Below, one piece after another: positions 1 through 64,000 of a stretch of 64,000 nt of DNA. The position numbers were made by a program, and so were the translations under genes. Below the pieces are notes generated by a model. It was not told the origin of the DNA and made no database searches. It saw only the letters and a program-made list of their open reading frames with translations. Positions within the stretch are counted from its first letter, which is position 1. Each line of letters begins with the position of its first letter. The DNA comes from Halomonas sp. Lineage in GTDB: Bacteria > Pseudomonadota > Gammaproteobacteria > Pseudomonadales > Halomonadaceae. The stretch lies in NCBI RefSeq assembly GCF_020832045.1, contig NZ_JAFIFK010000088.1, forward strand, positions 1-64,000. The letters run 5' to 3'.

Positions 1-72
1 AACACACCCTGCGCGTGGGGGGTTTTAACGCCGACCCAAACTCCGGGGTGAACGCGCCGCGGGGCACCCCGC

Positions 73-97
73 GCCGCCGCGCCTCGGGCGCGGCGGC
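73..97. other. GC-only hairpin, perfect 11-bp arms
   Basis: Arms GCCGCCGCGCC and GGCGCGGCGGC flank a TCG loop. It lies just past the stop of the minus-strand gene at 103-444 and could end or protect that mRNA. No T run follows on the minus strand, so it is not a classic intrinsic terminator. Confidence 0.4.
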
Positions 98-102
98 TCT
101 CG

Positions 103-444
103 TTACAGCGCCTGAATATCGATCACATACCCAATGATCGGATAGCCGGCCTGCTTGGCGGCCTTTTCGGCCTCGAGCTGCGCTTCCAGTTTGGAAATAC
201 TGCTGGAGCGGTGCTCGAAGACGGTATCGACTTCCAGTTTACGGGTGCGCACCGCGAGCCGAACCAGGTGCCCGGTCTTGTAGGCCTCGGCGGACGGTTC
301 ACCGACCCCTGGCTTGGCAGGCTTTTTCCTGGGGCTCGTGCTGCCCGGTAGCTCGACCGGCGCTGACGGCGCATGGCCAGGCTTCATGAAGGCGTCTATC
401 TCTCGCTTGACGCTCTGTTCGAACTCGCTCAGTTCGTCGCTCAT
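103..444 (-). CDS. hypothetical protein, 113 aa
   Basis: I do not recognise this protein. It is soluble and highly charged, with an acidic N-terminus, a Pro/Lys-rich linker (residues about 30-55), and a helical Glu/Lys/Ala-rich stretch (about 82-98) that could form a short coiled coil before a hydrophobic C-terminus. There is no signal peptide or membrane segment. The ATG is preceded by a good GGAGG ribosome-binding site, which supports a real gene. It is transcribed away from the EamA exporter at 614, so the two share a roughly 170-bp intergenic control region. No function can be assigned from sequence. Confidence 0.6.
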   Translation of the reverse strand: MSDELSEFEQSVKREIDAFMKPGHAPSAPVELPGSTSPRKKPAKPGVGEPSAEAYKTGHLVRLAVRTRKLEVDTVFEHRSSSISKLEAQLEAEKAAKQAGYPIIGYVIDIQAL

Positions 445-613
445 TCGTCCTCCAGTGACAGATATTCGCGCCCCGTTCGGAACATATCAAAACTCCCTCA
501 AGAAGTTACTAACCCAAGTTATGGGCCTTGGCTCCGTCTCGGTTCGACGCGATGGTCTTTGCTGTGCTAATTATTGCTGCTGTAACGTTTCGTCGCCCAT
601 CAAGGAAGAGTTC

Positions 614-1522
614 ATGCCGACCTCCCTCGCCTACCTGATCGTCGTGCTGGTTTGGGCTACCACACCGCTTGCCATCAAGTGGAGCGCCGAGGCAGGCGCG
701 CCGGTGGGCAGCGTCATGCTACGCATGCTGATTGCGTTCCTGGCTGGGCTCGCGTTCATGTTATTGCTGCGTCGCGGCATGCGATACGACCGGCGTGCCA
801 TCAAGAGCTATGCTGCAGCGGTTCCAGGGGTGTTTGGTGCGATGGCCCTCAGCTATCATGCCTCAATGACCCTGCCTTCCGGCATGATGTCGGTGATTTT
901 TGGCATGGCACCTTTGATCTCCGGGCTGATTCTCCAGTTTCTACCTGGCGCCGTGAAGCTGCGCCGCTGGCACTGGTTCGGCTGTTCACTGGGCGTGGTG
1001 GGCCTGGCCGTGGTGTTTGCCGATAGCCTTCTCTTGGGCAGCGACCAGTTGCCTGCCCTACTAATGATGTTAGTCGCCGTGACCCTGTTCTGTGCCAGCG
1101 GTATCGCCGTTCAGGGTATGGCGGCGGGCCTCGGGCCCCTGGAGCAGACCCTGGGCGCGCTGGGTTTGAGCCTGCCGTGTTTCTTCGTCCTGTGGCTGAT
1201 CAGTGGCGAGCCCATGGCGGTGCCGCTGAGTACTCGCGGACTCTGGTCGGTTGCCTACCTGGCCCTGTTCGGTTCGCTGCTGGGCTTTCTGTGCTACTTC
1301 CTCATCCTCTCTCGTCTTACTGCCGCCAGCGTGGCGCTTGTCACGCTGATAACACCGGTGCTGGCCCTGGGCCTGGGCATGACGCTCAATCAGGAACAGC
1401 CCTCGTCGTCGATGCTGGCGGGGGCCGTGCTGATCCTGGTAGCGCTAGGCGCCTACCTGTTCGGCGACCGGCTTACTCGGCTGAAGGCCGCCCGGGAGGC
1501 GCAGCGCCTCAAGCCTGACTAG
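614..1522 (+). CDS. DMT-superfamily transporter, EamA type
   Basis: Predicted 302-residue inner-membrane protein with about ten hydrophobic helices arranged as two EamA repeats, as in RhaT/YdcZ-type metabolite exporters. The start chosen is the ATG eight bases after AAGGAAG; an open frame extends upstream but lacks both a ribosome-binding site and a membrane-like sequence. The family moves amino acids, nucleosides or other small metabolites, and the substrate cannot be read from sequence. The last four bases overlap the convergent D-amino-acid enzyme gene, so the two 3' ends interlock. Family confidence is high; substrate is unknown. Confidence 0.85.
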   Translation: MPTSLAYLIVVLVWATTPLAIKWSAEAGAPVGSVMLRMLIAFLAGLAFMLLLRRGMRYDRRAIKSYAAAVPGVFGAMALSYHASMTLPSGMMSVIFGMAPLISGLILQFLPGAVKLRRWHWFGCSLGVVGLAVVFADSLLLGSDQLPALLMMLVAVTLFCASGIAVQGMAAGLGPLEQTLGALGLSLPCFFVLWLISGEPMAVPLSTRGLWSVAYLALFGSLLGFLCYFLILSRLTAASVALVTLITPVLALGLGMTLNQEQPSSSMLAGAVLILVALGAYLFGDRLTRLKAAREAQRLKPD

Positions 1523-2757
1523 AAACAGGTCTGCATTACCTCGACAACTTCGAGGCTCTCGTCGACACGACAGATACGCCGCCACTTGTCGAAGGTCAGG
1601 CAGGGGTGGGAAGCGCCGAAGGCGACGATATCACCCACCTTTACGCGATCTTTGCCAATACCGAGCTCTTCCTCATCCTGGGTAAGCCTCACAAAGGCGT
1701 GCTGGTCCATCAGCTTTGTCACCCGCCAGCCCGCTACCGATAGCTCGCGCCCGAACTCATCGCCTTCACGATAGCGGCGCAACGGCTCGGGCAGTTGATC
1801 GTAACCAATGTCGCGCTTTCCCATGCCGATGATGGCAAGCCCCGGCTCGGGCAGCGAGACGACTTGAGCGAAGATTTCCAGCGCCGGCTTGAGGCCACCT
1901 TCTATCTCGGGGTGACGCCCCTGGAGCTCGCGCTGTGCCTGACGGTAGATGCCGTGGTCGTGCACGACATAGCAGCCGGGGCGCAGTACCGGTACGAACC
2001 GCTGCCCCAGCCGCGCCTCACGGAACACCTTGGCGATCAGGTCGTACCAGGCCGAGCCGGAGGCCGTGATCAGTGGCTGCGGGCTCTCGATGAGGGCGTC
2101 GCGTTCCAGCGCCTGGGCCGCTTCGACCAGTTGCCAGGCATAGGCGCGGACGCTGGGGGCGGGGTCGTCGCCATGGACCACGCCCTCATAACCTTCGAGC
2201 CCCGCCAGCACCAGGGCCTGTTCGCTGTCGATGCGTTCGGCGAGCGCCATGACTTCGTCGGTATCACGGCAGCCGCAGCGTCCACCGGGCATGCCCAGCT
2301 CGATCAGTACCTTGAGGCGCAGGCCGCGAGCAGCGAAATAGCGCGCCAGCTGATCGACGTTGCCGGCACCGTCAACCACACAGTAGAAGTCCGCACCCGC
2401 CTCGATCAATTCGGCGACGATCACCATGTTGGCTTCGCCGACGAGCTGATTGGCCATCAGCAGGCGAGTGATGCCGTGATGAAAGGCGGCGCGGCACTGT
2501 GGCGCGGTAGCCAGAGTAATGCCCCACGCCCCTGCAGCAAGCTGGCGCTGGAACAGTTCGGGGCTCATGGTGGTCTTGCCGTGAGGCGCGAGGCGCGCAC
2601 CGTGATCGTCGCAGAAGCGCTGCATCCAGGCCAGATTGTGTGCCAGCGCCGGTTCATGGATCACCGCGGCAGGCAGACTGACATCGGCCAGCAGTCGCTT
2701 GCCGGTCTGGGGCACCCCCTTGTGCCGGGTCTCGAGGTCGGTCAATGAGTGGTTCAT
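1519..2757 (-). CDS. PLP fold-III D-threonine aldolase / D-serine dehydratase-like enzyme
   Basis: A 412-residue member of the alanine-racemase-fold family that includes D-threonine aldolase and eukaryotic-type D-serine dehydratase. The motif PHGKTT places the Schiff-base lysine at residue 61, at the end of the first barrel strand. Near the C-terminus GASHPCLTFDKW contains the His (about 384) and Cys (about 386) that bind the catalytic metal in this family. It is expected to be cytoplasmic and to cleave or dehydrate a D-3-hydroxy amino acid. It points away from the crotonase gene at 2876 across a short divergent promoter region, so it may belong with that gene in one catabolic unit, but this is only contextual. 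Lyase versus deaminase activity cannot be settled by eye. Confidence 0.8.
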   Translation of the reverse strand: MNHSLTDLETRHKGVPQTGKRLLADVSLPAAVIHEPALAHNLAWMQRFCDDHGARLAPHGKTTMSPELFQRQLAAGAWGITLATAPQCRAAFHHGITRLLMANQLVGEANMVIVAELIEAGADFYCVVDGAGNVDQLARYFAARGLRLKVLIELGMPGGRCGCRDTDEVMALAERIDSEQALVLAGLEGYEGVVHGDDPAPSVRAYAWQLVEAAQALERDALIESPQPLITASGSAWYDLIAKVFREARLGQRFVPVLRPGCYVVHDHGIYRQAQRELQGRHPEIEGGLKPALEIFAQVVSLPEPGLAIIGMGKRDIGYDQLPEPLRRYREGDEFGRELSVAGWRVTKLMDQHAFVRLTQDEEELGIGKDRVKVGDIVAFGASHPCLTFDKWRRICRVDESLEVVEVMQTCF

Positions 2758-2875
2758 GCTTCGCTCTCACAGAGTGGACGCAGGGCAGCGCAACACCGTC
2801 TTTGGTCGCAGAGATATCGAAATGCGCACGCGACAGGCTAGTCTGGTGCCGAGCACGTTGCCACAGGATACGACA

Positions 2876-3667
2876 ATGATGACGACCCTCGATGAGCGTC
2901 CGGTGATTCGTCGCGATCGGCGCGGTGTCGCCAGCCTGACGCTGAACCGTCCAAAGCAGTTCAATGCGCTGTCGGAAGAGGTGCTCAAGGCACTGAAGAG
3001 CGAGCTTACTCTCCTGGCCAACGACGACTCGGTGCGCTGCGTGGTCATCGCCGCCGAAGGGCGCGCCTTCTGCGCCGGGCACGATCTCAAGGAGATGCGT
3101 GCCACCCCCGACAAGGCCTACTACCAGGCGCTGTTCGACCGCTGTGGAGAAGTGATGCAGCGCATCGTCAACCTGCCGGTGCCGGTCATTGCTCGGGTCC
3201 AGGGCCTGGCCACGGCTGCCGGCTGTCAGCTGGTGGCCAGCTGCGACCTGGCGGTAGCGGCCAAGTCGGCCCGCTTTGCCGTGTCGGGTATCAACGTCGG
3301 GCTGTTCTGTTCGACCCCCGCGGTGGCACTGTCACGGAACATCGGCCGCAAGCGTGCCCTCGAAATGCTGTTCACCGGTGAATTCATCGATGCCGATCAG
3401 GCCTTGGCGTGGGGGCTGGTCAATCGTGTCGCCGACGACGAGGCGCTGGACGAAGCGCTCGATGCGCTCACCGCGAGCCTTTGCGCCAAGAGTGCGGTGG
3501 CCTTGCGCACCGGCAAGGCCCTGTTTCAGCGCCAGCTGCAGATGCCGCTTCGCGAAGCTTATGCCCTGGCCGGCGAGACCATGGCCTGTGACATGATGAG
3601 TGAGGACGTCGCCGAGGGCATCGATGCCTTCATTGCCAAACGCCCTCCTCAATGGCGGCATCGCTGA
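2876..3667 (+). CDS. enoyl-CoA hydratase/isomerase (crotonase) family protein
   Basis: A 263-residue crotonase. The CoA-binding and first oxyanion-hole segment reads AAEGRAFCAGHDLKEM, and the second oxyanion segment is LATAAGCQLVASCDLAVA. Members hydrate or isomerise acyl-CoA thioesters in fatty-acid or aromatic breakdown. The frame stays open upstream, but those residues are not crotonase-like; the ATG at 2876 (a second ATG follows at once) gives the usual family length. A weak purine-rich site (CAGGATA) lies upstream. An IclR regulator gene follows on the same strand with its own possible operator, so the two may not be one transcript. The exact acyl-CoA substrate is unknown. Confidence 0.85.
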   Translation: MMTTLDERPVIRRDRRGVASLTLNRPKQFNALSEEVLKALKSELTLLANDDSVRCVVIAAEGRAFCAGHDLKEMRATPDKAYYQALFDRCGEVMQRIVNLPVPVIARVQGLATAAGCQLVASCDLAVAAKSARFAVSGINVGLFCSTPAVALSRNIGRKRALEMLFTGEFIDADQALAWGLVNRVADDEALDEALDALTASLCAKSAVALRTGKALFQRQLQMPLREAYALAGETMACDMMSEDVAEGIDAFIAKRPPQWRHR

Positions 3668-3692
3668 GCTGCGTTAGTGTGGTCCATAAGCG

Positions 3693-3707
3693 TGGAAGCC
3701 ATTTCCG
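3693..3707. promoter_or_regulatory. possible IclR-type box
   Basis: TGGAAGCCATTTCCG carries GGAA and TTCC half-sites and resembles the E. coli IclR consensus TGGAAATNATTTCCA. It lies about 85 bp upstream of an IclR-family gene, the right place for autoregulation. One such match can arise by chance. Confidence 0.35.
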
Positions 3708-3791
3708 CAATCGAGACAAGCTGGCATCGAGCGGGTATCCTGTTGCAGGCCTCCCAAGAAGGGCTCAGGACAACGCAGAGGAAAAACGCAG

Positions 3792-4637
3792 GTGAGTGAA
3801 GTCAAACGCAGAACGGCGGGGCGCCCGCCCGGTCCCGGCAAGAGCGCCAGCGGCCACAGTCAATCGCTGGTGCGCGGGCTCAATCTGCTCGAGCGCCTGG
3901 CCGCCACCCCGGGCGGACTGGCACTCTCCGAGCTGGCCGAGATGGTCGATCTGGCGCCCTCCACGACCCACCGGCTGCTGCAGGCCCTGCAAGGGCAAGG
4001 CTATATCACTCAAGATCCCGCCCTCGGCGTGTGGAAGATCGACGTCAAGACCTTCCGCATCGGCAACAGCTTTCTCGAAGCGCGTGATTTCGTTGCCACG
4101 AGCCGGCCTTTCCTGCGTCGGCTGACCGCCGAAACCGGCGAAACCGCTAACCTGGGCATTCGCGACGGCGCCACGGCCGTCTTTCTGGCCCAGAGCGAAT
4201 CCCCTCAGATGATGCGCATGATCACCCGCCTGGGCTCGCGCGCGCCGCTGCACGCCTCCGGGGTCGGCAAGGCGCTGATGGCCTGGCTGCCCGACGACGA
4301 GTTCGACCGGGTACTGGCCGAGCGCGGCCTCACGCGGGTCACCGAGAATACGCTGCATACTCCCCAGGCACTGCGCACCAACCTTGCCGAGGCACGCCGC
4401 CAGGGCTTTGCCTGTGACCGTGAAGAGCATGCCATCGGCCTGCACTGCGTGGCGGCCTGCCTGCACGACGAACATGGCGCTCCGCTGGCGGCCATTTCCG
4501 TTTCGGGCCCGGTGGCACGCATCCCCGAGTCTCGCCTGCTGGAGCTGGGCGAACTGGTCCGCAAGACCGCCGCGGAGATCACCGCCCGGCTGGGCGGACA
4601 CGTTCCCAGCCCCATCGAGGCCTCGGTGGAAGCATGA
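3792..4637 (+). CDS. IclR family transcriptional regulator
   Basis: A 281-residue regulator with an Arg/Lys-rich N-terminal tail, a winged helix-turn-helix (about 25-80; LALSELAEMVDLAPSTTHRL) and a C-terminal effector domain (about 95-270) with the family hallmark HASGVGKALMAWL. Translation starts at a GTG; no in-frame ATG gives the full HTH. IclR proteins usually control neighbouring catabolic genes and bind a pathway metabolite. The stop codon overlaps the start of the next gene (ATGA), so the two are translationally coupled. Plausible targets are the crotonase gene upstream or the transport and aromatic genes downstream; the sequence does not decide between them. Confidence 0.85.
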   Translation: MSEVKRRTAGRPPGPGKSASGHSQSLVRGLNLLERLAATPGGLALSELAEMVDLAPSTTHRLLQALQGQGYITQDPALGVWKIDVKTFRIGNSFLEARDFVATSRPFLRRLTAETGETANLGIRDGATAVFLAQSESPQMMRMITRLGSRAPLHASGVGKALMAWLPDDEFDRVLAERGLTRVTENTLHTPQALRTNLAEARRQGFACDREEHAIGLHCVAACLHDEHGAPLAAISVSGPVARIPESRLLELGELVRKTAAEITARLGGHVPSPIEASVEA

Positions 4638-5158
4638 GGCGCCGTCCGGTGGCGGTCGCGGCGGGATTGTGGCTGGCAACCTGTGGCGTCGTCTTGGGAG
4701 ATGCCACCGCTGCCTACGACACGAGCCAAGCGGGCCTGGTAGTGGATGGCAACAAACAGCTGGTATGGATGCGCTGCAGCCTTGGGCAGCACTATCAGGA
4801 CGGTCGCTGCCTGGGCGAAGCTGAACGCTTCAACTGGAGCGAGGCCCAGGCGCACGTCGAAACGCTGGCAAGCGCGGCTTGTCCCTGGCGATTGCCACGC
4901 TTCCACGAGATGCGTGGATTGATGCAGCCATCCGACGACGCCTCAGGGGAGGCGTCCATGGCCATCGATCTGGAAGTCTTTTCCGACACCCCGGCGGGTT
5001 GGTTCTGGAATCAGGCCAGCGCCGGTGGTCACTCCCAGCAGGACTGCTTCGTCGACTTCAGTGGCGAAGGGCGTACGCGCTGCAACATGGGCGGGCAATT
5101 CTACCTGCGACCGGTAATGACACAGCAAACCGCCGTTCACTCCTGCCAGATCCCATAG
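4634..5158 (+). CDS. DUF1566 (Lcl-type) secreted protein
   Basis: A 174-residue protein with an N-terminal signal peptide (about residues 1-27, an Arg-rich start then a hydrophobic core). The mature part begins YDTSQAGLVVDGNKQLVWMRC, typical of DUF1566 repeats, and continues with the family's W-x-A, CPWRLPRFHEM and C-terminal FYLRPV elements. Several Cys residues suggest disulfides in the periplasm. The ATG overlaps the IclR stop by four bases, so the pair is co-translated. An extracytoplasmic DUF1566 protein coupled to an IclR regulator is unusual, and its role is unknown. It converges on the MarR gene at 5168 with a 9-bp gap. Confidence 0.75.
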   Translation: MRRRPVAVAAGLWLATCGVVLGDATAAYDTSQAGLVVDGNKQLVWMRCSLGQHYQDGRCLGEAERFNWSEAQAHVETLASAACPWRLPRFHEMRGLMQPSDDASGEASMAIDLEVFSDTPAGWFWNQASAGGHSQQDCFVDFSGEGRTRCNMGGQFYLRPVMTQQTAVHSCQIP

Positions 5159-5167
5159 CCCGGGCGG

Positions 5168-5656
5168 CTAACCCTTGCTGTCACCGATCCGCTCCAACTG
5201 ACGCTCGAGCTTGCGCATCACATTGAGCAGATCGCGATATTCACCGGCGGTAAGCGTGGCCACCAGCTCCGCCTCCCAGGCTTGGGCCTCGGGTATCAGT
5301 TTGGTCAGCAGGCTCTGGCCGTCAGGGGTGAGGTGTAGATCCTGCTGACGCTGATCGTCGGGAGAGGGCGTACGGCTGATCAATCCGCGCTCCTCAAGCG
5401 ATTGAATTGCCCGAGACACGCGGGCCTTGTCCATGTTGGTGTAAGCACAGATCTTCTTCGCCGTCAGCTCATCGCAGTGGCTGAGCCAGGCGAGCACACG
5501 CCACTGGGCGATATTGAGCTGATAACGCGCCTCGTAGAGCTCCGCCAGCGCCTGGCTGATGCGATCGGCCAGGCTATTGAGCCGGTAGGGCAGAAACTGA
5601 TTCAGGTCCAGCTCAGGCTTGGTCGCCGGTTCCGCCTGGCTCTCGTCCATGTTCAT
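5168..5656 (-). CDS. MarR family transcriptional regulator
   Basis: A 162-residue winged-helix regulator. The dimerisation helices flank a DNA-binding core (about 50-120) with the HTH ELTAKKICAYTNMDKARVS and the wing SPDDQRQQDLHLT, which has the usual conserved D-R. MarR proteins bind short palindromes and release them when they bind an aromatic ligand. The gene follows dctM by about 30 bp and is probably the last gene of a dctPQM-marR transcript that diverges from the aromatic operon at 8985. It is therefore the best candidate to bind the 18-bp operator found at 8893, 22494 and 40418; that link is inference. Confidence 0.88.
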   Translation of the reverse strand: MNMDESQAEPATKPELDLNQFLPYRLNSLADRISQALAELYEARYQLNIAQWRVLAWLSHCDELTAKKICAYTNMDKARVSRAIQSLEERGLISRTPSPDDQRQQDLHLTPDGQSLLTKLIPEAQAWEAELVATLTAGEYRDLLNVMRKLERQLERIGDSKG

Positions 5657-5686
5657 CTCGACACCCTCATCCTGCGCTTGCAGTGA

Positions 5687-6982
5687 TCAATAGAGCAGTT
5701 GCGGAAGGAACAGCACGATACCGGGGAATACCAGCACCAGCAACGCACGGGCCGTGCCCGCAACCCAGAACGGCGTCACGCCGCGGAAGATCGTCCCCGT
5801 GGAAACATCCGGCAGCACCGCGCGCAGAACGAAGACGTTCATGCCGACCGGCGGCGTGATCAGGCTGATCTCGATCACAATAACCACCAGGATGCCGAAC
5901 CACACCAGGTCGAAGCCGAGCCCCGCCACCACCGGGAAGAACACCGGCACGGTGAGTAGCATCATCGACATGCTCTCGAACACGCAGCCCAGCACCACGT
6001 AGATGGCGATGATCACCAGGATCACCACGAAGGGCGCCACGTTGAGCCCGTTGACCAGCGCCAGCAGATCGCCCGGCAGCCCGGCGCGGTTGATGAAGTT
6101 GGCGAATATCAGCGCGGTCAGCACCACGGCGAACAGCATGGCGGTGGTGCGGACGGTGTCCATCAGCACGTTCATCAGCACCTGCGGGGTGAGCGCACGC
6201 CGCAGCAGGGCGATGACGAAGGCGCCCATGGCGCCGATGCCCGCCGCCTCGGTGGGGGTGAACACGCCCAGGTAGATGCCGCCGATCACAAGCACGAACA
6301 GCGCCAGGGTGCTGCCCACGCTCTTCAGCGCCGCCATGCGCTCGGACCAGGGCACCCGCTCGCCGGCGGGGCCGGCCTCCGGGTCGCGCCACAGCACCCA
6401 TTTCACCGCCACCAGGTAGAGCACGATGCCCAGCATGCCGGGAATGAAGCCGGCAGCGAACAGCTCGCGAATGCTGGTCTCGGTAAGGATGCCGTAGATC
6501 ACCAGCATCACGCTGGGCGGGATCAGGATGCCAAGGGTGCCGCCGGCGGCAATGGAGGCCGAGGCCAGCGAGTCCTTGTAGCCGTACTTGCGCATCTGCG
6601 GCATCGCCACCCGCCCCATGGTGGCGCAGGTGGCGAGGCTCGAACCGCAGATGGCGCTGAAGCCGCCGCAGGCGACGATGGTGGCCATGGCCTGGCCGCC
6701 CTTGCGATGGCCGAGAAAACCGTTGGAGGCGCGGAACAGCGCATCCGACAGCCCCGCGTGGGAGACCAGGTTGCCCATCAGGATGAACAGCGGGATCACC
6801 GACAGGCCGTAGTCCATGGCGGTGTCCACCACCCGCCGTGCGGCCATGGCTTCGGCGGCGTTCCAGTTGCCGGTGAGATAATAGAAACCGCCGAAGCCGA
6901 CGATGCCCATGGCAAAGGCCAGCGGCACCCGCAGAAATGCCAGCAGCAGCAGGGCGGCGAACCCATACAGCGCTTCAGTCAT
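5687..6982 (-). CDS. dctM: TRAP transporter large permease DctM
   Basis: A 431-residue, strongly hydrophobic protein with about 12 membrane segments, the ion-coupled transport subunit of a tripartite ATP-independent periplasmic (TRAP) system. Family hallmarks include the start YGFAALLLLAFLRVPLAFAMG, the loop GGTLGILIPPSVMLVIYG and the late LITPPVGMNVFVL. It overlaps dctQ by eight bases, so synthesis of the two membrane subunits is coupled. TRAP systems import organic acids using a sodium gradient. Facing an aromatic catabolic operon, this one probably brings in a hydroxylated phenylacetate-like acid or a related compound; the substrate is inferred from context. Confidence 0.93.
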   Translation of the reverse strand: MTEALYGFAALLLLAFLRVPLAFAMGIVGFGGFYYLTGNWNAAEAMAARRVVDTAMDYGLSVIPLFILMGNLVSHAGLSDALFRASNGFLGHRKGGQAMATIVACGGFSAICGSSLATCATMGRVAMPQMRKYGYKDSLASASIAAGGTLGILIPPSVMLVIYGILTETSIRELFAAGFIPGMLGIVLYLVAVKWVLWRDPEAGPAGERVPWSERMAALKSVGSTLALFVLVIGGIYLGVFTPTEAAGIGAMGAFVIALLRRALTPQVLMNVLMDTVRTTAMLFAVVLTALIFANFINRAGLPGDLLALVNGLNVAPFVVILVIIAIYVVLGCVFESMSMMLLTVPVFFPVVAGLGFDLVWFGILVVIVIEISLITPPVGMNVFVLRAVLPDVSTGTIFRGVTPFWVAGTARALLVLVFPGIVLFLPQLLY

Positions 6983-7529
6983 TGTCGCCTCCCCGTTCTG
7001 TATGAGGGCTCAGCGGGCCGCCGCGCTGTAGCACTCCCACGCCCTCCAGCAGATAACCCACGGCGCGCAGCAGCGTCAGTGCGGCCGAGACGGCCAGCAT
7101 GATCGAAATCAGATAGATGAGATAACCGTTGGGGATGCGCAGGAACTCGGTCACATCGCCCCACTCCATGGCGCGGTTGCCCAACGCCCACACACGCCGC
7201 GCCATGATCCACAGCGCCCCGGTGACGATCAGATTGACCAGCACCTGGCGAATCCAGATCAGCCGCGCAGGGAACACACTGTCGAGCAGGTCGACGCTGA
7301 CGTGCTCCTCGCGCCAGCACACCACCGGCAGCGACAGGAATACCAGCGCGGCCAGCATCAATTGGGTCAGCTCGACGGTGCCGAGTATTGGCGAATTGAA
7401 GAAATAACGTCCGGTCACATCCGCCGTGGTCAGCAACATCATGGCGAAGAGGGTGGCGCCTGCCACCCCCTCCAGCGTCAGCTGCATGACACGGCCGACC
7501 CGCAACCAGAGCGTGGACGAGGTCGGCAT
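6975..7529 (-). CDS. dctQ: TRAP transporter small permease DctQ
   Basis: A 184-residue four-helix membrane protein (helices about 18-40, 55-75, 95-115, 135-160), the small subunit of a TRAP transporter. The start used is the ATG after a clear GGAGG site; the longer open frame reads back into dctP sequence and is not credible. It lies between dctP (27-bp gap) and dctM (8-bp overlap), in the usual P-Q-M order. DctQ holds DctM in place and helps dock the binding protein. The same permease pair may also serve the orphan binding protein encoded at 22583, since no second DctQM is present in this window. Confidence 0.92.
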   Translation of the reverse strand: MPTSSTLWLRVGRVMQLTLEGVAGATLFAMMLLTTADVTGRYFFNSPILGTVELTQLMLAALVFLSLPVVCWREEHVSVDLLDSVFPARLIWIRQVLVNLIVTGALWIMARRVWALGNRAMEWGDVTEFLRIPNGYLIYLISIMLAVSAALTLLRAVGYLLEGVGVLQRGGPLSPHTERGGDND

Positions 7530-7557
7530 GGTCAAGCCTCCAGGAAATACAAATAGG

Positions 7558-8613
7558 TTACTGACGGACCACGCGGCCGGCGATGCCTTCGCTCTCGGCG
7601 GCCATGGCCAGTTGTTCGCGGAAGTGCGCCAAGGCTGCCTCGGCGTCGACGCCGCGATCCGCCACGGCGGCGGTCCACTCGGCAATCAGCTCGTCGGTGA
7701 CACCGCGCAGCCGCTCGATATCCGCCTCGGGAGCCTGGGTGAAGGTGGCGCCGCGCTCCTGGCCGAACTCGACACCGCTCTCGTCGGAAACGTCCATCAT
7801 GTAGCCGAACAGGCGCGACAGGTGTTCACCGGACACACGCTCGATGGCCTCGCGGTCCTCGGCCGAGATCTGGTCCCAGAACATCGGGTTAATGACGATG
7901 GCGAAGCTGCCGCGGTAGAAGCCGCCGTCGACGGTCAGGGTGTGCGGCGCGACTTCCGCCACGCGGAAGCTGCGCAGGCTCTCCAGGGTCAGCATGGCGC
8001 CGTCGACTACGCCCTGAGACGCGGCTTCATAGACACCGGTAGGCGGCAGCGCCACGCCGGTCACGCGCATGGCATCGGCCAGGCCACTCATCACACCTCC
8101 ACCGACTCGCAGGCGCTTGCCGGCGAGCTCGTCGATCGAGTCGACCTGGGTGCGGGTGAAGATCTGGCCCGGACCATGCACCCCCATGGCCAGCACGTCG
8201 ACACCGCGATGTTCGTTGGCTTGAGCCAGGAACTCCTGGTGCGTATGCCAGTAGGCCGCGGCGGCATCTTCGGAAGAGAAGTCTTCGAAGGTGGGGAACT
8301 CGGGCAGCTGAGTGGCCAGGAAGCGCCCGGCCATATGGGCGTGGAAGATCCAGCTGGCGTCGGCAATGCCGTCGGCCACGATCTCCATCTGCGCGGCCGG
8401 CGGGCCCATGTCGTGCACGACCTCGACGGTCACACGGCCTTCGGTGGCCTCTTCGATCCACGCCTTCCAGGTGGGCCAGACGATGGTGTTGACGCCATGG
8501 TTAGGACCGCCCCAGGTGCTGACGGTAATGGCGGTCTGGGCCAGCGCAGGCGTGCCGAGGCTGAGACCGAACGCCGCCACGGCGCCGATCATGAGGCGAT
8601 TTTTGATTTTCAT
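7558..8613 (-). CDS. dctP: TRAP transporter substrate-binding protein DctP
   Basis: A 351-residue periplasmic binding protein. Residues 1-25 form a signal peptide ending near ALAQ. The mature protein has the two-lobe DctP fold, with conserved FEDFSSE, the Arg-containing KRLRVGGGV strand that normally clamps a substrate carboxylate, and GGFYRGSF. A strong AGGAG site precedes the ATG. It is the first gene of dctPQM-marR and diverges from the aromatic operon. It is very similar (about 60% by eye, with a 14-residue identical block starting GPNHGVN) to the binding protein at 22583, so the two probably recognise related acids. Confidence 0.93.
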   Translation of the reverse strand: MKIKNRLMIGAVAAFGLSLGTPALAQTAITVSTWGGPNHGVNTIVWPTWKAWIEEATEGRVTVEVVHDMGPPAAQMEIVADGIADASWIFHAHMAGRFLATQLPEFPTFEDFSSEDAAAAYWHTHQEFLAQANEHRGVDVLAMGVHGPGQIFTRTQVDSIDELAGKRLRVGGGVMSGLADAMRVTGVALPPTGVYEAASQGVVDGAMLTLESLRSFRVAEVAPHTLTVDGGFYRGSFAIVINPMFWDQISAEDREAIERVSGEHLSRLFGYMMDVSDESGVEFGQERGATFTQAPEADIERLRGVTDELIAEWTAAVADRGVDAEAALAHFREQLAMAAESEGIAGRVVRQ

Positions 8614-8984
8614 TGCGTGCTCCTAGGTCGTCACGGGGGCGTGCTTGCGCCACCATGTGTACCTACGTTGTTGTATGCGGCTGCACGCTCTGGGGTAGAT
8701 GGAAGCAGGAGCGCAACAGCCTGTTGTATCACGCTGTCACCTTGCCGCCAGTTACTCTCCCCTGCAACTAATTTGGTAATTAATGGCACTAGACTTAGGT
8801 AGTAAAAACGCCGAAAACCCATGATCCCAAGCAATTTTTAGACAATCGCCAGGCTATTTCCTTAGCAGAGTAAGTACGGTTTGCTGGACATATAGTTTCA
8901 ATAGCAACTAAGCTGCAACCATTCCGAACGCCCACCGTGACCGACTACGTCCAGCGTGACGCCCCTGACGACTCTGGAGGAACC
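8614..8984. other. divergent control region between dctP and the aromatic operon
   Basis: A 371-bp intergenic region with no convincing gene. It is AT-richer than its flanks. It holds the promoter for dctPQM-marR on the minus strand and, on the plus strand, a TATAGT -10-like element at 8891-8896 overlapping the palindrome at 8893-8910. GCAACTAA occurs at 8764 and again inside the palindrome at 8904, so a second half-site nearer dctP is possible. I saw no clear -35 for the plus-strand promoter. Confidence 0.5.
8893..8910 (+). promoter_or_regulatory. 18-bp operator, copy 1 (aromatic operon)
   Basis: TAGTTTCAATAGCAACTA, an imperfect inverted repeat overlapping the TATAGT -10-like element. It matches the operator in front of the VOC gene (40418) at 15 of 18 positions and the reverse complement of the copy at 22494 at 15 of 18. 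Its position over the -10 suggests repression. The MarR protein encoded at 5168 is the likely binder. Confidence 0.55.
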
Positions 8985-9953
8985 ATGAGCAAGAAGTTCG
9001 CTTCCCACGCCGATACCGAAGAGAAGCAGATCAGCTTCACCAAACTGGCCGAAGGCCTCTATGCCTATACCGCCGAAGGCGACCCCAACACCGGCGTGGT
9101 GATCGGCGACGATAGCGTGATGGTGATCGACACCCAGGCCACGCCGATCATGGCCCAGGACGTGATTCGCCGTATCCGCGAAGTCACCGACCTGCCGATC
9201 AAGCACGTGGTGATGACGCACTACCACGCCGTGCGCGTGCTCGGCGCTTCCGCCTACAAGGCCGAGAACATCTACGCCAGTCAGAATACCTACGACCTGA
9301 TCGTCGAACGCGGCCAGCAGGATTATGAATCCGAAGTCGGCCGCTTCCCACGCCTGTTCAAGGGTGTGGACTCGGTGCCCGGCCTGACCTGGCCCAACAT
9401 CGTGTTCCAGAAGGAGCTGACGGTGTTCATGGGCAAGCGCGAAGTCCGCATCATCCATCTCGGCCGCGGCCATACCAAGGGCGACACCATCGTCTGGCTG
9501 CCCGAGGAGAAGGTGATGTTCTCCGGCGATTTGGTCGAGTACGGCGCCACACCTTACACCGGCGATGCCTATCACGAGGACTGGCCCGCCACCCTCGACC
9601 GCCTGCAGGCCATGGCACCGCAGAAGCTGGTGCCGGGCCGCGGTGAGGCGCTGCAGTCACCCGAGCAGTGCCAGGAAGCGATCCAGGGCACCCGCGACTT
9701 TCTCAACGATATGTATGAGAGCGTCAAGGCAGGCAAGGCGGCAGGCAAGTCGCTCTCCGAGTGTTATGCCGAGACGTACGCCCTGCTCAAGCCGAAGTAC
9801 GGTCACTGGGTGATCTTTGATCACTGCGTACCGTTCGACATTACCCGCTGCTATGACGAGGCCGGCGGCGAGTACCCCGACCCGCGCATCTGGACCGCCG
9901 AGCGCGATACCCAGATGTGGCATTCGCTGCAGGAAGTCGTCGAGAACCAGTAA
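8985..9953 (+). CDS. MBL-fold protein with altered metal site
   Basis: A 322-residue metallo-beta-lactamase-fold protein and first gene of the aromatic operon. The start is the ATG after GGAGGAACC. In place of the usual HxHxDH it has H79-Y-H81-A-V83-R84, so both Zn2 ligands of that motif are missing. The Zn1 residues H163 (GRGHTKGD) and D182 (FSGDLVE) remain, and the final PGHG histidine is Arg219 (PGRG). Known MBL enzymes hydrolyse esters, lactones or thioesters or act as oxidoreductases. Here a one-metal hydrolase acting on an aromatic ester or lactone, or a stabilising partner of the hydroxylase, is possible but unproven. There is no signal peptide. Confidence 0.85.
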   Translation: MSKKFASHADTEEKQISFTKLAEGLYAYTAEGDPNTGVVIGDDSVMVIDTQATPIMAQDVIRRIREVTDLPIKHVVMTHYHAVRVLGASAYKAENIYASQNTYDLIVERGQQDYESEVGRFPRLFKGVDSVPGLTWPNIVFQKELTVFMGKREVRIIHLGRGHTKGDTIVWLPEEKVMFSGDLVEYGATPYTGDAYHEDWPATLDRLQAMAPQKLVPGRGEALQSPEQCQEAIQGTRDFLNDMYESVKAGKAAGKSLSECYAETYALLKPKYGHWVIFDHCVPFDITRCYDEAGGEYPDPRIWTAERDTQMWHSLQEVVENQ

Positions 9954-9981
9954 CGAGCCGTTTTAAAAAAATGCCTGGCGG

Positions 9982-10019
9982 GCGGCGCCGGACAGGGTAC
10001 GAGCCTGCCCGGCAGCCGC
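9982..10019 (+). other. intercistronic hairpin before the hydroxylase gene
   Basis: The arms pair as GCGGC, GCCGG and CAGG with CCTG, CCGGC and GCCGC around a 7-nt loop, with one mismatch and one bulged A. The hairpin lies between the MBL gene and the GGAGGAA site of the hydroxylase gene and has no T run after it. It may protect or separate segments of the operon mRNA. Confidence 0.45.
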
Positions 10020-10032
10020 GGTCGGAGGAAGC

Positions 10033-11754
10033 ATGCCAACTACCTACAACAATCCTGTCTATCCGTATCGGCGCGCGCCGGAGCTCGACCGTGACGACGT
10101 ACGCCACTGCCCGGTGGTGATCGTCGGCGCCGGCCCCACCGGCCTGGCCATGGCCATCGACCTGGCTCAGCAGGGCATCGAGAGTATCGTGCTCGATGAC
10201 AACAATACGGTCAGCGTCGGTTCGCGGGCGATCTGCTTCGCCAAGCGCACCCTGGAGATTCTCGACCGCCTGGGCTGTGCTCAGCCGATGGTGGAAAAGG
10301 GCGTGACCTGGCAGCACGGCCGGGTGTTCTTCCAGGAGCGCGAAGTCTACGACTTCAACCTGCTGCCGGAAGCGGGCCATCGCATGCCGGCCTTCATCAA
10401 CCTGCAGCAGTACTACTTCGAGGAGTATCTGGTCGATCGCGCAGACGAGCTAGCCGATCGCATCGACCTGCGCTGGAAGCACAAGGTGACCGAGGTCGAC
10501 AGCCGCCCCGAGCGCAGCGAAGTGCTGGTCAGCACCGAGGACGGCGACTACCGCCTCGCCTGCGACTACCTGCTGGTGGCCGACGGTGCCAACAGCAAGA
10601 TCCGCGACATGCTGGGCCTTGAGAGCCGCGGCCAGATCTTCCAGGACCGCTTCCTGATCGCCGACGTGATCATGAAGGCGGACTTCCCCACCGAACGCTG
10701 GTTCTGGTTCGACCCACCCTTCCATCGCAACCAGTCGGTACTGCTGCATCGCCAGCCGGACAACATCTGGCGCATCGACTTCCAGCTGGGCTGGGACGCC
10801 GACCCGGAGGAGGAGAAAAAGGAAGAGAACATTCGCCCCCGGGTGCAGGCAATGCTCGGCGAGGACGTGGAGTTCGAGCTGGAGTGGGCCAGCGTCTATA
10901 CCTTCCGCTGCCGCAAGATGGACGACTACACCCACCACCGGGTGTTCTTCATGGGCGACGCCGCCCATCAGGTCTCGCCCTTTGGCGCCCGCGGCGCCAA
11001 CGGTGCGCTGCAGAGCACCGAGAATCTGGCGTGGAAGCTGGCGCGGGTACTCAAGGGTCAGGCCCCCGAGGCGCTACTTGCTACCTATAACGACGAGCGC
11101 CAGCACGGTGCAGCCGAGAACATCCTCAACTCGACGCGTGCCACCGACTTTATCACGCCCAAGAGCCGCATCAGTCGGCTGTTTCGCGACAGCGTGCTGG
11201 AACTGGCCGAGCATTACCCCTTCGCTCGCAGTCTGGTCAACAGCGGCCGCCTCTCCATGCCGTGCCGCTACGACGGCTCGCCACTCAACGGCCACGAGGC
11301 CGAGGGCCTGCCGCTGGAACTACGCCCCGGCAGCCCGGCCAAGGACGCGCCGATCGACTTGGCCGGGCAGTGCACCTGGCTGCTCAACCAGCTGGGTGAC
11401 CGCTTCGTGCTGCTGCTCGACGGCCGCCTCGACAGCACGAGGGCCGAGTCGCTTGCCACCGAGCTACGTCCGCTGCTCGAGCAACAAGCCGATCTCGACC
11501 TGCTAGTCGTCGGGCCGGCACCCCACCCCCTGACCGAGCTGCCGCGCTGCCGCCAGATCGAGGACGTGGAGAACCTGGTTGGCGAGCGCTACGGCCTAAC
11601 CGGCGGCGTCGCCTACCTGATTCGCCCCGACCAGCACGTCAGCGCCCGATGGAACATCGTCTCAGCGACAGAGGTCGGCGCAGCACTGAAGCGCGCCTTG
11701 GGCGCTGATCTCGTTCCTTCCACCGTTCAGGGAGGCACCCATGCCACGGCTTGA
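10033..11754 (+). CDS. FAD-dependent aromatic hydroxylase, MhaA-like
   Basis: A 573-residue class A flavoprotein monooxygenase. Residues 32-37 form the FAD-binding GAGPTG, D184-G185 the FAD/NAD(P)H 'DG' motif, and G308-D309 (FFMGDAAHQVSPFGARG) the flavin-ribityl 'GD' motif; a thioredoxin-like C-terminal domain follows. The small DUF2783-like gene next door and the homogentisate genes downstream match the 3-hydroxyphenylacetate 6-hydroxylase system MhaA/MhaB of Pseudomonas putida, which makes homogentisate. The operon would then carry that acid to fumarate and acetoacetate. Other ortho/para-hydroxylations of phenolic acids (MhpA-like) cannot be excluded. A strong GGAGGAA site precedes the ATG, and the 3' end overlaps the next gene by 14 bp. 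Confidence 0.85.
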   Translation: MPTTYNNPVYPYRRAPELDRDDVRHCPVVIVGAGPTGLAMAIDLAQQGIESIVLDDNNTVSVGSRAICFAKRTLEILDRLGCAQPMVEKGVTWQHGRVFFQEREVYDFNLLPEAGHRMPAFINLQQYYFEEYLVDRADELADRIDLRWKHKVTEVDSRPERSEVLVSTEDGDYRLACDYLLVADGANSKIRDMLGLESRGQIFQDRFLIADVIMKADFPTERWFWFDPPFHRNQSVLLHRQPDNIWRIDFQLGWDADPEEEKKEENIRPRVQAMLGEDVEFELEWASVYTFRCRKMDDYTHHRVFFMGDAAHQVSPFGARGANGALQSTENLAWKLARVLKGQAPEALLATYNDERQHGAAENILNSTRATDFITPKSRISRLFRDSVLELAEHYPFARSLVNSGRLSMPCRYDGSPLNGHEAEGLPLELRPGSPAKDAPIDLAGQCTWLLNQLGDRFVLLLDGRLDSTRAESLATELRPLLEQQADLDLLVVGPAPHPLTELPRCRQIEDVENLVGERYGLTGGVAYLIRPDQHVSARWNIVSATEVGAALKRALGADLVPSTVQGGTHATA

Positions 11755-11965
11755 GCTGAACCCCAACTTTACCGCCCCGGACGCCTTCTACGCCGCGCTG
11801 ACGGAGCTGCATCGCGAGCGCAGTGAGGCCGAGAGCGAGCGCATCAATACCCGGCTGATCCTGCTGCTGGCCAACCACATCGGCGACCAGCAGGTGCTCG
11901 AGGAGGCATTGGCCATCGCCGGCCAGATGGGCTCGCAGCCGGATGCACAGGGCGCCGGCGAATGA
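11741..11965 (+). CDS. small DUF2783/MhaB-like hydroxylase partner
   Basis: A 74-residue, mostly helical protein whose ATG lies inside the end of the hydroxylase gene (14-bp overlap) after a GGGAGG site, so the two are translationally coupled. Features are an N-terminal Leu-x-Pro-Asn segment, a charged helix LHRERSEAESERINTRL, and a second helix ending in GQMG. Small proteins of this type (DUF2783) often follow FAD hydroxylases. In the P. putida 3-hydroxyphenylacetate system the small MhaB raises MhaA activity. I infer the same coupling role here. There is no metal or nucleotide motif. Confidence 0.7.
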   Translation: MPRLELNPNFTAPDAFYAALTELHRERSEAESERINTRLILLLANHIGDQQVLEEALAIAGQMGSQPDAQGAGE

Positions 11966-12036
11966 TCGCCGGCAGTATCGAGACCCGCTAAAGACAACAA
12001 GCCATCAACAGGACGTTGATCAAGAGGAACCCCGAC

Positions 12037-13347
12037 ATGACGACCCAAGCGCTCGAGACCATGAGCGGTTTTCGCAACCACTTCGCCACCGAGGCGCTGC
12101 CCGGCGCCCTGCCCGAGGGTCAGAACTCCCCGCAGCGCTGCGCCTACGGCCTGTACGCCGAGCAGCTCACCGGCTCGGCCTTTACCGCACCGCGTCACGC
12201 CAACCTGCGCAGCTGGCTCTACCGCGTTCGCCCCTCGGTAGTGCAGAGCGCCTATACGCCGCTGGAGAACCGCCGGGTGGCGACCTCGCCGCTGGCCAAG
12301 CCCGCCGCCGATCCCAACCAGATGCGCTGGGACCCGCTGCCGATTCCCGCCGAGCCCACCGACTTCATCGATGGGTTGCTGACCATCGCCGTCAACGGTG
12401 ACGCCGGCACCCAGGCCGGCTGCGGCGTGCATGTCTACGCCTTCAACCGCGACATGACCGAGCGCTTCTTCTACGACGCCGACGGCGAACTGCTGATCGT
12501 GCCGCAGCATGGCACCCTGCGCCTGCGCACCGAAATGGGCGAATTGCAGGTCAAGGGCGGCGAGATCGCCGTGATCCCCCGCGGCATCAAGTTCCAAGTG
12601 CGCCTGGCGGAAGGTTCCGATGCCGCTCGCGGCTATATCTGCGAGAACTACGGCAGCCCTCTGGAGCTGCCCGGCCTGGGGCCCATCGGCGCCAACGGCC
12701 TGGCCAACCCGCGAGATTTCCTCTCCCCCGTGGCGGCCTACGAGGATGTGCAGGGCGACTTCGAGCTGGTGGCCAAGTTCTCCGGACGTTTCTGGACCAC
12801 CAAGCTCGGCCATTCGCCGCTCGACGTGGTGGCCTGGCACGGCAACTACGCGCCCTACAAGTACGACCTGGCTAACTTCAACACCATCAACACGGTGAGC
12901 TTCGATCACCCTGATCCCTCGATCTTCACCGTGCTGACCTCTCCCTCCGACACCCCGGGCATGGCCAATATCGATTTCGTTATCTTCCCGCCGCGCTGGA
13001 TGGTGGCCGAGAACACCTTCCGCCCGCCCTACTTCCATCGCAACCTGATGAGCGAGTTCATGGGCCTGATCCACGGCGAGTACGACGCCAAGGCCGAGGG
13101 CTTCCTGCCCGGCGGGGCCAGCCTGCACAACTGCATGTCTCCCCACGGCCCCGACGCCGAGACCTTCGAGAAGGCGTCCAATGCCGAGCTGACACCGCAG
13201 CGCCTGGATGCGACCCTGGCCTTCATGTTCGAGAGCCGCTATGTCTTCCATCCGACCGAGGCGGCACTGAACGCGGACATTCGCCAGCGCGATTACGTCG
13301 ATGTGTGGTCGACCCTGCGCTCGCATTTCGATCCGAAGCAGCCTTGA
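12037..13347 (+). CDS. hmgA: homogentisate 1,2-dioxygenase
   Basis: A 436-residue non-haem iron dioxygenase that opens the homogentisate ring to maleylacetoacetate. The cupin iron ligands fall at H334 (PYFHRN), E340 (MSEFMG) and H370 (SPHGPD), one position from the human enzyme's H335/E341/H371; the N-terminal [21 protein letters not shown] is also diagnostic. The start is the ATG eight bases after AAGAGGAA; an ATC-AAG extension just upstream is less likely. It is central to the operon: the upstream hydroxylase should make its substrate and the next two genes use its product. The stop codon sits inside an 18-bp tandem repeat. Confidence 0.97.
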
Positions 13348-13379
13348 GCGAATAAGCAGCCTTGAGCGAATAAGCAGCC
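13336..13379 (+). repeat. 18-bp tandem repeat over the hmgA stop codon
   Basis: AAGCAGCCTTGAGCGAAT occurs at 13336-13353 and 13354-13371, followed by a partial third copy (AAGCAGCC, 13372-13379). The first copy carries the last hmgA codons and its TGA. Because the unit is a multiple of three, the second copy repeats the stop in the same frame. This looks like a recent slippage duplication. Confidence 0.9.
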
Positions 13380-13447
13380 CCGAGAGACGAAACGCTGAAC
13401 CGGACGGGGCCGACGAGCCCCGCCCCTGACGAAAGGATTGAGCCAAG

Positions 13448-14467
13448 ATGAAACTCGCTACTCTGAAAAAAGGCCGCGACGGCGAACTGCTGGTGGTCTC
13501 CCGCGACCTGAGCCAGGCCGTTTCCGCCGCCGACATCGCCGCCACTCTTCAGCAGGCGATCGAGAACTGGGCTGAGGTGAGCCCCAAACTGGAAGCGCGC
13601 TATGCCGAGCTCAACGACGGCTGCGCCGAGGGTGCCTTCGAACTCGACCAAAGCAAGCTGCACTCGCCACTGCCGCGCAGCTACCACTGGGCCGACGGCT
13701 CCGCCTACCTCAATCACGTCAAGCTGGTGCGCCAGGCACGCAATGCCGAAATGCCGGAAACCTTCTGGACCGACCCGCTGATGTACCAGGGGGGCGGCGA
13801 CCGTTTCCTCGCCCCCACCGAGGACATCGAGGCGGTCAGCGAGGAGCACGGCATCGACTTCGAAGGCGAGATCGCGGTGATCACCGACGACGTGCCCATG
13901 GCGGTGACCCCGGAGCAGGCCGCCGGCCACATCAAGCTGGTCATGCTGGTCAACGACGTCAGTCTACGCGGCTTGATCCCCGGCGAGCTGGCCAAGGGCT
14001 TCGGCTTCTTCCAGGCCAAGCCGGCCTCGAGCTTCTCACCGGTCTGCGTCACCCCGGACGAACTGGGCGATGCCTGGAAGGACGGCAAGGTGCACCTGCC
14101 GTTGACCGTACACCTGAACGGCGAGAAGTTCGGCGAGCCGGACGCCGGCCCCGATATGATCTTCAGCTTCCCGCAGCTGGTGGCGCATGCGGCCAAGACC
14201 CGCTACCTGGGCGCCGGTGCGGTGGTCGGCTCGGGCACCGTCTCCAACCCCGACCCCGACGGCGGCCCCGGAAAGCCGATTGCCGACGGCGGTGTGGGCT
14301 ACAGCTGCCTGGCCGAGGTGCGCATGGTGGAGCAGATCCTGCACGGCGCGGCGAAAACCTCTTTCATGCGCTTCGGCGACCGGGTGCGCATCGAGATGTT
14401 CGACCGTAACGGCAACAGCATTTTCGGCGCCATCGACCAGCAGGTGGTGAAGTACCAGCCCAAATAA
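13448..14467 (+). CDS. fahA: fumarylacetoacetate hydrolase
   Basis: A 339-residue FAH-family enzyme expected to split fumarylacetoacetate into fumarate and acetoacetate, the last step of the pathway. It has the family metal-binding acidic cluster in the IDFEGEIAVITDDVP region, the later MLVNDVSLRG element, and GSGTVSNP near the catalytic pocket. It is the shorter bacterial type, about 80 residues shorter than animal FAH. The start is an ATG after GAAAGGA. About 100 bp separates it from hmgA, and maiA follows within 20 bp on the same strand. Confidence 0.92.
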   Translation: MKLATLKKGRDGELLVVSRDLSQAVSAADIAATLQQAIENWAEVSPKLEARYAELNDGCAEGAFELDQSKLHSPLPRSYHWADGSAYLNHVKLVRQARNAEMPETFWTDPLMYQGGGDRFLAPTEDIEAVSEEHGIDFEGEIAVITDDVPMAVTPEQAAGHIKLVMLVNDVSLRGLIPGELAKGFGFFQAKPASSFSPVCVTPDELGDAWKDGKVHLPLTVHLNGEKFGEPDAGPDMIFSFPQLVAHAAKTRYLGAGAVVGSGTVSNPDPDGGPGKPIADGGVGYSCLAEVRMVEQILHGAAKTSFMRFGDRVRIEMFDRNGNSIFGAIDQQVVKYQPK

Positions 14468-14486
14468 GCGCCAGGAGGAAGCAAGC

Positions 14487-15131
14487 ATGACTACGCTGTA
14501 CGGCTATTTCCGCTCCTCGGCGGCGTATCGAGTGCGCATCGCGCTCAACCTGAAGGGGCTCGACTACGCCCAAACCGCCGTCAATCTGGTCAAGGGAGAG
14601 CAGCGGGGCGAGGATAACCTCGCCCGCAACCCCCAGGGGCTGGTGCCGGTGCTGGAAACCGACGACGGCACCCAGTTGACCCAGTCGCTGGCGATCTGCG
14701 AATACCTCGACGAGTGTTATCCCGAACCGGCGCTGCTGCCGGCGGATGCCGAAGGCCGCGCTCGGGTGCGCTCGCTGGCTCAGCTCGTCGCTTGTGAGAT
14801 CCACCCGCTCAACAACCTCAAAGTGCTAAAGTACCTGGTGGGAGAGCTCAAGCTGGACGAGGAGGCCAAACTCGGCTGGTACCGCCACTGGATCGCCGAA
14901 GGCTTCACCGCCCTGGAGGCAAGGCTGACGGGAGAGGCCGCCACCGGCGAGTTCTGCCACGGCGATAGCCCAACCCTGGCGGATATTTGCCTGGTGCCCC
15001 AGGTGTTCAATGCCGAACGCTTCGAGTGCGAGCTTTCGGCGTATCCGACGATTCGACGCATCGCCGAGCGTTGTCGCGAGCTCGAAGCCTTCACCAAGGC
15101 CGCACCGGGCCAACAGCCCGACGCCGGTTGA
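14487..15131 (+). CDS. maiA: maleylacetoacetate isomerase
   Basis: A 214-residue zeta-class glutathione transferase that turns maleylacetoacetate into fumarylacetoacetate using glutathione. The N-terminal active-site segment is YFRSSAAYRVRIALNLKGL: the Ser pair is kept, while the Cys of the animal SSCSWRVRIAL motif is Ala, as I recall for many bacterial forms. NPQGLVPVLE and SLAICEYLDE bind glutathione, and an all-helical domain follows. AGGAGGAA precedes the ATG. It is the last catabolic gene of the operon and is followed by a long hairpin. Confidence 0.94.
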   Translation: MTTLYGYFRSSAAYRVRIALNLKGLDYAQTAVNLVKGEQRGEDNLARNPQGLVPVLETDDGTQLTQSLAICEYLDECYPEPALLPADAEGRARVRSLAQLVACEIHPLNNLKVLKYLVGELKLDEEAKLGWYRHWIAEGFTALEARLTGEAATGEFCHGDSPTLADICLVPQVFNAERFECELSAYPTIRRIAERCRELEAFTKAAPGQQPDAG

Positions 15132-15167
15132 GCAAGGCCACGGCATTTAGGCTATATTAAGCAGACT

Positions 15168-15234
15168 AACGACTAGCGGGCGCCGCGCCTGCCGTTCCGA
15201 TTCGGAGCGGGGAGTGCGGCGCCCGCTGGTCGTT
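15168..15234 (+). repeat. long inverted repeat between maiA and the MFS genes
   Basis: A 19-bp left arm (15168-15186) pairs with 15216-15234, allowing one T-G wobble. The inner part continues as a second hairpin around CCGTTCCGATTCGGAGCGG, so nearly the whole 67 nt folds on itself. No T run follows. It may be the 3' end or stabiliser of the aromatic operon, or a leader element for the MFS pair whose GTG start lies 27 bp further on. Confidence 0.7.
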
Positions 15235-15260
15235 GTTCGCCCTCCCAAGGAGAGTTCGAT

Positions 15261-16484
15261 GTGCTGAGGCTGAAGTCCCCTGCCACGGTCGTTACCCTGG
15301 CGGCCCTGACCGCACTGGGCCCGCTGGCCACCGACATGTACCTGCCGGCCATGCCGGCCATGGCCGCGGCGCTCGACACCGGCCCCGACCAGGTACAGCT
15401 GACCCTGAGCCTGTACATGGCCGGCTTCGCCGCCGCCCAGCTGTTTTGCGGACCCTTCTCCGACCGCTTCGGCCGCAAGCCGGTCATGATCTTCGGCTTC
15501 AGTCTGTTCCTGCTGGCAAGCCTGCTGTGCGCCTTCGCCCCCAGCATCGAGTGGCTGCTGGCCGGGCGCTTCCTACAGGCGCTCGGCGGTGCCACCGGGC
15601 CGGTGCTGGGCCGTGCGGCGGTGCGCGACATCTACGGCCCCATCGAGGCCGGACGCATTCTCTCCTATATGGCCAGCACCATGTCGCTGGCCCCGGCAGT
15701 GGCGCCCATCGTCGGCGCCGGGCTGCTGCTGTTCTGGGGCTGGGAATCGATCTTCGTGCTGCTGGCGCTCTATGCCGCGGCGATGCTGCCACTGCTTATC
15801 CTGGCGCTGCCGGAGCCGCTGCCGCCGGAGCGGCGCCAGTCGATTCACCCGAAGGTGATCGTGGCCAACTTCCGCATGCTGCTCGGCCAGCGCACCTTCA
15901 TGGGCTACACCCTGACCAACGCGGCGGCCTTTTCGGGTCTGTTCGCCTACCTTTCAGGCTCGTCGTTCGTGCTGATCGAGTTCCTCGGCGTTACGCCTTT
16001 CCATTACGGGCTGTTCTTCACTCTGATCGTGGCCGGCTTCTTCGTCGGCACCCTGCTCAGTGGCCGCTACAGCCATCGGTTGGGGCGCGAGCGGCTGGTC
16101 GGTCTGGGCGCCCTGGGGTGCGCCATGGGCGGTAGTCTGATGGCGGTACTGGCACTTTCCGGAGTGTACGCCGCCTGGGCCGTGGTCGGTCCGCATGTGC
16201 TGTTCATGGTCGGCATGGGTGTGCTGATGCCGCAGTCGATGACCGGTGCCCTGGCGCGAAATCCTCACTGTGCCGGCGCGGCGTCATCACTGTTCGGCTT
16301 CCTGCAGATGACCATTGCGGCCCTGGTCGGCGGAGCGGTGGCCCAGCTGCACGACGGCACGTCACGGACCATGGCAATCGTGGTGGCACTTGGCGGCCTG
16401 CTGGCCGTGGCAAGCTTCGTCGGGCTGGTACGGCCCGCCGAGCGTGCCGTGGAGGTCCAACAGGCGCAGGGGGCGGAGCGATGA
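15261..16484 (+). CDS. Bcr/CflA family MFS drug-resistance transporter
   Basis: A 407-residue, 12-helix major facilitator protein. The first helix contains LGPLATDMYLPAMPAM, the signature of Bcr/CflA-type exporters, and the 2-3 loop has CGPFSDRFGRKPVM. It starts at GTG after AAGGAGAG. The family pumps out toxic compounds, dipeptides or metabolites by proton antiport. Being downstream of the aromatic operon, it could export toxic intermediates or related compounds, but the long hairpin between them may uncouple expression. Its stop overlaps the start of a second MFS gene (ATGA), so the two are translated together. Confidence 0.9.
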   Translation: MLRLKSPATVVTLAALTALGPLATDMYLPAMPAMAAALDTGPDQVQLTLSLYMAGFAAAQLFCGPFSDRFGRKPVMIFGFSLFLLASLLCAFAPSIEWLLAGRFLQALGGATGPVLGRAAVRDIYGPIEAGRILSYMASTMSLAPAVAPIVGAGLLLFWGWESIFVLLALYAAAMLPLLILALPEPLPPERRQSIHPKVIVANFRMLLGQRTFMGYTLTNAAAFSGLFAYLSGSSFVLIEFLGVTPFHYGLFFTLIVAGFFVGTLLSGRYSHRLGRERLVGLGALGCAMGGSLMAVLALSGVYAAWAVVGPHVLFMVGMGVLMPQSMTGALARNPHCAGAASSLFGFLQMTIAALVGGAVAQLHDGTSRTMAIVVALGGLLAVASFVGLVRPAERAVEVQQAQGAER

Positions 16485-17692
16485 GCGAGACATCACCCCC
16501 CTCTCGACTGGTCATTCTGCTGCTGGCCTTGGCGGGCTTTGCCAGCATGGCGTCGATGCGGGTCACCGACGCCATGCTGCCGGCACTGTCCGAGGCCTTC
16601 GCCCGCCCGGTGGCCGATGTGGCACAGAATATCACCCTGTTCGCCATCGCCTACGGCGTGATGCAGCTCGCCTATGGCCCGTTGGGCGACCGCCACGGCA
16701 CCCTGCGGGTAATCGGCCTGGCCACCCTAGCCTGTGCCGTGGGGGCACTGGGCTCGGCATTGGCCGAGTCGCTGCCGATGCTGCTGGTGTTTCGCACGCT
16801 GAACGGCGCCACCGCCGCGGCCATCATTCCCCTCTCCATGGCCTGGGTTGGCGATAACGTGCCCTACGAACGGCGTCAGGTCACACTCGCCCACATGCTT
16901 TCCGGCGCGGTATTGGGACTCATCTCGGGGCAGGTGGCGGGCGGCTTCCTGGCCGATACGCTGGGCTGGCAAGTGGCCTTCGCGCTGCTCACCCTGCTGT
17001 TTCTTGCCGCCGGCGGTCTGCTGTTGGTAGCGCTGCGGCGCCAGCCGGCGCTGTCGCCGCCCAAGGCCGATAAGGGCCGAACCAACTACTTCTCACGCAT
17101 ACGTGAGGTGCTGAATATTTCCCGCGCCCGACGCATCCTGGCGCTGGTATTTCTCGAGGGTATCGCCGCCTTCGGCGCTTTGGCCTTCGTCGCCAGCCAT
17201 CTCTATACCCGCCTGGATGTCTCCCTGACCCAAGCCGGGCTGATGGTGGCGCTGTTCGGCGTGGGCGGGCTGATCTTCGCCGCCCTGGCACGACCGCTGG
17301 TGGCACGCCTGGGCGAGCCGGGCCTCGCTGCGGGGGGCGGCGTGCTGATGGGGCTCGGCTTCATCGGGCTGGCGCTGGCCCCGCTGCCGGCCCTGGCTAC
17401 CGCCAGCGCCTTCGCCGCCGGGCTCGGCTTCTACATGATGCACAGCACGCTGCAGATCAACGCCACCCAGATGGCCCCCGCCATGCGCGGAACCGCCATG
17501 GCGGTGTTCGCCGGCTGCCTGTTCCTCGGCCAGTCGGTAGGGGTTAGCCTTGGCGGGCTGGTGCTGCGACTGGCCGACAGCCTATGGCTGCTGACCGCCG
17601 CCGGAGTGTGGCTGCTGGCACTGGGGCTGGTGTTTGGCTGGCTGCTGCGCCAGTGGCACGGCGACCGGGCCGCCACGGCCACGGCGTCATAG
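16481..17692 (+). CDS. MFS transporter
   Basis: A 403-residue, 12-helix major facilitator protein with the loop 2-3 motif YGPLGDRHGTLRV and a long cytoplasmic loop between helices 6 and 7 (about residues 185-210). It overlaps the preceding Bcr/CflA-type gene by four bases. Two different MFS pumps made by coupled translation could act as a pair, but no such partnership is established for these families. The substrate is unknown. It ends 8 bp from the convergent STAS-like gene. Confidence 0.87.
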   Translation: MSETSPPSRLVILLLALAGFASMASMRVTDAMLPALSEAFARPVADVAQNITLFAIAYGVMQLAYGPLGDRHGTLRVIGLATLACAVGALGSALAESLPMLLVFRTLNGATAAAIIPLSMAWVGDNVPYERRQVTLAHMLSGAVLGLISGQVAGGFLADTLGWQVAFALLTLLFLAAGGLLLVALRRQPALSPPKADKGRTNYFSRIREVLNISRARRILALVFLEGIAAFGALAFVASHLYTRLDVSLTQAGLMVALFGVGGLIFAALARPLVARLGEPGLAAGGGVLMGLGFIGLALAPLPALATASAFAAGLGFYMMHSTLQINATQMAPAMRGTAMAVFAGCLFLGQSVGVSLGGLVLRLADSLWLLTAAGVWLLALGLVFGWLLRQWHGDRAATATAS

Positions 17693-17700
17693 CCCGTCTT

Positions 17701-18081
17701 TCATAGGTTGCTGCGAAAGCCGGCGACCCAGCGCATGGCCTCTTCCAGCTCACCGCGATGGAACACACGCATCTCGACCTGGGGCAACAGCTTGTCGGCC
17801 AGCTTGGTGGTCGTTTCGATCCAGCGCTTGTCGGCGATTACCGCGGCGCGCTTGAAGCGGTGGTACTCGCCAAGCTTGCTCATGGCATAGGAGAGATCAC
17901 GCAGCAGGGCGCCGGGGGTCATATGATCGAACTCGGTCATATCGGCCAGCACGCCGATGCGTTCACTGTACGAGAGCTTTTCCTCGATCGCTGGGATCAG
18001 CACATCGTAGTCCTCGCGGCGCAGCGTGCCCGATATGCGAAACGCCGCGACGTACTCCGGGGCAGGCAGTGTCTCGATCAT
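17701..18081 (-). CDS. SpoIIAA/STAS-like protein
   Basis: A 126-residue soluble protein of the SpoIIAA-like (DUF3478) group. It shows an N-terminal beta segment, an IGVLADMTEFDHMTPGALLRD stretch typical of the fold, and a KRAAVIADKRWIETTTKL region. Related proteins are small STAS-type domains of unclear function, sometimes linked to stress or membrane association. A very strong AAGGAGGAG ribosome-binding site precedes the ATG. It stands alone between the MFS pair and the DUF1127 gene; no partner kinase or phosphatase is next to it. Confidence 0.75.
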   Translation of the reverse strand: MIETLPAPEYVAAFRISGTLRREDYDVLIPAIEEKLSYSERIGVLADMTEFDHMTPGALLRDLSYAMSKLGEYHRFKRAAVIADKRWIETTTKLADKLLPQVEMRVFHRGELEEAMRWVAGFRSNL

Positions 18082-18161
18082 GGCTGGCTCCTCCTTGGCT
18101 GCCGGACTCAGGTCTTGACTCTAGGATAGACCCCACTGGCTGCGGTTCCCTCCTGTCGGCA

Positions 18162-18326
18162 CTACCTCCAGAACGGCTTACGCACCTCCCGCTCGGCGGC
18201 ACCCCGGTCGAGGCCGATGTCTTGCAGCAGGTGGTCGTCGAGTTGGCCCAACTGACGCCGCGAACGGTAGCGTTGATGCTGGCTTCTGAGCCGCATGCCA
18301 AGGCGGGAAAGATAAGCGAGAATCAT
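18162..18326 (-). CDS. DUF1127 small protein
   Basis: A 54-residue basic protein with the DUF1127 (YjiS-like) core RRQLGQLDDHLLQDIGLDRGAAEREVRKPFW. The start used follows an AGGAGA site; an upstream extension lacks one. In other proteobacteria, small Arg-rich DUF1127 proteins bind RNA and affect phosphate, carbon or stress responses. The gene faces the MocR regulator across about 170 bp of AT-rich sequence that must hold both promoters. Confidence 0.8.
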   Translation of the reverse strand: MILAYLSRLGMRLRSQHQRYRSRRQLGQLDDHLLQDIGLDRGAAEREVRKPFWR

Positions 18327-18493
18327 GCTGGCATCTCCTGTCGGTGGGTTCTGACAGGCTATGGCCGCATACGAGATCATTACAGATTCAGAAGAAAAAT
18401 AGTTTTTCAATACAGACGGTACTATGCTTACACTGTATCGTCCCTTCCCTCACCACCTGTACCGCAGAGCGGGAGCAGCTGAGCCAATCTGTC

Positions 18494-19924
18494 ATGAAAC
18501 GTTACGAACAAGTAGCCCAGACCCTGACTCAGCGTATCGAGCAGGGCCAGTACCGTGTCGGCGATCGACTACCCTCAGTGCGTGTGCTCTGCAGCGAACT
18601 GGGTATGAGCATTTCGACGGCGCAGGAGGCCTACAGACGCCTCGAGGAAGCCGGCCTGGCGGAGGCGCGCCCCCGTTCGGGTTATTACGTACTGCCCCGT
18701 CCGACCCCAAGCCTGCTGCCGAAGGTATCCCGCCCCGCCCAGCGCCCGCTCGACGTTTCTCAATGGGACCAAGTGCTTGAGCTGGTGGCGCGCTCCCCCG
18801 AGGAGGATCGCCTGCTGATGCTGGGGCGCGGAATCCCCGATCTTGCCGCCGCCAGCCTGCGCCCCCTGCAGCGCCAGCTGGCCACCCTGCATCGCCACGT
18901 GGCGGCCCACGGTCTCAACTACGACAGCCTGCAGGGCAGCCTTGCACTGCGCCGCCAGGTCGTGCGGCTGGCCACCAAGTCGGGCTGCCTGCTGCACCCG
19001 GATGACGTGCTGATCACCACCGGCTGCCAGGAGGCGCTTTCTCTCGCCCTGCGCATCCTGACCGAACCGGGCGACGTGGTGGCGGTGGACTCGCCGAGCT
19101 TCTACGGCACCATGCAGATTCTCAAGGCCCAGAAGCTCAAGGCGCTGGAGATTCCCACCGACCCGCGCACCGGCATCAGCCTGGAAGCGCTGGAGATGGC
19201 GTTGGAACAATGGCCGATCAAGGCCATCCAGATCACACCCACCTGCAACAACCCACTCGGTTACACCATGCCCGAGGCGCGCAAGCGAGCGCTGGTCGCC
19301 CTGGCTCAGCGCTTCGACGTGGCGATCGTCGAGGATGACATCTACGGCGATCTCTCCTTCGAGACACCCAGACCGCGCACCCTCAAGAGCTTCGACGACG
19401 ATGGCCGGGTACTGCTGTGCAGCGCCTTCTCCAAGACCCTGGTGCCGGGGCTGCGAGTCGGCTGGATGGCACCAGGTCGATACCGCGACCAGGCCCTGCA
19501 CATGAAGTACGTCTCGACCGGCGCCTCGGCCACGCTGCCGCAGCTCGCCGTGGCGGAGTTCGTCCAGCACGGCCACTACGAGCGTCACCTGCGCGAGATG
19601 GTGCGCCAGTACCGCCGACATCGCGACGTCATGATCGACTGGGTCACGCGCTACTTCCCGGCAGGCACCGGGGTCAGTTATCCGCAAGGTGGGTTTCTGC
19701 TGTGGCTGGAACTGCCGGGCACCATCGACTGCGTGCGCCTCAAGGAGTTCCTGGCACACGAGGGCCTGCACATCACACCAGGATCGCTGTTCTCGGCCTC
19801 GGGTAAATATCGCCACTGCCTGCGCCTGAACTACGCCATGGCTCTGACACCCACCGTTGAAGCCGGCGTCCGACGTGTCGGCGAGGCGGTAACAGAACTG
19901 TTGTGTCAGGAACTTCCGGCCTGA
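18494..19924 (+). CDS. MocR/PdxR-type GntR regulator with aminotransferase domain
   Basis: A 476-residue fusion regulator. Residues 1-70 are a GntR winged HTH (GDRLPSVRVLCSELGMSISTAQEAYRRLE) and about 100-470 a fold-type I aminotransferase domain. The PLP lysine is in CSAFSKTLVPGLRVGW, with TPTCNNPLGYTM and VEDDIYGDL as further PLP contacts. MocR proteins sense PLP or amino-acid derivatives and switch nearby genes. The chosen ATG puts the HTH at the N-terminus as usual; the longer frame adds unrelated residues. The 3' end overlaps the convergent DUF6455-like gene by 19 bp. The likely target is its own or the divergent DUF1127 promoter, but this is not shown. Confidence 0.9.
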   Translation: MKRYEQVAQTLTQRIEQGQYRVGDRLPSVRVLCSELGMSISTAQEAYRRLEEAGLAEARPRSGYYVLPRPTPSLLPKVSRPAQRPLDVSQWDQVLELVARSPEEDRLLMLGRGIPDLAAASLRPLQRQLATLHRHVAAHGLNYDSLQGSLALRRQVVRLATKSGCLLHPDDVLITTGCQEALSLALRILTEPGDVVAVDSPSFYGTMQILKAQKLKALEIPTDPRTGISLEALEMALEQWPIKAIQITPTCNNPLGYTMPEARKRALVALAQRFDVAIVEDDIYGDLSFETPRPRTLKSFDDDGRVLLCSAFSKTLVPGLRVGWMAPGRYRDQALHMKYVSTGASATLPQLAVAEFVQHGHYERHLREMVRQYRRHRDVMIDWVTRYFPAGTGVSYPQGGFLLWLELPGTIDCVRLKEFLAHEGLHITPGSLFSASGKYRHCLRLNYAMALTPTVEAGVRRVGEAVTELLCQELPA

Positions 19925-20376
19925 GGCGCTTCACTGTCGAGCGACCGGCTCGCCCCGCTTTCGAGCGCCTCGGTGTTGGGACAGAATTCCCGACACTCCT
20001 CCCGCGGGGCATCGTGGCGCAGCGCCAGCCAGCAGGTCGCGATCTTGGGGCAGGCACTGCAAACGGTACGCAGGGAATGGATGGCCGGGTCGCGGCTGCA
20101 GGCGGCCGAATCGATGCCGAAGCGTCGCATCATCACGGGTAGCAGGGAACTGGCGGAAGAAAAATCCGCCAGTTCCCGACTGGCCAGGCTGCGTGCAATG
20201 GCCTGCTCCAGCGAAGGGCTCATGGGATGAGCCAAGTCATGTATCAGCACACTCAGTGCTTTTGGCTCGCAGCATCTGAGCTCGAGCAGGGCCCGCTCGC
20301 CTTCGAGAAAATCGTGCAGCTGCTTCTCGTCATGTGGCGGCGGGCGGGACTCTTGGGGTGGTCGAGTTTTATTCAT
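19906..20376 (-). CDS. Cys-rich DUF6455-like protein, paralogue A
   Basis: A 156-residue soluble protein. The C-terminal half holds a compact Cys motif, CSACPKIATCWLALRH, then ECREFCPN. The paralogue at 21994 has the same layout (LMPAMLQRFGI, CNACP, CW, ECRAFCPN). I relate both to the DUF6455 family, whose function is unknown; the clustered Cys could bind zinc or an Fe-S cluster. ATG was preferred to the TTG one codon upstream because AGAGGAA is better spaced. A perfect 10-bp inverted repeat lies about 80 bp upstream. It overlaps the MocR 3' end. Confidence 0.7.
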   Translation of the reverse strand: MNKTRPPQESRPPPHDEKQLHDFLEGERALLELRCCEPKALSVLIHDLAHPMSPSLEQAIARSLASRELADFSSASSLLPVMMRRFGIDSAACSRDPAIHSLRTVCSACPKIATCWLALRHDAPREECREFCPNTEALESGASRSLDSEAPQAGSS

Positions 20377-20455
20377 CAAGGCGTTCCTCTACAGCCAGTT
20401 CTTACCGTAGCGCCTCTATCACACCTCGCCTTGACCCCGCTCAATAGATGGCCAA

Positions 20456-20479
20456 TCAAGTAAGTCCTCACTTACTTGA
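20456..20479. promoter_or_regulatory. perfect inverted repeat upstream of DUF6455-A and chrA
   Basis: TCAAGTAAGT and ACTTACTTGA are separated by CCTC. With 10-bp arms and a 4-bp spacer this looks like a TetR-type operator. It lies about 80 bp from the DUF6455-A start and about 140 bp from chrA, so it could control either. No obvious regulator gene adjoins it. Confidence 0.5.
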
Positions 20480-20617
20480 GGCTTGCCGAGGGCCATCACC
20501 GTACATCGGCGATACCCACTGGGGTCGATGGCGAGCTGACGCATCAACGACGCCGTCATCTCAAGCAGTTAGGATAGGCTTGCCTTCGACTCGAGCCCTG
20601 CCCTGACTGGAGACAAC

Positions 20618-21982
20618 ATGCAGCCGCCCCTGCCGCACCACATTCCTTTTCGAGAAGCCGTTGCCGTCTGGCTGCGCATCGCCCTGCTCAGCTTCGGCGG
20701 CCCGGCCGGGCAGATCGCCGTGATGCATCGAATTCTGGTGGAAGAGAAGCGCTGGATCGGCGAGAACCGTTTTTTGCATGCGCTCAACTACTGCATGCTG
20801 CTGCCCGGGCCGGAGGCGCAGCAGCTGGCGATCTACATCGGCTGGCTGATGCATCGCACCAAGGGCGGCCTGCTGGCCGGCACGCTGTTCGTGCTGCCCG
20901 GCTTCATCAGCATTCTGGCGCTCAGCTATCTCTACGCCGCGTTGGGTAACGTCGGGGTGGTGGAAGGACTGTTCTTCGGCCTCAAGGCGGCGGTGCTGGC
21001 CATCGTGATAAACGCGGTGGTACGCATCGGCAAACGCGCCCTGCGCAACAATGTCATGCTGAGCATCGCCGCAGCCGCCTTCTTCGCGATCTTCTTCTTC
21101 GATATCGCCTTTCCCTTGATCATCCTGGGCGCGGCGCTGATCGGCTTTCTCGGTGGCAAGGCCGGCTCGCCGCTGTTCCGCGTCGGCGGCGGGCATGGTG
21201 GAAGTGAATCCGGCGGCCTGGCCGATAGCGCTTCACTGCTGGGCGCCGAGCTGCCCGACCACGCGCGGCCCAATCGCGCCTGGTCGCTGAAAGTATCGGG
21301 TATCTTCCTGACGCTGTGGCTGACCCCGGTGGCTCTGCTGCTGCTCACACTGGGCCCGGCCAACGTGTTCAGCCAGATCGCCACCTTCTTCAGTCAGATG
21401 GCGGTGGTGACCTTCGGCGGCGCCTATGCGGTGCTCAGCTACGTGGCCCAGGCGGCGGTGCAGAACTACGGTTGGCTGGCACCGGGCGAGATGCTCGACG
21501 GCCTGGGCATGGCCGAGACCACCCCCGGCCCGTTGATCCAGGTGGTACAGTTCGTCGGCTTCATGGGCGCCTTCCGCGACGCCGCGCCTCTCGACCCCTG
21601 GCTGGCTGCCACCCTGGCGGCGGTGCTCGTCACCTGGGTCACCTTCGTGCCCTGCTTCCTGTGGATTTTTCTCGGCGCACCCTATGTCGAACGCCTGCGC
21701 GACAACGCCGCGCTGAGCGGCGCCATGACAGCGATCACCGCGGCGGTGGTGGGCGTGGTGCTCAACCTGGCGGTGTGGTTCGGCCTGCACGTGGTGTTCG
21801 CCGAGGTCGGCGAGTGGCGTGGCGCGGGACTGCGCCTGCTGGTACCTGATATCGCCAGCCTGGACGTGGCAGCCCTGGCCCTATCGGTGGCGGCCCTGCT
21901 GGCGATATTCCGCTTCGGCGTGGGCATGCTCAAGGTGCTGGGCGCCTGCGCCCTGGCCGGCGTACTGTTGGCCCTGCTATAG
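20618..21982 (+). CDS. chrA: chromate transporter ChrA
   Basis: A 454-residue inner-membrane protein of the CHR family, long (two-domain) type. Each half has about five to six helices. The first domain starts with WLRIALLSFGGPAGQIAVMH, the second with the repeat FFSQMAVVTFGGAYAVLSYV; LLPGPEAQQLAIYIGW and ETTPGPLIQVVQFVGF are the matching conserved loops. ChrA exports chromate by proton coupling and gives chromate tolerance. No chrB regulator is adjacent. Instead the gene lies between two Cys-rich DUF6455-like paralogues, which is an unusual context. A GGAGA site precedes the ATG. Confidence 0.92.
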   Translation: MQPPLPHHIPFREAVAVWLRIALLSFGGPAGQIAVMHRILVEEKRWIGENRFLHALNYCMLLPGPEAQQLAIYIGWLMHRTKGGLLAGTLFVLPGFISILALSYLYAALGNVGVVEGLFFGLKAAVLAIVINAVVRIGKRALRNNVMLSIAAAAFFAIFFFDIAFPLIILGAALIGFLGGKAGSPLFRVGGGHGGSESGGLADSASLLGAELPDHARPNRAWSLKVSGIFLTLWLTPVALLLLTLGPANVFSQIATFFSQMAVVTFGGAYAVLSYVAQAAVQNYGWLAPGEMLDGLGMAETTPGPLIQVVQFVGFMGAFRDAAPLDPWLAATLAAVLVTWVTFVPCFLWIFLGAPYVERLRDNAALSGAMTAITAAVVGVVLNLAVWFGLHVVFAEVGEWRGAGLRLLVPDIASLDVAALALSVAALLAIFRFGVGMLKVLGACALAGVLLALL

Positions 21983-21993
21983 CGCACGTACCG

Positions 21994-22419
21994 TCAGGCG
22001 GTTTCGGCCAGCCGCTCGAAGGCCGCCGCATTGGGGCAGAAGGCGCGACACTCGTCGACCCCCGCCTCGCGACGCATGGCGCCCCAGCAATAGCCGGCCA
22101 CCGGGCAGGCGTTGCAGTTGCCGCGCAGGCTGGGATAGCTGACGTGGTCGGAGACGCAGGCCTGCTCGATACCGAAGCGCTGAAGCATGGCCGGCATTAG
22201 GGTATCGGCAGGTACGAAGGCGCGATAACCACTGCGGTCGAGATGTCTGGCGACCTCACGTTCGAAGGCAGGCTCCAAAGGCGTTTTCAGATCCTGAAGC
22301 ATCTCGCTGTAGACCTTGGGCGATTCCGCCTCGATCTCGCGGACAAGCCGTCGCGTGGTGGCGCGGTAGCTGCCTTCGCAAAGACGCTCCCACCATGTCG
22401 TCTTGGGTGCCTGATTCAT
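21994..22419 (-). CDS. Cys-rich DUF6455-like protein, paralogue B
   Basis: A 141-residue protein with a basic helical N-terminus and a C-terminal Cys motif: RFGIEQACVSD, then CNACPVAGYCWGAMRR and ECRAFCPNAAAFE. This parallels paralogue A at 19906, about half identical over the last 60 residues by eye. The start follows AGGGAGA; the longer frame upstream is not credible. About 75 bp upstream is the third copy of the 18-bp operator found at the aromatic operon and the VOC gene, so it may belong to that regulon. Function is unknown; metal or Fe-S binding by the Cys cluster is a reasonable guess. Confidence 0.7.
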   Translation of the reverse strand: MNQAPKTTWWERLCEGSYRATTRRLVREIEAESPKVYSEMLQDLKTPLEPAFEREVARHLDRSGYRAFVPADTLMPAMLQRFGIEQACVSDHVSYPSLRGNCNACPVAGYCWGAMRREAGVDECRAFCPNAAAFERLAETA

Positions 22420-22493
22420 GACGTTTCTCCCTTCCGGTGCGTTTTCAGCAGTATCGACTCTCTCCCCTTGGGCAGCATTGACTGAGGTCAAAA

Positions 22494-22511
22494 TAGTTGC
22501 ATTTGAAACAA
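22494..22511 (-). promoter_or_regulatory. 18-bp operator, copy 2 (DUF6455-B gene)
   Basis: Read on the minus strand, toward the DUF6455-B gene, it is TTGTTTCAAATGCAACTA. It matches the VOC operator at 16 of 18 positions and the aromatic-operon copy at 15 of 18. TATTTT, a -10-like element, overlaps its upstream edge exactly as at the VOC gene. It lies between the terminator of the binding-protein gene and the DUF6455-B start. Confidence 0.55.
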
Positions 22512-22537
22512 AATACAGGCCTGTCGTAAATGACAAC

Positions 22538-22559
22538 GAGCGCGGCAAGGGCCGCGCTC
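22538..22559 (-). terminator. hairpin after the orphan dctP gene
   Basis: GAGCGCGGC and GCCGCGCTC pair around AAGG, 24 bp past the binding-protein stop. On the minus strand the hairpin is followed by GTTGTCATTTACG, moderately T-rich but not a true T run, so termination may be partial. Confidence 0.55.
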
Positions 22560-22582
22560 GAAGAGGTAACGGAAGATAAAGA

Positions 22583-23644
22583 TCAGGCTTCGGGGTCGAT
22601 GACCTCGTCCTGCGACAGCCCCTCATCGCCCTCGGCGGCGCCGAGCTGCTCGAAGAAGTAAGCGTGAGCGGCTTCGCCATCGACACCCTTGGCACCGGCC
22701 GCTTCCTTCCACTCCCCCGGCAGAGCGGCGGCCAGCTGCTGGAAGCGTTCGATCTCCTCGGCCGGCAGCTCGATAAAGGTGTTGCCCTGTTGCTCGGCGA
22801 ATTCAATGCCGCGCACGTCGACCACATCCATCATGTAGCCGAACAGGCGCGAGAGCTTTTCGCCTGAGACGCTTTCGATCGCCTCACGGTCTTCCTCAGA
22901 AAGCGACGCCCAGGTATCGGGGTTCATCACCAGCGAGAAGCTGCCACGATAGAAGCCACCCGGCATCTGCACCGTGTAGGGCAGCACCTCGGCCAGACGG
23001 AAGCTCTTGAGGCCCTCCAGCGTCAGCATGGCGCCATCGATGACACCCTGGGTCGCCGCCTCGTAGGTGCTGGCTGGTGGGAGCGCCACGCCGGTCAGCG
23101 CCAGGGCGTTGGAGATATCACCCATCACGCCGCCGCCGATGCGCACGCGTTTGTTGCGAAGGTCGTCGAGGCTGTCGATGGATTGGTTGAGGAACATCGA
23201 ACCCGGACCATGCACGCCCACACCGATTACTTCGACGCCGCGATGCTCGCCGGCATCGGCGAAGTACTCGTTATGCGTGCGCCAATAAGCCACCGAGGCA
23301 GCTTCGGAAGAGAAGTCCTCGAAGGTGGGTAGCTCGGGCAGCTTGGTCAGCTCGAAGCGACCCGGCATCAGGCCATGGAACAGCCAAGTGACATCGGCCA
23401 CGCCGTCGGCGATCAACTCCATCTGGGCGTTGGGCGGCCCCATGTCGTGGACCACGTTGACGGTAACGCGGCCCTGGGTGGCTTCTTCCACCCAGCTCGC
23501 CCAGGTCGGCCAGACAATGGTGTTGACGCCATGGTTGGGACCCGCCCAGGTGCTGACCTGCAGTTCGGTAGCAGCAGCGCCCTGGAAGGCACCGAAAGAG
23601 AGCGCAGTTAGTGTCGTCAGTGTCGCGAGCTTGTGTATTTTCAT
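22583..23644 (-). CDS. orphan TRAP substrate-binding protein (DctP paralogue)
   Basis: A 353-residue periplasmic binding protein with a signal peptide (residues 1-25). It closely resembles the dctP product at 7558: identical GPNHGVNTIVWPTW, FEDFSSE, VHGPG, GGFYRGSF and SRLFGYMMDV, about 60% overall. The conserved NKRVRIGGG Arg should hold a carboxylate. The ATG follows GAGGAA. No DctQ or DctM is adjacent; instead it lies 104 bp downstream of the P450 gene on the same strand, probably in one operon. It may lend a second specificity to the dctQM permease at 5.7-7.5 kb, or use a distant one. A terminator-like hairpin follows. Confidence 0.9.
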   Translation of the reverse strand: MKIHKLATLTTLTALSFGAFQGAAATELQVSTWAGPNHGVNTIVWPTWASWVEEATQGRVTVNVVHDMGPPNAQMELIADGVADVTWLFHGLMPGRFELTKLPELPTFEDFSSEAASVAYWRTHNEYFADAGEHRGVEVIGVGVHGPGSMFLNQSIDSLDDLRNKRVRIGGGVMGDISNALALTGVALPPASTYEAATQGVIDGAMLTLEGLKSFRLAEVLPYTVQMPGGFYRGSFSLVMNPDTWASLSEEDREAIESVSGEKLSRLFGYMMDVVDVRGIEFAEQQGNTFIELPAEEIERFQQLAAALPGEWKEAAGAKGVDGEAAHAYFFEQLGAAEGDEGLSQDEVIDPEA

Positions 23645-23748
23645 TGTCGTTCCTCGTGAGTCCCGGTTGTCAGGGTTGGCGTAGGTCTTGTTGATTGTAA
23701 AAAAGTGAGCGTGCGATTTAACGCCGTATGGCCGAGCGCAGCCACTTT

Positions 23749-26085
23749 TTAGAGGGCCAGCACCAGCTTCTTGCCCTTGGCGCGTGAGCAACAGCTCATC
23801 AAGCGGTCCTGCCCGGCGCGTTCCGCGGCGGTTAACACCTTGTCACGGTGATCGATCTCGCCCTCTATCACCTCGACCTGGCAGGAGCCGCACAGCCCTT
23901 CCTCACAGTCGCTGGGCACATCGACGCCGGCGGTACGCAGCGCCTGCAGCAAGGTGCGATCCGGCGCTACCTCGACGACGAATTCGGAGTCGGCGAGTTC
24001 GACCTGGAAAGCGTGCTCCTTATCAGGATCGAGCAGCGCACCCTCGGCAGTGAAATGCTCCACGTGCAGGCTGCCCGCCGGCCAGTGAGTGGTGCCGGCC
24101 TCCAGCGCCGTGAGCAGCCGCTCCGGACCACAGGCGTAGAGCAGCGTGCCCGCGTCCGGCTCGGCAAGCAGGCAGGCGAGGTCGAGCCGCTGGTTTTCAT
24201 CTTTGGCATAACGCCGCAGCGCCTCGCCGTGGTCATGCTCGATCCGCTCGATGAAAGCCATACTGCCGCGGGAACGACCGGCGTAATGCAGCTCATAGGA
24301 CTTGCCCAGGCGCTTGAGCCGGTCGGCCATGGCCATGATCGGGGTGATGCCGATGCCCCCGGCGATCAACAGGTAGTGCTGCGCCGTTTCATCGAGGCGG
24401 AAGTGGTTCTTGGGCCCGCGCACGCGCAGCTCGACTCCCTCGCGCACCGCCTCATGCATCCAACGTGAGCCGCCACGACCGGCCTCCTCGTTCAGCACAG
24501 CAATGCGCCAGTCGCCGGACTCCGCCGGGCCGCATAGCGAATACTTGCGCGCCTCGCCGTTGGGCAGCACCACGTCGAGATGCGAGCCTGGCGTCCACGC
24601 CGGTAGATTCCGTCCGGCGGGGTCGACCAAGGTCACACCGAGTACGCCATCCGCCTCTGGCTCGGCACGAGTCACGCTAACTCGCCGCACGATACCGTGG
24701 GCGACCGGTGCTCCTACCGGGAAGTCGCGCTGGGCAGAGCGCACCCTTGGGTCGCGGCGTTCCGGGTTCTGCGCCGGGTCCCAGCGCACCCACAGGGCTT
24801 CGGGGCCACGGAAGGAGGTGTTGGGCAGAAAGGTGAACGCCTGTTCCTCGAGTTCCAGGTGCGGCAGGCGCCGTGTGAACTCCTCAAGGAAGATGCGCAT
24901 CTCCATGCGCCCCAGGTTCTTGCCCATGCACTGGTGGCTGCCGTAGCCGAAGGTCAGGTGGTCGACGGCATTATCGCGATAGATGTCGAGTTCGTCGGGA
25001 TTCTCGAAATGGGCCGGATCGTGATTGGCCGAGGCCGTCACCATCAGGATCTTGCCGCCCTCGGGGATGGCAACGCCACCCACCTCGACATCACGGGTGG
25101 CGATGCGCCGCCAGGCCACTACCGAGCCGGAATGACGCAGACACTCCTCCGCCGCAGCGGGGATCAGCTCTGGGTTATCGCATAGCTCGGCCCATACGGA
25201 AGGCCGTGAAAGCAGCTGGCGGAAAGCGTTGGCGGTGGCCAGGGCGGTGGTCTCGTGGGCAGCGACGATAATTGCCATCATCATCGAATGCAGGTAGTTG
25301 TCGGTCACCACGTCCGGCTTCTGGCGATTCTTCTCGATCATGTCGTACATCCAGCCGTGGCCGCTGGAGTGATTCTGCATCTTCTTGAGCACCTGACCCG
25401 AATACTGCCAGAACTTGCCGACACCCTCGGCCACCTCGACCTGCTGCTCGGGCGACGGGCGTCCCCAGGTATTCAGGGTATGGGCCACCGAGAAGCGGCG
25501 CAGCTGCTCCATGTCCTCCTCGGGTACGCCGAGGAAGTGCAGCGCGACCGTGAGCGGGACTTCCCAGAACATCTCGCCAACCAGGTCGGCGCGGCCATGG
25601 TCGATGATGGCGTCGAGCTTCTCACGTACCAGGCGTCGCACCATCGGTGCGTGGGCTTCCAGCGCTTCGGGAGAGAAGGCCTCGAGCAGCTCGCGTCGAC
25701 GGGCCATATGGGCCGGCTCGTCCTCGTTCACCAGTGTGCGGTTCATGCCGTAGTCATAGCGCTCGAGCACCGCCTGGGCCTCTCGGCTTGCCGGAGTGAT
25801 CTTCTCCAGGGCGATCGAGGGCGAAAAGGTAAGGTTATCGCGGAAGATCGCCTTGATATCGGCGTAGCGGCTCACGACCCAATAGCCGAGCTTGGGGCTG
25901 TAGAACACCGGCTCCTGATCGCGAGACCAGCGCAGCGCCTCGGCGGGGTCGATCTGGTAAGGGCGGTCAAAGGGGTCGAAGGTTGCCGCCTGGGGCGATA
26001 CGGGACACCCGTTGGGTGCCAGGGGCCGCTCTTCGGGGTTATGAAAAGGGCAGCCGCTTGCGGTGCGCCGAGTCGTTGAAGTCAT
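23749..26085 (-). CDS. self-sufficient cytochrome P450 (CYP116B-type fusion)
   Basis: A 778-residue class VII P450. Residues 1-435 are the haem domain: I-helix AAHETT (275-280), ExxR at E314-R317, haem loop FGYGSHQCMGKNLGR with Cys386. About 455-690 is an FMN/NADH phthalate-dioxygenase-type reductase (RKYSLCGP; AGGIGITPIMAMADRL). The C-terminus is a [2Fe-2S] ferredoxin with Cys727, 732, 735 and 765 or 766. Order and length match CYP116B enzymes such as P450RhF, which hydroxylate or dealkylate aromatic and aliphatic compounds with no separate redox partner. It heads a probable operon with an orphan TRAP binding protein and diverges from an IclR gene. The physiological substrate is unknown, but a carboxylated compound taken up by TRAP is likely. 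Confidence 0.93.
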   Translation of the reverse strand: MTSTTRRTASGCPFHNPEERPLAPNGCPVSPQAATFDPFDRPYQIDPAEALRWSRDQEPVFYSPKLGYWVVSRYADIKAIFRDNLTFSPSIALEKITPASREAQAVLERYDYGMNRTLVNEDEPAHMARRRELLEAFSPEALEAHAPMVRRLVREKLDAIIDHGRADLVGEMFWEVPLTVALHFLGVPEEDMEQLRRFSVAHTLNTWGRPSPEQQVEVAEGVGKFWQYSGQVLKKMQNHSSGHGWMYDMIEKNRQKPDVVTDNYLHSMMMAIIVAAHETTALATANAFRQLLSRPSVWAELCDNPELIPAAAEECLRHSGSVVAWRRIATRDVEVGGVAIPEGGKILMVTASANHDPAHFENPDELDIYRDNAVDHLTFGYGSHQCMGKNLGRMEMRIFLEEFTRRLPHLELEEQAFTFLPNTSFRGPEALWVRWDPAQNPERRDPRVRSAQRDFPVGAPVAHGIVRRVSVTRAEPEADGVLGVTLVDPAGRNLPAWTPGSHLDVVLPNGEARKYSLCGPAESGDWRIAVLNEEAGRGGSRWMHEAVREGVELRVRGPKNHFRLDETAQHYLLIAGGIGITPIMAMADRLKRLGKSYELHYAGRSRGSMAFIERIEHDHGEALRRYAKDENQRLDLACLLAEPDAGTLLYACGPERLLTALEAGTTHWPAGSLHVEHFTAEGALLDPDKEHAFQVELADSEFVVEVAPDRTLLQALRTAGVDVPSDCEEGLCGSCQVEVIEGEIDHRDKVLTAAERAGQDRLMSCCSRAKGKKLVLAL

Positions 26086-26176
26086 GATGCCCCCGCTGAG
26101 CTGTCGTGTTTCGTGGCTTTCATGGGCTGTGCTTTTGTTGGCTGTATTTTGATTGTTACTTTTATCGCACATACAA

Positions 26177-26191
26177 TGTCGTTTAACGACA
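26177..26191. promoter_or_regulatory. perfect 15-bp palindrome, likely IclR operator
   Basis: TGTCGTTTAACGACA: 7-bp arms around one central T. It lies in the roughly 200-bp region between the divergent P450 and IclR genes, 92 bp from the P450 start and 94 bp from the IclR start, so it can control both. The size fits IclR-family boxes. No second copy was noticed in this window. Confidence 0.6.
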
Positions 26192-26284
26192 CAGGCCTGA
26201 ACATAGGCAGTTTCGACGGTGACGTCAATCCCCGTCGGCTGCGCTACCATGCCCAGCCATTATCGACTCGAGGAATTCCGTTCG

Positions 26285-26962
26285 ATGGCCACCACCCTGC
26301 AAACACTGGATCGCGGCCTGCGCGCGCTCGAGATCATCGCCGAGCACGCCAAGGGGGTTAGCGTTGCCGAGTTAGCCGAGCAGCTGGACGTGCATCGCGC
26401 AATCGCCTACCGCATCGTCACCACCCTGGAGCAGCACGGGCTGGTGGTTCGCTCCGCCGAGGGCCCGCTGCGCCTGGGCGCGGGCATTTCGCTGCTGGCC
26501 TCACACTTCGAACCACAGCTGAGTGCGGTAGCCCAGCCGCTACTGCAAGCGCTGGCCAAGGCCACTCGGGCCACCGCCTTCATCTCGGTGGCCCAAGGCG
26601 AAGAGTGCGTGGTGATCCGGGTCGCGGAACCGGACGAAGGATTGCTGCGGGTCGGCTACAGGGTCGGCAGCCGCCATCCGCTGACGCAGGGTGCGGCGGG
26701 TATCGCCATCCTTGCCGGACGTGCGCCAAGCGAAGCCGACAACGAAGCGGTTCGCCAGGCGCGCAGCGATGGCTACAGCCTGACCCGCGGACAGCTTCAG
26801 CGCGGTGCCGTGGGAGTGGCCAGCCCCGCTGCCACCTCGCATTTCCGGACCGGCATCGAGGCCTGCGTTGGCGTAGTGGCAATGGACGACCTCGACACTG
26901 AACGGGCGATACGCGAAGTGAAGGCTCACGCACTACAGCTGGCGGAGCTGGTAGGCCGCTAA
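26285..26962 (+). CDS. IclR family transcriptional regulator
   Basis: A 225-residue IclR protein: winged HTH at about 8-60 (VSVAELAEQLDVHRAIAYRIVTT), effector domain about 75-220 with the family's HPLTQGAAGIAIL segment. It is at the short end of the family. The ATG at 26285 is about 10 bp after GAGGAA; two upstream in-frame ATGs (26219, 26252) are possible but would add residues unlike IclR. Its divergence from the self-sufficient P450 and the palindrome at 26177 make it the probable regulator of the P450-dctP operon and of itself. Whether it activates or represses is not visible. Confidence 0.88.
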   Translation: MATTLQTLDRGLRALEIIAEHAKGVSVAELAEQLDVHRAIAYRIVTTLEQHGLVVRSAEGPLRLGAGISLLASHFEPQLSAVAQPLLQALAKATRATAFISVAQGEECVVIRVAEPDEGLLRVGYRVGSRHPLTQGAAGIAILAGRAPSEADNEAVRQARSDGYSLTRGQLQRGAVGVASPAATSHFRTGIEACVGVVAMDDLDTERAIREVKAHALQLAELVGR

Positions 26963-27045
26963 ATGCACGTCATCACGCGAGTGAAGCCAGGCGCCGGTAG
27001 CGTTACACTACGGGCCACCCTTCGCTGCCACCTTCGAGGCCTTCG

Positions 27046-28074
27046 ATGAGTCCCCACCTGCTCTCCGTCGATTCCCTGTCCCGCGACCGCGTCGATCACC
27101 TGATGCGCGTCGCCGCCCGCATGGAGCCCATCGCACAGCGCCGTCAGGTAACGCGGGTGCTGGAAGGGGCCGTGCTCGGCAATCTGTTCTTCGAGGCCAG
27201 CACCCGTACCCGGGTGAGTTTCCACACCGCATTCTGCCGCCTGGGCGGCAGCGTGTGCGATACCACCGGCTTCACCTTCTCGTCGATGGCGAAGGGTGAG
27301 TCGCTCTACGACACCAGCCGGGTGATGAGCGGCTACTGCGACGCCATCGTCATGCGCCACCCCGATCAAGGTTCGGTGGCGGAGTTCGCCGCCGCCACCC
27401 ATGTGCCGGTGATCAACGGCGGCGACGGCCCCGGCGAACACCCCAGCCAGGCACTGCTCGATTTCTATACCATCGACAAGGAGTTCGCCCGTTTGGGCAA
27501 GCGGCTGGCCGACGCTCACGTGCTGCTGACCGGCGATCTCAAGTACGGCCGCACCGTGCATTCGCTGATCAAGCTGCTGTCGCTCTACGATCCCATGCGC
27601 ATCACCCTGGTAGCCCCGCCCGGGCTCGAGATGCCGAACTACCTGATCGATCTGGTCACCTCCCGAGGCCACCGCGTCGAAGAGCGCACCAGCCTGGCTG
27701 ACGATTACAGCGACGTCGACGTGGTCTACACCACCCGTATCCAGAAGGAGCGTTTCACCGCCGAGATGAGCGAAGGCTTCAGCCTGTCGCGAGATTTCAC
27801 CGTCGATCGCGCCTTCATGGACAAGCGCTGCGGCCGCGAAACCATCGTCATGCACCCGCTGCCCCGTGACAGCCGCCCGGATGCCAACGACCTCGACGTG
27901 GATCTCAACGGCGACCCACGCCTGGCGATCTTCCGCCAGACCGACAACGGCATTCCGGTGCGCATGGCGATTTTCGCCACCCTGCTTCAGGTGGACGATC
28001 TGATCGAGAAGGATCTGCGTCCGGTACGCTGGTTCGTGCCCGAGCGGGTCGGTGTGGACGACGGCACACTCTGA
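27046..28074 (+). CDS. pyrB: aspartate carbamoyltransferase catalytic subunit
   Basis: A 342-residue enzyme joining carbamoyl phosphate and aspartate in pyrimidine synthesis. The carbamoyl-phosphate loop S52-T-R-T-R56 is intact, as are NGGDGPGEHPSQALLDFYT and MHPLPRD. It is about 30 residues longer than the E. coli chain. No pyrI regulatory subunit, pyrR or pyrC-like gene is adjacent. In Pseudomonas pyrB lies with pyrR and ruvX-algH-tonB-gshB; here ruvX is 9.3 kb away with pyrB in the opposite orientation and a transport/Tm-1 cluster in between. I saw no attenuator upstream. Confidence 0.95.
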   Translation: MSPHLLSVDSLSRDRVDHLMRVAARMEPIAQRRQVTRVLEGAVLGNLFFEASTRTRVSFHTAFCRLGGSVCDTTGFTFSSMAKGESLYDTSRVMSGYCDAIVMRHPDQGSVAEFAAATHVPVINGGDGPGEHPSQALLDFYTIDKEFARLGKRLADAHVLLTGDLKYGRTVHSLIKLLSLYDPMRITLVAPPGLEMPNYLIDLVTSRGHRVEERTSLADDYSDVDVVYTTRIQKERFTAEMSEGFSLSRDFTVDRAFMDKRCGRETIVMHPLPRDSRPDANDLDVDLNGDPRLAIFRQTDNGIPVRMAIFATLLQVDDLIEKDLRPVRWFVPERVGVDDGTL

Positions 28075-28255
28075 CGATGCAGCCAACGCTGGGCCTCGCT
28101 ATGCTGTTCAGCAACGCGTAATGTGCGAAGCTGTGACGGTAGCCGCTGGCTGCCACTCTGACGACAAGGCTTCTTGGAGCCGACCACGCGAACGACATGC
28201 TCGAATAACAACGGCGTTGCCGCCCACGGCAACCGGTAGAAAGGAGATGTGACGC

Positions 28256-28903
28256 ATGACTCTGGAACGCGCTTACATACTGTTGGCGGTCTTCTACAGT
28301 GCCCTGGTGGCGATTGGCGCCATTGCCCTTCTGCTGGGCGGCGGTCCGCTCTGGGGAGTCGTAACGCTTCTGCTCGGTGCGCTGGTGGCTGCCGGCCTGT
28401 GGGGCCATACCTTGGGCAAGCCGGTCATGAACCCGCGCATGTGGCGCCCGCTGGCTGCAATTCTACTGGCCGGCTTCGTGCTGCAGCTGTTCGCCGTGTT
28501 CTCGCTTTCCCCCACGGGAGCCGAGCTCACCTGGCTGCTGACCGGCGCCATCTTTTCCATCTTGCCCGCCATCATGCTGTACCAGTATGGCGAACGGGAT
28601 CAGGAAGTGTGGGCCACACACGAGGAACGCGAGGGCGGTAAAATGCTCGGTGAACTGTTGACCCGCCAGCGTGAGCTGGTGCTGGAGAAGCAGGAAGCCG
28701 ACAGCCAGGCCACGGTCAGGCTGACCAAGGCGGGCGACACCTACCGCGCCAGCGTCACCCGCGGCCGCGGTGCCCATGTGGAGCGCTTCGAGGAGAGCTT
28801 CCACTGTCCGGCCACCCTGGCCTTCTTCGTGATCAAGTACACCTGCATTTCAGTGAACGACATAGCTGCCCAGTATGCCGAAGAGCGGGTACTGACCACC
28901 TGA
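28256..28903 (+). CDS. hypothetical membrane protein, four helices plus soluble tail
   Basis: I do not recognise this 215-residue protein. The first half has four likely membrane segments (about 6-28, 32-53, 65-84, 90-112). The second half is a soluble charged domain with SQATVRLTKAGDTYRASVTRG and a final segment HCPATLAFFVIKYTCIS. AAGGAG at 28241 gives a well-spaced ribosome-binding site, and a small hairpin (GTTGCCG/CGGCAAC, 28216-28233) sits just before it. It lies alone between pyrB and the ABC ATPase genes, with hairpins on both sides. Function is unknown. Confidence 0.7.
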   Translation: MTLERAYILLAVFYSALVAIGAIALLLGGGPLWGVVTLLLGALVAAGLWGHTLGKPVMNPRMWRPLAAILLAGFVLQLFAVFSLSPTGAELTWLLTGAIFSILPAIMLYQYGERDQEVWATHEEREGGKMLGELLTRQRELVLEKQEADSQATVRLTKAGDTYRASVTRGRGAHVERFEESFHCPATLAFFVIKYTCISVNDIAAQYAEERVLTT

Positions 28904-28940
28904 GCAATATCTCGCCCTAACGCTCAACTGCTCTGATTTT

Positions 28941-28969
28941 CCCACCGATGCGCGGCGCGCGTCGGTGGG
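28941..28969. terminator. hairpin after the membrane-protein gene
   Basis: CCCACCGA pairs with TCGGTGGG around a GC-rich interior that can pair further. It lies 38 bp past the stop at 28903. ATTCCT follows rather than a T run, so this is a weak or factor-dependent terminator at best. Confidence 0.4.
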
Positions 28970-29130
28970 ATTCCTGCGTAAAGAAAGTAAGTGTTGGCAT
29001 GTGTTTTTTGGACAGGCCCACGTGCACCGCGGCCATGGCCCTAAGCTTCATAAAGGCCAAGACTAGTGGTGGGCAGCACAACTCCGCCCGAGAGATCCGA
29101 CTCCAATAACAACATGACGCGGAGCACTCC

Positions 29131-29886
29131 ATGGCAGAAGCAATCATCGAGACCGCCAACCTGACCAAGAGCTTCAAGGGGTTCAAGGCGGTACATGATA
29201 TATCCATGCGCATCGAGGCCGGCACCATCCATGCCATGATCGGAGCCAACGGAGCAGGCAAAACCACCTGTTTCAATCTGCTCACCAAGTTTCTGGCACC
29301 TACGTCGGGAAAGATTCACTATCAGGGCCAGGACATTACCCAACTCAAACCGGATCAGATCGCGCGCCGTGGCATGGTTCGCTCGTTTCAGATCTCGGCC
29401 GTCTTCGGAAAGCTGAGCACGTTGGAGAACGTCAAACTGGCGCTTCAGCGGCAGCGCGGCGAATCCTTTGATTTTTGGCGCTCCCAGCGTCGCCTGGACT
29501 ATCAGCGCGAGCGGGCCATGGCTCTGCTCGAAGATGTCGGTCTGGAGGCATGGGCAGATACGCCTGCGGCTGAGTTGCCCTATGGCCGCAAGCGTGCGCT
29601 GGAGCTGGCCACCACCTTGGCTCTCGATCCGCAGGTCATGCTGCTCGACGAGCCACTTGCCGGCATGGGCACCGAAGACGTAGGCCGGACCGCCGAGCTC
29701 ATACGAAGCGTTGCAAGAGGCAGGACCGTACTGATGGTGGAGCATAACCTCGGCGTGGTAGCCGAACTTTGCGATCGCATCACCGTGCTGGCCCGCGGCG
29801 AAGTGCTGGTGGAAGGTGATTACGCCACGGTCTCCCAGGATGAGCGCGTCATAGAATCCTATATCGGAGGCGCCCGCCATGACTGA
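29131..29886 (+). CDS. ABC transporter ATPase, LivG type
   Basis: A 251-residue ATP-binding subunit of a branched-chain amino-acid-type (HAAT) importer. Walker A is GANGAGKTT. The signature region reads ELPYGRKRALELATTLA, so the LSGGQ site is replaced by the LPYGR form usual in LivG proteins. Walker B is VMLLDEPLAGM, and the H-loop is VEHNLG. It overlaps livF-type DNA by eight bases and is co-directional with the permease genes further on, but separated from them by a minus-strand AraC gene. The substrate is unknown; HAAT systems also carry amides, urea and aromatic acids. Confidence 0.92.
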   Translation: MAEAIIETANLTKSFKGFKAVHDISMRIEAGTIHAMIGANGAGKTTCFNLLTKFLAPTSGKIHYQGQDITQLKPDQIARRGMVRSFQISAVFGKLSTLENVKLALQRQRGESFDFWRSQRRLDYQRERAMALLEDVGLEAWADTPAAELPYGRKRALELATTLALDPQVMLLDEPLAGMGTEDVGRTAELIRSVARGRTVLMVEHNLGVVAELCDRITVLARGEVLVEGDYATVSQDERVIESYIGGARHD

Positions 29887-30607
29887 TGCCGCTGCTGAAC
29901 TCACACTCGAACCCATGCTCACCATCCGCGATCTGCACGCCTGGTATGGCGAGAGCCATGTGTTGCATGGCATCGACCTCGAGGTGCCTCCAGGGCAGGT
30001 CGTTACCCTACTGGGCCGCAACGGCGCCGGTAAATCCACGACATTGAAATCGATCATGGGCATCGTACCGCGGCGACGCGGCAGCATTCGTCTCCAGGGC
30101 ACCGAGACCATTGGCCTGCGCCCTTACCATATCGCTCGCCACGGTGTGGCCTTCTGCCCCGAGGACCGCGGCATCTACGCCACCCTAGACGTCAAGGAAC
30201 ACCTCGAGCTGCCGACGCGAGTCAATGACAGGGGGTTGAGCACAGCCCAAGCGCTTGACCTGTTTCCCAACCTGCGCGAAAGACTGCACAGCTCCGGCAC
30301 CAAGCTTTCCGGCGGCGAGCAACAGATGCTTGCCATCGCCCGTATCCTGCGCACCGGCGCCCCGCTGCTTCTACTCGACGAGCCCACCGAAGGGCTGGCG
30401 CCCAGCATCGTCGAGCAGATTGGTGGAATCATCAAGCAGCTGAAGTTGAAGGGTTACACCATTTTGCTGGTGGAACAGAACCTGCGCTTCGCCATGGACG
30501 TTGCCGATCAATTCTATCTGATCGATCACGGCCAAGTGGCCGCTCATTATGATCGGGCTGGCATCGTCAGAGAGGCGGACGCGCTACGGGCTCAGCTCGG
30601 CGTCTAG
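29879..30607 (+). CDS. ABC transporter ATPase, LivF type
   Basis: A 242-residue ATP-binding subunit partnering the LivG-type protein. Walker A is GRNGAGKST, the signature LSGGEQQMLAIAR, Walker B LLLLDEPTEGL, and the H-loop VEQNLR. The start overlaps the preceding gene by eight bases, so the two ATPases are made together. The gene ends five bases from the convergent AraC gene. It should act on the inner face of the membrane with the LivH/LivM-type permeases at 32867 and 33757. Confidence 0.92.
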   Translation: MTDAAAELTLEPMLTIRDLHAWYGESHVLHGIDLEVPPGQVVTLLGRNGAGKSTTLKSIMGIVPRRRGSIRLQGTETIGLRPYHIARHGVAFCPEDRGIYATLDVKEHLELPTRVNDRGLSTAQALDLFPNLRERLHSSGTKLSGGEQQMLAIARILRTGAPLLLLDEPTEGLAPSIVEQIGGIIKQLKLKGYTILLVEQNLRFAMDVADQFYLIDHGQVAAHYDRAGIVREADALRAQLGV

Positions 30608-30612
30608 CTGCG

Positions 30613-31458
30613 CTACTCCCGGTTACGCATACGAAAATGCGATGGAGAGACGCCGTTCATGCGCTTGAAGGTCTTGGAGAAGGCAAAGGGGCTTCGATAT
30701 CCCACCCTTTCCGCTATCTCCTCGACTGGGAGATTGCTGGTCGCCAGCAGATGAGTGGCGTGCTGCATGCGCAACTGCGTGAGCTGCTGCATCGGGCTGC
30801 GGCCAAAAACCTTGCGGCTGATGCGCCGTAAATGCTCAGTGCTGACATGGGCAATCTCCGCCATCTCTTCGATGGTCCACTGGCGTTCCAGTGTCGGCAT
30901 TACCGCCTCGAAGACGGCCACGATACGTGCATCACGACGCCACGGGTCGGCAAAGCGGGCTATGTAGCGCTCGATGGTATCGACCCACATGACACAGCTG
31001 GCTGCATCGGCCTTGCCATGAAACACCTCACTGTAAAGGCCCAGAATGGCGTACTTCATGGGCTCGGGGTCGAAGTGCTGCATGATCGGCGCGATGGTGC
31101 CCACCAATGAACGCGGAGCGCTCGGCAGATAGCGTAGCCAACAGTATTGCCAGCGGCTTTCCGGCACGGCATGGAAGGCGTGAAGCGCATGGGCCGGGGC
31201 GAAGGAAATCATGTTGCGCCGCATGGTGCACCATCGCCCATCGAGCAACATGCGCCCTTCACCGCCCAGAGAGCCATGGATGTACGCTCCGCTCAGACGG
31301 GTGCGAACGATACGGTACGGCACCGCGGCATCGCCTACCCCGACGTGCGAAATATGCCTCTGCGCCAGCACCGGGCTGTCTTCGGCACGCACGATCCATT
31401 GTCGGGTCTCGTCACCCACGATGTGTGTTTCGGATAGCTGTTCGTGTTCTGTAGCCAT
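30613..31458 (-). CDS. AraC family transcriptional regulator
   Basis: A 281-residue regulator with an N-terminal AraC-type cupin domain (about 20-150) and a C-terminal double HTH (about 185-280; WTIEEMAEIAHVSTEHLRRI and LPVEEIAERVGYRSPFAFSKTFKRM). The ATG at 31458 was chosen; the frame continues to a TTG at 31500 with no ribosome-binding site. It lies between the ATPase pair and the binding-protein/permease/enzyme genes and diverges from the latter, so it most likely controls the whole transport cluster in response to the imported compound. A 9-bp inverted repeat 53 bp apart in its promoter region may be its binding site. Confidence 0.9.
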   Translation of the reverse strand: MATEHEQLSETHIVGDETRQWIVRAEDSPVLAQRHISHVGVGDAAVPYRIVRTRLSGAYIHGSLGGEGRMLLDGRWCTMRRNMISFAPAHALHAFHAVPESRWQYCWLRYLPSAPRSLVGTIAPIMQHFDPEPMKYAILGLYSEVFHGKADAASCVMWVDTIERYIARFADPWRRDARIVAVFEAVMPTLERQWTIEEMAEIAHVSTEHLRRISRKVFGRSPMQQLTQLRMQHATHLLATSNLPVEEIAERVGYRSPFAFSKTFKRMNGVSPSHFRMRNRE

Positions 31459-31465
31459 GGCGTAA

Positions 31466-31527
31466 TTGCCCTGATTGGCCCTAACTGATAGTGATAGCAA
31501 AAAACAAGAACGTATGAGTCAGGGCAA
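31466..31527. promoter_or_regulatory. spaced inverted repeat, possible AraC site
   Basis: TTGCCCTGA at 31466-31474 and its exact reverse complement TCAGGGCAA at 31519-31527, 53 bp centre to centre (about five helical turns). It lies between the divergent AraC and binding-protein genes. The spacing would suit two protein units on one DNA face or a small loop. Confidence 0.4.
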
Positions 31528-31565
31528 AGTACAACAATAACTTCACAGAAGAACAGGAGAAAACT

Positions 31566-32795
31566 ATGCCAGCTATAAACTCCTTGAAAACGCTGACAGC
31601 GACTTCCGTGCTACTCGGACTGAGTGGCCTCGCCAGTGGCGTGGCGAGTGCCGATTATTCCGACGAGGTAGTGCGAATCGGTGTGCTCACCGATATGTCG
31701 GGGATCTACACTGACCTGTCCGGAGAAGCTGCCGTGACCGCCGTGCACATGGCCGTCGAGGATTTCGGCGGAGAAGTGAACGGCATCCCCATCGAAGTCA
31801 TCCACGGCGATCACCGCAACCGCGCCGATACCGGTGCCAGCCGGGCACGGGAGTGGTACGCCAATGAAGGAGTGGACATGATCAACGATCTGTCCAACTC
31901 TGGGGTCGCTCTCGCCGTGGCGGCAGTCGCCGATGAACAACAGCGCCACGCCATCGTCAATTCGGCATCCAATATCGGCCTGACCAACGACTATTGCTCG
32001 CCCTTCGTCACCCACTACACCTACGACGCCTATTCGCTGGCTCAAGGCACCGGCAAGTCGATCGTCGAAGATGGTGGCAACACCTGGTTCTTCCTCACCG
32101 TGGACTTCGCCTTCGGTATAGGGCTCGAGGAGCAGGTATCCGACGTGGTGCGCGAAGCCGGCGGCCAGGTCGTCGGCGCAGCCCGGCACCCGCTCGATAC
32201 CACCGACTTCTCCTCCTATGCGCTGCAGGCTCAAGCCTCCGGTGCCGACATCATCGGTATTGCTTCAACCGGTGCCGATGCCATCAACGCCATCAATGCG
32301 CTGGCGGAGTTCGGTGTCATCCCGGAGCAGCGCCCGGCCGCCCTGCTGCTGTGGTACGACGACATCGTCAGCCTGGGCCTCGAGACCGCCCAGGGCCTGC
32401 TGCTGACCAATGCCTTCTACTGGGACGCCAATGAGGAAACGCGCGAGTTTTCCCAGCGCTTCTACGAGCGTACCGGACGCATGCCCAACATGGCCCACGC
32501 CGGCAACTACTCCTCCACCATGCACTATCTGAATGCCGTAGAGGCCGCCGGCACCGACGACCCCACCGCAGTCTCCGACAAGATGCGTGAGCTGGAGATC
32601 AACGACTTCTTCGCTACCGGCGGCTATATCCGCCCCAATGGCCGCATGGTGCATGACCAGTACCTGTGGGAGGTGAAATCCCCCGATGAGTCGGAGTACG
32701 ACTACGACTTCCTGCGTCCGGTACACACCATCCCTGGCGAAGAGGCCTTCCAACCTCTGGAAGCCAGCTCCTGTCACCTGCTCGATAACGACTGA
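31566..32795 (+). CDS. ABC transporter substrate-binding protein (LivJ/LivK superfamily)
   Basis: A 409-residue periplasmic binding protein with a signal peptide (residues 1-29, cleaved near ASA). The mature part begins VRIGVLTDMSGIYTDLSG, typical of type I (Peripla_BP_6) receptors for amino acids, amides and small aromatic acids. A GGAG site (ACAGGAGAAAACT) precedes the ATG. It is the first gene of the livKHM-enzyme transcript, opposite the AraC gene. Its sequence is not close to classical leucine-binding protein, so a non-amino-acid ligand is likely. The downstream Tm-1-like and TIM-barrel genes suggest the ligand is also their substrate. Confidence 0.9.
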   Translation: MPAINSLKTLTATSVLLGLSGLASGVASADYSDEVVRIGVLTDMSGIYTDLSGEAAVTAVHMAVEDFGGEVNGIPIEVIHGDHRNRADTGASRAREWYANEGVDMINDLSNSGVALAVAAVADEQQRHAIVNSASNIGLTNDYCSPFVTHYTYDAYSLAQGTGKSIVEDGGNTWFFLTVDFAFGIGLEEQVSDVVREAGGQVVGAARHPLDTTDFSSYALQAQASGADIIGIASTGADAINAINALAEFGVIPEQRPAALLLWYDDIVSLGLETAQGLLLTNAFYWDANEETREFSQRFYERTGRMPNMAHAGNYSSTMHYLNAVEAAGTDDPTAVSDKMRELEINDFFATGGYIRPNGRMVHDQYLWEVKSPDESEYDYDFLRPVHTIPGEEAFQPLEASSCHLLDND

Positions 32796-32866
32796 AGTGC
32801 ATTGGTGTGCCCGGTGAGATGCCGGGCACTTCTACTCCTCACCGTTAGTCTAGCGAGCACTTGATC

Positions 32867-33754
32867 ATGGATATTTTTGGTATTCCCATTCAGGCCCTGC
32901 TGGGACAACTCATGCTGGGCATCGTCAATGGCTCCTTCTATGCGGTACTCAGCCTCGGCCTGGCGATAATCTTCGGCGTCCTCAAGATCGTCAATTTCGC
33001 CCATGGCGCCTTTTTCATGCTGGGTGCCTTCACCGCCTTTCTTCTGGCCCAGTACATGGGCGCCAGTTACTGGGTGACGCTTTTCATCGCTCCCCTGGCA
33101 GTCGCGCTGTTCGGCATGCTGTTCGAGTTCCTGTTCCTGCGCCGACTTTACGGGCTCGACCCGATCTACGGGCTGCTGCTGACTTTCAGCCTGGTGTTGG
33201 TGCTGGAGGGGGGGTTCCGAGTCGCTTTCGGCTCATCCGGCCAACCCTTCGCCACTCCCGAGCAGCTTCGGGGCACCATCAACCTCGGCTTCATGATCCT
33301 GCCCATTTATCGCGGTTTCGTGATCGCCGCGGCGTTGACACTGTGCCTAATCACTTGGTTCATCATCGAGCGTACCTCGCTTGGCGCCAGCCTGCGTGCT
33401 GCCACCGAGCGCTCGGAACTGACCCAGGCCTTCGGCATCAATGTGCCGCGCCTAATCACGCTGACCTATGGCGTGGGCGTAGGGCTTGCGGCCTTCGCCG
33501 GCGTGCTGGCCGCCCCCATATTTCACGTCAATCCCTCCATGGGCTCCAGCCTGGTCATCATCATCTTCGCCGTCGTGGTGATCGGTGGGCTGGGATCGAT
33601 CATGGGTGCCATCGTCACCGGTCTTGGGCTCGGTGTGGTGGAGGGCTTTACCCGAGTCTTCTACTCGGAGTTCTCATCGACCATCGTCTTTTTGGTCATG
33701 GTGCTGGTATTGCTGCTGCGCCCGGCGGGCCTCTTTGGCAGAGAGGAGGGCTGA
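32867..33754 (+). CDS. ABC transporter permease, LivH type
   Basis: A 295-residue inner-membrane permease with about eight helices. LSLGLAIIFGVLKIVNFAHGAFFMLGAF is the conserved N-terminal LivH region and VIGGLGSIMGAIVTGLGLG the ATPase-contact region. The ATG at 32867 is preferred to a TTG two codons earlier; neither has a strong ribosome-binding site. The gap to the LivM-type gene is two bases, so they are coupled. It forms the channel with LivM and is driven by the ATPases at 29131-30607. Confidence 0.92.
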   Translation: MDIFGIPIQALLGQLMLGIVNGSFYAVLSLGLAIIFGVLKIVNFAHGAFFMLGAFTAFLLAQYMGASYWVTLFIAPLAVALFGMLFEFLFLRRLYGLDPIYGLLLTFSLVLVLEGGFRVAFGSSGQPFATPEQLRGTINLGFMILPIYRGFVIAAALTLCLITWFIIERTSLGASLRAATERSELTQAFGINVPRLITLTYGVGVGLAAFAGVLAAPIFHVNPSMGSSLVIIIFAVVVIGGLGSIMGAIVTGLGLGVVEGFTRVFYSEFSSTIVFLVMVLVLLLRPAGLFGREEG

Positions 33755-33756
33755 AC

Positions 33757-34737
33757 ATGCGCACTCTTACCTTTGCTGCAACCGCCTTGATTCTGCTGGC
33801 ATTGCTGGTCGTTCCCTTCATACCGCAGCTCATTTACTCCATCTTCATCATGAAGACGCTATGCTTCGTGCTCTTTGCCTGCGCCTTCAATTTGTTGCTG
33901 GGGCACACCGGGATACTCTCCTTCGGCCACGCCGCCTTCTTCGGCACCGGTGCCTATGTCACCGGATTGCTGGTCAAGGATTACGGTATTCCCACCGATC
34001 TGGGCATTCTGGCCGGTGGCCTGGTGGCGGCAGCGCTAGGCACGATCATCGGTGCCCTGGCCATTCGTCGCAGCGGGATTTATCTGGCCATGATCACTCT
34101 GGCCCTATCGCAGCTGGTTTATTTCTTCTTTCTGCAAGCCCCTTTCACCGGTGCCGAAGACGGCCTGCAGCGGATCCCCCGCGGCACCTTTCTGGGGGTG
34201 ATCGATCTACGCAGCGACACGGCGCTCTACTACGTGGTGCTGGGTATCGTCTGTGCCGGCTTATGGCTGGTATGGCGTACCGTCAATTCACCGTTCGGCA
34301 ATGTACTGCGAGCCATTCGCGAGCACGAACCAAGAGCCATCTCGCTGGGCTACCCCGTGGCGCGCTACAAGGTTCTGGTATTTACCATCTCGGCCGGCCT
34401 CGCCGGTATCGCCGGCTCGCTCAAGGCGATCGTCTTCCAACTGGCGGCACTCTACGACGTGCACTGGCACACCTCGGGCGACGTGATTCTGATGACCCTG
34501 CTGGGCGGCATGAATACGGTTTTCGGCCCCGCGGTAGGCGCCGCCCTCGTTTCTGCACTCAACCACTACATGGACCCCTTTGGCGCCTGGGTGACGGTGA
34601 TCACCGGGCTGGTCTTCATGACCTGCGTACTGACCTTCCGCCAAGGCGTAGTCGGCCAGCTTGGCCAATGGTTCCGCTCACGCCGCACCACAATGCCCTC
34701 AGCCAATAGCCAGCGCTCGCATGCTCATCAGCAATGA
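33757..34737 (+). CDS. ABC transporter permease, LivM type
   Basis: A 326-residue inner-membrane permease with about nine helices. The start follows a strong GAGAGGAGG site that lies within the end of the LivH gene. [20 protein letters not shown] is the LivM hallmark, and [18 protein letters not shown] the cytoplasmic coupling loop. It pairs with the LivH-type protein. The TIM-barrel gene begins 16 bp downstream, tying the transporter to a soluble enzyme in one transcript. Confidence 0.92.
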
Positions 34738-34753
34738 CAAGGAGAAATATGCC

Positions 34754-35581
34754 ATGCCCCCCTTCGACCGCAAGACACTCGTGGCCCGCTTTCAAGACAT
34801 GGTCGCTCGCGGCCAGCCGATCATCGGCGGCGGCGCCGGTACCGGCATTTCGGCCAAGTGCGAGGAAGCCGGCGGCATCGACCTGATCGTGATCTACAAC
34901 TCGGGGCGCTACCGCATGGCCGGCCGCGCCTCTTCCGCCGGCCTGCTGGCCTACGGCAACGCCAACCAGATCGTGCAGGAAATGGCCCTGGAGGTGCTGC
35001 CCGTGGTCAAGCGCACCCCGGTACTCGCCGGGGTCAACGGCACGGACCCCTTCGTGATCATGCCAAAGCTGCTGCGGGAGCTAAAGGAGCTGGGCTTTTC
35101 GGGCGTGCAGAACTTCCCCACCGTGGGACTGATCGACGGCACCTTCCGCATCAGCCTGGAGGAGACCGGCATCACCTACGGTAGTGAAGTGGACATGATT
35201 CGCCTGGCCCATGAGATGGACATGCTCACTACACCCTATGTGTTTTCGGCCGACGAGGCCGTTGCCATGGCAGAGGCGGGTGCCGATATCATCGTGGCCC
35301 ACATGGGCGTCACCGTGGGCGGCACCATCGGCGCCGAATCGGCCAAGAGCCTCGACGAGTCGGTACGTTTGATCGACGAATGGGCCGAGGCGGCCCGTCG
35401 CGTACGCCGGGACGTCATCATTCTCTGTCACGGCGGCCCCATCGCCACGCCCGATGACGCGGCGTATGTCATGAAAGCGAGCGAGCACTGCAACGGCTTC
35501 TACGGCGCCAGCAGCATGGAGCGCCTGCCCACGGAGATCGCGCTCACCGAACAGATCCGCCGGTTCAAGGCCATTGCATGA
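34754..35581 (+). CDS. TIM-barrel 'phosphoenolpyruvate hydrolase-like' protein
   Basis: A 275-residue TIM-barrel protein of the PF09370 type, named PEP hydrolase-like. Conserved features are [20 protein letters not shown] near the N-terminus, [22 protein letters not shown], the phosphate-like loop [12 protein letters not shown], and the final [12 protein letters not shown]. The start follows GGAGAAAT. In plants the same barrel is the C-terminal half of the Tm-1 protein, whose N-terminal half matches the gene at 36190, so the two bacterial products probably work together. The reaction is not established; hydrolysis or C-C bond cleavage of a small acid is a reasonable guess. It is co-transcribed with an ABC importer. 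Confidence 0.82.
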
Positions 35582-35690
35582 GCCAGCTGGGGCTATTCCC
35601 ATTGCTGTAGCAAGAGACGCTGGCGGCAGGCCCGAGCGGTGCTGCCATCTGCAATAGTCTTGAAGGTCTAGCCATAACAAGGAGCACACC

Positions 35691-36131
35691 ATGACCCGCG
35701 TCTATGTAAGTGCCGTAATGCCGATCACTCTTGAGCAGGCCTGGAGCGTGCTGCGCGACTTCAACGGGCTGCCCGACTACCACCCGTTCTTCGCCAAAAG
35801 CTATATCGAGGAGGGCAAGCCCGCCGACCAAATTGGCTGCGTACGCCATTTCCACGACCACGATGGGAATCACATCCGCGAGGAGTTGCTCACGCTTTCG
35901 GACCGTGAGCACCGCTGCTGCTACCGCATTCTCGAGGCTCCCGCTCTGCCGGTGCAGGGCTACGTGGCGGAGATGTGCCTGAAGCCGATCACCACCAGTG
36001 GCCACTGTTTCGGCGAGTGGTGGGCGGAATTCGAGGTGGCCGAGGCCGACCGAGAGGACGTCGTGCAGCGGGTCTCGGACACCTTCCGGCTCGCCTTCGA
36101 AGGCGCTGCCGAGCGCTTTGCCAGCAGCTGA
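35691..36131 (+). CDS. SRPBCC (START-like) family protein
   Basis: A 146-residue protein with the START/Bet v1-like fold pattern: an opening [24 protein letters not shown] helix, a beta-sheet with [30 protein letters not shown], and a long C-terminal helix. Members bind hydrophobic ligands or act as cyclases or hydrolases. It lies between the TIM-barrel and Tm-1-like genes on the same strand, so it probably handles the same small molecule. A GGAG site (AAGGAGCACACC) precedes the ATG. No catalytic residues can be named with confidence. Confidence 0.8.
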
Positions 36132-36189
36132 AACCGCACCGACCCAACAACAACGAGGCCGGCGCAACGAACGCTGGCCGGGAGGCACC

Positions 36190-37404
36190 ATGGGACAGAA
36201 AGCCTTCGTCATCGGCACCTGTGATACCAAGGCCGAGGAGTTGCGCTACCTTCGTGAGCTGTTGCAGGCCGCAGGGGTCGAAGCGTTGATCGTCGATGTC
36301 GGTACCAGCGGCGATCCTGCACCCGACGCAGACATTCCCGCCAGCCAGGTGGCTGCCTGCCACCCCAAGGGCTCGCAGGGGGTATTCGTCGACGACCGGG
36401 GCCGTGCCGTGGCGCAAATGGCCGAAGCATTGCGCCGGCTGCTGGCGCAACGCGACGATGTAGGCGGTATCATCGGTATCGGTGGCTCCGGCGGCACGGC
36501 ACTGATCACCCCGGCCATGCGCGACCTGGACATCGGCGTGCCCAAGGTCATGGTCTCGACGATAGCCTCGGGCAACGTGGCGCCTTATGTCGGGCCCAGC
36601 GATATCGCCATGATCTATTCCGTGACCGATGTGGCGGGGCTCAATCGAATCTCGCGGCAGGTACTGGGCAATGCGGCCCATGCCCTCTCCGGCATGTTGA
36701 AGGGGCGGATTCCCGAGGCCGCCGAAGACAAACCGGCCATCGGCTTGAGCATGTTCGGCGTAACCACACCGTGCGTAAACAGGATCACCGAGGCACTATC
36801 GCCGGAGTACGACTGCCTGGTCTTCCATGCCACCGGCACGGGTGGGCGTTCGATGGAAAAGCTGGCAGCCGGCGGCAAGCTGAAGGGACTGCTGGACATC
36901 ACCACCACAGAGATCTGCGACCTGCTGATGGACGGCATCTTCAGCGCCGGTGAAACACGCCTGGACGTACTGGAGCAGACCGACCTGCCTTACGTCGGCT
37001 CCTGCGGCGCTCTCGACATGGTCAATTTTGCCGGGCCGGCAACGCTTCCCGAGCGTTACAGACAGAGGCTTGTCTATGAACACAATCCTCAAATCACTCT
37101 GATGCGCACCACTGCCGAAGAAAACGCGAGAATGGGTCGCTGGATCGGGGAGAAGCTGAACCGCTGCCGCGGACCGTTGCGCTTCCTGTTGCCTGAAGGG
37201 GGTGTCTCGGCGCTCGATGCCCCTGAACAACCCTTCCACGATCCCGAGGCAAACGCTGCGCTGTTCGCGGCCCTGGAGGCCACGGTACGCCAGACTCACG
37301 AGCGTCGGCTGATCCGCTGCCCCTGGCATATCAACGACCCTGAGTTCGCCGCGGCGGCCGTCGAAGAATTTCAAGATCTCATGGGCAAGCGCCCGCTGAA
37401 GTAA
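36190..37404 (+). CDS. Tm-1-like ATP-binding domain protein (UPF0261)
   Basis: A 404-residue protein of the UPF0261/Tm-1 N-terminal family. It opens with [20 protein letters not shown], then has [40 protein letters not shown] and [13 protein letters not shown], the glycine-rich segments conserved in this family; in tomato Tm-1 this domain binds ATP. The ATG follows GGAGG. The bacterial reaction is unknown. It is the last gene of the livKHM/TIM-barrel/SRPBCC group. That the plant homologue carries this domain fused to the TIM barrel encoded at 34754 strongly suggests a two-protein system here, perhaps activating an imported acid with ATP. Confidence 0.88.
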
Positions 37405-37423
37405 GTCTGCGGACGAACCGCAG

Positions 37424-37873
37424 TCAACGCGCCGGCAAGCCCTCCTCGCGTGCGAACCAGCTCTCAAGGATCAATACCGCGGCAATACCGTCGACGCCGT
37501 CGTCGCGGTAGCTCTTGTGGGGATTTCGCAGTTGCCCGGACTCCCGTGCGATGGCCTTGGCCTCTCGGGTAGAGCCACGTTCGTCGACCATCTCGCAGGG
37601 CTTGCCGTAGCGACCATAGAGGCGCTTGCCGAACTTGCGCGCCCGCAGGCTCATCGGCGATTCACTGCCGTCCATGTTGAGCGGCAAGCCCACCACGAAC
37701 AGGTCCGGCTGCCACTCCTCGACCAGCCGCGTGACGACGTTCCAGTCGGGAATGCCGTCGCGGGCCGGCAGCGGCTCGAGCTGACGGGCGCTGGCAAGCA
37801 TCTCGTTGCCCACCGCCACGCCGATACGGCGAGTGCCGAAATCGAAGGCCAGAATCAGGCGCTGGCCGGACAT
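37424..37873 (-). CDS. ruvX: RuvX/YqgF, putative Holliday-junction resolvase / pre-16S rRNA nuclease
   Basis: A 149-residue RNase H-fold protein. The first acidic residue lies in ILAFDFGTRRIGVAVGN, followed by LFVVGLPLNMDGSESP and VDERGSTREA, then the last Asp in YRDDGVDGIAA. E. coli YqgF processes the 5' end of 16S rRNA, and the family is also annotated as a resolvase. The start overlaps the algH stop by one base (TGATG), so the two are coupled. It is the last of gshB-tonB-algH-ruvX, an order shared with Pseudomonas. Confidence 0.93.
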   Translation of the reverse strand: MSGQRLILAFDFGTRRIGVAVGNEMLASARQLEPLPARDGIPDWNVVTRLVEEWQPDLFVVGLPLNMDGSESPMSLRARKFGKRLYGRYGKPCEMVDERGSTREAKAIARESGQLRNPHKSYRDDGVDGIAAVLILESWFAREEGLPAR

Positions 37874-38445
37874 CAGGAGTGGCCCGCTTCCCGCGTCATC
37901 AGGTTGAGGTCGACTCCCAGGATGCCCGCGGCGGCACTAAGGCGCTGTTCCGCCGGTACCTTGAACAGAATGTCGGCTTGCGCCTCGACGGTGAGCCAGG
38001 CGTTGTCCTTCAGCTCCTGCTCGAGCTGGCCTGCCTCCCAGCCGGCACAGCCAAGGCACACCAGGAACTCCTCGGGGCCACGGCCGGCGGCCAGCGCCAG
38101 CAGGATGTCCATGGAGGTGGTCAGGGCCAGATCGTCGTTAACCTGAATGCTGGAATCCCAGGCCGCGCTGGAGCCGCGGTGCAGGATGAAGCCGCGATCC
38201 TTGTGGGTGGGGCCGCCGTAATAGACCGGCGCACTGCGGTGCGGGCTCTCCTCGCCGTCCAGCTCGAGCTGCTCGAACAGCGCGTCCAGCGTGATCTCCA
38301 GCGGGCGGTTGACGATCACGCCCATGGTGCCGTTCTCATCGTGATCACAGAGATAGCTGAGACTGCCAGCGAAGTTGGGATCTTCCAAGTGCGGCATCGC
38401 CAGCAGAAAATGATCTCTCAAGCCTAGATTTTGCACGGATTGCAT
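37873..38445 (-). CDS. algH: YqgE/AlgH family protein
   Basis: A 190-residue YqgE/AlgH protein with NLGLRDHFLLAMPHLEDPNFAGSLSYLCDH at the N-terminus and GFILHRG and GYAGW-like CLGCAGWEAGQLE later. The family's biochemical role is unclear; in Pseudomonas aeruginosa AlgH was linked to alginate control. It lies directly upstream of ruvX with a 1-bp overlap, as in most gammaproteobacteria. Cytoplasmic, with no membrane segment. Confidence 0.92.
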   Translation of the reverse strand: MQSVQNLGLRDHFLLAMPHLEDPNFAGSLSYLCDHDENGTMGVIVNRPLEITLDALFEQLELDGEESPHRSAPVYYGGPTHKDRGFILHRGSSAAWDSSIQVNDDLALTTSMDILLALAAGRGPEEFLVCLGCAGWEAGQLEQELKDNAWLTVEAQADILFKVPAEQRLSAAAGILGVDLNLMTREAGHS

Positions 38446-38472
38446 GAGACTCCTGGGCGGTGGGCAGTGGCC

Positions 38473-39327
38473 CTAACGCACGCCGCCGAAATGATTGCCT
38501 TGCCCGAACCGCCAGACCCGAGTGATGGAGAGGCTATCCAGGTCCGCCATAGCGCTGTCGAAGGGCCGATAGGGCCCGGCACCGTGTACGGTATCCAGCG
38601 CCGCCTGATCGAGTTCGGTATGTCCTGAAGATTGTACCACCTCCGCTTGGCGAAGCTGACCATCGCGTCCAATCACCACGCGAATACGCAATTGGCCGTC
38701 GAGATGGCCCGCAGCGGGGTGAACCCGGTTGCCGTAATCCTCGACGCGGCGGGTCCAGTCGTCGACATAGCGTGCCTCGGCGGAACGCTGGGCCGCCGCG
38801 CGTGGCGGCTCATCGGCCTGACCCGTGAAGCTCTGATCGGTTCCTTGCTGGCGAACGCTGGTGGCGCTTTCAGCCAGCAGGTCGCGCCCCGACGCCGTGG
38901 GTGTAGGTACCGCCATGGACGGGGCTGGAGGTGACTCCGCGAGCGGGAGCGCGCGCTCATGGGGCTCACGCTCAGAAGCGGGCTGATCGGTCGGGGCGGC
39001 TGGCTCCACGCCACTCTCCTGCGCCGGCAGCAGCACATCATCGAGATCAGCCGCTCGCTGCTCGGCGGGCGACTCGACGGTCTGATCGCCGGCGGCCAGC
39101 TGATCCGCTTCGGCAATGGCCTGCGCCTCGACGGGCCCCTCGGCCGCGTGCGTGACAAGCACCACATCCAGGCTCGAACGCTCCTGCGGTGCCGGAGCCA
39201 ACTGCCAGCCCGCCACCAGGCCGAGCAGCGCCAGATGCAAAAACAGCGCGGCCGACAGCGCCAGCCAGCGGCGGTAGGGCCGCGTGACCGGAGCGTAGTG
39301 AATCGGATCGCTGATCGCGGCCACCAT
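38473..39327 (-). CDS. tonB: TonB family energy transducer
   Basis: A 284-residue TonB-like protein: a short cytoplasmic N-terminus, one membrane helix (about 20-43), a long Glu/Pro/Ala-rich periplasmic linker, and a C-terminal TonB domain (about 190-284) with GQLRIRVVIGRDGQLRQAEVV and AALDTVHGAGPYRPF. It should pass the proton-motive force from ExbB/ExbD to outer-membrane receptors, but no exbBD or receptor gene is nearby. Its place between gshB and algH matches Pseudomonas, where a TonB-like gene sits at the same spot. Confidence 0.88.
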   Translation of the reverse strand: MVAAISDPIHYAPVTRPYRRWLALSAALFLHLALLGLVAGWQLAPAPQERSSLDVVLVTHAAEGPVEAQAIAEADQLAAGDQTVESPAEQRAADLDDVLLPAQESGVEPAAPTDQPASEREPHERALPLAESPPAPSMAVPTPTASGRDLLAESATSVRQQGTDQSFTGQADEPPRAAAQRSAEARYVDDWTRRVEDYGNRVHPAAGHLDGQLRIRVVIGRDGQLRQAEVVQSSGHTELDQAALDTVHGAGPYRPFDSAMADLDSLSITRVWRFGQGNHFGGVR

Positions 39328-39336
39328 GCATGTTGC

Positions 39337-40314
39337 CTAGACGCGCTGGGCCAAGCGCCGTTCGATGGCATCCATCAGCAGTCCGGCGATATCGGTACCG
39401 CGCTGGTCGTCAATCTCACGCACGCAGGTGGGGCTCGTCACGTTGATCTCGGTGATGTAGTCGCCGATCACGTCGAGCCCGACGAACATCAGCCCCTTTT
39501 CGCGGATCATCGACTGTACCTGCTCGATCAGCCAATAGTCGCGGGCCGTCAGCTCACGGCTGATACCGGTGCCGCCGGCAGCCAGGTTGCCGCGGGTTTC
39601 ACCGGCCATGGGCACCCGGGCCAGGCCGAAGGGCACCGGCTCGCCGTCCACCAGCAGGATGCGCGTGTCGCCGTCCTTGATCTCGGGAATGTAGCGCTGG
39701 GCCATGATCTGACGCTGGCCGCGCTCGGTGAGCATCTCGATGATGGCGCCCAGGTTGCGGCCCTCGGGCTGCACGTGAAAGATGCCCGTGCCGCCCATGC
39801 CGTCCAGCGGCTTGAAGATCACATCGCGGTGCTCGGCATGGAAATCGCGCAGCACCGCCTCGCTGCTCGACACCACGGTGGGGGTGCAGCACTGCGGAAA
39901 CTGCTGGGCGAACAGCTTTTCATTGCACTCCAGCAGCGCCCGGGTGGGATTGACCACCAGTACGCCCTCGCGCTCGGCAAACCCCAGCAAGTGCACGGCA
40001 TTGAGGAAATGCGCATCGACAGGAGGATCCTTGCGCATCAGGATCACGTCGAGCTCGGCCAGCGGGCGCGCTTCCGGCGCGCCAAGAGCGTACCAGTCAT
40101 CGGGGTTGCGAAAGGCGGTGAGATCGCGCATGCGGGCGTGGGAGCGGCCATCGCGCAGGTAGAGATCCGCCTGCTCCATGTAGTGAAGGGACCAGCCGCG
40201 ATGCTGGGCAGCCCACAGCATGGCCAGGGTGGTGTCCTTCTTGTAGGTGAGATGGGCGATGGAATCCATCACCACGCCCACCCGCAGGGGTCGTTCGCTC
40301 GTCTGTTGGCTCAT
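39337..40314 (-). CDS. gshB: glutathione synthetase
   Basis: A 325-residue ATP-grasp enzyme that joins gamma-glutamylcysteine and glycine. GVVMDSIAHLTYKKDTTLAML is the usual N-terminus, KPLDGMGGTGIFHV the ATP loop, and VGLDVIGDYITEINVTSPTCVREI the metal- and product-binding end. The ATG at 40314 gives the standard length (the E. coli enzyme is about 316 residues); an 8-residue extension is possible. It begins a minus-strand operon gshB-tonB-algH-ruvX. Glutathione is also the cofactor of MaiA in the aromatic operon. Confidence 0.96.
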   Translation of the reverse strand: MSQQTSERPLRVGVVMDSIAHLTYKKDTTLAMLWAAQHRGWSLHYMEQADLYLRDGRSHARMRDLTAFRNPDDWYALGAPEARPLAELDVILMRKDPPVDAHFLNAVHLLGFAEREGVLVVNPTRALLECNEKLFAQQFPQCCTPTVVSSSEAVLRDFHAEHRDVIFKPLDGMGGTGIFHVQPEGRNLGAIIEMLTERGQRQIMAQRYIPEIKDGDTRILLVDGEPVPFGLARVPMAGETRGNLAAGGTGISRELTARDYWLIEQVQSMIREKGLMFVGLDVIGDYITEINVTSPTCVREIDDQRGTDIAGLLMDAIERRLAQRV

Positions 40315-40387
40315 TCGGCACCGTTTCCAGAGTGGCACGGGAAATGAGCGCAGTATGACGCAGGGCGCGAAGCAACACCAAGGCGGC

Positions 40388-40417
40388 TTGACAGCGGCAA
40401 GCGAACGCCTCTATTTT
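40388..40417 (+). promoter_or_regulatory. sigma-70 promoter of the VOC gene
   Basis: TTGACA (40388-40393) and TATTTT (40412-40417) with an 18-bp spacer. The -10 overlaps the left end of the palindromic operator. It serves the VOC gene at 40475. Confidence 0.65.
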
Positions 40418-40437
40418 TAGTTTCAAATGAAACTAAA
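40416..40437 (+). promoter_or_regulatory. operator, copy 3: perfect 10-bp inverted repeat (VOC gene)
   Basis: TTTAGTTTCA and TGAAACTAAA are separated by AA. The core TAGTTTCAAATGAAACTA (40418-40435) matches the copy at 22494 at 16 of 18 positions and the one at 8893 at 15 of 18. It covers the -10 edge and likely start point, so a bound protein should repress. This is the most symmetric of the three copies. Confidence 0.65.
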
Positions 40438-40474
40438 TGTTCGCCCCCACCGCTCCTTCACCGTGAGAACCGTC

Positions 40475-41020
40475 ATGATCGAGATTCAGCAGATTCACCA
40501 CGTCGCCTACCGCTGTCGCGATGCCAAGGAGACCGTTGAGTGGTATCAGGACAAGCTGAACATGGAGTTCCTGGTCGCCATCGCCGAGGACCGCGTGCCA
40601 TCCACCAAGGCCCCGGACCCCTACATGCATCTCTTCCTTGATGCCGGCAACGGCAACATTCTGGCCTTCTTCGAGCTACCCAACTCGCCGGAAATGGGCC
40701 GTGATCCCAACACACCGGAATGGGTCCAGCACATCGCCTTCCGGGTCGCCGACGAAGCGGCGCTGATGGCGGCCAAGGAGCAGCTTGAAAGCAAGGGCAT
40801 AGAAGTCGTCGGTCCTACCGAACACGGCATTATCCGTTCGATCTACTTCTTCGATCCCAACGGCCACCGCCTGGAGCTGACCTATGTGAAGGGCACGCCG
40901 GAGCAGATGAAGCAGCTCAAGGAAGTGGCACCGGCCATGGTCGAGGAGTGGTCGAAGACCAAGCGCGCGCCCAAGCATGCCGCCTGGCTGCATGAAGAGG
41001 AGTTCCAGGCGCCGAACTGA
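40475..41020 (+). CDS. VOC (glyoxalase/extradiol dioxygenase) family protein
   Basis: A 181-residue vicinal-oxygen-chelate protein made of two beta-alpha-beta-beta-beta modules. Likely metal ligands are the His in IQQIHHVAYRCRD, the His in WVQHIAFRVAD, and the Glu in GHRLELTYV; a fourth may lie in the LAFFELPN strand. The family includes glyoxalases, extradiol dioxygenases and isomerases. ATG 40475 was chosen because an in-frame ATG at 40427 lies inside the operator and has no ribosome-binding site. The shared 18-bp operator links it to the aromatic operon at 8985, so it probably acts on a compound from that pathway, but no specific reaction is visible. Confidence 0.82.
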   Translation: MIEIQQIHHVAYRCRDAKETVEWYQDKLNMEFLVAIAEDRVPSTKAPDPYMHLFLDAGNGNILAFFELPNSPEMGRDPNTPEWVQHIAFRVADEAALMAAKEQLESKGIEVVGPTEHGIIRSIYFFDPNGHRLELTYVKGTPEQMKQLKEVAPAMVEEWSKTKRAPKHAAWLHEEEFQAPN

Positions 41021-41046
41021 GCTCTTGGCCCAGCCCGGCGAAGGCT

Positions 41047-41793
41047 TCAGGCTGGGTCAGAAGTTGCGCCCGGGGCCAGGCGTATGCCGCCCTCTTCGAT
41101 GACGATCAGGCGCCGCTTGTAGAGCCGGCCGATGGCCTGCTTGAAGGCGTTCTTGCTGACGCCCAGGCGTGCCTTGATCTCACCGGCATCGCTGCTGTCG
41201 GAGAGCGGCAGATAGCCGCCGCTCTCGCGCAGCGCTCTGAGTACCTGATCGCCCACCACATCGAGACGCGCTGAGCCCGGCGGCAACAGCGAGAGGTCCA
41301 GACGACCATCGTCGCGTAACCGCTTCACGTAGGCCTTGACCCGCTGGCCGCGGCGCAGTGGGCGGGTGACGTCGTCGCGATAGAGCAGACCCCAGAAGCG
41401 ATGATCGACCACAGCCTTGTAACCGAGGTCGGTAGCGTCGGCAATCACCAGCTCTACCTCGTCACCCGGCGCCAGCCCCGTCGCCTCGTCCTGAACGAAG
41501 CGGTCCAGCTTCTGTGAAGCCACCGGCCGACCCTGCTGGTCCTCGTAAATACGCACCAGCACGCGCTTGCCCGGCGTGGGGCGAAAGCGCTGCTCGCCGA
41601 AGGGCAGCAACACATCCCGCTGATGCCCCCAGTCGAGGAAGGCGCCGGTCTCGTTGACCGTGACCACCTCAAGGTAGGCGACCTCGCCGACCTGGGCCTT
41701 GGGCGCACTCGGCCGACGCTCGCGCTGACCGCCAGAGGGATGCCGGGCGGGACTCGGGCGACCCTGGCGACGGTCGTGGGGAGAAGAGGCCAT
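41047..41793 (-). CDS. CvfB-like S1 RNA-binding protein
   Basis: A 248-residue protein resembling CvfB/YitL: two to three S1-type OB folds (about 35-90, 100-145, 145-190) and a C-terminal winged helix (about 200-245; GEIKARLGVSKNAFKQAIGRLYKRRLI). GAFLDWGHQRDVLLPFGEQ is the family N-terminal S1 motif. Gram-positive relatives bind RNA and affect virulence genes. A basic, Ser/Pro/Arg-rich N-terminal extension of about 35 residues is present here. It is last in a minus-strand run yibN-secB-rsmE-cvfB. Confidence 0.85.
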   Translation of the reverse strand: MASSPHDRRQGRPSPARHPSGGQRERRPSAPKAQVGEVAYLEVVTVNETGAFLDWGHQRDVLLPFGEQRFRPTPGKRVLVRIYEDQQGRPVASQKLDRFVQDEATGLAPGDEVELVIADATDLGYKAVVDHRFWGLLYRDDVTRPLRRGQRVKAYVKRLRDDGRLDLSLLPPGSARLDVVGDQVLRALRESGGYLPLSDSSDAGEIKARLGVSKNAFKQAIGRLYKRRLIVIEEGGIRLAPGATSDPA

Positions 41794-41855
41794 GGAAAAC
41801 TCCGCGTCAATTTGCGCTCATTATGGCGCTTGCCAGAGCATGAGCAAGCAAGGGG

Positions 41856-42584
41856 TCACACGTCGCCGAAGCGATACTGCAGCAGCGTCAGGGCCACCAC
41901 CGGGGCGGTCTCAGTGCGCAGGATACGCGGGCCGAGGCTGAGCGGAGCGAAGCCGGCGGCCTTGGCGCTTTCGACTTCGGCGTCGGCGAGCCCACCTTCG
42001 GGGCCGATGAGCAGGGCCGCGGTGGTGGGTGCATCGCTATGCTCGAGCGCGCCGCCGGTCCCGGGATGCAGCACCAGTCGCAGCGCCTCACTGCGCTCGC
42101 CGAGCCATTCGGACAGCGCTCTTGGCGAGAGCACGGTCGGCACCACCGCCCTGCCACACTGCTCGCAGGCGCTGATCGCCACCGCCTGCCAGTGGGCGAG
42201 CTTCTTCGCTTCGCGCTCGCCCTTGAGGCGCACGTCGCCGTGCTCGGTGTAGAGCGGCGTGATGGCGGCGACACCGAGCTCGACGGCCTTCTGGATCGCG
42301 TAGTCCATGCGGTCGCCTTTGGAGATGGCCTGGCCCAGGTGTACCGTCAGCGGCGATTCGCGATGACCCGTTTCGACCGATTCAATGCGAGCCACGACGC
42401 GCTTACGGCCCGCCTCCACCAGGCGTGCCTGGGCTTCGCGACCGGCTCCGTCGAACAACCGCACCGGCGCGCCTTCGCCAAGACGCAGTACTCGGGCCAG
42501 GTGGTGCGCCGGCCCCTCGGGCAGAACGACGTCGCCGCCGACGGTGAAGTCGGCGGCGACGTGAATACGCGGTACGGAAGACAC
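41856..42584 (-). CDS. rsmE: 16S rRNA m3U1498 methyltransferase RsmE
   Basis: A 242-residue SPOUT-class methyltransferase: PUA-like N-terminal domain (HLARVLRLGEGAPVRLFDG) and a knotted C-terminal domain with LLIGPEGGLADAE and LGPRILRTETAPVVAL, the SAM-binding knot. It methylates N3 of U1498 in 16S rRNA. It lies 13 bp from the secB stop on the same strand. Its length matches the E. coli enzyme (243 residues). Confidence 0.95.
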   Translation of the reverse strand: MSSVPRIHVAADFTVGGDVVLPEGPAHHLARVLRLGEGAPVRLFDGAGREAQARLVEAGRKRVVARIESVETGHRESPLTVHLGQAISKGDRMDYAIQKAVELGVAAITPLYTEHGDVRLKGEREAKKLAHWQAVAISACEQCGRAVVPTVLSPRALSEWLGERSEALRLVLHPGTGGALEHSDAPTTAALLIGPEGGLADAEVESAKAAGFAPLSLGPRILRTETAPVVALTLLQYRFGDV

Positions 42585-42597
42585 GGCGCGACCGCCC

Positions 42598-43122
42598 TTA
42601 CTGAGTGGTCTGCTCGCCCTGCTGCTGGGCCTGTTCGGCCTCGCGCTTCTTCTTCTGGGCGAAGATCGCCTCGAAGTTGACCGGCGCCAGCATCAGGGGT
42701 GGGAACCCACCGCGGTTGACCAGGTTGTCGACGCACTCGCGGGCGTAGGGGAACAGCACGTTGGGGCAGAAGGCGCCCAGCGTGTGTTCGAGCTGAGCGC
42801 CCTCGATGCCGCTGATACGGAACAGGCCAGCCTGCTCGATCTCGGCCAAAAAGGAGGTGGTACCCTCCTCACTGTGGCGAACCTGGGCGGTCACCTTGAT
42901 GGTCACTTCGAAGAGGTCTTCGCCGACCTTCTTGCTGGAAGTGTTCAGATCGAGGCTGACCTTGGGCTTGAACGGCTGCTGGAACACCGCCGGAGAGTTC
43001 GGCGCTTCGAAGGAGATGTCCTTGACGTAGATACGCTGAACGGCGAACTGGAGCTGCTGCTTGTTCTGGTCTGCCGCGGCCTGGTTGCCGCCGGCAGCGT
43101 TCTGGCTGTTCTCTTCGGCCAT
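42598..43122 (-). CDS. secB: protein-export chaperone SecB
   Basis: A 174-residue SecB: an acidic/Gln-rich N-terminal tail, then QFAVQRIYVKDISFEAPNSP, the conserved start of the fold, and PNVLFPYARECVDNLVNRGGFPPLMLAPVNFEAIF near the end. It keeps preproteins unfolded and hands them to SecA. The last 20 residues are Lys/Gln-rich, slightly longer than in E. coli. It follows yibN by 32 bp; in E. coli grxC lies between these genes but is absent here. Confidence 0.97.
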   Translation of the reverse strand: MAEENSQNAAGGNQAAADQNKQQLQFAVQRIYVKDISFEAPNSPAVFQQPFKPKVSLDLNTSSKKVGEDLFEVTIKVTAQVRHSEEGTTSFLAEIEQAGLFRISGIEGAQLEHTLGAFCPNVLFPYARECVDNLVNRGGFPPLMLAPVNFEAIFAQKKKREAEQAQQQGEQTTQ

Positions 43123-43154
43123 GAGCTGAATTCCTTATGCGTCTTGTGTATTGG

Positions 43155-43577
43155 CTATTTCTTGACCATCGGCAGGCCGTCGGCCTGCCACTGCATCATG
43201 CCGCCCTTGAGCTTGTAGACCCGGGTGAAGCCGGCCTTGGCCAGCTTGGCCACGGTGACGCCGGACGACTGGCCGCTCTTGCAGACCACGACGATCGGCT
43301 GGTCCTTGGACTTCTCGAGCTCACCCATGCGTTCGTCGATGCGGCTCTGAGGGATATTGCGTGCCCCGGCAATGTGGCCGGCCTTGAAGTCGCCCGCTTC
43401 GCGGGTATCCACGATCACGGCGTCCTCACGGTTGATCAGTTGGGTCGCCTGGGTGGACGTAACACCGCTTGCGGCGCTGTTGCGGACCTCATAGATGATC
43501 CAGGCGGTCAGCACCATGAGGAAGGCGCCCACCAGAAGCGGGTGATTCTGCACGAATTCGAACAGCTGATCGATCAT
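43155..43577 (-). CDS. yibN: membrane-anchored rhodanese YibN
   Basis: A 140-residue protein with one N-terminal membrane helix (about 12-29) and a rhodanese domain with active-site Cys99 in VVVCKSGQSSG. The start ATG at 43577 places the helix at the N-terminus as in E. coli YibN; a longer frame is not family-like. It probably handles sulfane sulfur at the membrane. It precedes secB and diverges from gpmI-envC, the same layout as in E. coli. Confidence 0.9.
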   Translation of the reverse strand: MIDQLFEFVQNHPLLVGAFLMVLTAWIIYEVRNSAASGVTSTQATQLINREDAVIVDTREAGDFKAGHIAGARNIPQSRIDERMGELEKSKDQPIVVVCKSGQSSGVTVAKLAKAGFTRVYKLKGGMMQWQADGLPMVKK

Positions 43578-43901
43578 GGGTCCGGCACACTCTTTTTTCG
43601 GAAATAGCGAGGATATCGGTAGGGTAGGGCACCCGGAAGGCGGGAGTATACACCATGCGGCAACACCCCGCGGCATGCCTCACGGCGACATGTCGGGACC
43701 ATGACGCTCGCCTAGCCGTGCGTTATGATGCCGCAAGCCGACTCAAGTCGCGACCCCCGTCGTCCAGGAGCCTGTCCCGAACGGCCAGAAATCGACGCAG
43801 GAGCCCGCCGCCGCGCCATCGCCAGGAAGCCAGGACGGCGCGGACAGCCTCCCGGACGGACCGACGCCGCGCCCACCATGCCCAAGAGGTCCGCTATCTT
43901 C
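43578..43901. other. divergent yibN/gpmI intergenic region
   Basis: 324 bp without a convincing gene. An open frame runs into gpmI from 43725, but it starts on the -10 element and reads as Arg/Pro-rich noise. Apart from the gpmI promoter it holds a TTTTTT stretch near 43593 close to yibN. The gpmI leader would be about 165 nt; I see no riboswitch in it. Confidence 0.5.
43701..43729 (+). promoter_or_regulatory. candidate gpmI promoter
   Basis: ATGACG (43701-43706) and TATGAT (43724-43729) with a 17-bp spacer. The -10 is strong and the -35 moderate. Transcription would begin near 43736. Confidence 0.5.
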
Positions 43902-45470
43902 ATGACGACTCAGACTGCGCCCCGACCCGTTGCCCTGATCATTCTCGATGGTTACGGCCATAACCCCGACCCCACCGACAATGCCGTTGCGGCGGCACGT
44001 ACACCCAACATCGACCGGCTGTGGCAGGAGCAGCCTCATGCGCTACTGCACACCGACGGCAAGTTCGTGGGCCTGCCCGAAGGGCAGATGGGCAATTCCG
44101 AAGTCGGCCACATGAATTTGGGGGCCGGCCGAGTCGTGTACCAGGAGCTCACGCGCATCTCGAAAGCCATCGAGGATGGCGATCTCGACATCATCCCCGC
44201 CCTGACCGACGCCATCGATGCCGCCGTAGCCAATGGTCGTGCCGTACACCTGCTGGGCCTGCTCTCGCCGGGCGGCGTGCACAGCCACGAGGATCACATC
44301 CTGGCCATGGCCGAGCTGGCCTGCCGCCGCGGTGCCCAGCGCATCTTCGTGCACGGCTTCCTCGACGGCCGCGATACCGCACCACGCAGCGCCCTGGCCT
44401 CACTCGAGCGAACCAATGCCCGGCTTTCCGAGCTGGTGGGCGCCGACAACGGTTTCGTCGCTTCGATCATCGGTCGCTACTTCGCCATGGATCGTGACAA
44501 CCGCTGGGATCGCGTCGAAAAGGCCTACCGACTGCTCACCGAGGGCGTTGGCGAGTTCGAGACGTCAAGCGCCGAGCAGGGTCTACGCGAAGCCTACGAA
44601 CGCGGTGAAAACGATGAATTCGTTTCGGCCACCGCCATCCAGACCGAGCAAGGGCCGGTTACCCTCGCCGACGGCGACGCCGCCATCTTCATGAACTTCC
44701 GTGCCGACCGGGCCCGCGAGCTCACTCGCGCCTTTGTCGAGGACACCTTCAGCGGCTTCGAGCGCCCCGTGCGCCCGGCGCTGGCTGCCGGTAGCCTGGT
44801 CACCCTGACCCAGTATGCCGCCGATATTCCCGCCCCGGCCGCTTTCCCCCCGGCAGACCTGCACAATACGCTGGGCGAGGTGATGGAACAGCGTGGTCTG
44901 ACCCAGCTGCGTATCGCCGAAACCGAAAAATATGCCCACGTCACCTTCTTCTTCTCCGGTGGGCGCGAGGCCGAGTACGAAGGCGAAACCCGCGTACTGG
45001 TGCCCTCCCCGCAGGACGTCAAGACCTACGACGAGAAGCCCGAGATGAGTGCCGAAGAGGTGACCGACAGGCTGGTCGAGGCGATCGACTCTGGCCATTA
45101 CGATCTGATCGTATGCAACTACGCCAACGGCGACATGGTAGGCCATACCGGTGTCTTCGACGCCGCGGTCAAGGCCATCGAGGCGGTCGATAGGTGCGTC
45201 GGGCGTGTGGTCGAAGCCATCGAGCGCGTCGGCGGCGCTTGCCTGATCACCGCCGATCACGGCAATGCCGAGCAGATGGTCAACCCGGACACCGGCGTGG
45301 CCCAAACCGCCCACACCACCTTTGAGGTGCCGCTGATCTACGTCGGCTCCAACTCGGTCCGCCTGCTCGACGACGGCCGCCTGTGCGACATCGCGCCGAC
45401 ACTGCTGACGATGATGAACCAGCCGATCCCCGAGGAGATGAGCGGCCGCGTGCTGATCGAACCGGCATGA
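43902..45470 (+). CDS. gpmI: 2,3-bisphosphoglycerate-independent phosphoglycerate mutase
   Basis: A 522-residue cofactor-independent mutase that interconverts 3- and 2-phosphoglycerate with two Mn ions. [11 protein letters not shown] gives the first metal Asp, S66 in [14 protein letters not shown] is the phospho-accepting Ser, and [14 protein letters not shown] and [11 protein letters not shown] complete the metal sites. The ATG at 43902 is preferred because homologues begin just before the LILDGYG strand. AAGAGG lies 12 bp upstream, a little far. It is followed by envC, as in E. coli. Confidence 0.96.
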
Positions 45471-45492
45471 ACGAGAGCGAGCCCTGCCAGCC

Positions 45493-46644
45493 ATGAGCCG
45501 AGCGCGACAGTGTCTTGCCCTGGGCGCCCTGCTGGCGCCCCTGGCCATATTCTCGGCTGCGGCCATGGCCCAACCCAGCGAGCGGGAAGCGCGTGAGCGT
45601 ATCGATGCCATCGGCAGCGAGATCCAGGCGGTCAACCGGCGTCTCGGCGAGACGCGCGAGGCCCAGGACGAGGCCACCCGCGAGCTGCGCCAGGTGGAAA
45701 CCTCACTGGCCGAGACCCATGGCCGGTTGGACTCCATTCAGGCCGAGCGTCGGCGCCTCGACGCCGAGGTCGCTGCGCTCGAATCCGCCCGTGACGAGCT
45801 GAACGTCGAGCGGGCCGAGCAGGTCGAGATGCTCAATGCCCAGCTCGACGCACTCTATCGCCTGGGCCTGACCCCGCAGCTAAAACTGCTGCTCAATCAG
45901 GACGACCCGGCCCGGCTCGACCGCCTGCAGACCTATCTCAACCACCTGGCCCGGGCACGCAACGAGCGGCTCGACGAGATCGCTCGGCTGGATGCCGAAC
46001 TGGCAGAGAACCGCCGTGAGCGCCAGGCTCGTGGCGAGCAGCTCGATTCCCTGGCCGACGAGCTCGCCACACGCAGCAGCGAATTGGCCGAGCGTGTGGC
46101 CGACCGTGAACGCCTGGTGGCTGAGCTGAGCGGTCGCTACAGCGATGAGCAGTCACGCCTGGCGAGCCTCAATCGCGACCGCAGCGAGGCCGAGCGGGTA
46201 CTCGAACGGGTGCGCGAAGAGCTCGCCCGGTTGCAGCGCCCCCCTCCTTCCACCGCCATCGAACGCACCCGGGGCGATCTGCCTTGGCCGGTTCAGGGCA
46301 ACGTCACCTCGAGCTATCGGCGAGGCGACGGCGTGCACTACAACGGAATCCTGATCGAAGCCCGGGAAGGCACGACGGTCAATGCCGTGCACGCCGGCAG
46401 GGTGGTCTTCGCCGATTGGATGCGCGGCTTCGGCAATCTGCTGATCATCGATCATGGCGACAATGTCATGACCCTCTATGCCCATCTACAGCGCTTCAAC
46501 GCCGAAGTGGGCCAAGCCATTTCGCGTGGCGACTCGCTCGGCACGGTGGGCAACAGCGGCGGCCATACGTCGCCGGCGCTCTACTTCGAAGTCCGCCGCA
46601 ACGGTGACCCCATCGATCCACAGGCCTGGATCGCACGAAGATGA
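45493..46644 (+). CDS. envC: murein hydrolase activator EnvC
   Basis: A 383-residue periplasmic protein: signal peptide (1-27), a long coiled coil (about 30-245, rich in Glu/Arg/Leu heptads) and a C-terminal LytM domain (about 265-383). The LytM metal site is degenerate: the HxGxD start is HYNGIL and the HLHFE end is ALYFE, as expected for EnvC, which activates amidases AmiA/AmiB at the septum rather than cutting murein itself. It lies 22 bp after gpmI. The stop overlaps an alternative ATG of the protease gene. Confidence 0.93.
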   Translation: MSRARQCLALGALLAPLAIFSAAAMAQPSEREARERIDAIGSEIQAVNRRLGETREAQDEATRELRQVETSLAETHGRLDSIQAERRRLDAEVAALESARDELNVERAEQVEMLNAQLDALYRLGLTPQLKLLLNQDDPARLDRLQTYLNHLARARNERLDEIARLDAELAENRRERQARGEQLDSLADELATRSSELAERVADRERLVAELSGRYSDEQSRLASLNRDRSEAERVLERVREELARLQRPPPSTAIERTRGDLPWPVQGNVTSSYRRGDGVHYNGILIEAREGTTVNAVHAGRVVFADWMRGFGNLLIIDHGDNVMTLYAHLQRFNAEVGQAISRGDSLGTVGNSGGHTSPALYFEVRRNGDPIDPQAWIARR

Positions 46645-46715
46645 CGCGATGTGTTTCACAAGGCCTGAACCACGGGCTATGCTGGACAGCCTCGCCTCGT
46701 AACAGCGGAGTTCGC

Positions 46716-48023
46716 ATGCCTTCAAGTCCCGTCCGCCGACCGCCCGCCCGCAGCCGAAAGATGAGCGCGCTAGTGCCGATGGTGCTGCTGATGCTGACGC
46801 TCGCCGTCCCACCGGCTCTGGCCCAGTCTTCGCCCAGCGAGGATGAACTCCCGCTGGAAGACATCCAGACCTTCGCCGAGGTCTTCGAGCGCATCAAGCG
46901 AGCCTACGTGGATGAAGTCGACGACAGCACACTGCTGCGTAACGCCATGCGCGGCATGCTCAGCGAACTCGATCCGCACTCCGCCTATCTCGACCGGCGA
47001 GAATTCCAGAGCCTGCGCGAATCCACCGAGGGCGAATTCGGCGGTATCGGCATCGAAGTCGGTCTCGAAGAGGGGCGTCTTACGATCATCACGCCGATCG
47101 ACGACACCCCCGCCTCACGCGCCGGTCTGCAGGCTCGCGATGTGATTCTGGAAATCGACGGCAATCCTACCGAGCGCCTCTCGCTGCAGGAGTCCGTGAC
47201 TCTGATGCGCGGCGAGCCGGGCAGCCAGATCGAGCTGACCATCTTGCGCAGCGGCCAGGAAGCGCCGCTGGACGTGACCCTTAACCGCGAGATCATCCGC
47301 ACCGAGAGCGTGCGCAGCGAGATGTTGGAGCCGGGCTACGGCTACCTGAGGGTCAGCCAGTTCCAGAGCCGCAGCGGCGATCAGGTCAACAATGCGATTC
47401 GTCGCATGGAGCGCGACGGTGCCCTGCAGGGTCTGGTACTCGACCTGCGCAACAACCCGGGCGGCGTTCTCCAGGCTGCCGTCGCCGTGGCCGATGCTTT
47501 CCTCGAAGGCGGCCTGGTGGTCTATACCGAAGGCCGCCTGCCGGATACCCAGATGCGCTTCTCTGCTAGCCGCGAGACGGCAGCCCCCGACGTTCCTTTG
47601 GTGGTACTGATCAACGGCGGCAGCGCTTCCGCTGCGGAGATCGTCGCCGGCGCCCTGCAGGATCAGCGCCGCGGGGTGATCATGGGTACCGAAAGCTTCG
47701 GCAAGGGCTCGGTACAGCAGGTCATGCCGCTGGGCAACGGCGAGGGGCTGAAGCTGACCACGGCGCTTTACTACACGCCCAACGGCCGCTCGATCCAGGC
47801 TCTTGGCATCGAACCCGACGTCAGAGTGGTGCGCGGTCGGCTCGAAGTCACCGAGAGCAGCCGCCAACTGCGTGAGGCCGACCTGGAGGGACACCTGCGT
47901 TCCCGCAGCGAACCGCGGGCCGGCAGTGAAGAGATGACTGAACGACTGCGGGAGGACTACCAGCTCGCCGAGGCGCTAAACCTGTTGAAGGCACTCAACG
48001 TGCTGGAGCGTCGAGAACGCTGA
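46716..48023 (+). CDS. S41 family C-terminal processing peptidase
   Basis: A 435-residue periplasmic protease: an Arg-rich start and hydrophobic segment (about 16-37) as export signal, a PDZ domain (about 100-185; FGGIGIEVGLEEGRLTI) and an S41 catalytic domain with Ser305 (GGSASAAEI) and Lys330 (ESFGKGSVQQ) as the dyad. It is the CtpA type, shorter than E. coli Prc. Start chosen at 46716 after GCGGAG; an in-frame ATG at 46641 overlaps envC by four bases and would add 25 residues. Being downstream of envC suggests a role in cell-wall hydrolase control. Confidence 0.92.
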   Translation: MPSSPVRRPPARSRKMSALVPMVLLMLTLAVPPALAQSSPSEDELPLEDIQTFAEVFERIKRAYVDEVDDSTLLRNAMRGMLSELDPHSAYLDRREFQSLRESTEGEFGGIGIEVGLEEGRLTIITPIDDTPASRAGLQARDVILEIDGNPTERLSLQESVTLMRGEPGSQIELTILRSGQEAPLDVTLNREIIRTESVRSEMLEPGYGYLRVSQFQSRSGDQVNNAIRRMERDGALQGLVLDLRNNPGGVLQAAVAVADAFLEGGLVVYTEGRLPDTQMRFSASRETAAPDVPLVVLINGGSASAAEIVAGALQDQRRGVIMGTESFGKGSVQQVMPLGNGEGLKLTTALYYTPNGRSIQALGIEPDVRVVRGRLEVTESSRQLREADLEGHLRSRSEPRAGSEEMTERLREDYQLAEALNLLKALNVLERRER

Positions 48024-48076
48024 AACCCTAGCGAGCGACGTTGCTCGCACCGCCCCGGGCGCCCCGGGGCGGTGGC

Positions 48077-49324
48077 TCAGCGACAGGAGGCAGGGAGGCG
48101 GCCGCGCTCGCCGATGGCTTGACGCATCAGCAGCCGCTTGACCGGCACCAGCCGGTCGACCCCGGAGAGGCCCAGATTGCGGGTCAGCGTCACCAGCGGA
48201 TGGCGGGTGCCGAACAGCAACCGGAATCCGTCCATCAGTGCCAGCATGGTGCTATTGTCGCCGCGCCGACGCCGCGCAAAGCGCGCCAGCATACGCGGCT
48301 CGCCCAGACCGACCCCGCGACGGCGTGCCGTGACGAGCTCTTCGGCCAGTACGGCGACATCCATCAGGCCTAGATTGACCCCCTGCCCCGCCAGCGGATG
48401 GATGCTGTGAGCCGCATCGCCCACCAGAGCGAAGCCGGACTTAACATAGCTCTCCGCATGCCGCTGTATCAGCGGTACCGACAGCGCTCGGTCGACGACC
48501 TCCACCGCCCCCAGCCGCGACTCGAACGCAGCCTCCAGTTCCCGGGCCAATGCCACGGGTTCGAGCGCCGTCAGTCTTGCGGCTTGCTCGGGAGACGTGG
48601 ACCAGACGATCGAACAGTAGTGCGCGTCCCCGTCCACCGTCAGCGGCAGAAACGCCAGCGGACCGCTATCACGAAACACCTGGCGCGCTACGCCGCCGTG
48701 CTCCCGCTGGGTACGCACCGTGGTCACCACCGCCTCATGGCCCGTATCGTGCGCCTTGACCTCGATCCGGGCCAGGTCGCGCAGTGGCGAACGCGCCCCA
48801 TCGGCGGCTACCACCAGGGGCGCCGTCAGACGACGGCCATCCTCGAGTACCACCACCCGCCCCTCGGTCGTCGATTCGAGCCCTGTCACCCGCATGCCAA
48901 GCTGGATGGATACCGTCGGCAGCTCGGCCAGGCGCCGCTCCAGCGCCGCCAGGATTACATCGTTCTCGACGATATGCCCAAGTAGCGGCACTCCGGCCTG
49001 TTCCGCCGAGAAGTTCACCTCGCCGCTACCATCGCTGTCCCATACCTGCATGAAGCAATAGGGGGTCACCCGACGCGCGGCCATCCACGGCCAGACGCCG
49101 AGCCCCTCCAGCAGGCGCTGTGATACCGGCGTCAAGGCGCTGACACGCATCGCCGGCTGACCTTTACCCACCGACTCGGCCGGTAAAGGCTCGGCGCGTG
49201 CATCGAGCAGGGCCACGGCGATGCCCGCCTGACCCAACAGCGCCGCCAGGGCAGCCCCTACCATGCCGCCGCCAACCACGATGACCTCGAACCGGGTGCC
49301 CGACTGCTGTGCCGTTTCCGTCAT
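48077..49324 (-). CDS. ubiI: 2-octaprenylphenol hydroxylase UbiI-type
   Basis: A 415-residue FAD monooxygenase of the UbiH/UbiI/UbiF family. FEVIVVGGGMVGAALAALL binds FAD, VVAADGARSPLRDLA is the DG motif, and GFALVGDAAHSIHPLAGQGVNLGLMDV the family C-terminal motif. Its place after ubiH in ygfB-pepP-ubiH-ubiI identifies it as UbiI (VisC), which adds the first ring hydroxyl (C5) in aerobic ubiquinone synthesis. The ATG at 49324 puts the FAD motif close to the N-terminus. It is last in the operon. Confidence 0.9.
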   Translation of the reverse strand: MTETAQQSGTRFEVIVVGGGMVGAALAALLGQAGIAVALLDARAEPLPAESVGKGQPAMRVSALTPVSQRLLEGLGVWPWMAARRVTPYCFMQVWDSDGSGEVNFSAEQAGVPLLGHIVENDVILAALERRLAELPTVSIQLGMRVTGLESTTEGRVVVLEDGRRLTAPLVVAADGARSPLRDLARIEVKAHDTGHEAVVTTVRTQREHGGVARQVFRDSGPLAFLPLTVDGDAHYCSIVWSTSPEQAARLTALEPVALARELEAAFESRLGAVEVVDRALSVPLIQRHAESYVKSGFALVGDAAHSIHPLAGQGVNLGLMDVAVLAEELVTARRRGVGLGEPRMLARFARRRRGDNSTMLALMDGFRLLFGTRHPLVTLTRNLGLSGVDRLVPVKRLLMRQAIGERGRLPASCR

Positions 49325-49400
49325 TGCTCGTTCTCTCGTTACTGTCCACCTGGCGTCACTGCCGGCAGAAAGGTTACTGGTCAGCCTCGGGGCTTGGGGC

Positions 49401-50606
49401 TCAACGCTCCAGGCCCATGGCTCGACGGGCCAGCCCACGGCGCAGCGGGCCGAATAAATTGAGACCCACCAGTCCCGCGGCTCGGGCATGGGACAGCAGA
49501 CCGCTGTCGATACCGAACAGGCGCACCAGGCCGTCGCTGAAGCGAATCACCTGATGGCGGTCGACGATGCGACGGGCCTCGAAGTCGCGCAGTGTCAGCA
49601 TACTGCCAAGGGGATCGCCATTGGCCAGAGACTGTTCCAGCGCCGCCACCAGATCCGTCACCCCACGCAGTGCCAGGTTGAAGCCCTGACCGGCCACCGG
49701 ATGCAGCGAATGCGCGGCATTACCGAGCACCGCCAACCCCGGACGTATCGCCTCCCGGGCGGTGACAAGTGTCAGCGGATAGGCGTGACGGCTGCCGACG
49801 CGCCGGAAGCGCCCGATCCGATCACCGAATGCCTGCTGCAGCTCGGCAAGGAAGTCGCCGTCGGAAAGCGCCATTCGGGCCTTCTCCCTGCCGACGGGGT
49901 GTGTCCAAATCAGCGCCATTTGCTGGCCAGGCAGCGGTAACAACGCAATCGGACCCTCGCGAGTGAAACGCTCGAAAGCGACGCCGTCGTGAGGGTGGCT
50001 AGTCTCGACGTTGGCAATCAACGCCACCTGATCGTAGGAGGCCGAGTCGCTGCCGATGCCCAGTTGCTCCTTGAGCCCTGAGCGACCGCCGTCGGCCAGT
50101 ACCGTCAGGCCCGCTTGCAGGGTACAGCCGTCGGAGAGAGTGAGTCGATAACCCTGAGCCTCGGGCACGATCGCCTCCACGCTTGCCGGACAGTGCCACT
50201 CGAGGGGCAACTCGGCCAGGCGGCGATGCAGTACCCGCCCCATCCATGCATTGGGCAGCACATAGCCCAGCGCGGGCTGGTCTAGCTCGGCAGCGGTGAG
50301 TCGGGTCACCCCCAGGCGCCCCTTTTCGCTAACGTGAATCCGCAGAATTGCAGCGGCCTGCTCGGCCATCGACTGCCATACCCCCATGGCCCGAAAGCGT
50401 TCCGCCGACCCTTGGGCAATGGCGCTGGAGCGCGCATCGAAGCTGGGCTGCCAGGACGTTACGTTCGGATCGGGGATGGCAGCCGCCTCGATGACGGCCA
50501 CTGACAGACCGCGCTGGCGGATCAATGGCGCCAGAGCACAGGCCAGGCTAGCGCCCACCAGACCTCCGCCGACAATGGCGATATCCACCTGGCTGCCGGC
50601 CGTCAT
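49401..50606 (-). CDS. ubiH: 2-octaprenyl-6-methoxyphenol hydroxylase UbiH-type
   Basis: A 401-residue FAD monooxygenase homologous to its downstream neighbour: VDIAIVGGGLVGASLACAL for FAD, VLADGGRSGLKEQLG for the DG motif and LAVLGNAAHSLHPVAGQGFNLALRGV at the C-terminus. In the last motif the usual GDAAH is GNAAH, as often in UbiH. It hydroxylates ring C1 in ubiquinone synthesis. The gene lies between pepP and ubiI on the same strand, the conserved gammaproteobacterial order. Confidence 0.92.
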   Translation of the reverse strand: MTAGSQVDIAIVGGGLVGASLACALAPLIRQRGLSVAVIEAAAIPDPNVTSWQPSFDARSSAIAQGSAERFRAMGVWQSMAEQAAAILRIHVSEKGRLGVTRLTAAELDQPALGYVLPNAWMGRVLHRRLAELPLEWHCPASVEAIVPEAQGYRLTLSDGCTLQAGLTVLADGGRSGLKEQLGIGSDSASYDQVALIANVETSHPHDGVAFERFTREGPIALLPLPGQQMALIWTHPVGREKARMALSDGDFLAELQQAFGDRIGRFRRVGSRHAYPLTLVTAREAIRPGLAVLGNAAHSLHPVAGQGFNLALRGVTDLVAALEQSLANGDPLGSMLTLRDFEARRIVDRHQVIRFSDGLVRLFGIDSGLLSHARAAGLVGLNLFGPLRRGLARRAMGLER

Positions 50607-50682
50607 GAGGTGAGACCTTCGTTACGAACCCTCATATCATAATGTATATTACGTAATGTCATTGGATTCACTTCGCTCCTGG

Positions 50683-52020
50683 TTACTCGTTCACCATCAG
50701 GGCCTCGATTTCAGCCACTTGCTTGGGCACTCCATCGGTCAACACCTCGTGCCCCTCGGCCGTCACCACGACATCGTCCTCGATACGGATTCCAATTCCT
50801 CGATAGGGCTGCGCAATATCCTCAGCGTCCGGAACGTACAGCCCGGGCTCCACCGTTAGCACCATACCTGGCACGAGAGGCCGCGGCTTGCCCTCGGTCC
50901 GGTAGTCGCCGACGTCGTGAACGTCGAGCCCAAGCCAGTGGGAGGTCGAGTGCAAATAGAAGCGTTTGTAGCTCTCGTCCTCGATGCGAGCCTCGATATC
51001 GCCCGCCAGCAAGCCGAGCCGTATCAGACCGGCCGTGAGGTCGCGCACTACGCCCTCGTGCAGTTCGGCCAGCGTGACACCGGGGCGCACTGCCGCCACC
51101 GCCTGCTGCTGTGCCGTCAGCACTACCTCGTAAAGGTCACGCTGGGCGTCGCTGAAGCGGCCGGCAACGGGGAAGGTACGAGTGATGTCACCGGCATAGA
51201 GATCGAACTCGGCGCCCGCGTCGATCAGCACCAGCTCGCCGTCACGTAACGGTGCGTTATTCTCGATGTAGTGCAGCACACAGGCGTTGGCACCGCCACC
51301 CACGATGCTGGCATAGGCTGGGCCACTGCTGCCGTGCCAGCGAAACTCGTGTTCCAGTTCGGCCTGCAGGTGATACTCGGCAAGTCCGGGGCGTGCGGCG
51401 AGCATGGCGCGCCGATGCGCCATGGCCGAGATCCTGGCAGCATGTCGCATCAGGGCAAGCTCGCCCTCGCTCTTGATCAAGCGCATTTCATGTAGCAGCG
51501 GCGCCAGGTCGATATAGCGCTGTGGCGGGCGGGCACCGCGGCGAGCCCGGCTTGCCAGCCGCCCGCGGATGTCATCGGCCAGCGCCATGGCCTCGGCATC
51601 GCCAAGCATCAGGTAGAGGCCGGTGCGGCCATCCAGCAACGCTTCCAAGCGTTCGTCGCGCTCGGCATTCTCGAAGGACTGGTCGACGCCATGCTCGCGC
51701 ACAACCCCCTCGGCGCCCAGCCGGATACCGTTCCAGGCTTCGAGGCTGGGGTCGCGATCCTGGCAGAACAGCACGCTTTCTCCTTCGCTGCGCCCCGGCA
51801 GCAGCAGCAGCAGGGCATCGGGCTCGGCAAAGCCAGTGAGGTAATGAAGATCGCTGTTCTGGCGGAAGGGGTAGTCGCTGTCGCGCGAGCGGGTGACCAT
51901 GCCAGCACCAGGCAGCAGCACCGCGCTGTCTGCCGGCAACTGAGACATCAGCGCTTCGCGACGGGCGCGATACTCAGCGTTGCTTATCGGCTCGGGACGG
52001 GGAAGGGGGGCGGGAAGCAT
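50683..52020 (-). CDS. pepP: Xaa-Pro aminopeptidase PepP
   Basis: A 445-residue M24 'pita-bread' metallopeptidase removing an N-terminal residue before proline. Metal ligands can be seen in VLIDAGAEFDLYAGDITRTFP (two Asp), STSHWLGLDVHDVG (His), GMVLTVEPGLYV (Glu) and GIRIEDDVVVT (Glu). The N-terminal creatinase-like domain spans about 1-170. It lies between ygfB and ubiH as in E. coli. Its length fits E. coli PepP (441 residues). Confidence 0.95.
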   Translation of the reverse strand: MLPAPLPRPEPISNAEYRARREALMSQLPADSAVLLPGAGMVTRSRDSDYPFRQNSDLHYLTGFAEPDALLLLLPGRSEGESVLFCQDRDPSLEAWNGIRLGAEGVVREHGVDQSFENAERDERLEALLDGRTGLYLMLGDAEAMALADDIRGRLASRARRGARPPQRYIDLAPLLHEMRLIKSEGELALMRHAARISAMAHRRAMLAARPGLAEYHLQAELEHEFRWHGSSGPAYASIVGGGANACVLHYIENNAPLRDGELVLIDAGAEFDLYAGDITRTFPVAGRFSDAQRDLYEVVLTAQQQAVAAVRPGVTLAELHEGVVRDLTAGLIRLGLLAGDIEARIEDESYKRFYLHSTSHWLGLDVHDVGDYRTEGKPRPLVPGMVLTVEPGLYVPDAEDIAQPYRGIGIRIEDDVVVTAEGHEVLTDGVPKQVAEIEALMVNE

Positions 52021-52103
52021 CGTGGCTCCTTACGTGCTCCGGGATAAAAGAAAATCGCTCAGGCTGCGTCTGAAAAAATCGGCAAGCGATGGCTAGGCGA
52101 AAC

Positions 52104-52679
52104 CTAGTGGCGAGTGGGTTCGCCGCTTTCCACCTGCGGTTGTCCGGGGTGCTGTTCGGTATATAGCAGCATAGCGGCCATGCGCGCATGTTCGGTCAGG
52201 GCAAACAGATCGTTTTCGTTCTCGGCGCTGTCGTCGATGTCGGTTTCCATGGCGCCTAGGGCCGCGAGATCCTCGATGGCTTCATGCAGCGCCTGGGACC
52301 AGCCAGTGCGCTTTTCATTGCCGGCATCCTCGATGACCTCGAGAAATCCAAGCGACCACTCCTGCAGGCCCCGGGCGCGCTCAGCCAGCGAGAAGAGGTC
52401 GTCGGGCAACAGCGGTTCGTAGTTGAGGCCGCTGTCGGCCAGCGCCTCCAGCGTCTGGCGGCGCCAGCTCAGCAGCGTTTCGGCGCTCTCTCTGTCGCGG
52501 GGCTGTTCGACACCAAGCCCTATGCAGACTTCCTCCAACCAGGCTTCGGCGGTCAGCTCATGCAGCGCCAGCTCGGCACACAGCCGACCGTCGAGAAAGG
52601 CCGGCGACTGCATGCTGCCATGAGAGAGAAAAAGGTCGGCCAGGGTGGAAAAGTCCAGGCGCTCATCGGTCGATGACAT
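52104..52679 (-). CDS. ygfB: UPF0149 family protein YgfB
   Basis: A 191-residue helical YgfB/UPF0149 protein with SPAFLDGRLCAELAL near the start and QEWSLGFLEVIEDAG and DDSAENENDLFALTEHARMAAMLLY later. In Pseudomonas aeruginosa YgfB affects beta-lactam resistance gene control; elsewhere its role is unclear. The chosen ATG gives the normal length. It heads ygfB-pepP-ubiH-ubiI and diverges from zapA. Confidence 0.92.
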   Translation of the reverse strand: MSSTDERLDFSTLADLFLSHGSMQSPAFLDGRLCAELALHELTAEAWLEEVCIGLGVEQPRDRESAETLLSWRRQTLEALADSGLNYEPLLPDDLFSLAERARGLQEWSLGFLEVIEDAGNEKRTGWSQALHEAIEDLAALGAMETDIDDSAENENDLFALTEHARMAAMLLYTEQHPGQPQVESGEPTRH

Positions 52680-52730
52680 GGGGATCCCCTCTAGGATAGC
52701 GGTGAGTTGCCTACCGCCGACGGCGCTGCG

Positions 52731-52760
52731 TTGACCGCCTGCGAAGGGCTCTCTTATAGT
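52731..52760 (+). promoter_or_regulatory. zapA promoter
   Basis: TTGACC (52731-52736) and TATAGT (52755-52760) with an 18-bp spacer, about 75 bp before the zapA ATG. A good sigma-70 match. Confidence 0.65.
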
Positions 52761-52835
52761 GGACGATTGAAATGATGTGTCTTGTTTCACCGAATGTTAA
52801 CGCATCGGGCCGACAAGCCGACACCGGAGCCCGCC

Positions 52836-53156
52836 ATGAGCGATAACGCCTCTCGCACTACCGCCCAGGTAACCCTGCTGGGCGCGCACTATGTGTTCGC
52901 CTGCAAAGCTGGCGAAGAGCGCAAGCTGGAGCGAGCCGCGCGCTATCTCGATCGCGCCATGCAGGGAATCCATTCGCAGAACAATCTGCTCGGGAGCGAG
53001 CGCGTGGCATTGATGGCGGCGTTGAACATCGCCCATGAGCTGCTCGAGCTGACAGACGCTCGCCGCGAAGAGGAACGGCAGCTTGATCAACTCAGCGCTC
53101 GCTTGGAGCAGGCCACGGCCGTCGCTGCACTGAGTAACAGAACTCCCGCCGAATGA
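52836..53156 (+). CDS. zapA: cell division protein ZapA
   Basis: A 106-residue ZapA: an N-terminal dimer domain (VTLLGAHYVFACKAGEERKLERAARYLD) and a C-terminal coiled coil (about 55-100). It binds and bundles FtsZ filaments at mid-cell. The start at 52836 begins the family-typical sequence; an upstream ATG would add unrelated residues. It is followed by 6S RNA and fau, the conserved zapA-ssrS-fau order. Confidence 0.94.
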   Translation: MSDNASRTTAQVTLLGAHYVFACKAGEERKLERAARYLDRAMQGIHSQNNLLGSERVALMAALNIAHELLELTDARREEERQLDQLSARLEQATAVAALSNRTPAE

Positions 53157-53158
53157 CA

Positions 53159-53187
53159 TTGGACCCACCCGACAGCTCTGTTAGGAT
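53159..53187 (+). promoter_or_regulatory. 6S RNA promoter
   Basis: TTGGAC (53159-53164) and TAGGAT (53182-53187) with a 17-bp spacer, starting right at the zapA stop. The predicted start near 53193 agrees with the base of the 6S stem. Confidence 0.6.
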
Positions 53188-53191
53188 GAAG

Positions 53192-53377
53192 ATGTTCCCT
53201 GGGGTGTTGGCCAGTCGTTAAAGTCCCTCGAGCCTATGAGCAATACCCAGGGCGGCCATTTGCTAGCCGGACCCGTGTGCATGTCCGTGCGTCGGAAAGC
53301 CTGACGGTTCGGCTGCGGCCACCCACCTTGAACCAAGGGTTCAAGGGCCAGAACGACAGCGGCACTCTGGGGAACCT
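53192..53377 (+). ncRNA. ssrS: 6S RNA
   Basis: About 185 nt between zapA and fau, the standard gammaproteobacterial place. GTTCCC near the 5' end pairs with GGGAAC near the 3' end, closing the long stem. The strongly conserved CACCTTGAACCAAGGGTTCA block is present at about 53323-53344, the GGCCAGTC-like element near the 5' end, and a large central bubble lies between. 6S RNA mimics an open promoter and binds sigma-70 RNA polymerase in stationary phase. The exact ends are estimated from the promoter and stem. Confidence 0.93.
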
Positions 53378-53385
53378 TACCTTTG

Positions 53386-54039
53386 ATGAGTCATTTACCT
53401 GACGCTCTCATCGCCGATGCCTTCTCCTCCCGCCGGGAGCTGCGCCAAGAGCTCCGCCGACGTCGTCGTGCGCTCAGCCCTGCCCAGCGCAGGCAGGCCG
53501 ACCGGGCCCTGTGTCAACGCCTGCAACAGCTCCCCGAGCTGAAGCGAGCCCGCCGGGTAGCGCTCTACCTTCCCAACGATGGCGAAATCGACCCGCGCCC
53601 GCTGATTCCCTGGCTCGAACGCCGTGGGGTCAATGTTTACCTGCCGGTGCTCAAGCCCCTGTCGGCCAACAGCCTGTGGTTCGTCCACTACCATCCGGGC
53701 ACGCCCATGCGACGCAACCGCTTCGGCATACCCGAGCCGGAAACCCGTCATGGCGCCCATCGCGCCAGACGGCTGGCGACCTGGGCACTGGACCTGATCC
53801 TGCTGCCGCTGGTGGGCTTCGACGACGATGGCCAACGCATGGGCATGGGCGGCGGCTTCTACGACCGCAGCCTGGCCTTCACCCGGCGTTCCGGCCCGCG
53901 GCCAATCCTGATGGGCCTGGCTCATGACTGCCAGCGGGTGAACCGTCTGCCGGCAGAACCTTGGGACATACCTTTGGACGCCATCGTCAGTGACATCCGG
54001 GTGGTGCGTCCGGTACGAGGCACCAGCAGAACGCATTAA
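53386..54039 (+). CDS. fau: 5-formyltetrahydrofolate cyclo-ligase
   Basis: A 217-residue MTHFS/YgfA enzyme that converts 5-formyl-THF to methenyl-THF using ATP. RRELRQELRRRRRALSP is the usual basic N-terminus, and GFDDDGQRMGMGGGFYDRSL the ATP/folate loop. ATG 53386 is preferred to a TTG one codon earlier. It begins only about 8 nt after 6S RNA, so the 6S precursor and mRNA are probably one transcript, as in E. coli. An intrinsic terminator follows at once. Confidence 0.94.
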   Translation: MSHLPDALIADAFSSRRELRQELRRRRRALSPAQRRQADRALCQRLQQLPELKRARRVALYLPNDGEIDPRPLIPWLERRGVNVYLPVLKPLSANSLWFVHYHPGTPMRRNRFGIPEPETRHGAHRARRLATWALDLILLPLVGFDDDGQRMGMGGGFYDRSLAFTRRSGPRPILMGLAHDCQRVNRLPAEPWDIPLDAIVSDIRVVRPVRGTSRTH

Positions 54040-54042
54040 AAA

Positions 54043-54075
54043 AACCGGCCGAAGCGTGGCTTCGACCGGTTCTTT
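54043..54075 (+). terminator. intrinsic terminator of fau
   Basis: AACCGG-CCGAAGC pairs with GCTTCG-CCGGTT around GTG with one C-A mismatch; CTTTC follows and an A run precedes it, so it can also act on the other strand for the short gene at 54106. Confidence 0.8.
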
Positions 54076-54105
54076 CGGTATCTGATCATGGCACTGTTTG
54101 CCGAC

Positions 54106-54201
54106 TCAGCCGCCTGCAAGCGCCTGGGCATAACCGGTAACCACGACACCAATGCCAAAGGCCAGCACCAGTGCCATGACCAGATCGGGCTTACGCTTCA
54201 T
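54106..54201 (-). CDS. 31-residue single-helix membrane peptide
   Basis: A tiny gene: basic start MKRKPD, then a hydrophobic stretch (about residues 8-28) ending in ALAGG. The ATG has a good site (CAGGAG, with a second AGG nearer). The bidirectional terminator at 54043 lies just after its stop, giving it the outline of a free-standing transcript. It resembles the small membrane peptides often missed by gene finders. The function is unknown, and coding status rests on the ribosome-binding site and composition only. Confidence 0.5.
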   Translation of the reverse strand: MKRKPDLVMALVLAFGIGVVVTGYAQALAGG

Positions 54202-54341
54202 TGTTACCTGCTCCTGACGTTCCCGTGATTGAACGGCGCCGCTGCGAGCGCGATTGGAGCGACTATAGGGCCTGTGACGCGTTGATGACAACCGATCCAA
54301 GCCACGATTACATAATGAAACGTAAGCCAATTCTCGGCTTT

Positions 54342-54372
54342 GGCGTAAGTTACCGCTCACCTACGCCTTTTT
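54342..54372 (+). terminator. hairpin plus T run next to the ilvA 3' end
   Basis: GGCGTAAGT and ACCTACGCC pair with one mismatch, followed by TTTTT on the plus strand. No plus-strand gene ends here; it could stop antisense transcription into ilvA. On the minus strand the hairpin follows the ilvA stop but lacks a T run. Confidence 0.45.
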
Positions 54373-54380
54373 CCTGACGC

Positions 54381-55895
54381 TCAGGCCATGAACAACCGAT
54401 AGGCGTCGTTGTCCGACTCCTTCCAGTAGCGATAGCCAATCTCGTCGAAATGCTCCTCCACATGAGAGCGATCGCCATTGGGGATCTGCATGCCCACCAA
54501 TACGCGACCGAAGGCAGCGCCATGATTACGGTAGTGGAACAAGGAGATGTTCCAGTCATGCGGCAGGTGGGTGAGGAAATTCATCAGTGCACCGGGGCGC
54601 TCGGGGAACTCGAAGCGATACACTTCCTCGTCGAAGTGTTCCTTGGGCCGGCCACCGCCGAGATGGCGAATATGCAGCTTGGCCAGCTCGTTATCGGTAA
54701 GGTCGACCACCGGATAGCCCGCATCGCGGAGCTTTTCGATCACTGCCTGACGATCCTCACCGTCCGGCTTGACCTGAACGCCAACGAAGATATGGGCTTC
54801 TTCAGGATCGGCATAGCGGTAGTTGAACTCGGTGACCATGCGCTTACCGACGATTCGGCAGAACTTCTTGAAGCTGCCGGGGTGCTCGGGAATGGTCACG
54901 GCCAGGATCGCCTCGCGCTGTTCGCCCAGCTCGGTACGCTCGGCGATATGCTGAAGGCGATCGAAGTTGGTATTGGCGCCAGAGTTGATGCACAGCAGAG
55001 TCTGACCTTCGACTCCGGTCTGCTGGATGTACTTCTTGAGCCCTGCCAGCGATAGCGCTCCCGACGTCTCGGATACCGCCCGGGTGTCGTCGAAGATGTC
55101 CTTGACCGCCGCGCACATCTCGTCGGCGTTGACGGTGATCACGTCGTCGATTAGGTCGCGCACGATCTTGAAGGGGATCTTGCCGATCTGAGCCACCGCC
55201 ACGCCTTCGGCGAATACGCCGACCTGCTCCAGCGTTACCCGCCTGCCCGCGGTCATAGCCGCCTTCAGACAGGCGCTATCCTCCGCCTCCACGCCGATCA
55301 CCTTGATGTCCGGGCGCAGATACTTGACGTAAGCCGCCACGCCGGCAATCAGCCCACCGCCACCCACCGGCACGAAGATCGCATCCAGCGGGCCGGTGTG
55401 TTGGCGCAGGATCTCCACCGCCACCGTGCCCTGGCCGGCAATGACATCGATATCGTCGAAAGGGGGGATGTAGGTGTAGCCGTGCTCGGCCACCAACTCC
55501 TGAGCGTGTTCGGCGGCAGCGGCGAAGGCATCGCCCTTGAGCACGACCTTGGCGCCCCTTGCCCGCACCGCCTGGACCTTGATCTCCGGGGTGATACGCG
55601 GCATGACGATCACCGCCTTGACCCCCATCAGCTTGGCTGCCATGGCCAGCCCCTGGGCATGGTTGCCGGCCGATGCGGCGATGACACCCTTGGCTTTCTG
55701 CGCCTCGGAGAGCTGCGCCATCTTGTTGTAGGCGCCACGAATCTTGAACGAGTAGACGGGCTGCAGGTCCTCGCGCTTGATCAGGATCTGGTTATTGAAG
55801 CGCCGCGACAGGAAGGGAGCCGGGGAAATGGGCGTTTCACGAGCGGCTTCGTAGACGTGAGCCTGAAGGATCTTCTTGACGGTAGCTTCGAGCAT
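54381..55895 (-). CDS. ilvA: threonine ammonia-lyase, biosynthetic
   Basis: A 504-residue PLP enzyme making 2-oxobutanoate from threonine, the first step to isoleucine. Lys51 in YSFKIRGAYNKM forms the Schiff base, and PVGGGGLIAGVA holds the PLP phosphate. Two C-terminal ACT-like domains (about 325-504) give isoleucine/valine control, so this is the biosynthetic rather than catabolic type. The ATG at 55895 gives the E. coli-like length (514). It diverges from rpiA, an arrangement also seen in pseudomonads. Confidence 0.96.
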   Translation of the reverse strand: MLEATVKKILQAHVYEAARETPISPAPFLSRRFNNQILIKREDLQPVYSFKIRGAYNKMAQLSEAQKAKGVIAASAGNHAQGLAMAAKLMGVKAVIVMPRITPEIKVQAVRARGAKVVLKGDAFAAAAEHAQELVAEHGYTYIPPFDDIDVIAGQGTVAVEILRQHTGPLDAIFVPVGGGGLIAGVAAYVKYLRPDIKVIGVEAEDSACLKAAMTAGRRVTLEQVGVFAEGVAVAQIGKIPFKIVRDLIDDVITVNADEMCAAVKDIFDDTRAVSETSGALSLAGLKKYIQQTGVEGQTLLCINSGANTNFDRLQHIAERTELGEQREAILAVTIPEHPGSFKKFCRIVGKRMVTEFNYRYADPEEAHIFVGVQVKPDGEDRQAVIEKLRDAGYPVVDLTDNELAKLHIRHLGGGRPKEHFDEEVYRFEFPERPGALMNFLTHLPHDWNISLFHYRNHGAAFGRVLVGMQIPNGDRSHVEEHFDEIGYRYWKESDNDAYRLFMA

Positions 55896-55996
55896 CCTGA
55901 TGTTCCAAGGGTGGCGCAAAAGGGCGGCAGCACGTGCTGCACTGCAGAGAACCCCTATAGGTAGCATCCCCGGCGCCTCGCCGTCCAGCGAACGCG

Positions 55997-56025
55997 TCGG
56001 CAGGCGGCCCCGTCTGGCCTATAAT
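55997..56025 (+). promoter_or_regulatory. rpiA promoter
   Basis: TCGGCA (55997-56002) and a consensus TATAAT (56020-56025), 17 bp apart, about 36 bp before the rpiA start codon. The -10 is perfect, the -35 fair. Confidence 0.6.
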
Positions 56026-56061
56026 GGCGCGGCACCCGACACCCATTGATGCGAGCAAGAC

Positions 56062-56736
56062 ATGACCCAGGATGAACTCAAGGACGCCGTGGCCGCTGCC
56101 GCCATCGCCGAAATCGAACCTTGGCTGGAACGCGACACCATTCTAGGCATCGGTACCGGCTCCACCGCCAACCTGTTCATCGACCGCCTGGCTAGGCTAC
56201 GCGATGACTTCAAGGGCGCAGTGGCCAGCTCCGAGGCCAGCGCCAAGCGCCTTCGCGATCACGGCATCGAGGTATTCGAACTCAACGATGTGGGCACGGT
56301 GCCTTTTTATATCGACGGCGCCGACGAAGTTAACGCTCACTTGCATATGATCAAGGGGGGTGGCGCGGCGCTCACACGCGAGAAGATCGTGGCCGCCTGC
56401 GCCGAGCGCTTCATCTGCATCGCCGACGCCTCCAAGCGGGTAGAGCGACTCGGCGACTTTCCGCTACCGGTGGAGGTGATTCCCATGGCGCGCTCCTACG
56501 TGGCGCGGGCGCTAGTCAAGCTGGGTGCCGATCCGGTCTATCGCGAGGGCGTGGTCACCGACAACGGCAATCAGATACTCGACTGCTTCGAGTTCATGAT
56601 CGACGATCCCGTGGCCATGGAGGCGCACATCAACGCCATCGTCGGCGTGGTGACCAACGGCTTGTTCGCCGCGCGCGGCGCCGACGTGCTTCTGCTGGGT
56701 ACCAACCAGGGCGTAGAACGTATAACGCCGACCTGA
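56062..56736 (+). CDS. rpiA: ribose-5-phosphate isomerase A
   Basis: A 224-residue enzyme interconverting ribose-5-phosphate and ribulose-5-phosphate. The phosphate loop is [14 protein letters not shown], followed by [23 protein letters not shown] (active-site Asp) and [15 protein letters not shown]. Length and motifs match E. coli RpiA (219). It is alone on the plus strand, convergent with waaA (7-bp gap). Confidence 0.97.
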
Positions 56737-56743
56737 GCGTAAG

Positions 56744-58054
56744 TTAGCGCTTACTTACCTGTAGGAGCTGCTGAAGGCCGAGGAGAGTGCGCGCCAGAGC
56801 GCCGCGATTGGCCGCCACTACCGCCAGGCCGGCCTCGGCCAGGCGGTGGCGTTCGGCTTCGTCGAGAAAGAGGGTCACCAACGTATCGGCCAACATGGCA
56901 GTATCGCTCACTTCTACCAGTGCACCACCGTGGCGAAGGGTGTCGGCCACATCGGCGAAATTGGCCAGTTCGGGTCCGGTCAGTACCGGCACGCCCATGG
57001 CGGCGGGTTCGAGCAGGTTGTGCCCTCCCACGGGTACCAGACTGCCGCCGACGAAGGCCAGGTCGGCAGCACCGTAGAGTGTCAGCAACTCACCCATGGT
57101 ATCGCCCAGGTAGACGGCGGTACGTTCACCGGGCCACTCTCCCCGGGAGCGCCGTGCCACTGACATACCGCGCTCGCGGCAGAGCGTCGCTACGGCATCG
57201 AAGCGCTGGGGATGTCGCGGCACGAGGATCAGCAGGGCGTTGGGGTAGGACTGCCGCAGACGAGCATGGACGTCGAGCAGCTGCTCATCTTCACCGGGAT
57301 GTGTGGAGCCCGCCACCCACACCGGCCGTGAGCCCAACTGCGTGCACAGCCGCTTGCTCTCCGCCGTCGCGGCCTCGTCCGGTGCCATGTCGTACTTCAG
57401 CGAGCCCACCACATCGGTACGCGTGACCGGCATGCCCAGCTCACGGAAGCGCTCGGCATCGCCGCGCGACTTGGCGGCCAGCCAGTCAACCTGTGCCAGT
57501 GCCGCGGCCATCAGGGGGCGCACGCGACGGTAGCCGCGCAAGGCGCGCGGCGAGAGTCGGCCATTGACCACCGCGGTGGGGACACCGCGACGCTGGCAAG
57601 CCGTCAGCAGGTTGGGCCACAGTTCGGTTTCGAAGAAGATGGCCAACTCGGGCTCGAGGCGTGCGATGAAGCGCCTCGCTGCACCGGGATAATCGAGGGC
57701 CACGAAGGCGTGCTGCAAACGCTCTGTCTGACCGGCCTGACGCCTTGCCTCCCTTAGCGCGTGGACCCGCTCGGCACCGGTGGCGGTCATGGTGGTGACC
57801 ATCAAGCGGTGATGCGGATAGCGCTCCAGCAGTGCATCGATCAACGGTCGTGCGGCCAGCACCTCACCCACCGACGCACAGTGCAGCCACAGCTGCGGCG
57901 TGCCATCGGACTGTCGTCGTATCAGCCCAAGACGTTCACGCCGCCGGTTAGTGAGCGCATGCTCACGCCAGACTCTTCGCCACACCAAGGGCGAAAGCAG
58001 ATAAAGCGCCGCAGAGTAGAGCCAGCGAGGCCAACGGGATGGTAACGCGGCCAT
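56744..58054 (-). CDS. waaA: 3-deoxy-D-manno-octulosonic acid transferase
   Basis: A 436-residue inner-membrane-bound GT30 glycosyltransferase that adds Kdo to lipid A. An N-terminal anchor helix (about 8-24) precedes LWLHCASVGEVLAARPLID with the catalytic Glu. FETELWPNLL and GGHNLLEPAAMGVPVLTGP bind the acceptor and CMP-Kdo. The start overlaps the hldE stop by one base (TGATG). It forms a minus-strand operon GT9-hldE-waaA for LPS inner core. Confidence 0.94.
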   Translation of the reverse strand: MAALPSRWPRWLYSAALYLLSPLVWRRVWREHALTNRRRERLGLIRRQSDGTPQLWLHCASVGEVLAARPLIDALLERYPHHRLMVTTMTATGAERVHALREARRQAGQTERLQHAFVALDYPGAARRFIARLEPELAIFFETELWPNLLTACQRRGVPTAVVNGRLSPRALRGYRRVRPLMAAALAQVDWLAAKSRGDAERFRELGMPVTRTDVVGSLKYDMAPDEAATAESKRLCTQLGSRPVWVAGSTHPGEDEQLLDVHARLRQSYPNALLILVPRHPQRFDAVATLCRERGMSVARRSRGEWPGERTAVYLGDTMGELLTLYGAADLAFVGGSLVPVGGHNLLEPAAMGVPVLTGPELANFADVADTLRHGGALVEVSDTAMLADTLVTLFLDEAERHRLAEAGLAVVAANRGALARTLLGLQQLLQVSKR

Positions 58055-59484
58055 CAGCTCTCGCGATCGAGAATGGTAGCGATCATGGCGGTGGTGGAGA
58101 CGCCATCTTCGAAGCCCAGCACTTTCACCTCACCGCCTGCAGCACGCACCGCGTCGCCGCCCGCTATCTCGTCTGCGCGATAATCACCGCCCTTGACCAA
58201 AATATCGGGTAATACCGCTTCGATCAGGCGCTGCGGCGTATCCTCGCTGAACGGCACCACCCAATCCACGGCACCGAGGCCGGCCAGAACCTGCATGCGC
58301 CGGTTCAGGGGATTGATCGGGCGGGAGGGGCCCTTGAGTCGGCCAATGGAGGCGTCATCGTTGACCGCCACTATCAGCCGGTGGCCCAGTTGACGGGCGT
58401 GCTGCAGGTAGGCGACATGGCCGGCGTGCAGGATATCGAAGCAGCCGTTGGTCATCACGACGCGCTCACCGCGCAGCTGGGCGGCACGCACCGCTTCGAT
58501 CAGCGGGGCCTCTTCGATGGGGCCGAATTCGGCCAGCTTATCGCCATGCACGGCGGTGTAGAGCTCGGCGATGGAGAGCGTGGCGGTGCCGGGCTTGGCC
58601 ACGACCAGACCGGCCGCCAGATTGGCCAGCGTCATCGCTTCGGGGAAGCCGTGACCGGCGGCTAGCGCCAGTCCCAGCACGCCGATCACGGTATCGCCGG
58701 CGCCGGTAACGTCGAACACTTCTCGGGCCCGAGTGGGCAGGTGCAGCGGCTCGTGGTCGCCGCGGATCAAGGTCATACCTTTCTCGCTGCGAGTGATCAG
58801 CAACGCTTCGAGATCGAGCTCAGCGCATAGCGACGCCCCCTTGGCGGCCAACTCCTCGTCGTCGTGACAGTGACCCACCACCGCTTCGAACTCGGCCAGG
58901 TTGGGAGTGATCACGCTGGCCCCGCGATACTTGCCGAAATCGCTGCCCTTGGGGTCGACCAGCACCCGTTTGCCGGCGCCTCGTACCAGAGCGATCAGCT
59001 CTTCGACTCGATTGAGGGTCCCCTTGCCGTAATCGGAGAGGATCACCAGATCGCAGTCGGGCAGCCCCTGCTCGACCCGTGACAACAATCCGCGGGTGTC
59101 GAGCTCACCCAGGCCGTCTTCGAAGTCGAGCCGAATCAGCTGCTGGTTGCGGCTCATCACACGCAGCTTGGTGATGGTGGGAATGCCGGGGCTGCTCTGG
59201 AAGTAGGTATCGACTCCAGCCGCCTCCATGCGCTCGCCCAACCGCCGAGCGTTGTCGTCATCCCCCACCATGCCGCTCAGAGCAGCATGGGCGCCCAGCG
59301 AGGCGATGTTGAGCGCTACGTTGGCTGCGCCGCCGGGCCGGTCCTCGCACTCGTCCACTCGTACCACCGGCACCGGCGCTTCGGGCGAGATGCGTGAGGT
59401 GGCTCCGTGCCAATAGCGGTCAAGCATCACGTCACCCACCACCAGGACGTGCGCCTGCTCCAGCGCGGTCAGGTCAAGCTTCAT
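58054..59484 (-). CDS. hldE: bifunctional heptose kinase/adenylyltransferase HldE
   Basis: A 476-residue fusion enzyme for ADP-heptose synthesis. Residues about 1-320 are a PfkB-type kinase ([33 protein letters not shown] with the catalytic Asp), and about 340-476 a nucleotidyltransferase ([21 protein letters not shown] with the HxGH motif). Full length with both sites intact. It overlaps the upstream glycosyltransferase gene by 11 bp and waaA by one, so the three are tightly coupled. Confidence 0.96.
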
Positions 59485-60571
59485 CGGATCGTTCCTCTTC
59501 CTTGCGGTCGTGGGGGCGCATCAGCAGCGCGTCGAGTCGCTCGACCACGTCATCGACGCGAATCAGTGCCATGGCATCGGGGTGGCGCACGCGCTGGCCC
59601 CAGGTTATCTCTTCGGGCTCGCGGTGAAGGTAGGTGCGAACCGCATCCGGGTAGCGGTTGACCACGTATTCACGCCACCGGTAGGGTGCGGCGCGGTCGG
59701 GGTTGGTGGTGGCGAACAGGCCTACCACCGGCGTGCCCATGGCATTGGCCATGTGCACCGGCCCGGAGTCGGGAGCGATGACCGCCCGGGCTCCGGCAAT
59801 CAAGGCCATGAGCCCCTTGAGCGAGGTGGCGCCAATGGCGTCGATCACCGCTTCCGGACGGCACAGCGCAACGATGCGCTCGCCCATCTCACGCTCCTGG
59901 GTACTGCTGCCACCGGTGAGCACCGACTTGAATCCATAGTGCACCCAGGCATGCTCGATGACGGCAGCATAGCCTTCTGCCGACCAGTTGCGGAAATTGC
60001 GCAGCCGGGGATTGGCACAGGGACTCATCAGCAGATAGCCGGTGCTGCCGGTCAACGCCGCGGCTTCATCGCGAGCCGCCTCCGGTACCGGCACATTCCA
60101 CTCAAGCGAAAGATCCTCGACGCCCAGCAGGCGGGCAAAATCAAGGAACGACTCGAGCACATGAGCCTTGGGGTGCGGCACGATCTGGCGGTGGGTAAAC
60201 CAGTTCTGGGCATCCTTGGCCCGCGCCTTGTCGTAGCCCACCCGCACCTTGGCCTTTAGCCCTAGTGAGAGCACGCTTGCCCGCAGTGCCTGCTGCATGT
60301 GCAGCAGCACGTCGAAGCGGGTGTCGTTCAGCTCACGCCACAGGCGGCGCATGCCGGCCATGCCCGTGGACTTGTCGTAGACCACGAATTCGACCCCCGA
60401 CAGGCCAGCCAGTAGACTGTGTTCCGCCTTGCCGATGATCCAGGTAATACGCACGTCGGGCCACTGACGCTGCAGGGCGCGTACGGTGGGCACCAGATTG
60501 CACACGTCGCCGAGGGCGGAGAGTCGCAGCACGGCAATATGGCGCGGTTGGGCAGGCAGAGGATGCTTCAT
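59474..60571 (-). CDS. LPS heptosyltransferase-type GT9 glycosyltransferase
   Basis: A protein of about 365 residues in glycosyltransferase family 9. [24 protein letters not shown] is the N-terminal Rossmann strand with the catalytic-region Asp, and [21 protein letters not shown] the ADP-heptose-binding C-terminal motif. It likely adds heptose or a related sugar to the LPS inner core. The start at 60571 puts the Rossmann strand near the N-terminus; 60607 is an in-frame alternative. Neither has a clear ribosome-binding site. The 60571 ATG overlaps the divergent kdkA ATG within one CATG. Confidence 0.88.
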
Positions 60572-61283
60572 GCACTTGGCAACATGTCGGACAGGAAAGA
60601 CTTTCATTCTATATGATGCGGACAGTGTATGTGACGCCGAGCCGACGCCACAAATCGGTCCGTCGCTGATCGACCCCGCATACTGGCGTCGTACCGGGCG
60701 CGTGGTAGGCGAGGCTCCCGGTCGCGGCAGCAGTCTGTTTCTCGATGTCGGCCGTGCACAGTGGGTGCTGCGCCCCTATCGCCGCGGCGGTCTGATCGCA
60801 CGAATCAGCGAGGCACGCTACCTGTGGACGGGGCTCGAGCGCAGCCGCGCCTATCGCGAGCTTCGCCTCACCGCCCACCTGCATGCGTTGGGGCTGCCGG
60901 TGCCGCAGCCGGTGGCCGCAAGTGTGACCCGCCACGGCCCGGCGACCTATTCGGCAGCGCTGATCACCGTGCGTATTCCCGGCGCCGAAGCCCTGGCGGA
61001 ACGCCTTGCCGACGCCGACACGGCGCTGCTCGAGCGGGTCGGCGCCACCGTGCGCCGCTTCCATGAGGCGGGCCTCGATCATGTCGACCTCAACGCGCGC
61101 AATCTTCTCATCGACGAAGCCGACCAGGTATGGCTGATCGACCTTGATCGCTGCCGACTGCGCCCTCCCGGGGCCTGGCGGCAAGCGAACCTGGAACGGC
61201 TCGGCCGCTCGCTGATCAAGTTCGGTGCTGCCGACGCCATGGTGGCGATTCGCCGTGGCTACGCTTCCGACGCCGACGACTGA
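60570..61283 (+). CDS. kdkA: 3-deoxy-D-manno-octulosonic acid kinase KdkA-like
   Basis: A 237-residue protein-kinase-fold enzyme that phosphorylates Kdo in the LPS inner core. HVDLNARNLLID is the catalytic loop (Asp then Asn), and WLIDLDRCRLRPPG the DFG-equivalent. RRGGLIARISEARYLWTGLERSRAYRE is the region typical of KdkA/WaaP. The ATG at 60570 is inferred from length (H. influenzae KdkA about 241); no good ribosome-binding site is seen. The 3' end overlaps the convergent GT9 gene by 25 bp. It lies among LPS core genes, which supports the role. Confidence 0.83.
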   Translation: MHLATCRTGKTFILYDADSVCDAEPTPQIGPSLIDPAYWRRTGRVVGEAPGRGSSLFLDVGRAQWVLRPYRRGGLIARISEARYLWTGLERSRAYRELRLTAHLHALGLPVPQPVAASVTRHGPATYSAALITVRIPGAEALAERLADADTALLERVGATVRRFHEAGLDHVDLNARNLLIDEADQVWLIDLDRCRLRPPGAWRQANLERLGRSLIKFGAADAMVAIRRGYASDADD

Positions 61284-62302
61284 CGCGCCTTGCCTCGCTC
61301 CGGGTAGAGTCGCTCGAGTAGCTCCTCCAATCCCTGCAGGATGTCCATCTTGCCCGGCACCTGGCCATCGCGATGAAACACTGCTTCGTGGCAATCCTCA
61401 TAGCGCGGCCAGTAGCGAAACGGCACCGTCATGAAAAAGATGCCCAGTGTCGGCGTATGGGTCGCCAGCGCCAGATTGCGCACGCCGGTGTCGCCCGAAA
61501 CCAGCACGCTGGAGGCCGCCATCCAGGGCGCTAGCCGCTCAAGGTCCATGCGTCCCTGTATCTCGACGTTGTCGTTGCGGGCCGCGACGTCGGCAAGAAA
61601 GTCTCCCGACTCCTCGGCCTTCTGGCCCTCGAGCAGCACATGGCGATAGCCGGGAAACTCCCGTGCCGCCTGCTCGATCAATTGCCCCCACGACTCCTGG
61701 GACAGTGACTTTTCCGCCACCGCGGCGTATGGGAAGTAGACGATGCGCGGCTGGGATTCGGCGCGCCGATGATGCGGCATGGCGAACTCAAGCGGGTACT
61801 TCGGCTTGTGGCCCATGATTTTGAGAAAGTCGAGCAGCACCTCGGCTTCGTAGTGAAAATCCGAGCGCAGTATGCCGACATCGAACAGTAGCCGATTGAG
61901 CTGCCGCTTGTAGGGGAATCCAAGTTTGACCCGGGCCGAGGTCAGCAATGTCTGCAGGCGGGAGCGTGCCGTATCGGCCAGGTCGAAGAGAACGTCGAAC
62001 TCGCGATGCTGGCGCAGGGAGCGCCACTGCTCGCCCAACGAGCCGCGTGAATCCAGCACGTGTACCTCATCGACCAGATCGTCGGGCACGGCGTATTGGT
62101 ATTTACTGACCGTGCTCAACGTGATGTGCGCCTGCGGAAACAGGCGGCGGAGTTCTACCAGGAACGGCCGGGTCGCCATCATGTCGCCAAAGGCACACTG
62201 GCGAATTACCAGAATACGGCGTACCTGTTCCACATGCAGACGCGACAGCCACCTGCGGCCGCGGCCGTTGAGATAACCGCCCTTTTCAATCCAGGCTTTC
62301 AT
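61259..62302 (-). CDS. GT9 family glycosyltransferase
   Basis: A 347-residue GT-B glycosyltransferase of family 9 with ILVIRQCAFGDMMATRPFLVELRR at the N-terminus and VLVSGDTGVRNLALATHTPTLGIFF as nucleotide-sugar motif. The usual PxHxA of heptosyltransferases is VRNLA here, so the donor may differ from ADP-heptose. It overlaps the upstream GT4 gene by four bases (ATGA). It probably extends the LPS core or O-chain. Overlap with kdkA at the 3' end is convergent. Confidence 0.83.
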   Translation of the reverse strand: MKAWIEKGGYLNGRGRRWLSRLHVEQVRRILVIRQCAFGDMMATRPFLVELRRLFPQAHITLSTVSKYQYAVPDDLVDEVHVLDSRGSLGEQWRSLRQHREFDVLFDLADTARSRLQTLLTSARVKLGFPYKRQLNRLLFDVGILRSDFHYEAEVLLDFLKIMGHKPKYPLEFAMPHHRRAESQPRIVYFPYAAVAEKSLSQESWGQLIEQAAREFPGYRHVLLEGQKAEESGDFLADVAARNDNVEIQGRMDLERLAPWMAASSVLVSGDTGVRNLALATHTPTLGIFFMTVPFRYWPRYEDCHEAVFHRDGQVPGKMDILQGLEELLERLYPERGKARQSSASEA

Positions 62303-63435
62303 GCCACTGGCTCCTTACCGGCGTATTCACGAATCAGGGCTTTCACATGTGCCGCGATGGCAAACTCGCGCTCGGCCCTTGCCCTGCCAGCCTGACCAAG
62401 CCGATGGCGCAGCGCGGCGTCGTGGCCGAGCTCCGCCATGGCCTCGGCCCAGTCCTCACCGGATTCAGGATCGGCGAGGCGACCGCAGTCGGCGTCGAGC
62501 AGCTCGGGAATCGCCCCGCTGGCGGCACCGATGATCGCCTTGCCGGCAGCCATGGCCTCGACCACGGTCAGGCCGAAGGCCTCGTTGCGTGAGGGTACGC
62601 AGACGATGTCCAGCGCCTCGAACACGCGTGGCAGATCAGGGCGGAACCCGGCAAAGGTGATGGCGTCTTCCAGTCCCAGAGTGGCAATCCGCTCGCGCAA
62701 CCGCGCCACATAAGCCTCATCGCTGCCCTCTCGGGCCGTGATACCGCCAATCAGCACGCCGTGCCACGCCAGGTCGGGGGCTCGCTCGGACAGCCGCGCC
62801 AGCCCTTCCAGCCACACCTCGTGGCCTTTACCATCGGTCAGCCGGCCTGGAAGCGCAATGGCCACTTGGCCGGGGCCGACGCCAAGCTCTCGGCGTACTG
62901 TTTCACGTGTCGCTTCCTCCATCTGCGGTGTATAGGCCGCCAGATCGATTCCAAGATAGAGCCTGCGGATACGCGCTTCCTCCAGCGGAAAGGCTGCGAG
63001 GTTGCGCTGTCGTGTCGCCTCGCTGATGGCGAAGAGCCGTGTGACGCGACCGTAGGCCCAGCGATGATAGGGGTCCTTCTTCGGCCGGGTTACGCCCATG
63101 TGATCGGTAAAGAACAGCCTGAGGCTTGGGCGCAGCGTCGCCAGCAGCGCCCCCAGGCGTAGATCGCTGGACTTGTGGCAGTGAAGCGCGCCGATATCGT
63201 GACGCTTGAGATAGGCCAGTACTCGCCCCGCCTGAAGCAGAGCCCGCCCCCGTGTGGGCACGGTCAACGGCTCGATGCCGGCGGCCATCAGACTTTCCGC
63301 CACACGCGAGCCGGCCAAGGCCAGGCCGTGGGCTTCCCACCCCTGACGTTGCAGCTCGGGTATAATCCGCGCAGGATACATTTCGAGTCCGCCCCAGCCA
63401 TCCGAAAGGCAGATATGCATGACCTTGTGCGTCAA
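62299..63435 (-). CDS. GT4 family glycosyltransferase
   Basis: A 378-residue GT-B retaining glycosyltransferase. The N-terminus MHICLSDGWGGLEMYPARII is a GT4 start, and VCVPSRNEAFGLTVVEAMAAGKAIIGAASGAIPELL contains the E-x7-E motif (Glu in NEAFG and in VVEAM) that binds the sugar nucleotide. It likely transfers a hexose in LPS core synthesis. It is co-translated with the GT9 gene (4-bp overlap) and diverges from another GT9 gene at 63477. Confidence 0.88.
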   Translation of the reverse strand: MTHKVMHICLSDGWGGLEMYPARIIPELQRQGWEAHGLALAGSRVAESLMAAGIEPLTVPTRGRALLQAGRVLAYLKRHDIGALHCHKSSDLRLGALLATLRPSLRLFFTDHMGVTRPKKDPYHRWAYGRVTRLFAISEATRQRNLAAFPLEEARIRRLYLGIDLAAYTPQMEEATRETVRRELGVGPGQVAIALPGRLTDGKGHEVWLEGLARLSERAPDLAWHGVLIGGITAREGSDEAYVARLRERIATLGLEDAITFAGFRPDLPRVFEALDIVCVPSRNEAFGLTVVEAMAAGKAIIGAASGAIPELLDADCGRLADPESGEDWAEAMAELGHDAALRHRLGQAGRARAEREFAIAAHVKALIREYAGKEPVA

Positions 63436-63476
63436 GAGTGTCTCCTAAATCGGTCAAGCGGGGCTCGGGAGCCCAG

Positions 63477-64000
63477 ATGACGTCTCATTCCACCGTGGCC
63501 AAACACCACGTTTCGGGGCATTCGCCACACATCCTGGTGGTGCGCAACGACAAGCTCGGCGACTTCATGCTCGCCTGGCCGGCACTGGCATGTCTCAAGG
63601 CCCGCCTTCCCGAGGCGAAGGTCAGCGTCCTGGTACCCACCTATACCGCGCCACTTGCCAGACTCTGCCCTTGGATCGACAGCGTGATCATCGATCCTGG
63701 CGAAGCTGCCGGAAAACAGGCGCAGCGTGAACTTCTGGCGCTGCTGCGTCGCGAGCGCTTCTCGGCTCTGCTCACCCTCTTTTCCACGCCGCGCGTCGGC
63801 TGGCTGGGCTGGCGGGCAGGCATATCCTGCCGTGTGGCGCCCGCCACCAAATGGGCGCAGCTATTCTACAACCAACGTGTGGTGCAGCGCAGGTCACGCT
63901 CCGAGAGGCCGGAGTACCTGTACAACATCGAGCTGGCCGAAGCGCTGCTCGGTGCCCTGGGTCATGACCCGGGGCCGCGTCCCACGCCTCCCTTCTGGCC
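63477..64000 (+). CDS. GT9 family glycosyltransferase, 3' end outside the window
   Basis: An open frame from ATG 63477 to the window edge with no stop (174 codons seen). The N-terminus has a polar tail, then HILVVRNDKLGDFMLAWPALACLKARLP, the GT9 Rossmann start with the N-D-K-L-G-D variant found in many core-LPS transferases; KVSVLVPTYTAPL and PRVGWLGWRAGIS follow. It is divergent from the GT4 gene (41-bp gap). It is probably a further LPS core sugar transferase; the donor-binding half lies off the right edge. Confidence 0.82.
   Translation, partial: MTSHSTVAKHHVSGHSPHILVVRNDKLGDFMLAWPALACLKARLPEAKVSVLVPTYTAPLARLCPWIDSVIIDPGEAAGKQAQRELLALLRRERFSALLTLFSTPRVGWLGWRAGISCRVAPATKWAQLFYNQRVVQRRSRSERPEYLYNIELAEALLGALGHDPGPRPTPPFW

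Follow-up and report, generated by a model that had tools for sequence, protein, structure and literature searches.

Homogentisate is an intermediate in the degradation of tyrosine and hydroxyphenylacetate. HmgS, a MarR-family protein, was predicted as the local regulator of hmgAB in Alteromonadales/Pseudoalteromonadales, the prediction covering 3 genomes, 6 sites and 9 genes (PMC5343134, excerpt). HmgR of Pseudomonas putida belongs to the IclR family and represses hmgABC locally, homogentisate acting as the anti-repressor (PMC5343134, excerpt). HpaR, of the MarR family, represses the homoprotocatechuate pathway (PMC7180172, excerpt). In Cupriavidus pinatubonensis, the CYP116B P450 OhpA, the transporter subunit OhpT and the IclR regulator OhpR feed 2-hydroxyphenylacetate into homogentisate (PMC8449657, excerpt).

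Herein, we describe a stretch of 64,000 nucleotides (the window; bases 1-64000 of the 117.6-kb contig C39) from a 4.08-Mb genome. As far as the excerpt on HmgS goes, the locus resembles that system: a MarR-family gene neighbours hmg genes, and a conserved operator is found at 72/73 homogentisate operon promoters with up to two core mismatches and at 63/73 with up to one. It differs in that the present regulon is mainly Halomonas-like and adds a VOC gene, a Cys-rich gene, possibly ompW and an MBL/FAD-monooxygenase operon, the two systems being compared by description and not by motif or sequence. Unlike HmgR as excerpted, the candidate regulator here is a MarR and not an IclR protein, and the neighbouring IclR protein is BhcR-like; HmgR is a functional analogue only. 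The excerpted HpaR shares with the candidate the role of a MarR repressor of aromatic catabolism but acts on another pathway, and our MarR protein scored 51.7 bits against the NCBIfam HpaR model (TIGR02337), below the cut-off of 121.2. Between the second and third operators, positions 22583-26962 hold a CYP116B-like self-sufficient P450 (best PDB match 6kbh), a DctP protein and an IclR regulator. These genes resemble OhpA/OhpT/OhpR as excerpted, the transporter protein here being DctP; the contig scans revealed no operator of this kind upstream of the P450. Judged by titles and abstract starts, no report of a MarR regulator of homogentisate genes besides PMC5343134 was found among the matches listed. 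A MarR regulator, HmgS, was thus predicted earlier (PMC5343134, excerpt), and what appears to be new is the breadth of the regulon, the place of the VOC gene and a promoter with a neighbouring FNR-like site. The features of the window are as follows.

5168..5656, minus: marR, candidate repressor (HmgS-like); Pfam MarR_2, E 2.4e-17
5687..8613, minus: dctPQM, genes of a TRAP transporter, co-oriented with marR and 5' of it
8753..8770, minus: weaker operator-like element TAGTTGCAGGGGAGAGTA facing dctPQM-marR, with one good half-site
8885..8890, plus: likely -35 of the homogentisate operon, TGGACA
8893..8910, plus: operator 1, TAGTTTCAATAGCAACTA, in the -35/-10 spacer of the homogentisate operon promoter
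8909..8914, plus: likely -10, TAAGCT, overlapping the end of operator 1
8985..9953, plus: MBL-fold hydrolase, first gene of the operon
10033..11754, plus: FAD-dependent monooxygenase, PRK08132 family
12016..13347, plus: hmgA, homogentisate 1,2-dioxygenase; TIGR01015 687.6 bits, cut-off 510.75
13448..14467, plus: fumarylacetoacetate hydrolase-family gene ("fahA"); PF01557 E 1.7e-34
14487..15131, plus: maiA, maleylacetoacetate isomerase; TIGR01262 300.8 bits, cut-off 171.05
21994..22419, minus: Cys-rich gene, second target; distantly related to DUF6455
22450..22455, minus: likely -10 of the Cys-rich gene, GATACT
22478..22491, minus: TTGACCTCAGTCAA, FNR/ANR/DNR-like site, its start 20 bp from that of operator 2
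22494..22511, minus: operator 2, TTGTTTCAAATGCAACTA, 5' of the Cys-rich gene
40388..40393, plus: likely -35 of the VOC promoter, TTGACA
40412..40417, plus: likely -10 of the VOC promoter, TATTTT
40418..40435, plus: operator 3, TAGTTTCAAATGAAACTA, directly 3' of the likely -10
40475..41020, plus: VOC/glyoxalase-superfamily gene, third target

We propose that the palindrome shared by operators 1 to 3 is the operator of the MarR protein encoded at 5168-5656 and acts on at least three promoters, a reading to which we give a probability of roughly 0.8. The initial annotation had placed three related 18-bp sites at these positions and strands, and all three were found there, agreeing pairwise at 15-16 of 18 positions (3, 3 and 2 mismatches). 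They are intergenic, as it had claimed, lying outside the surrounding annotated or homology-supported genes. Their strands were also as described, but the shared orientation to each gene carries little weight, the site being palindromic, with the 18-bp consensus TAGTTTC-N4-GAAACTA and the half-site TAGTT[T/G][C/T]; the central N4 of the window sites is AATA, AAAT and AAAT. The view that three such coincidences are hard to explain by chance was borne out by 100 dinucleotide shuffles of the window, which gave zero matches at up to three mismatches, and by the rarity of matches to permuted half-sites. Judged by the comparisons below, the three sites are conserved regulatory sites.

The operon downstream of operator 1 was originally annotated as an aromatic pathway. 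Since hmgA and maiA both exceed their equivalog cut-offs, it is, by these assignments, specified as homogentisate catabolism; the NCBIfam equivalog search with the "fahA" gene gave none above cut-off. The FAD monooxygenase probably feeds the pathway, from what would be a hydroxyphenylacetate. We retained 80 of the 284 loci found around marR, dropped 7 without the operon, and in the remaining 73 sought the site in the 350 bp preceding the first operon gene. Among the 63 promoters with at most one core mismatch, 47 matched exactly, and the same search with 19 permuted half-sites matched 0.47 promoters on average and never more than 1 of 73. When two mismatches were allowed, the permuted half-sites averaged 8.3 and reached 20 at most. 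All nine two-mismatch sites are TAGTTGT-N4-GAAACTA or -CTG, and the sole promoter of the 73 in which no site was found is that of an Aquisalimonas MAG (L164).

The only training data for the matrix were the homogentisate-operon sites from other genomes, 63 in all and 41 of them distinct. On this matrix, the window sites scored 35.0, 29.5 and 26.0 and ranked 1, 2 and 3 in the 117.6-kb contig; operator 1 is no independent test, since the training set includes a relative with identical letters, and operators 2 and 3 are independent tests of a matrix built from homogentisate sites. A clear gap separates the three from the next matches in the contig, at 18.1 (inside a gene) and 17.5 (parS-like). 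The initial annotation had asked for conservation at orthologous promoters, and the site was kept in 63/73 (72/73 with two mismatches) of the operon promoters, 30/30 of the Cys-rich promoters and 18/18 of the VOC promoters. The conservation at three promoters and the recovery of the other two by the homogentisate-trained matrix support one shared operator joining the three targets in one predicted regulon.

VOC orthologs were present in 18 of 90 genomes, and the operator was kept in 18/18 of these promoters in the genus. Outside the genus, none of four VOC relatives (L043-L046; a fifth, L047, was left out) had a site directly upstream. In two other families (G025 and G033), hpd and a fahA-like gene flank the VOC gene. 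This arrangement indicates that the VOC gene belongs to tyrosine catabolism and, as read from gene order, is a tyrosine-pathway gene in other families. Among these genomes outside the genus, only G025 showed a site, located upstream of hpd; G033 has the same hpd-VOC-fahA order, yet no site was found. The best PDB sequence match of the VOC protein is 9u42, 'Glyoxalase'. Across operator 3, a glutathione synthetase gene (39337-40338, minus strand) is divergent from the VOC gene.

The Cys-rich protein scored 15.6 bits against Pfam DUF6455 (PF20056), below the cut-off of 23.7 and outside the family by that measure, and 17/21 aligned members reached E<=1 with this model. Structure prediction gave a confident helical model (pLDDT 90.7), and the model had no PDB fold match with E<=0.001. 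Orthologs matched in 47 of 90 genomes, and promoters were taken from the best 30; the operator was present with at most one core mismatch in 30/30 of these. The homogentisate-trained matrix gave these 30 sites scores of 15.9-35.1, and the 95th percentile for 300 random 350-bp contig windows was -1.7. The FNR-like site was found at 27/30 of the promoters by the strict pattern and at 28/30 as TTG...TCAA.

The promoter layouts differ from some of those first proposed, in which a -10 element was assigned to TATAGT, TATTTT and TATTTT at the operon, the Cys-rich gene and the VOC gene, respectively. In the operon, a -35 TGGACA is kept in 37/43 MBL-type orthologous promoters with the site. It places the -10 at TAAGCT, for which relatives have TATGCT, TATCCT or the like, and leaves the operator within the spacer. 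At the Cys-rich gene, TATTTT is unconserved, and GATACT is present in 30/30 orthologs, 56-57 bp from the operator start. Two of the three proposed -10 elements therefore look wrong on this alignment evidence. The third is plausible: in the VOC promoter, TTGACA lies upstream of TATTTT with an 18-bp spacer, and TTGAC is kept in 18/18 orthologs (TTGACA in 15). The predicted start of the Cys-rich transcript, taken from GATACT, puts operator 2 about 60 bp upstream and the FNR-like site (TTGAT-N4-ATCAA-like) at about -41, near the class II position of -41.5.

A similar arrangement lies outside the window at the ompW promoter (C63:72774-72791; L005:1501-1518), where an operator-like palindrome is directly followed by an FNR-like site. 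Its score of 22.56 makes it the fourth-best genome place (50 of 58 places scored). By eye, most of 14 relatives keep a related palindrome followed by an FNR-like sequence, weaker in many, and in G006 there was no alignment at the palindrome. The ompW promoter is a possible further target of the regulon.

The MarR gene had been named as the natural candidate repressor, and by linkage and co-occurrence it is the best candidate. The protein passed the MarR family test (PF12802, 63.3 bits, cut-off 27; PF01047, 54 bits, cut-off 24.6), and its closest named relatives, among the 80 loci kept of 284, are Billgrantia species, so the host probably belongs to Billgrantia or stands close to it. No record title in these loci names Alteromonas or Pseudoalteromonas; Marinobacter, which accounts for 3 of them, is classed under Pseudomonadales. 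In loci with marR directly facing hmgA, one or two operators lie between the genes, the pairs being 37-40 bp apart. In G025, from another family of the same order, a MarR of 38% identity lies opposite hpd-VOC-fahA, with TAGTTTCATTTGCAACTA between them. The genomes compared are nearly all close relatives. Among them, marR was present in 18/18 VOC genomes and 42/72 others (Fisher p 2.4e-4, which ignores relatedness), in 30/35 genus genomes with a close Cys-rich ortholog, and in 7/7 with such an ortholog among the 16 genomes in one or two contigs. In a 38-genome set, 11 genus relatives had an operator match and an intact marR, and G012 had a match without a detected marR; 7/18 marR-bearing genus relatives had no match at strict 2 mismatches. 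The weaker element TAGTTGCAGGGGAGAGTA upstream of dctPQM-marR keeps TAGTTGC in 11 aligned sequences and scored just 5.07 on the matrix; autoregulation of marR through this element is possible.

A different division of labour would have a second factor with a similar palindrome acting on the Cys-rich and ompW promoters, leaving MarR with the homogentisate and VOC promoters only. We consider this unlikely, though it deserves weight. These two promoters differ from the others in layout, with the FNR-like site adjoining the palindrome, and the ompW palindromes mostly have the half-site TAGTTGY, with 6/14 scoring at least 17.8. Furthermore, five genomes have the Cys-rich site without a detected marR. 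In every one of these five, however, the contig breaks off within dctQ, a short way upstream of the homogentisate operon, and the absence of marR is therefore unusable as a dependence test; the gene may lie in the assembly gap. The operator was present upstream of the operon in 4/5 of them, and none was found in G079 under the filter used. In five loci (L095, L102, L104, L121 and L128), marR is flanked by two similar copies of dctPQM, and such twin copies may break draft assemblies and hide marR. The scores of the Cys-rich sites on a matrix trained on homogentisate sites, all far above the random 95th percentile, also speak against a separate factor at that gene.

The sites could instead be bound by a different regulator, for example the IclR-family protein whose gene neighbours marR (3792-4637), with MarR controlling something else. 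HmgR, which controls hmgABC in Pseudomonas putida, is of the IclR type (PMC5343134, excerpt), and an iclR match was found in 34/73 operon-holding loci. The other 39/73 had no iclR match within the fetched stretch (up to about 5 kb on each side of marR), and in those the site is mostly kept, marR being present by construction. Distant lineages, moreover, have the site between marR and hmgA or hpd, and the IclR protein scored 338.9 against the BhcR cut-off of 350, which points to another pathway. We regard control by this protein as improbable and retain MarR as the candidate.

Sequence comparison shows where the sites lie, that they are conserved, how the promoters are laid out and that the site is linked to marR; from this we infer MarR binding, repression and an inducer as follows. 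A MarR dimer would occupy at least three promoters: between the -35 and -10 in the homogentisate operon, just past the -10 and over the start point in the VOC gene, and some 60 bp before the likely start, beside the site of an FNR-like activator, in the Cys-rich gene. With no inducer, MarR would hold the homogentisate operon and VOC promoters shut; release would be brought about by an intermediate, with homogentisate or a hydroxyphenylacetate the likeliest. A further proposal, which we hold tentatively at slightly less than even odds, is that the aromatic sensor MarR is wired into oxygen control via the FNR-like site, spaced almost constantly from the operator, at the Cys-rich gene and perhaps ompW, the operon and the VOC gene answering to the aromatic signal alone. 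If so, aromatic and oxygen signals would be combined at one promoter (that of the Cys-rich gene, perhaps also that of ompW), and homogentisate metabolism would take in a VOC enzyme and a Cys-rich protein that is so far uncharacterised. The predicted regulon itself makes of three isolated motifs a defined, testable unit of homogentisate catabolism in Halomonas-like bacteria and assigns a pathway to two uncharacterised genes, VOC and Cys-rich. It also points to a type of promoter where aromatic-acid and oxygen sensors may sit side by side.

Two parS-like copies, GTTTCACGTGAAAC, lie on the same contig at C39:75608 and 76238 (L016); we take this core with a central CG to be parS, the ParB site, and the copies suggest that the contig is origin-proximal. 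The operators could then be degenerate parS sites bound by ParB, since their core differs from GTTTCACGTGAAAC mainly at the central bases and the contig is probably origin-proximal. We find this very improbable and rejected a parS origin of the motif: the window sites are without the central CG and did not qualify as parS, the operators track three particular promoters at fixed promoter positions, and the parS-like copies scored 17.5 and 9.0 compared with 26-35 for the operators. A chance likeness of AT-rich promoter DNA can be practically dismissed, being contradicted by the shuffles, the permuted half-sites and the retention of the sites in blocks amid otherwise diverged intergenic DNA.

The genome-wide scan consisted of mismatch pattern searches, the matrix being applied to the contig and to 50 of 58 pattern places. 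The two-mismatch pattern search of the genome gave these 58 places and 52 for a reversed control pattern, and most of the two-mismatch places are thus due to chance. A two-mismatch search of relatives matched 15/38 genomes (own included), with 5 for the reversed control. Six places in the whole genome lie within three mismatches of TAGTTTCAAATGAAACTA, four of them on the contig of the window. One of these four, C39:89277 (L003:1501-1518), is the palindrome TCGTTTCAAATGAAACGA within a csgD-like gene and was set aside as an operator for its position inside a gene. Equal frequency inside genes had been named in advance as evidence against the motif; this copy is genic, while the three top-scoring sites of the contig are intergenic. 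Further places in the genome are C68:70481, with a score of 17.65, and two with an exact core, C23:51199 and C35:42250.
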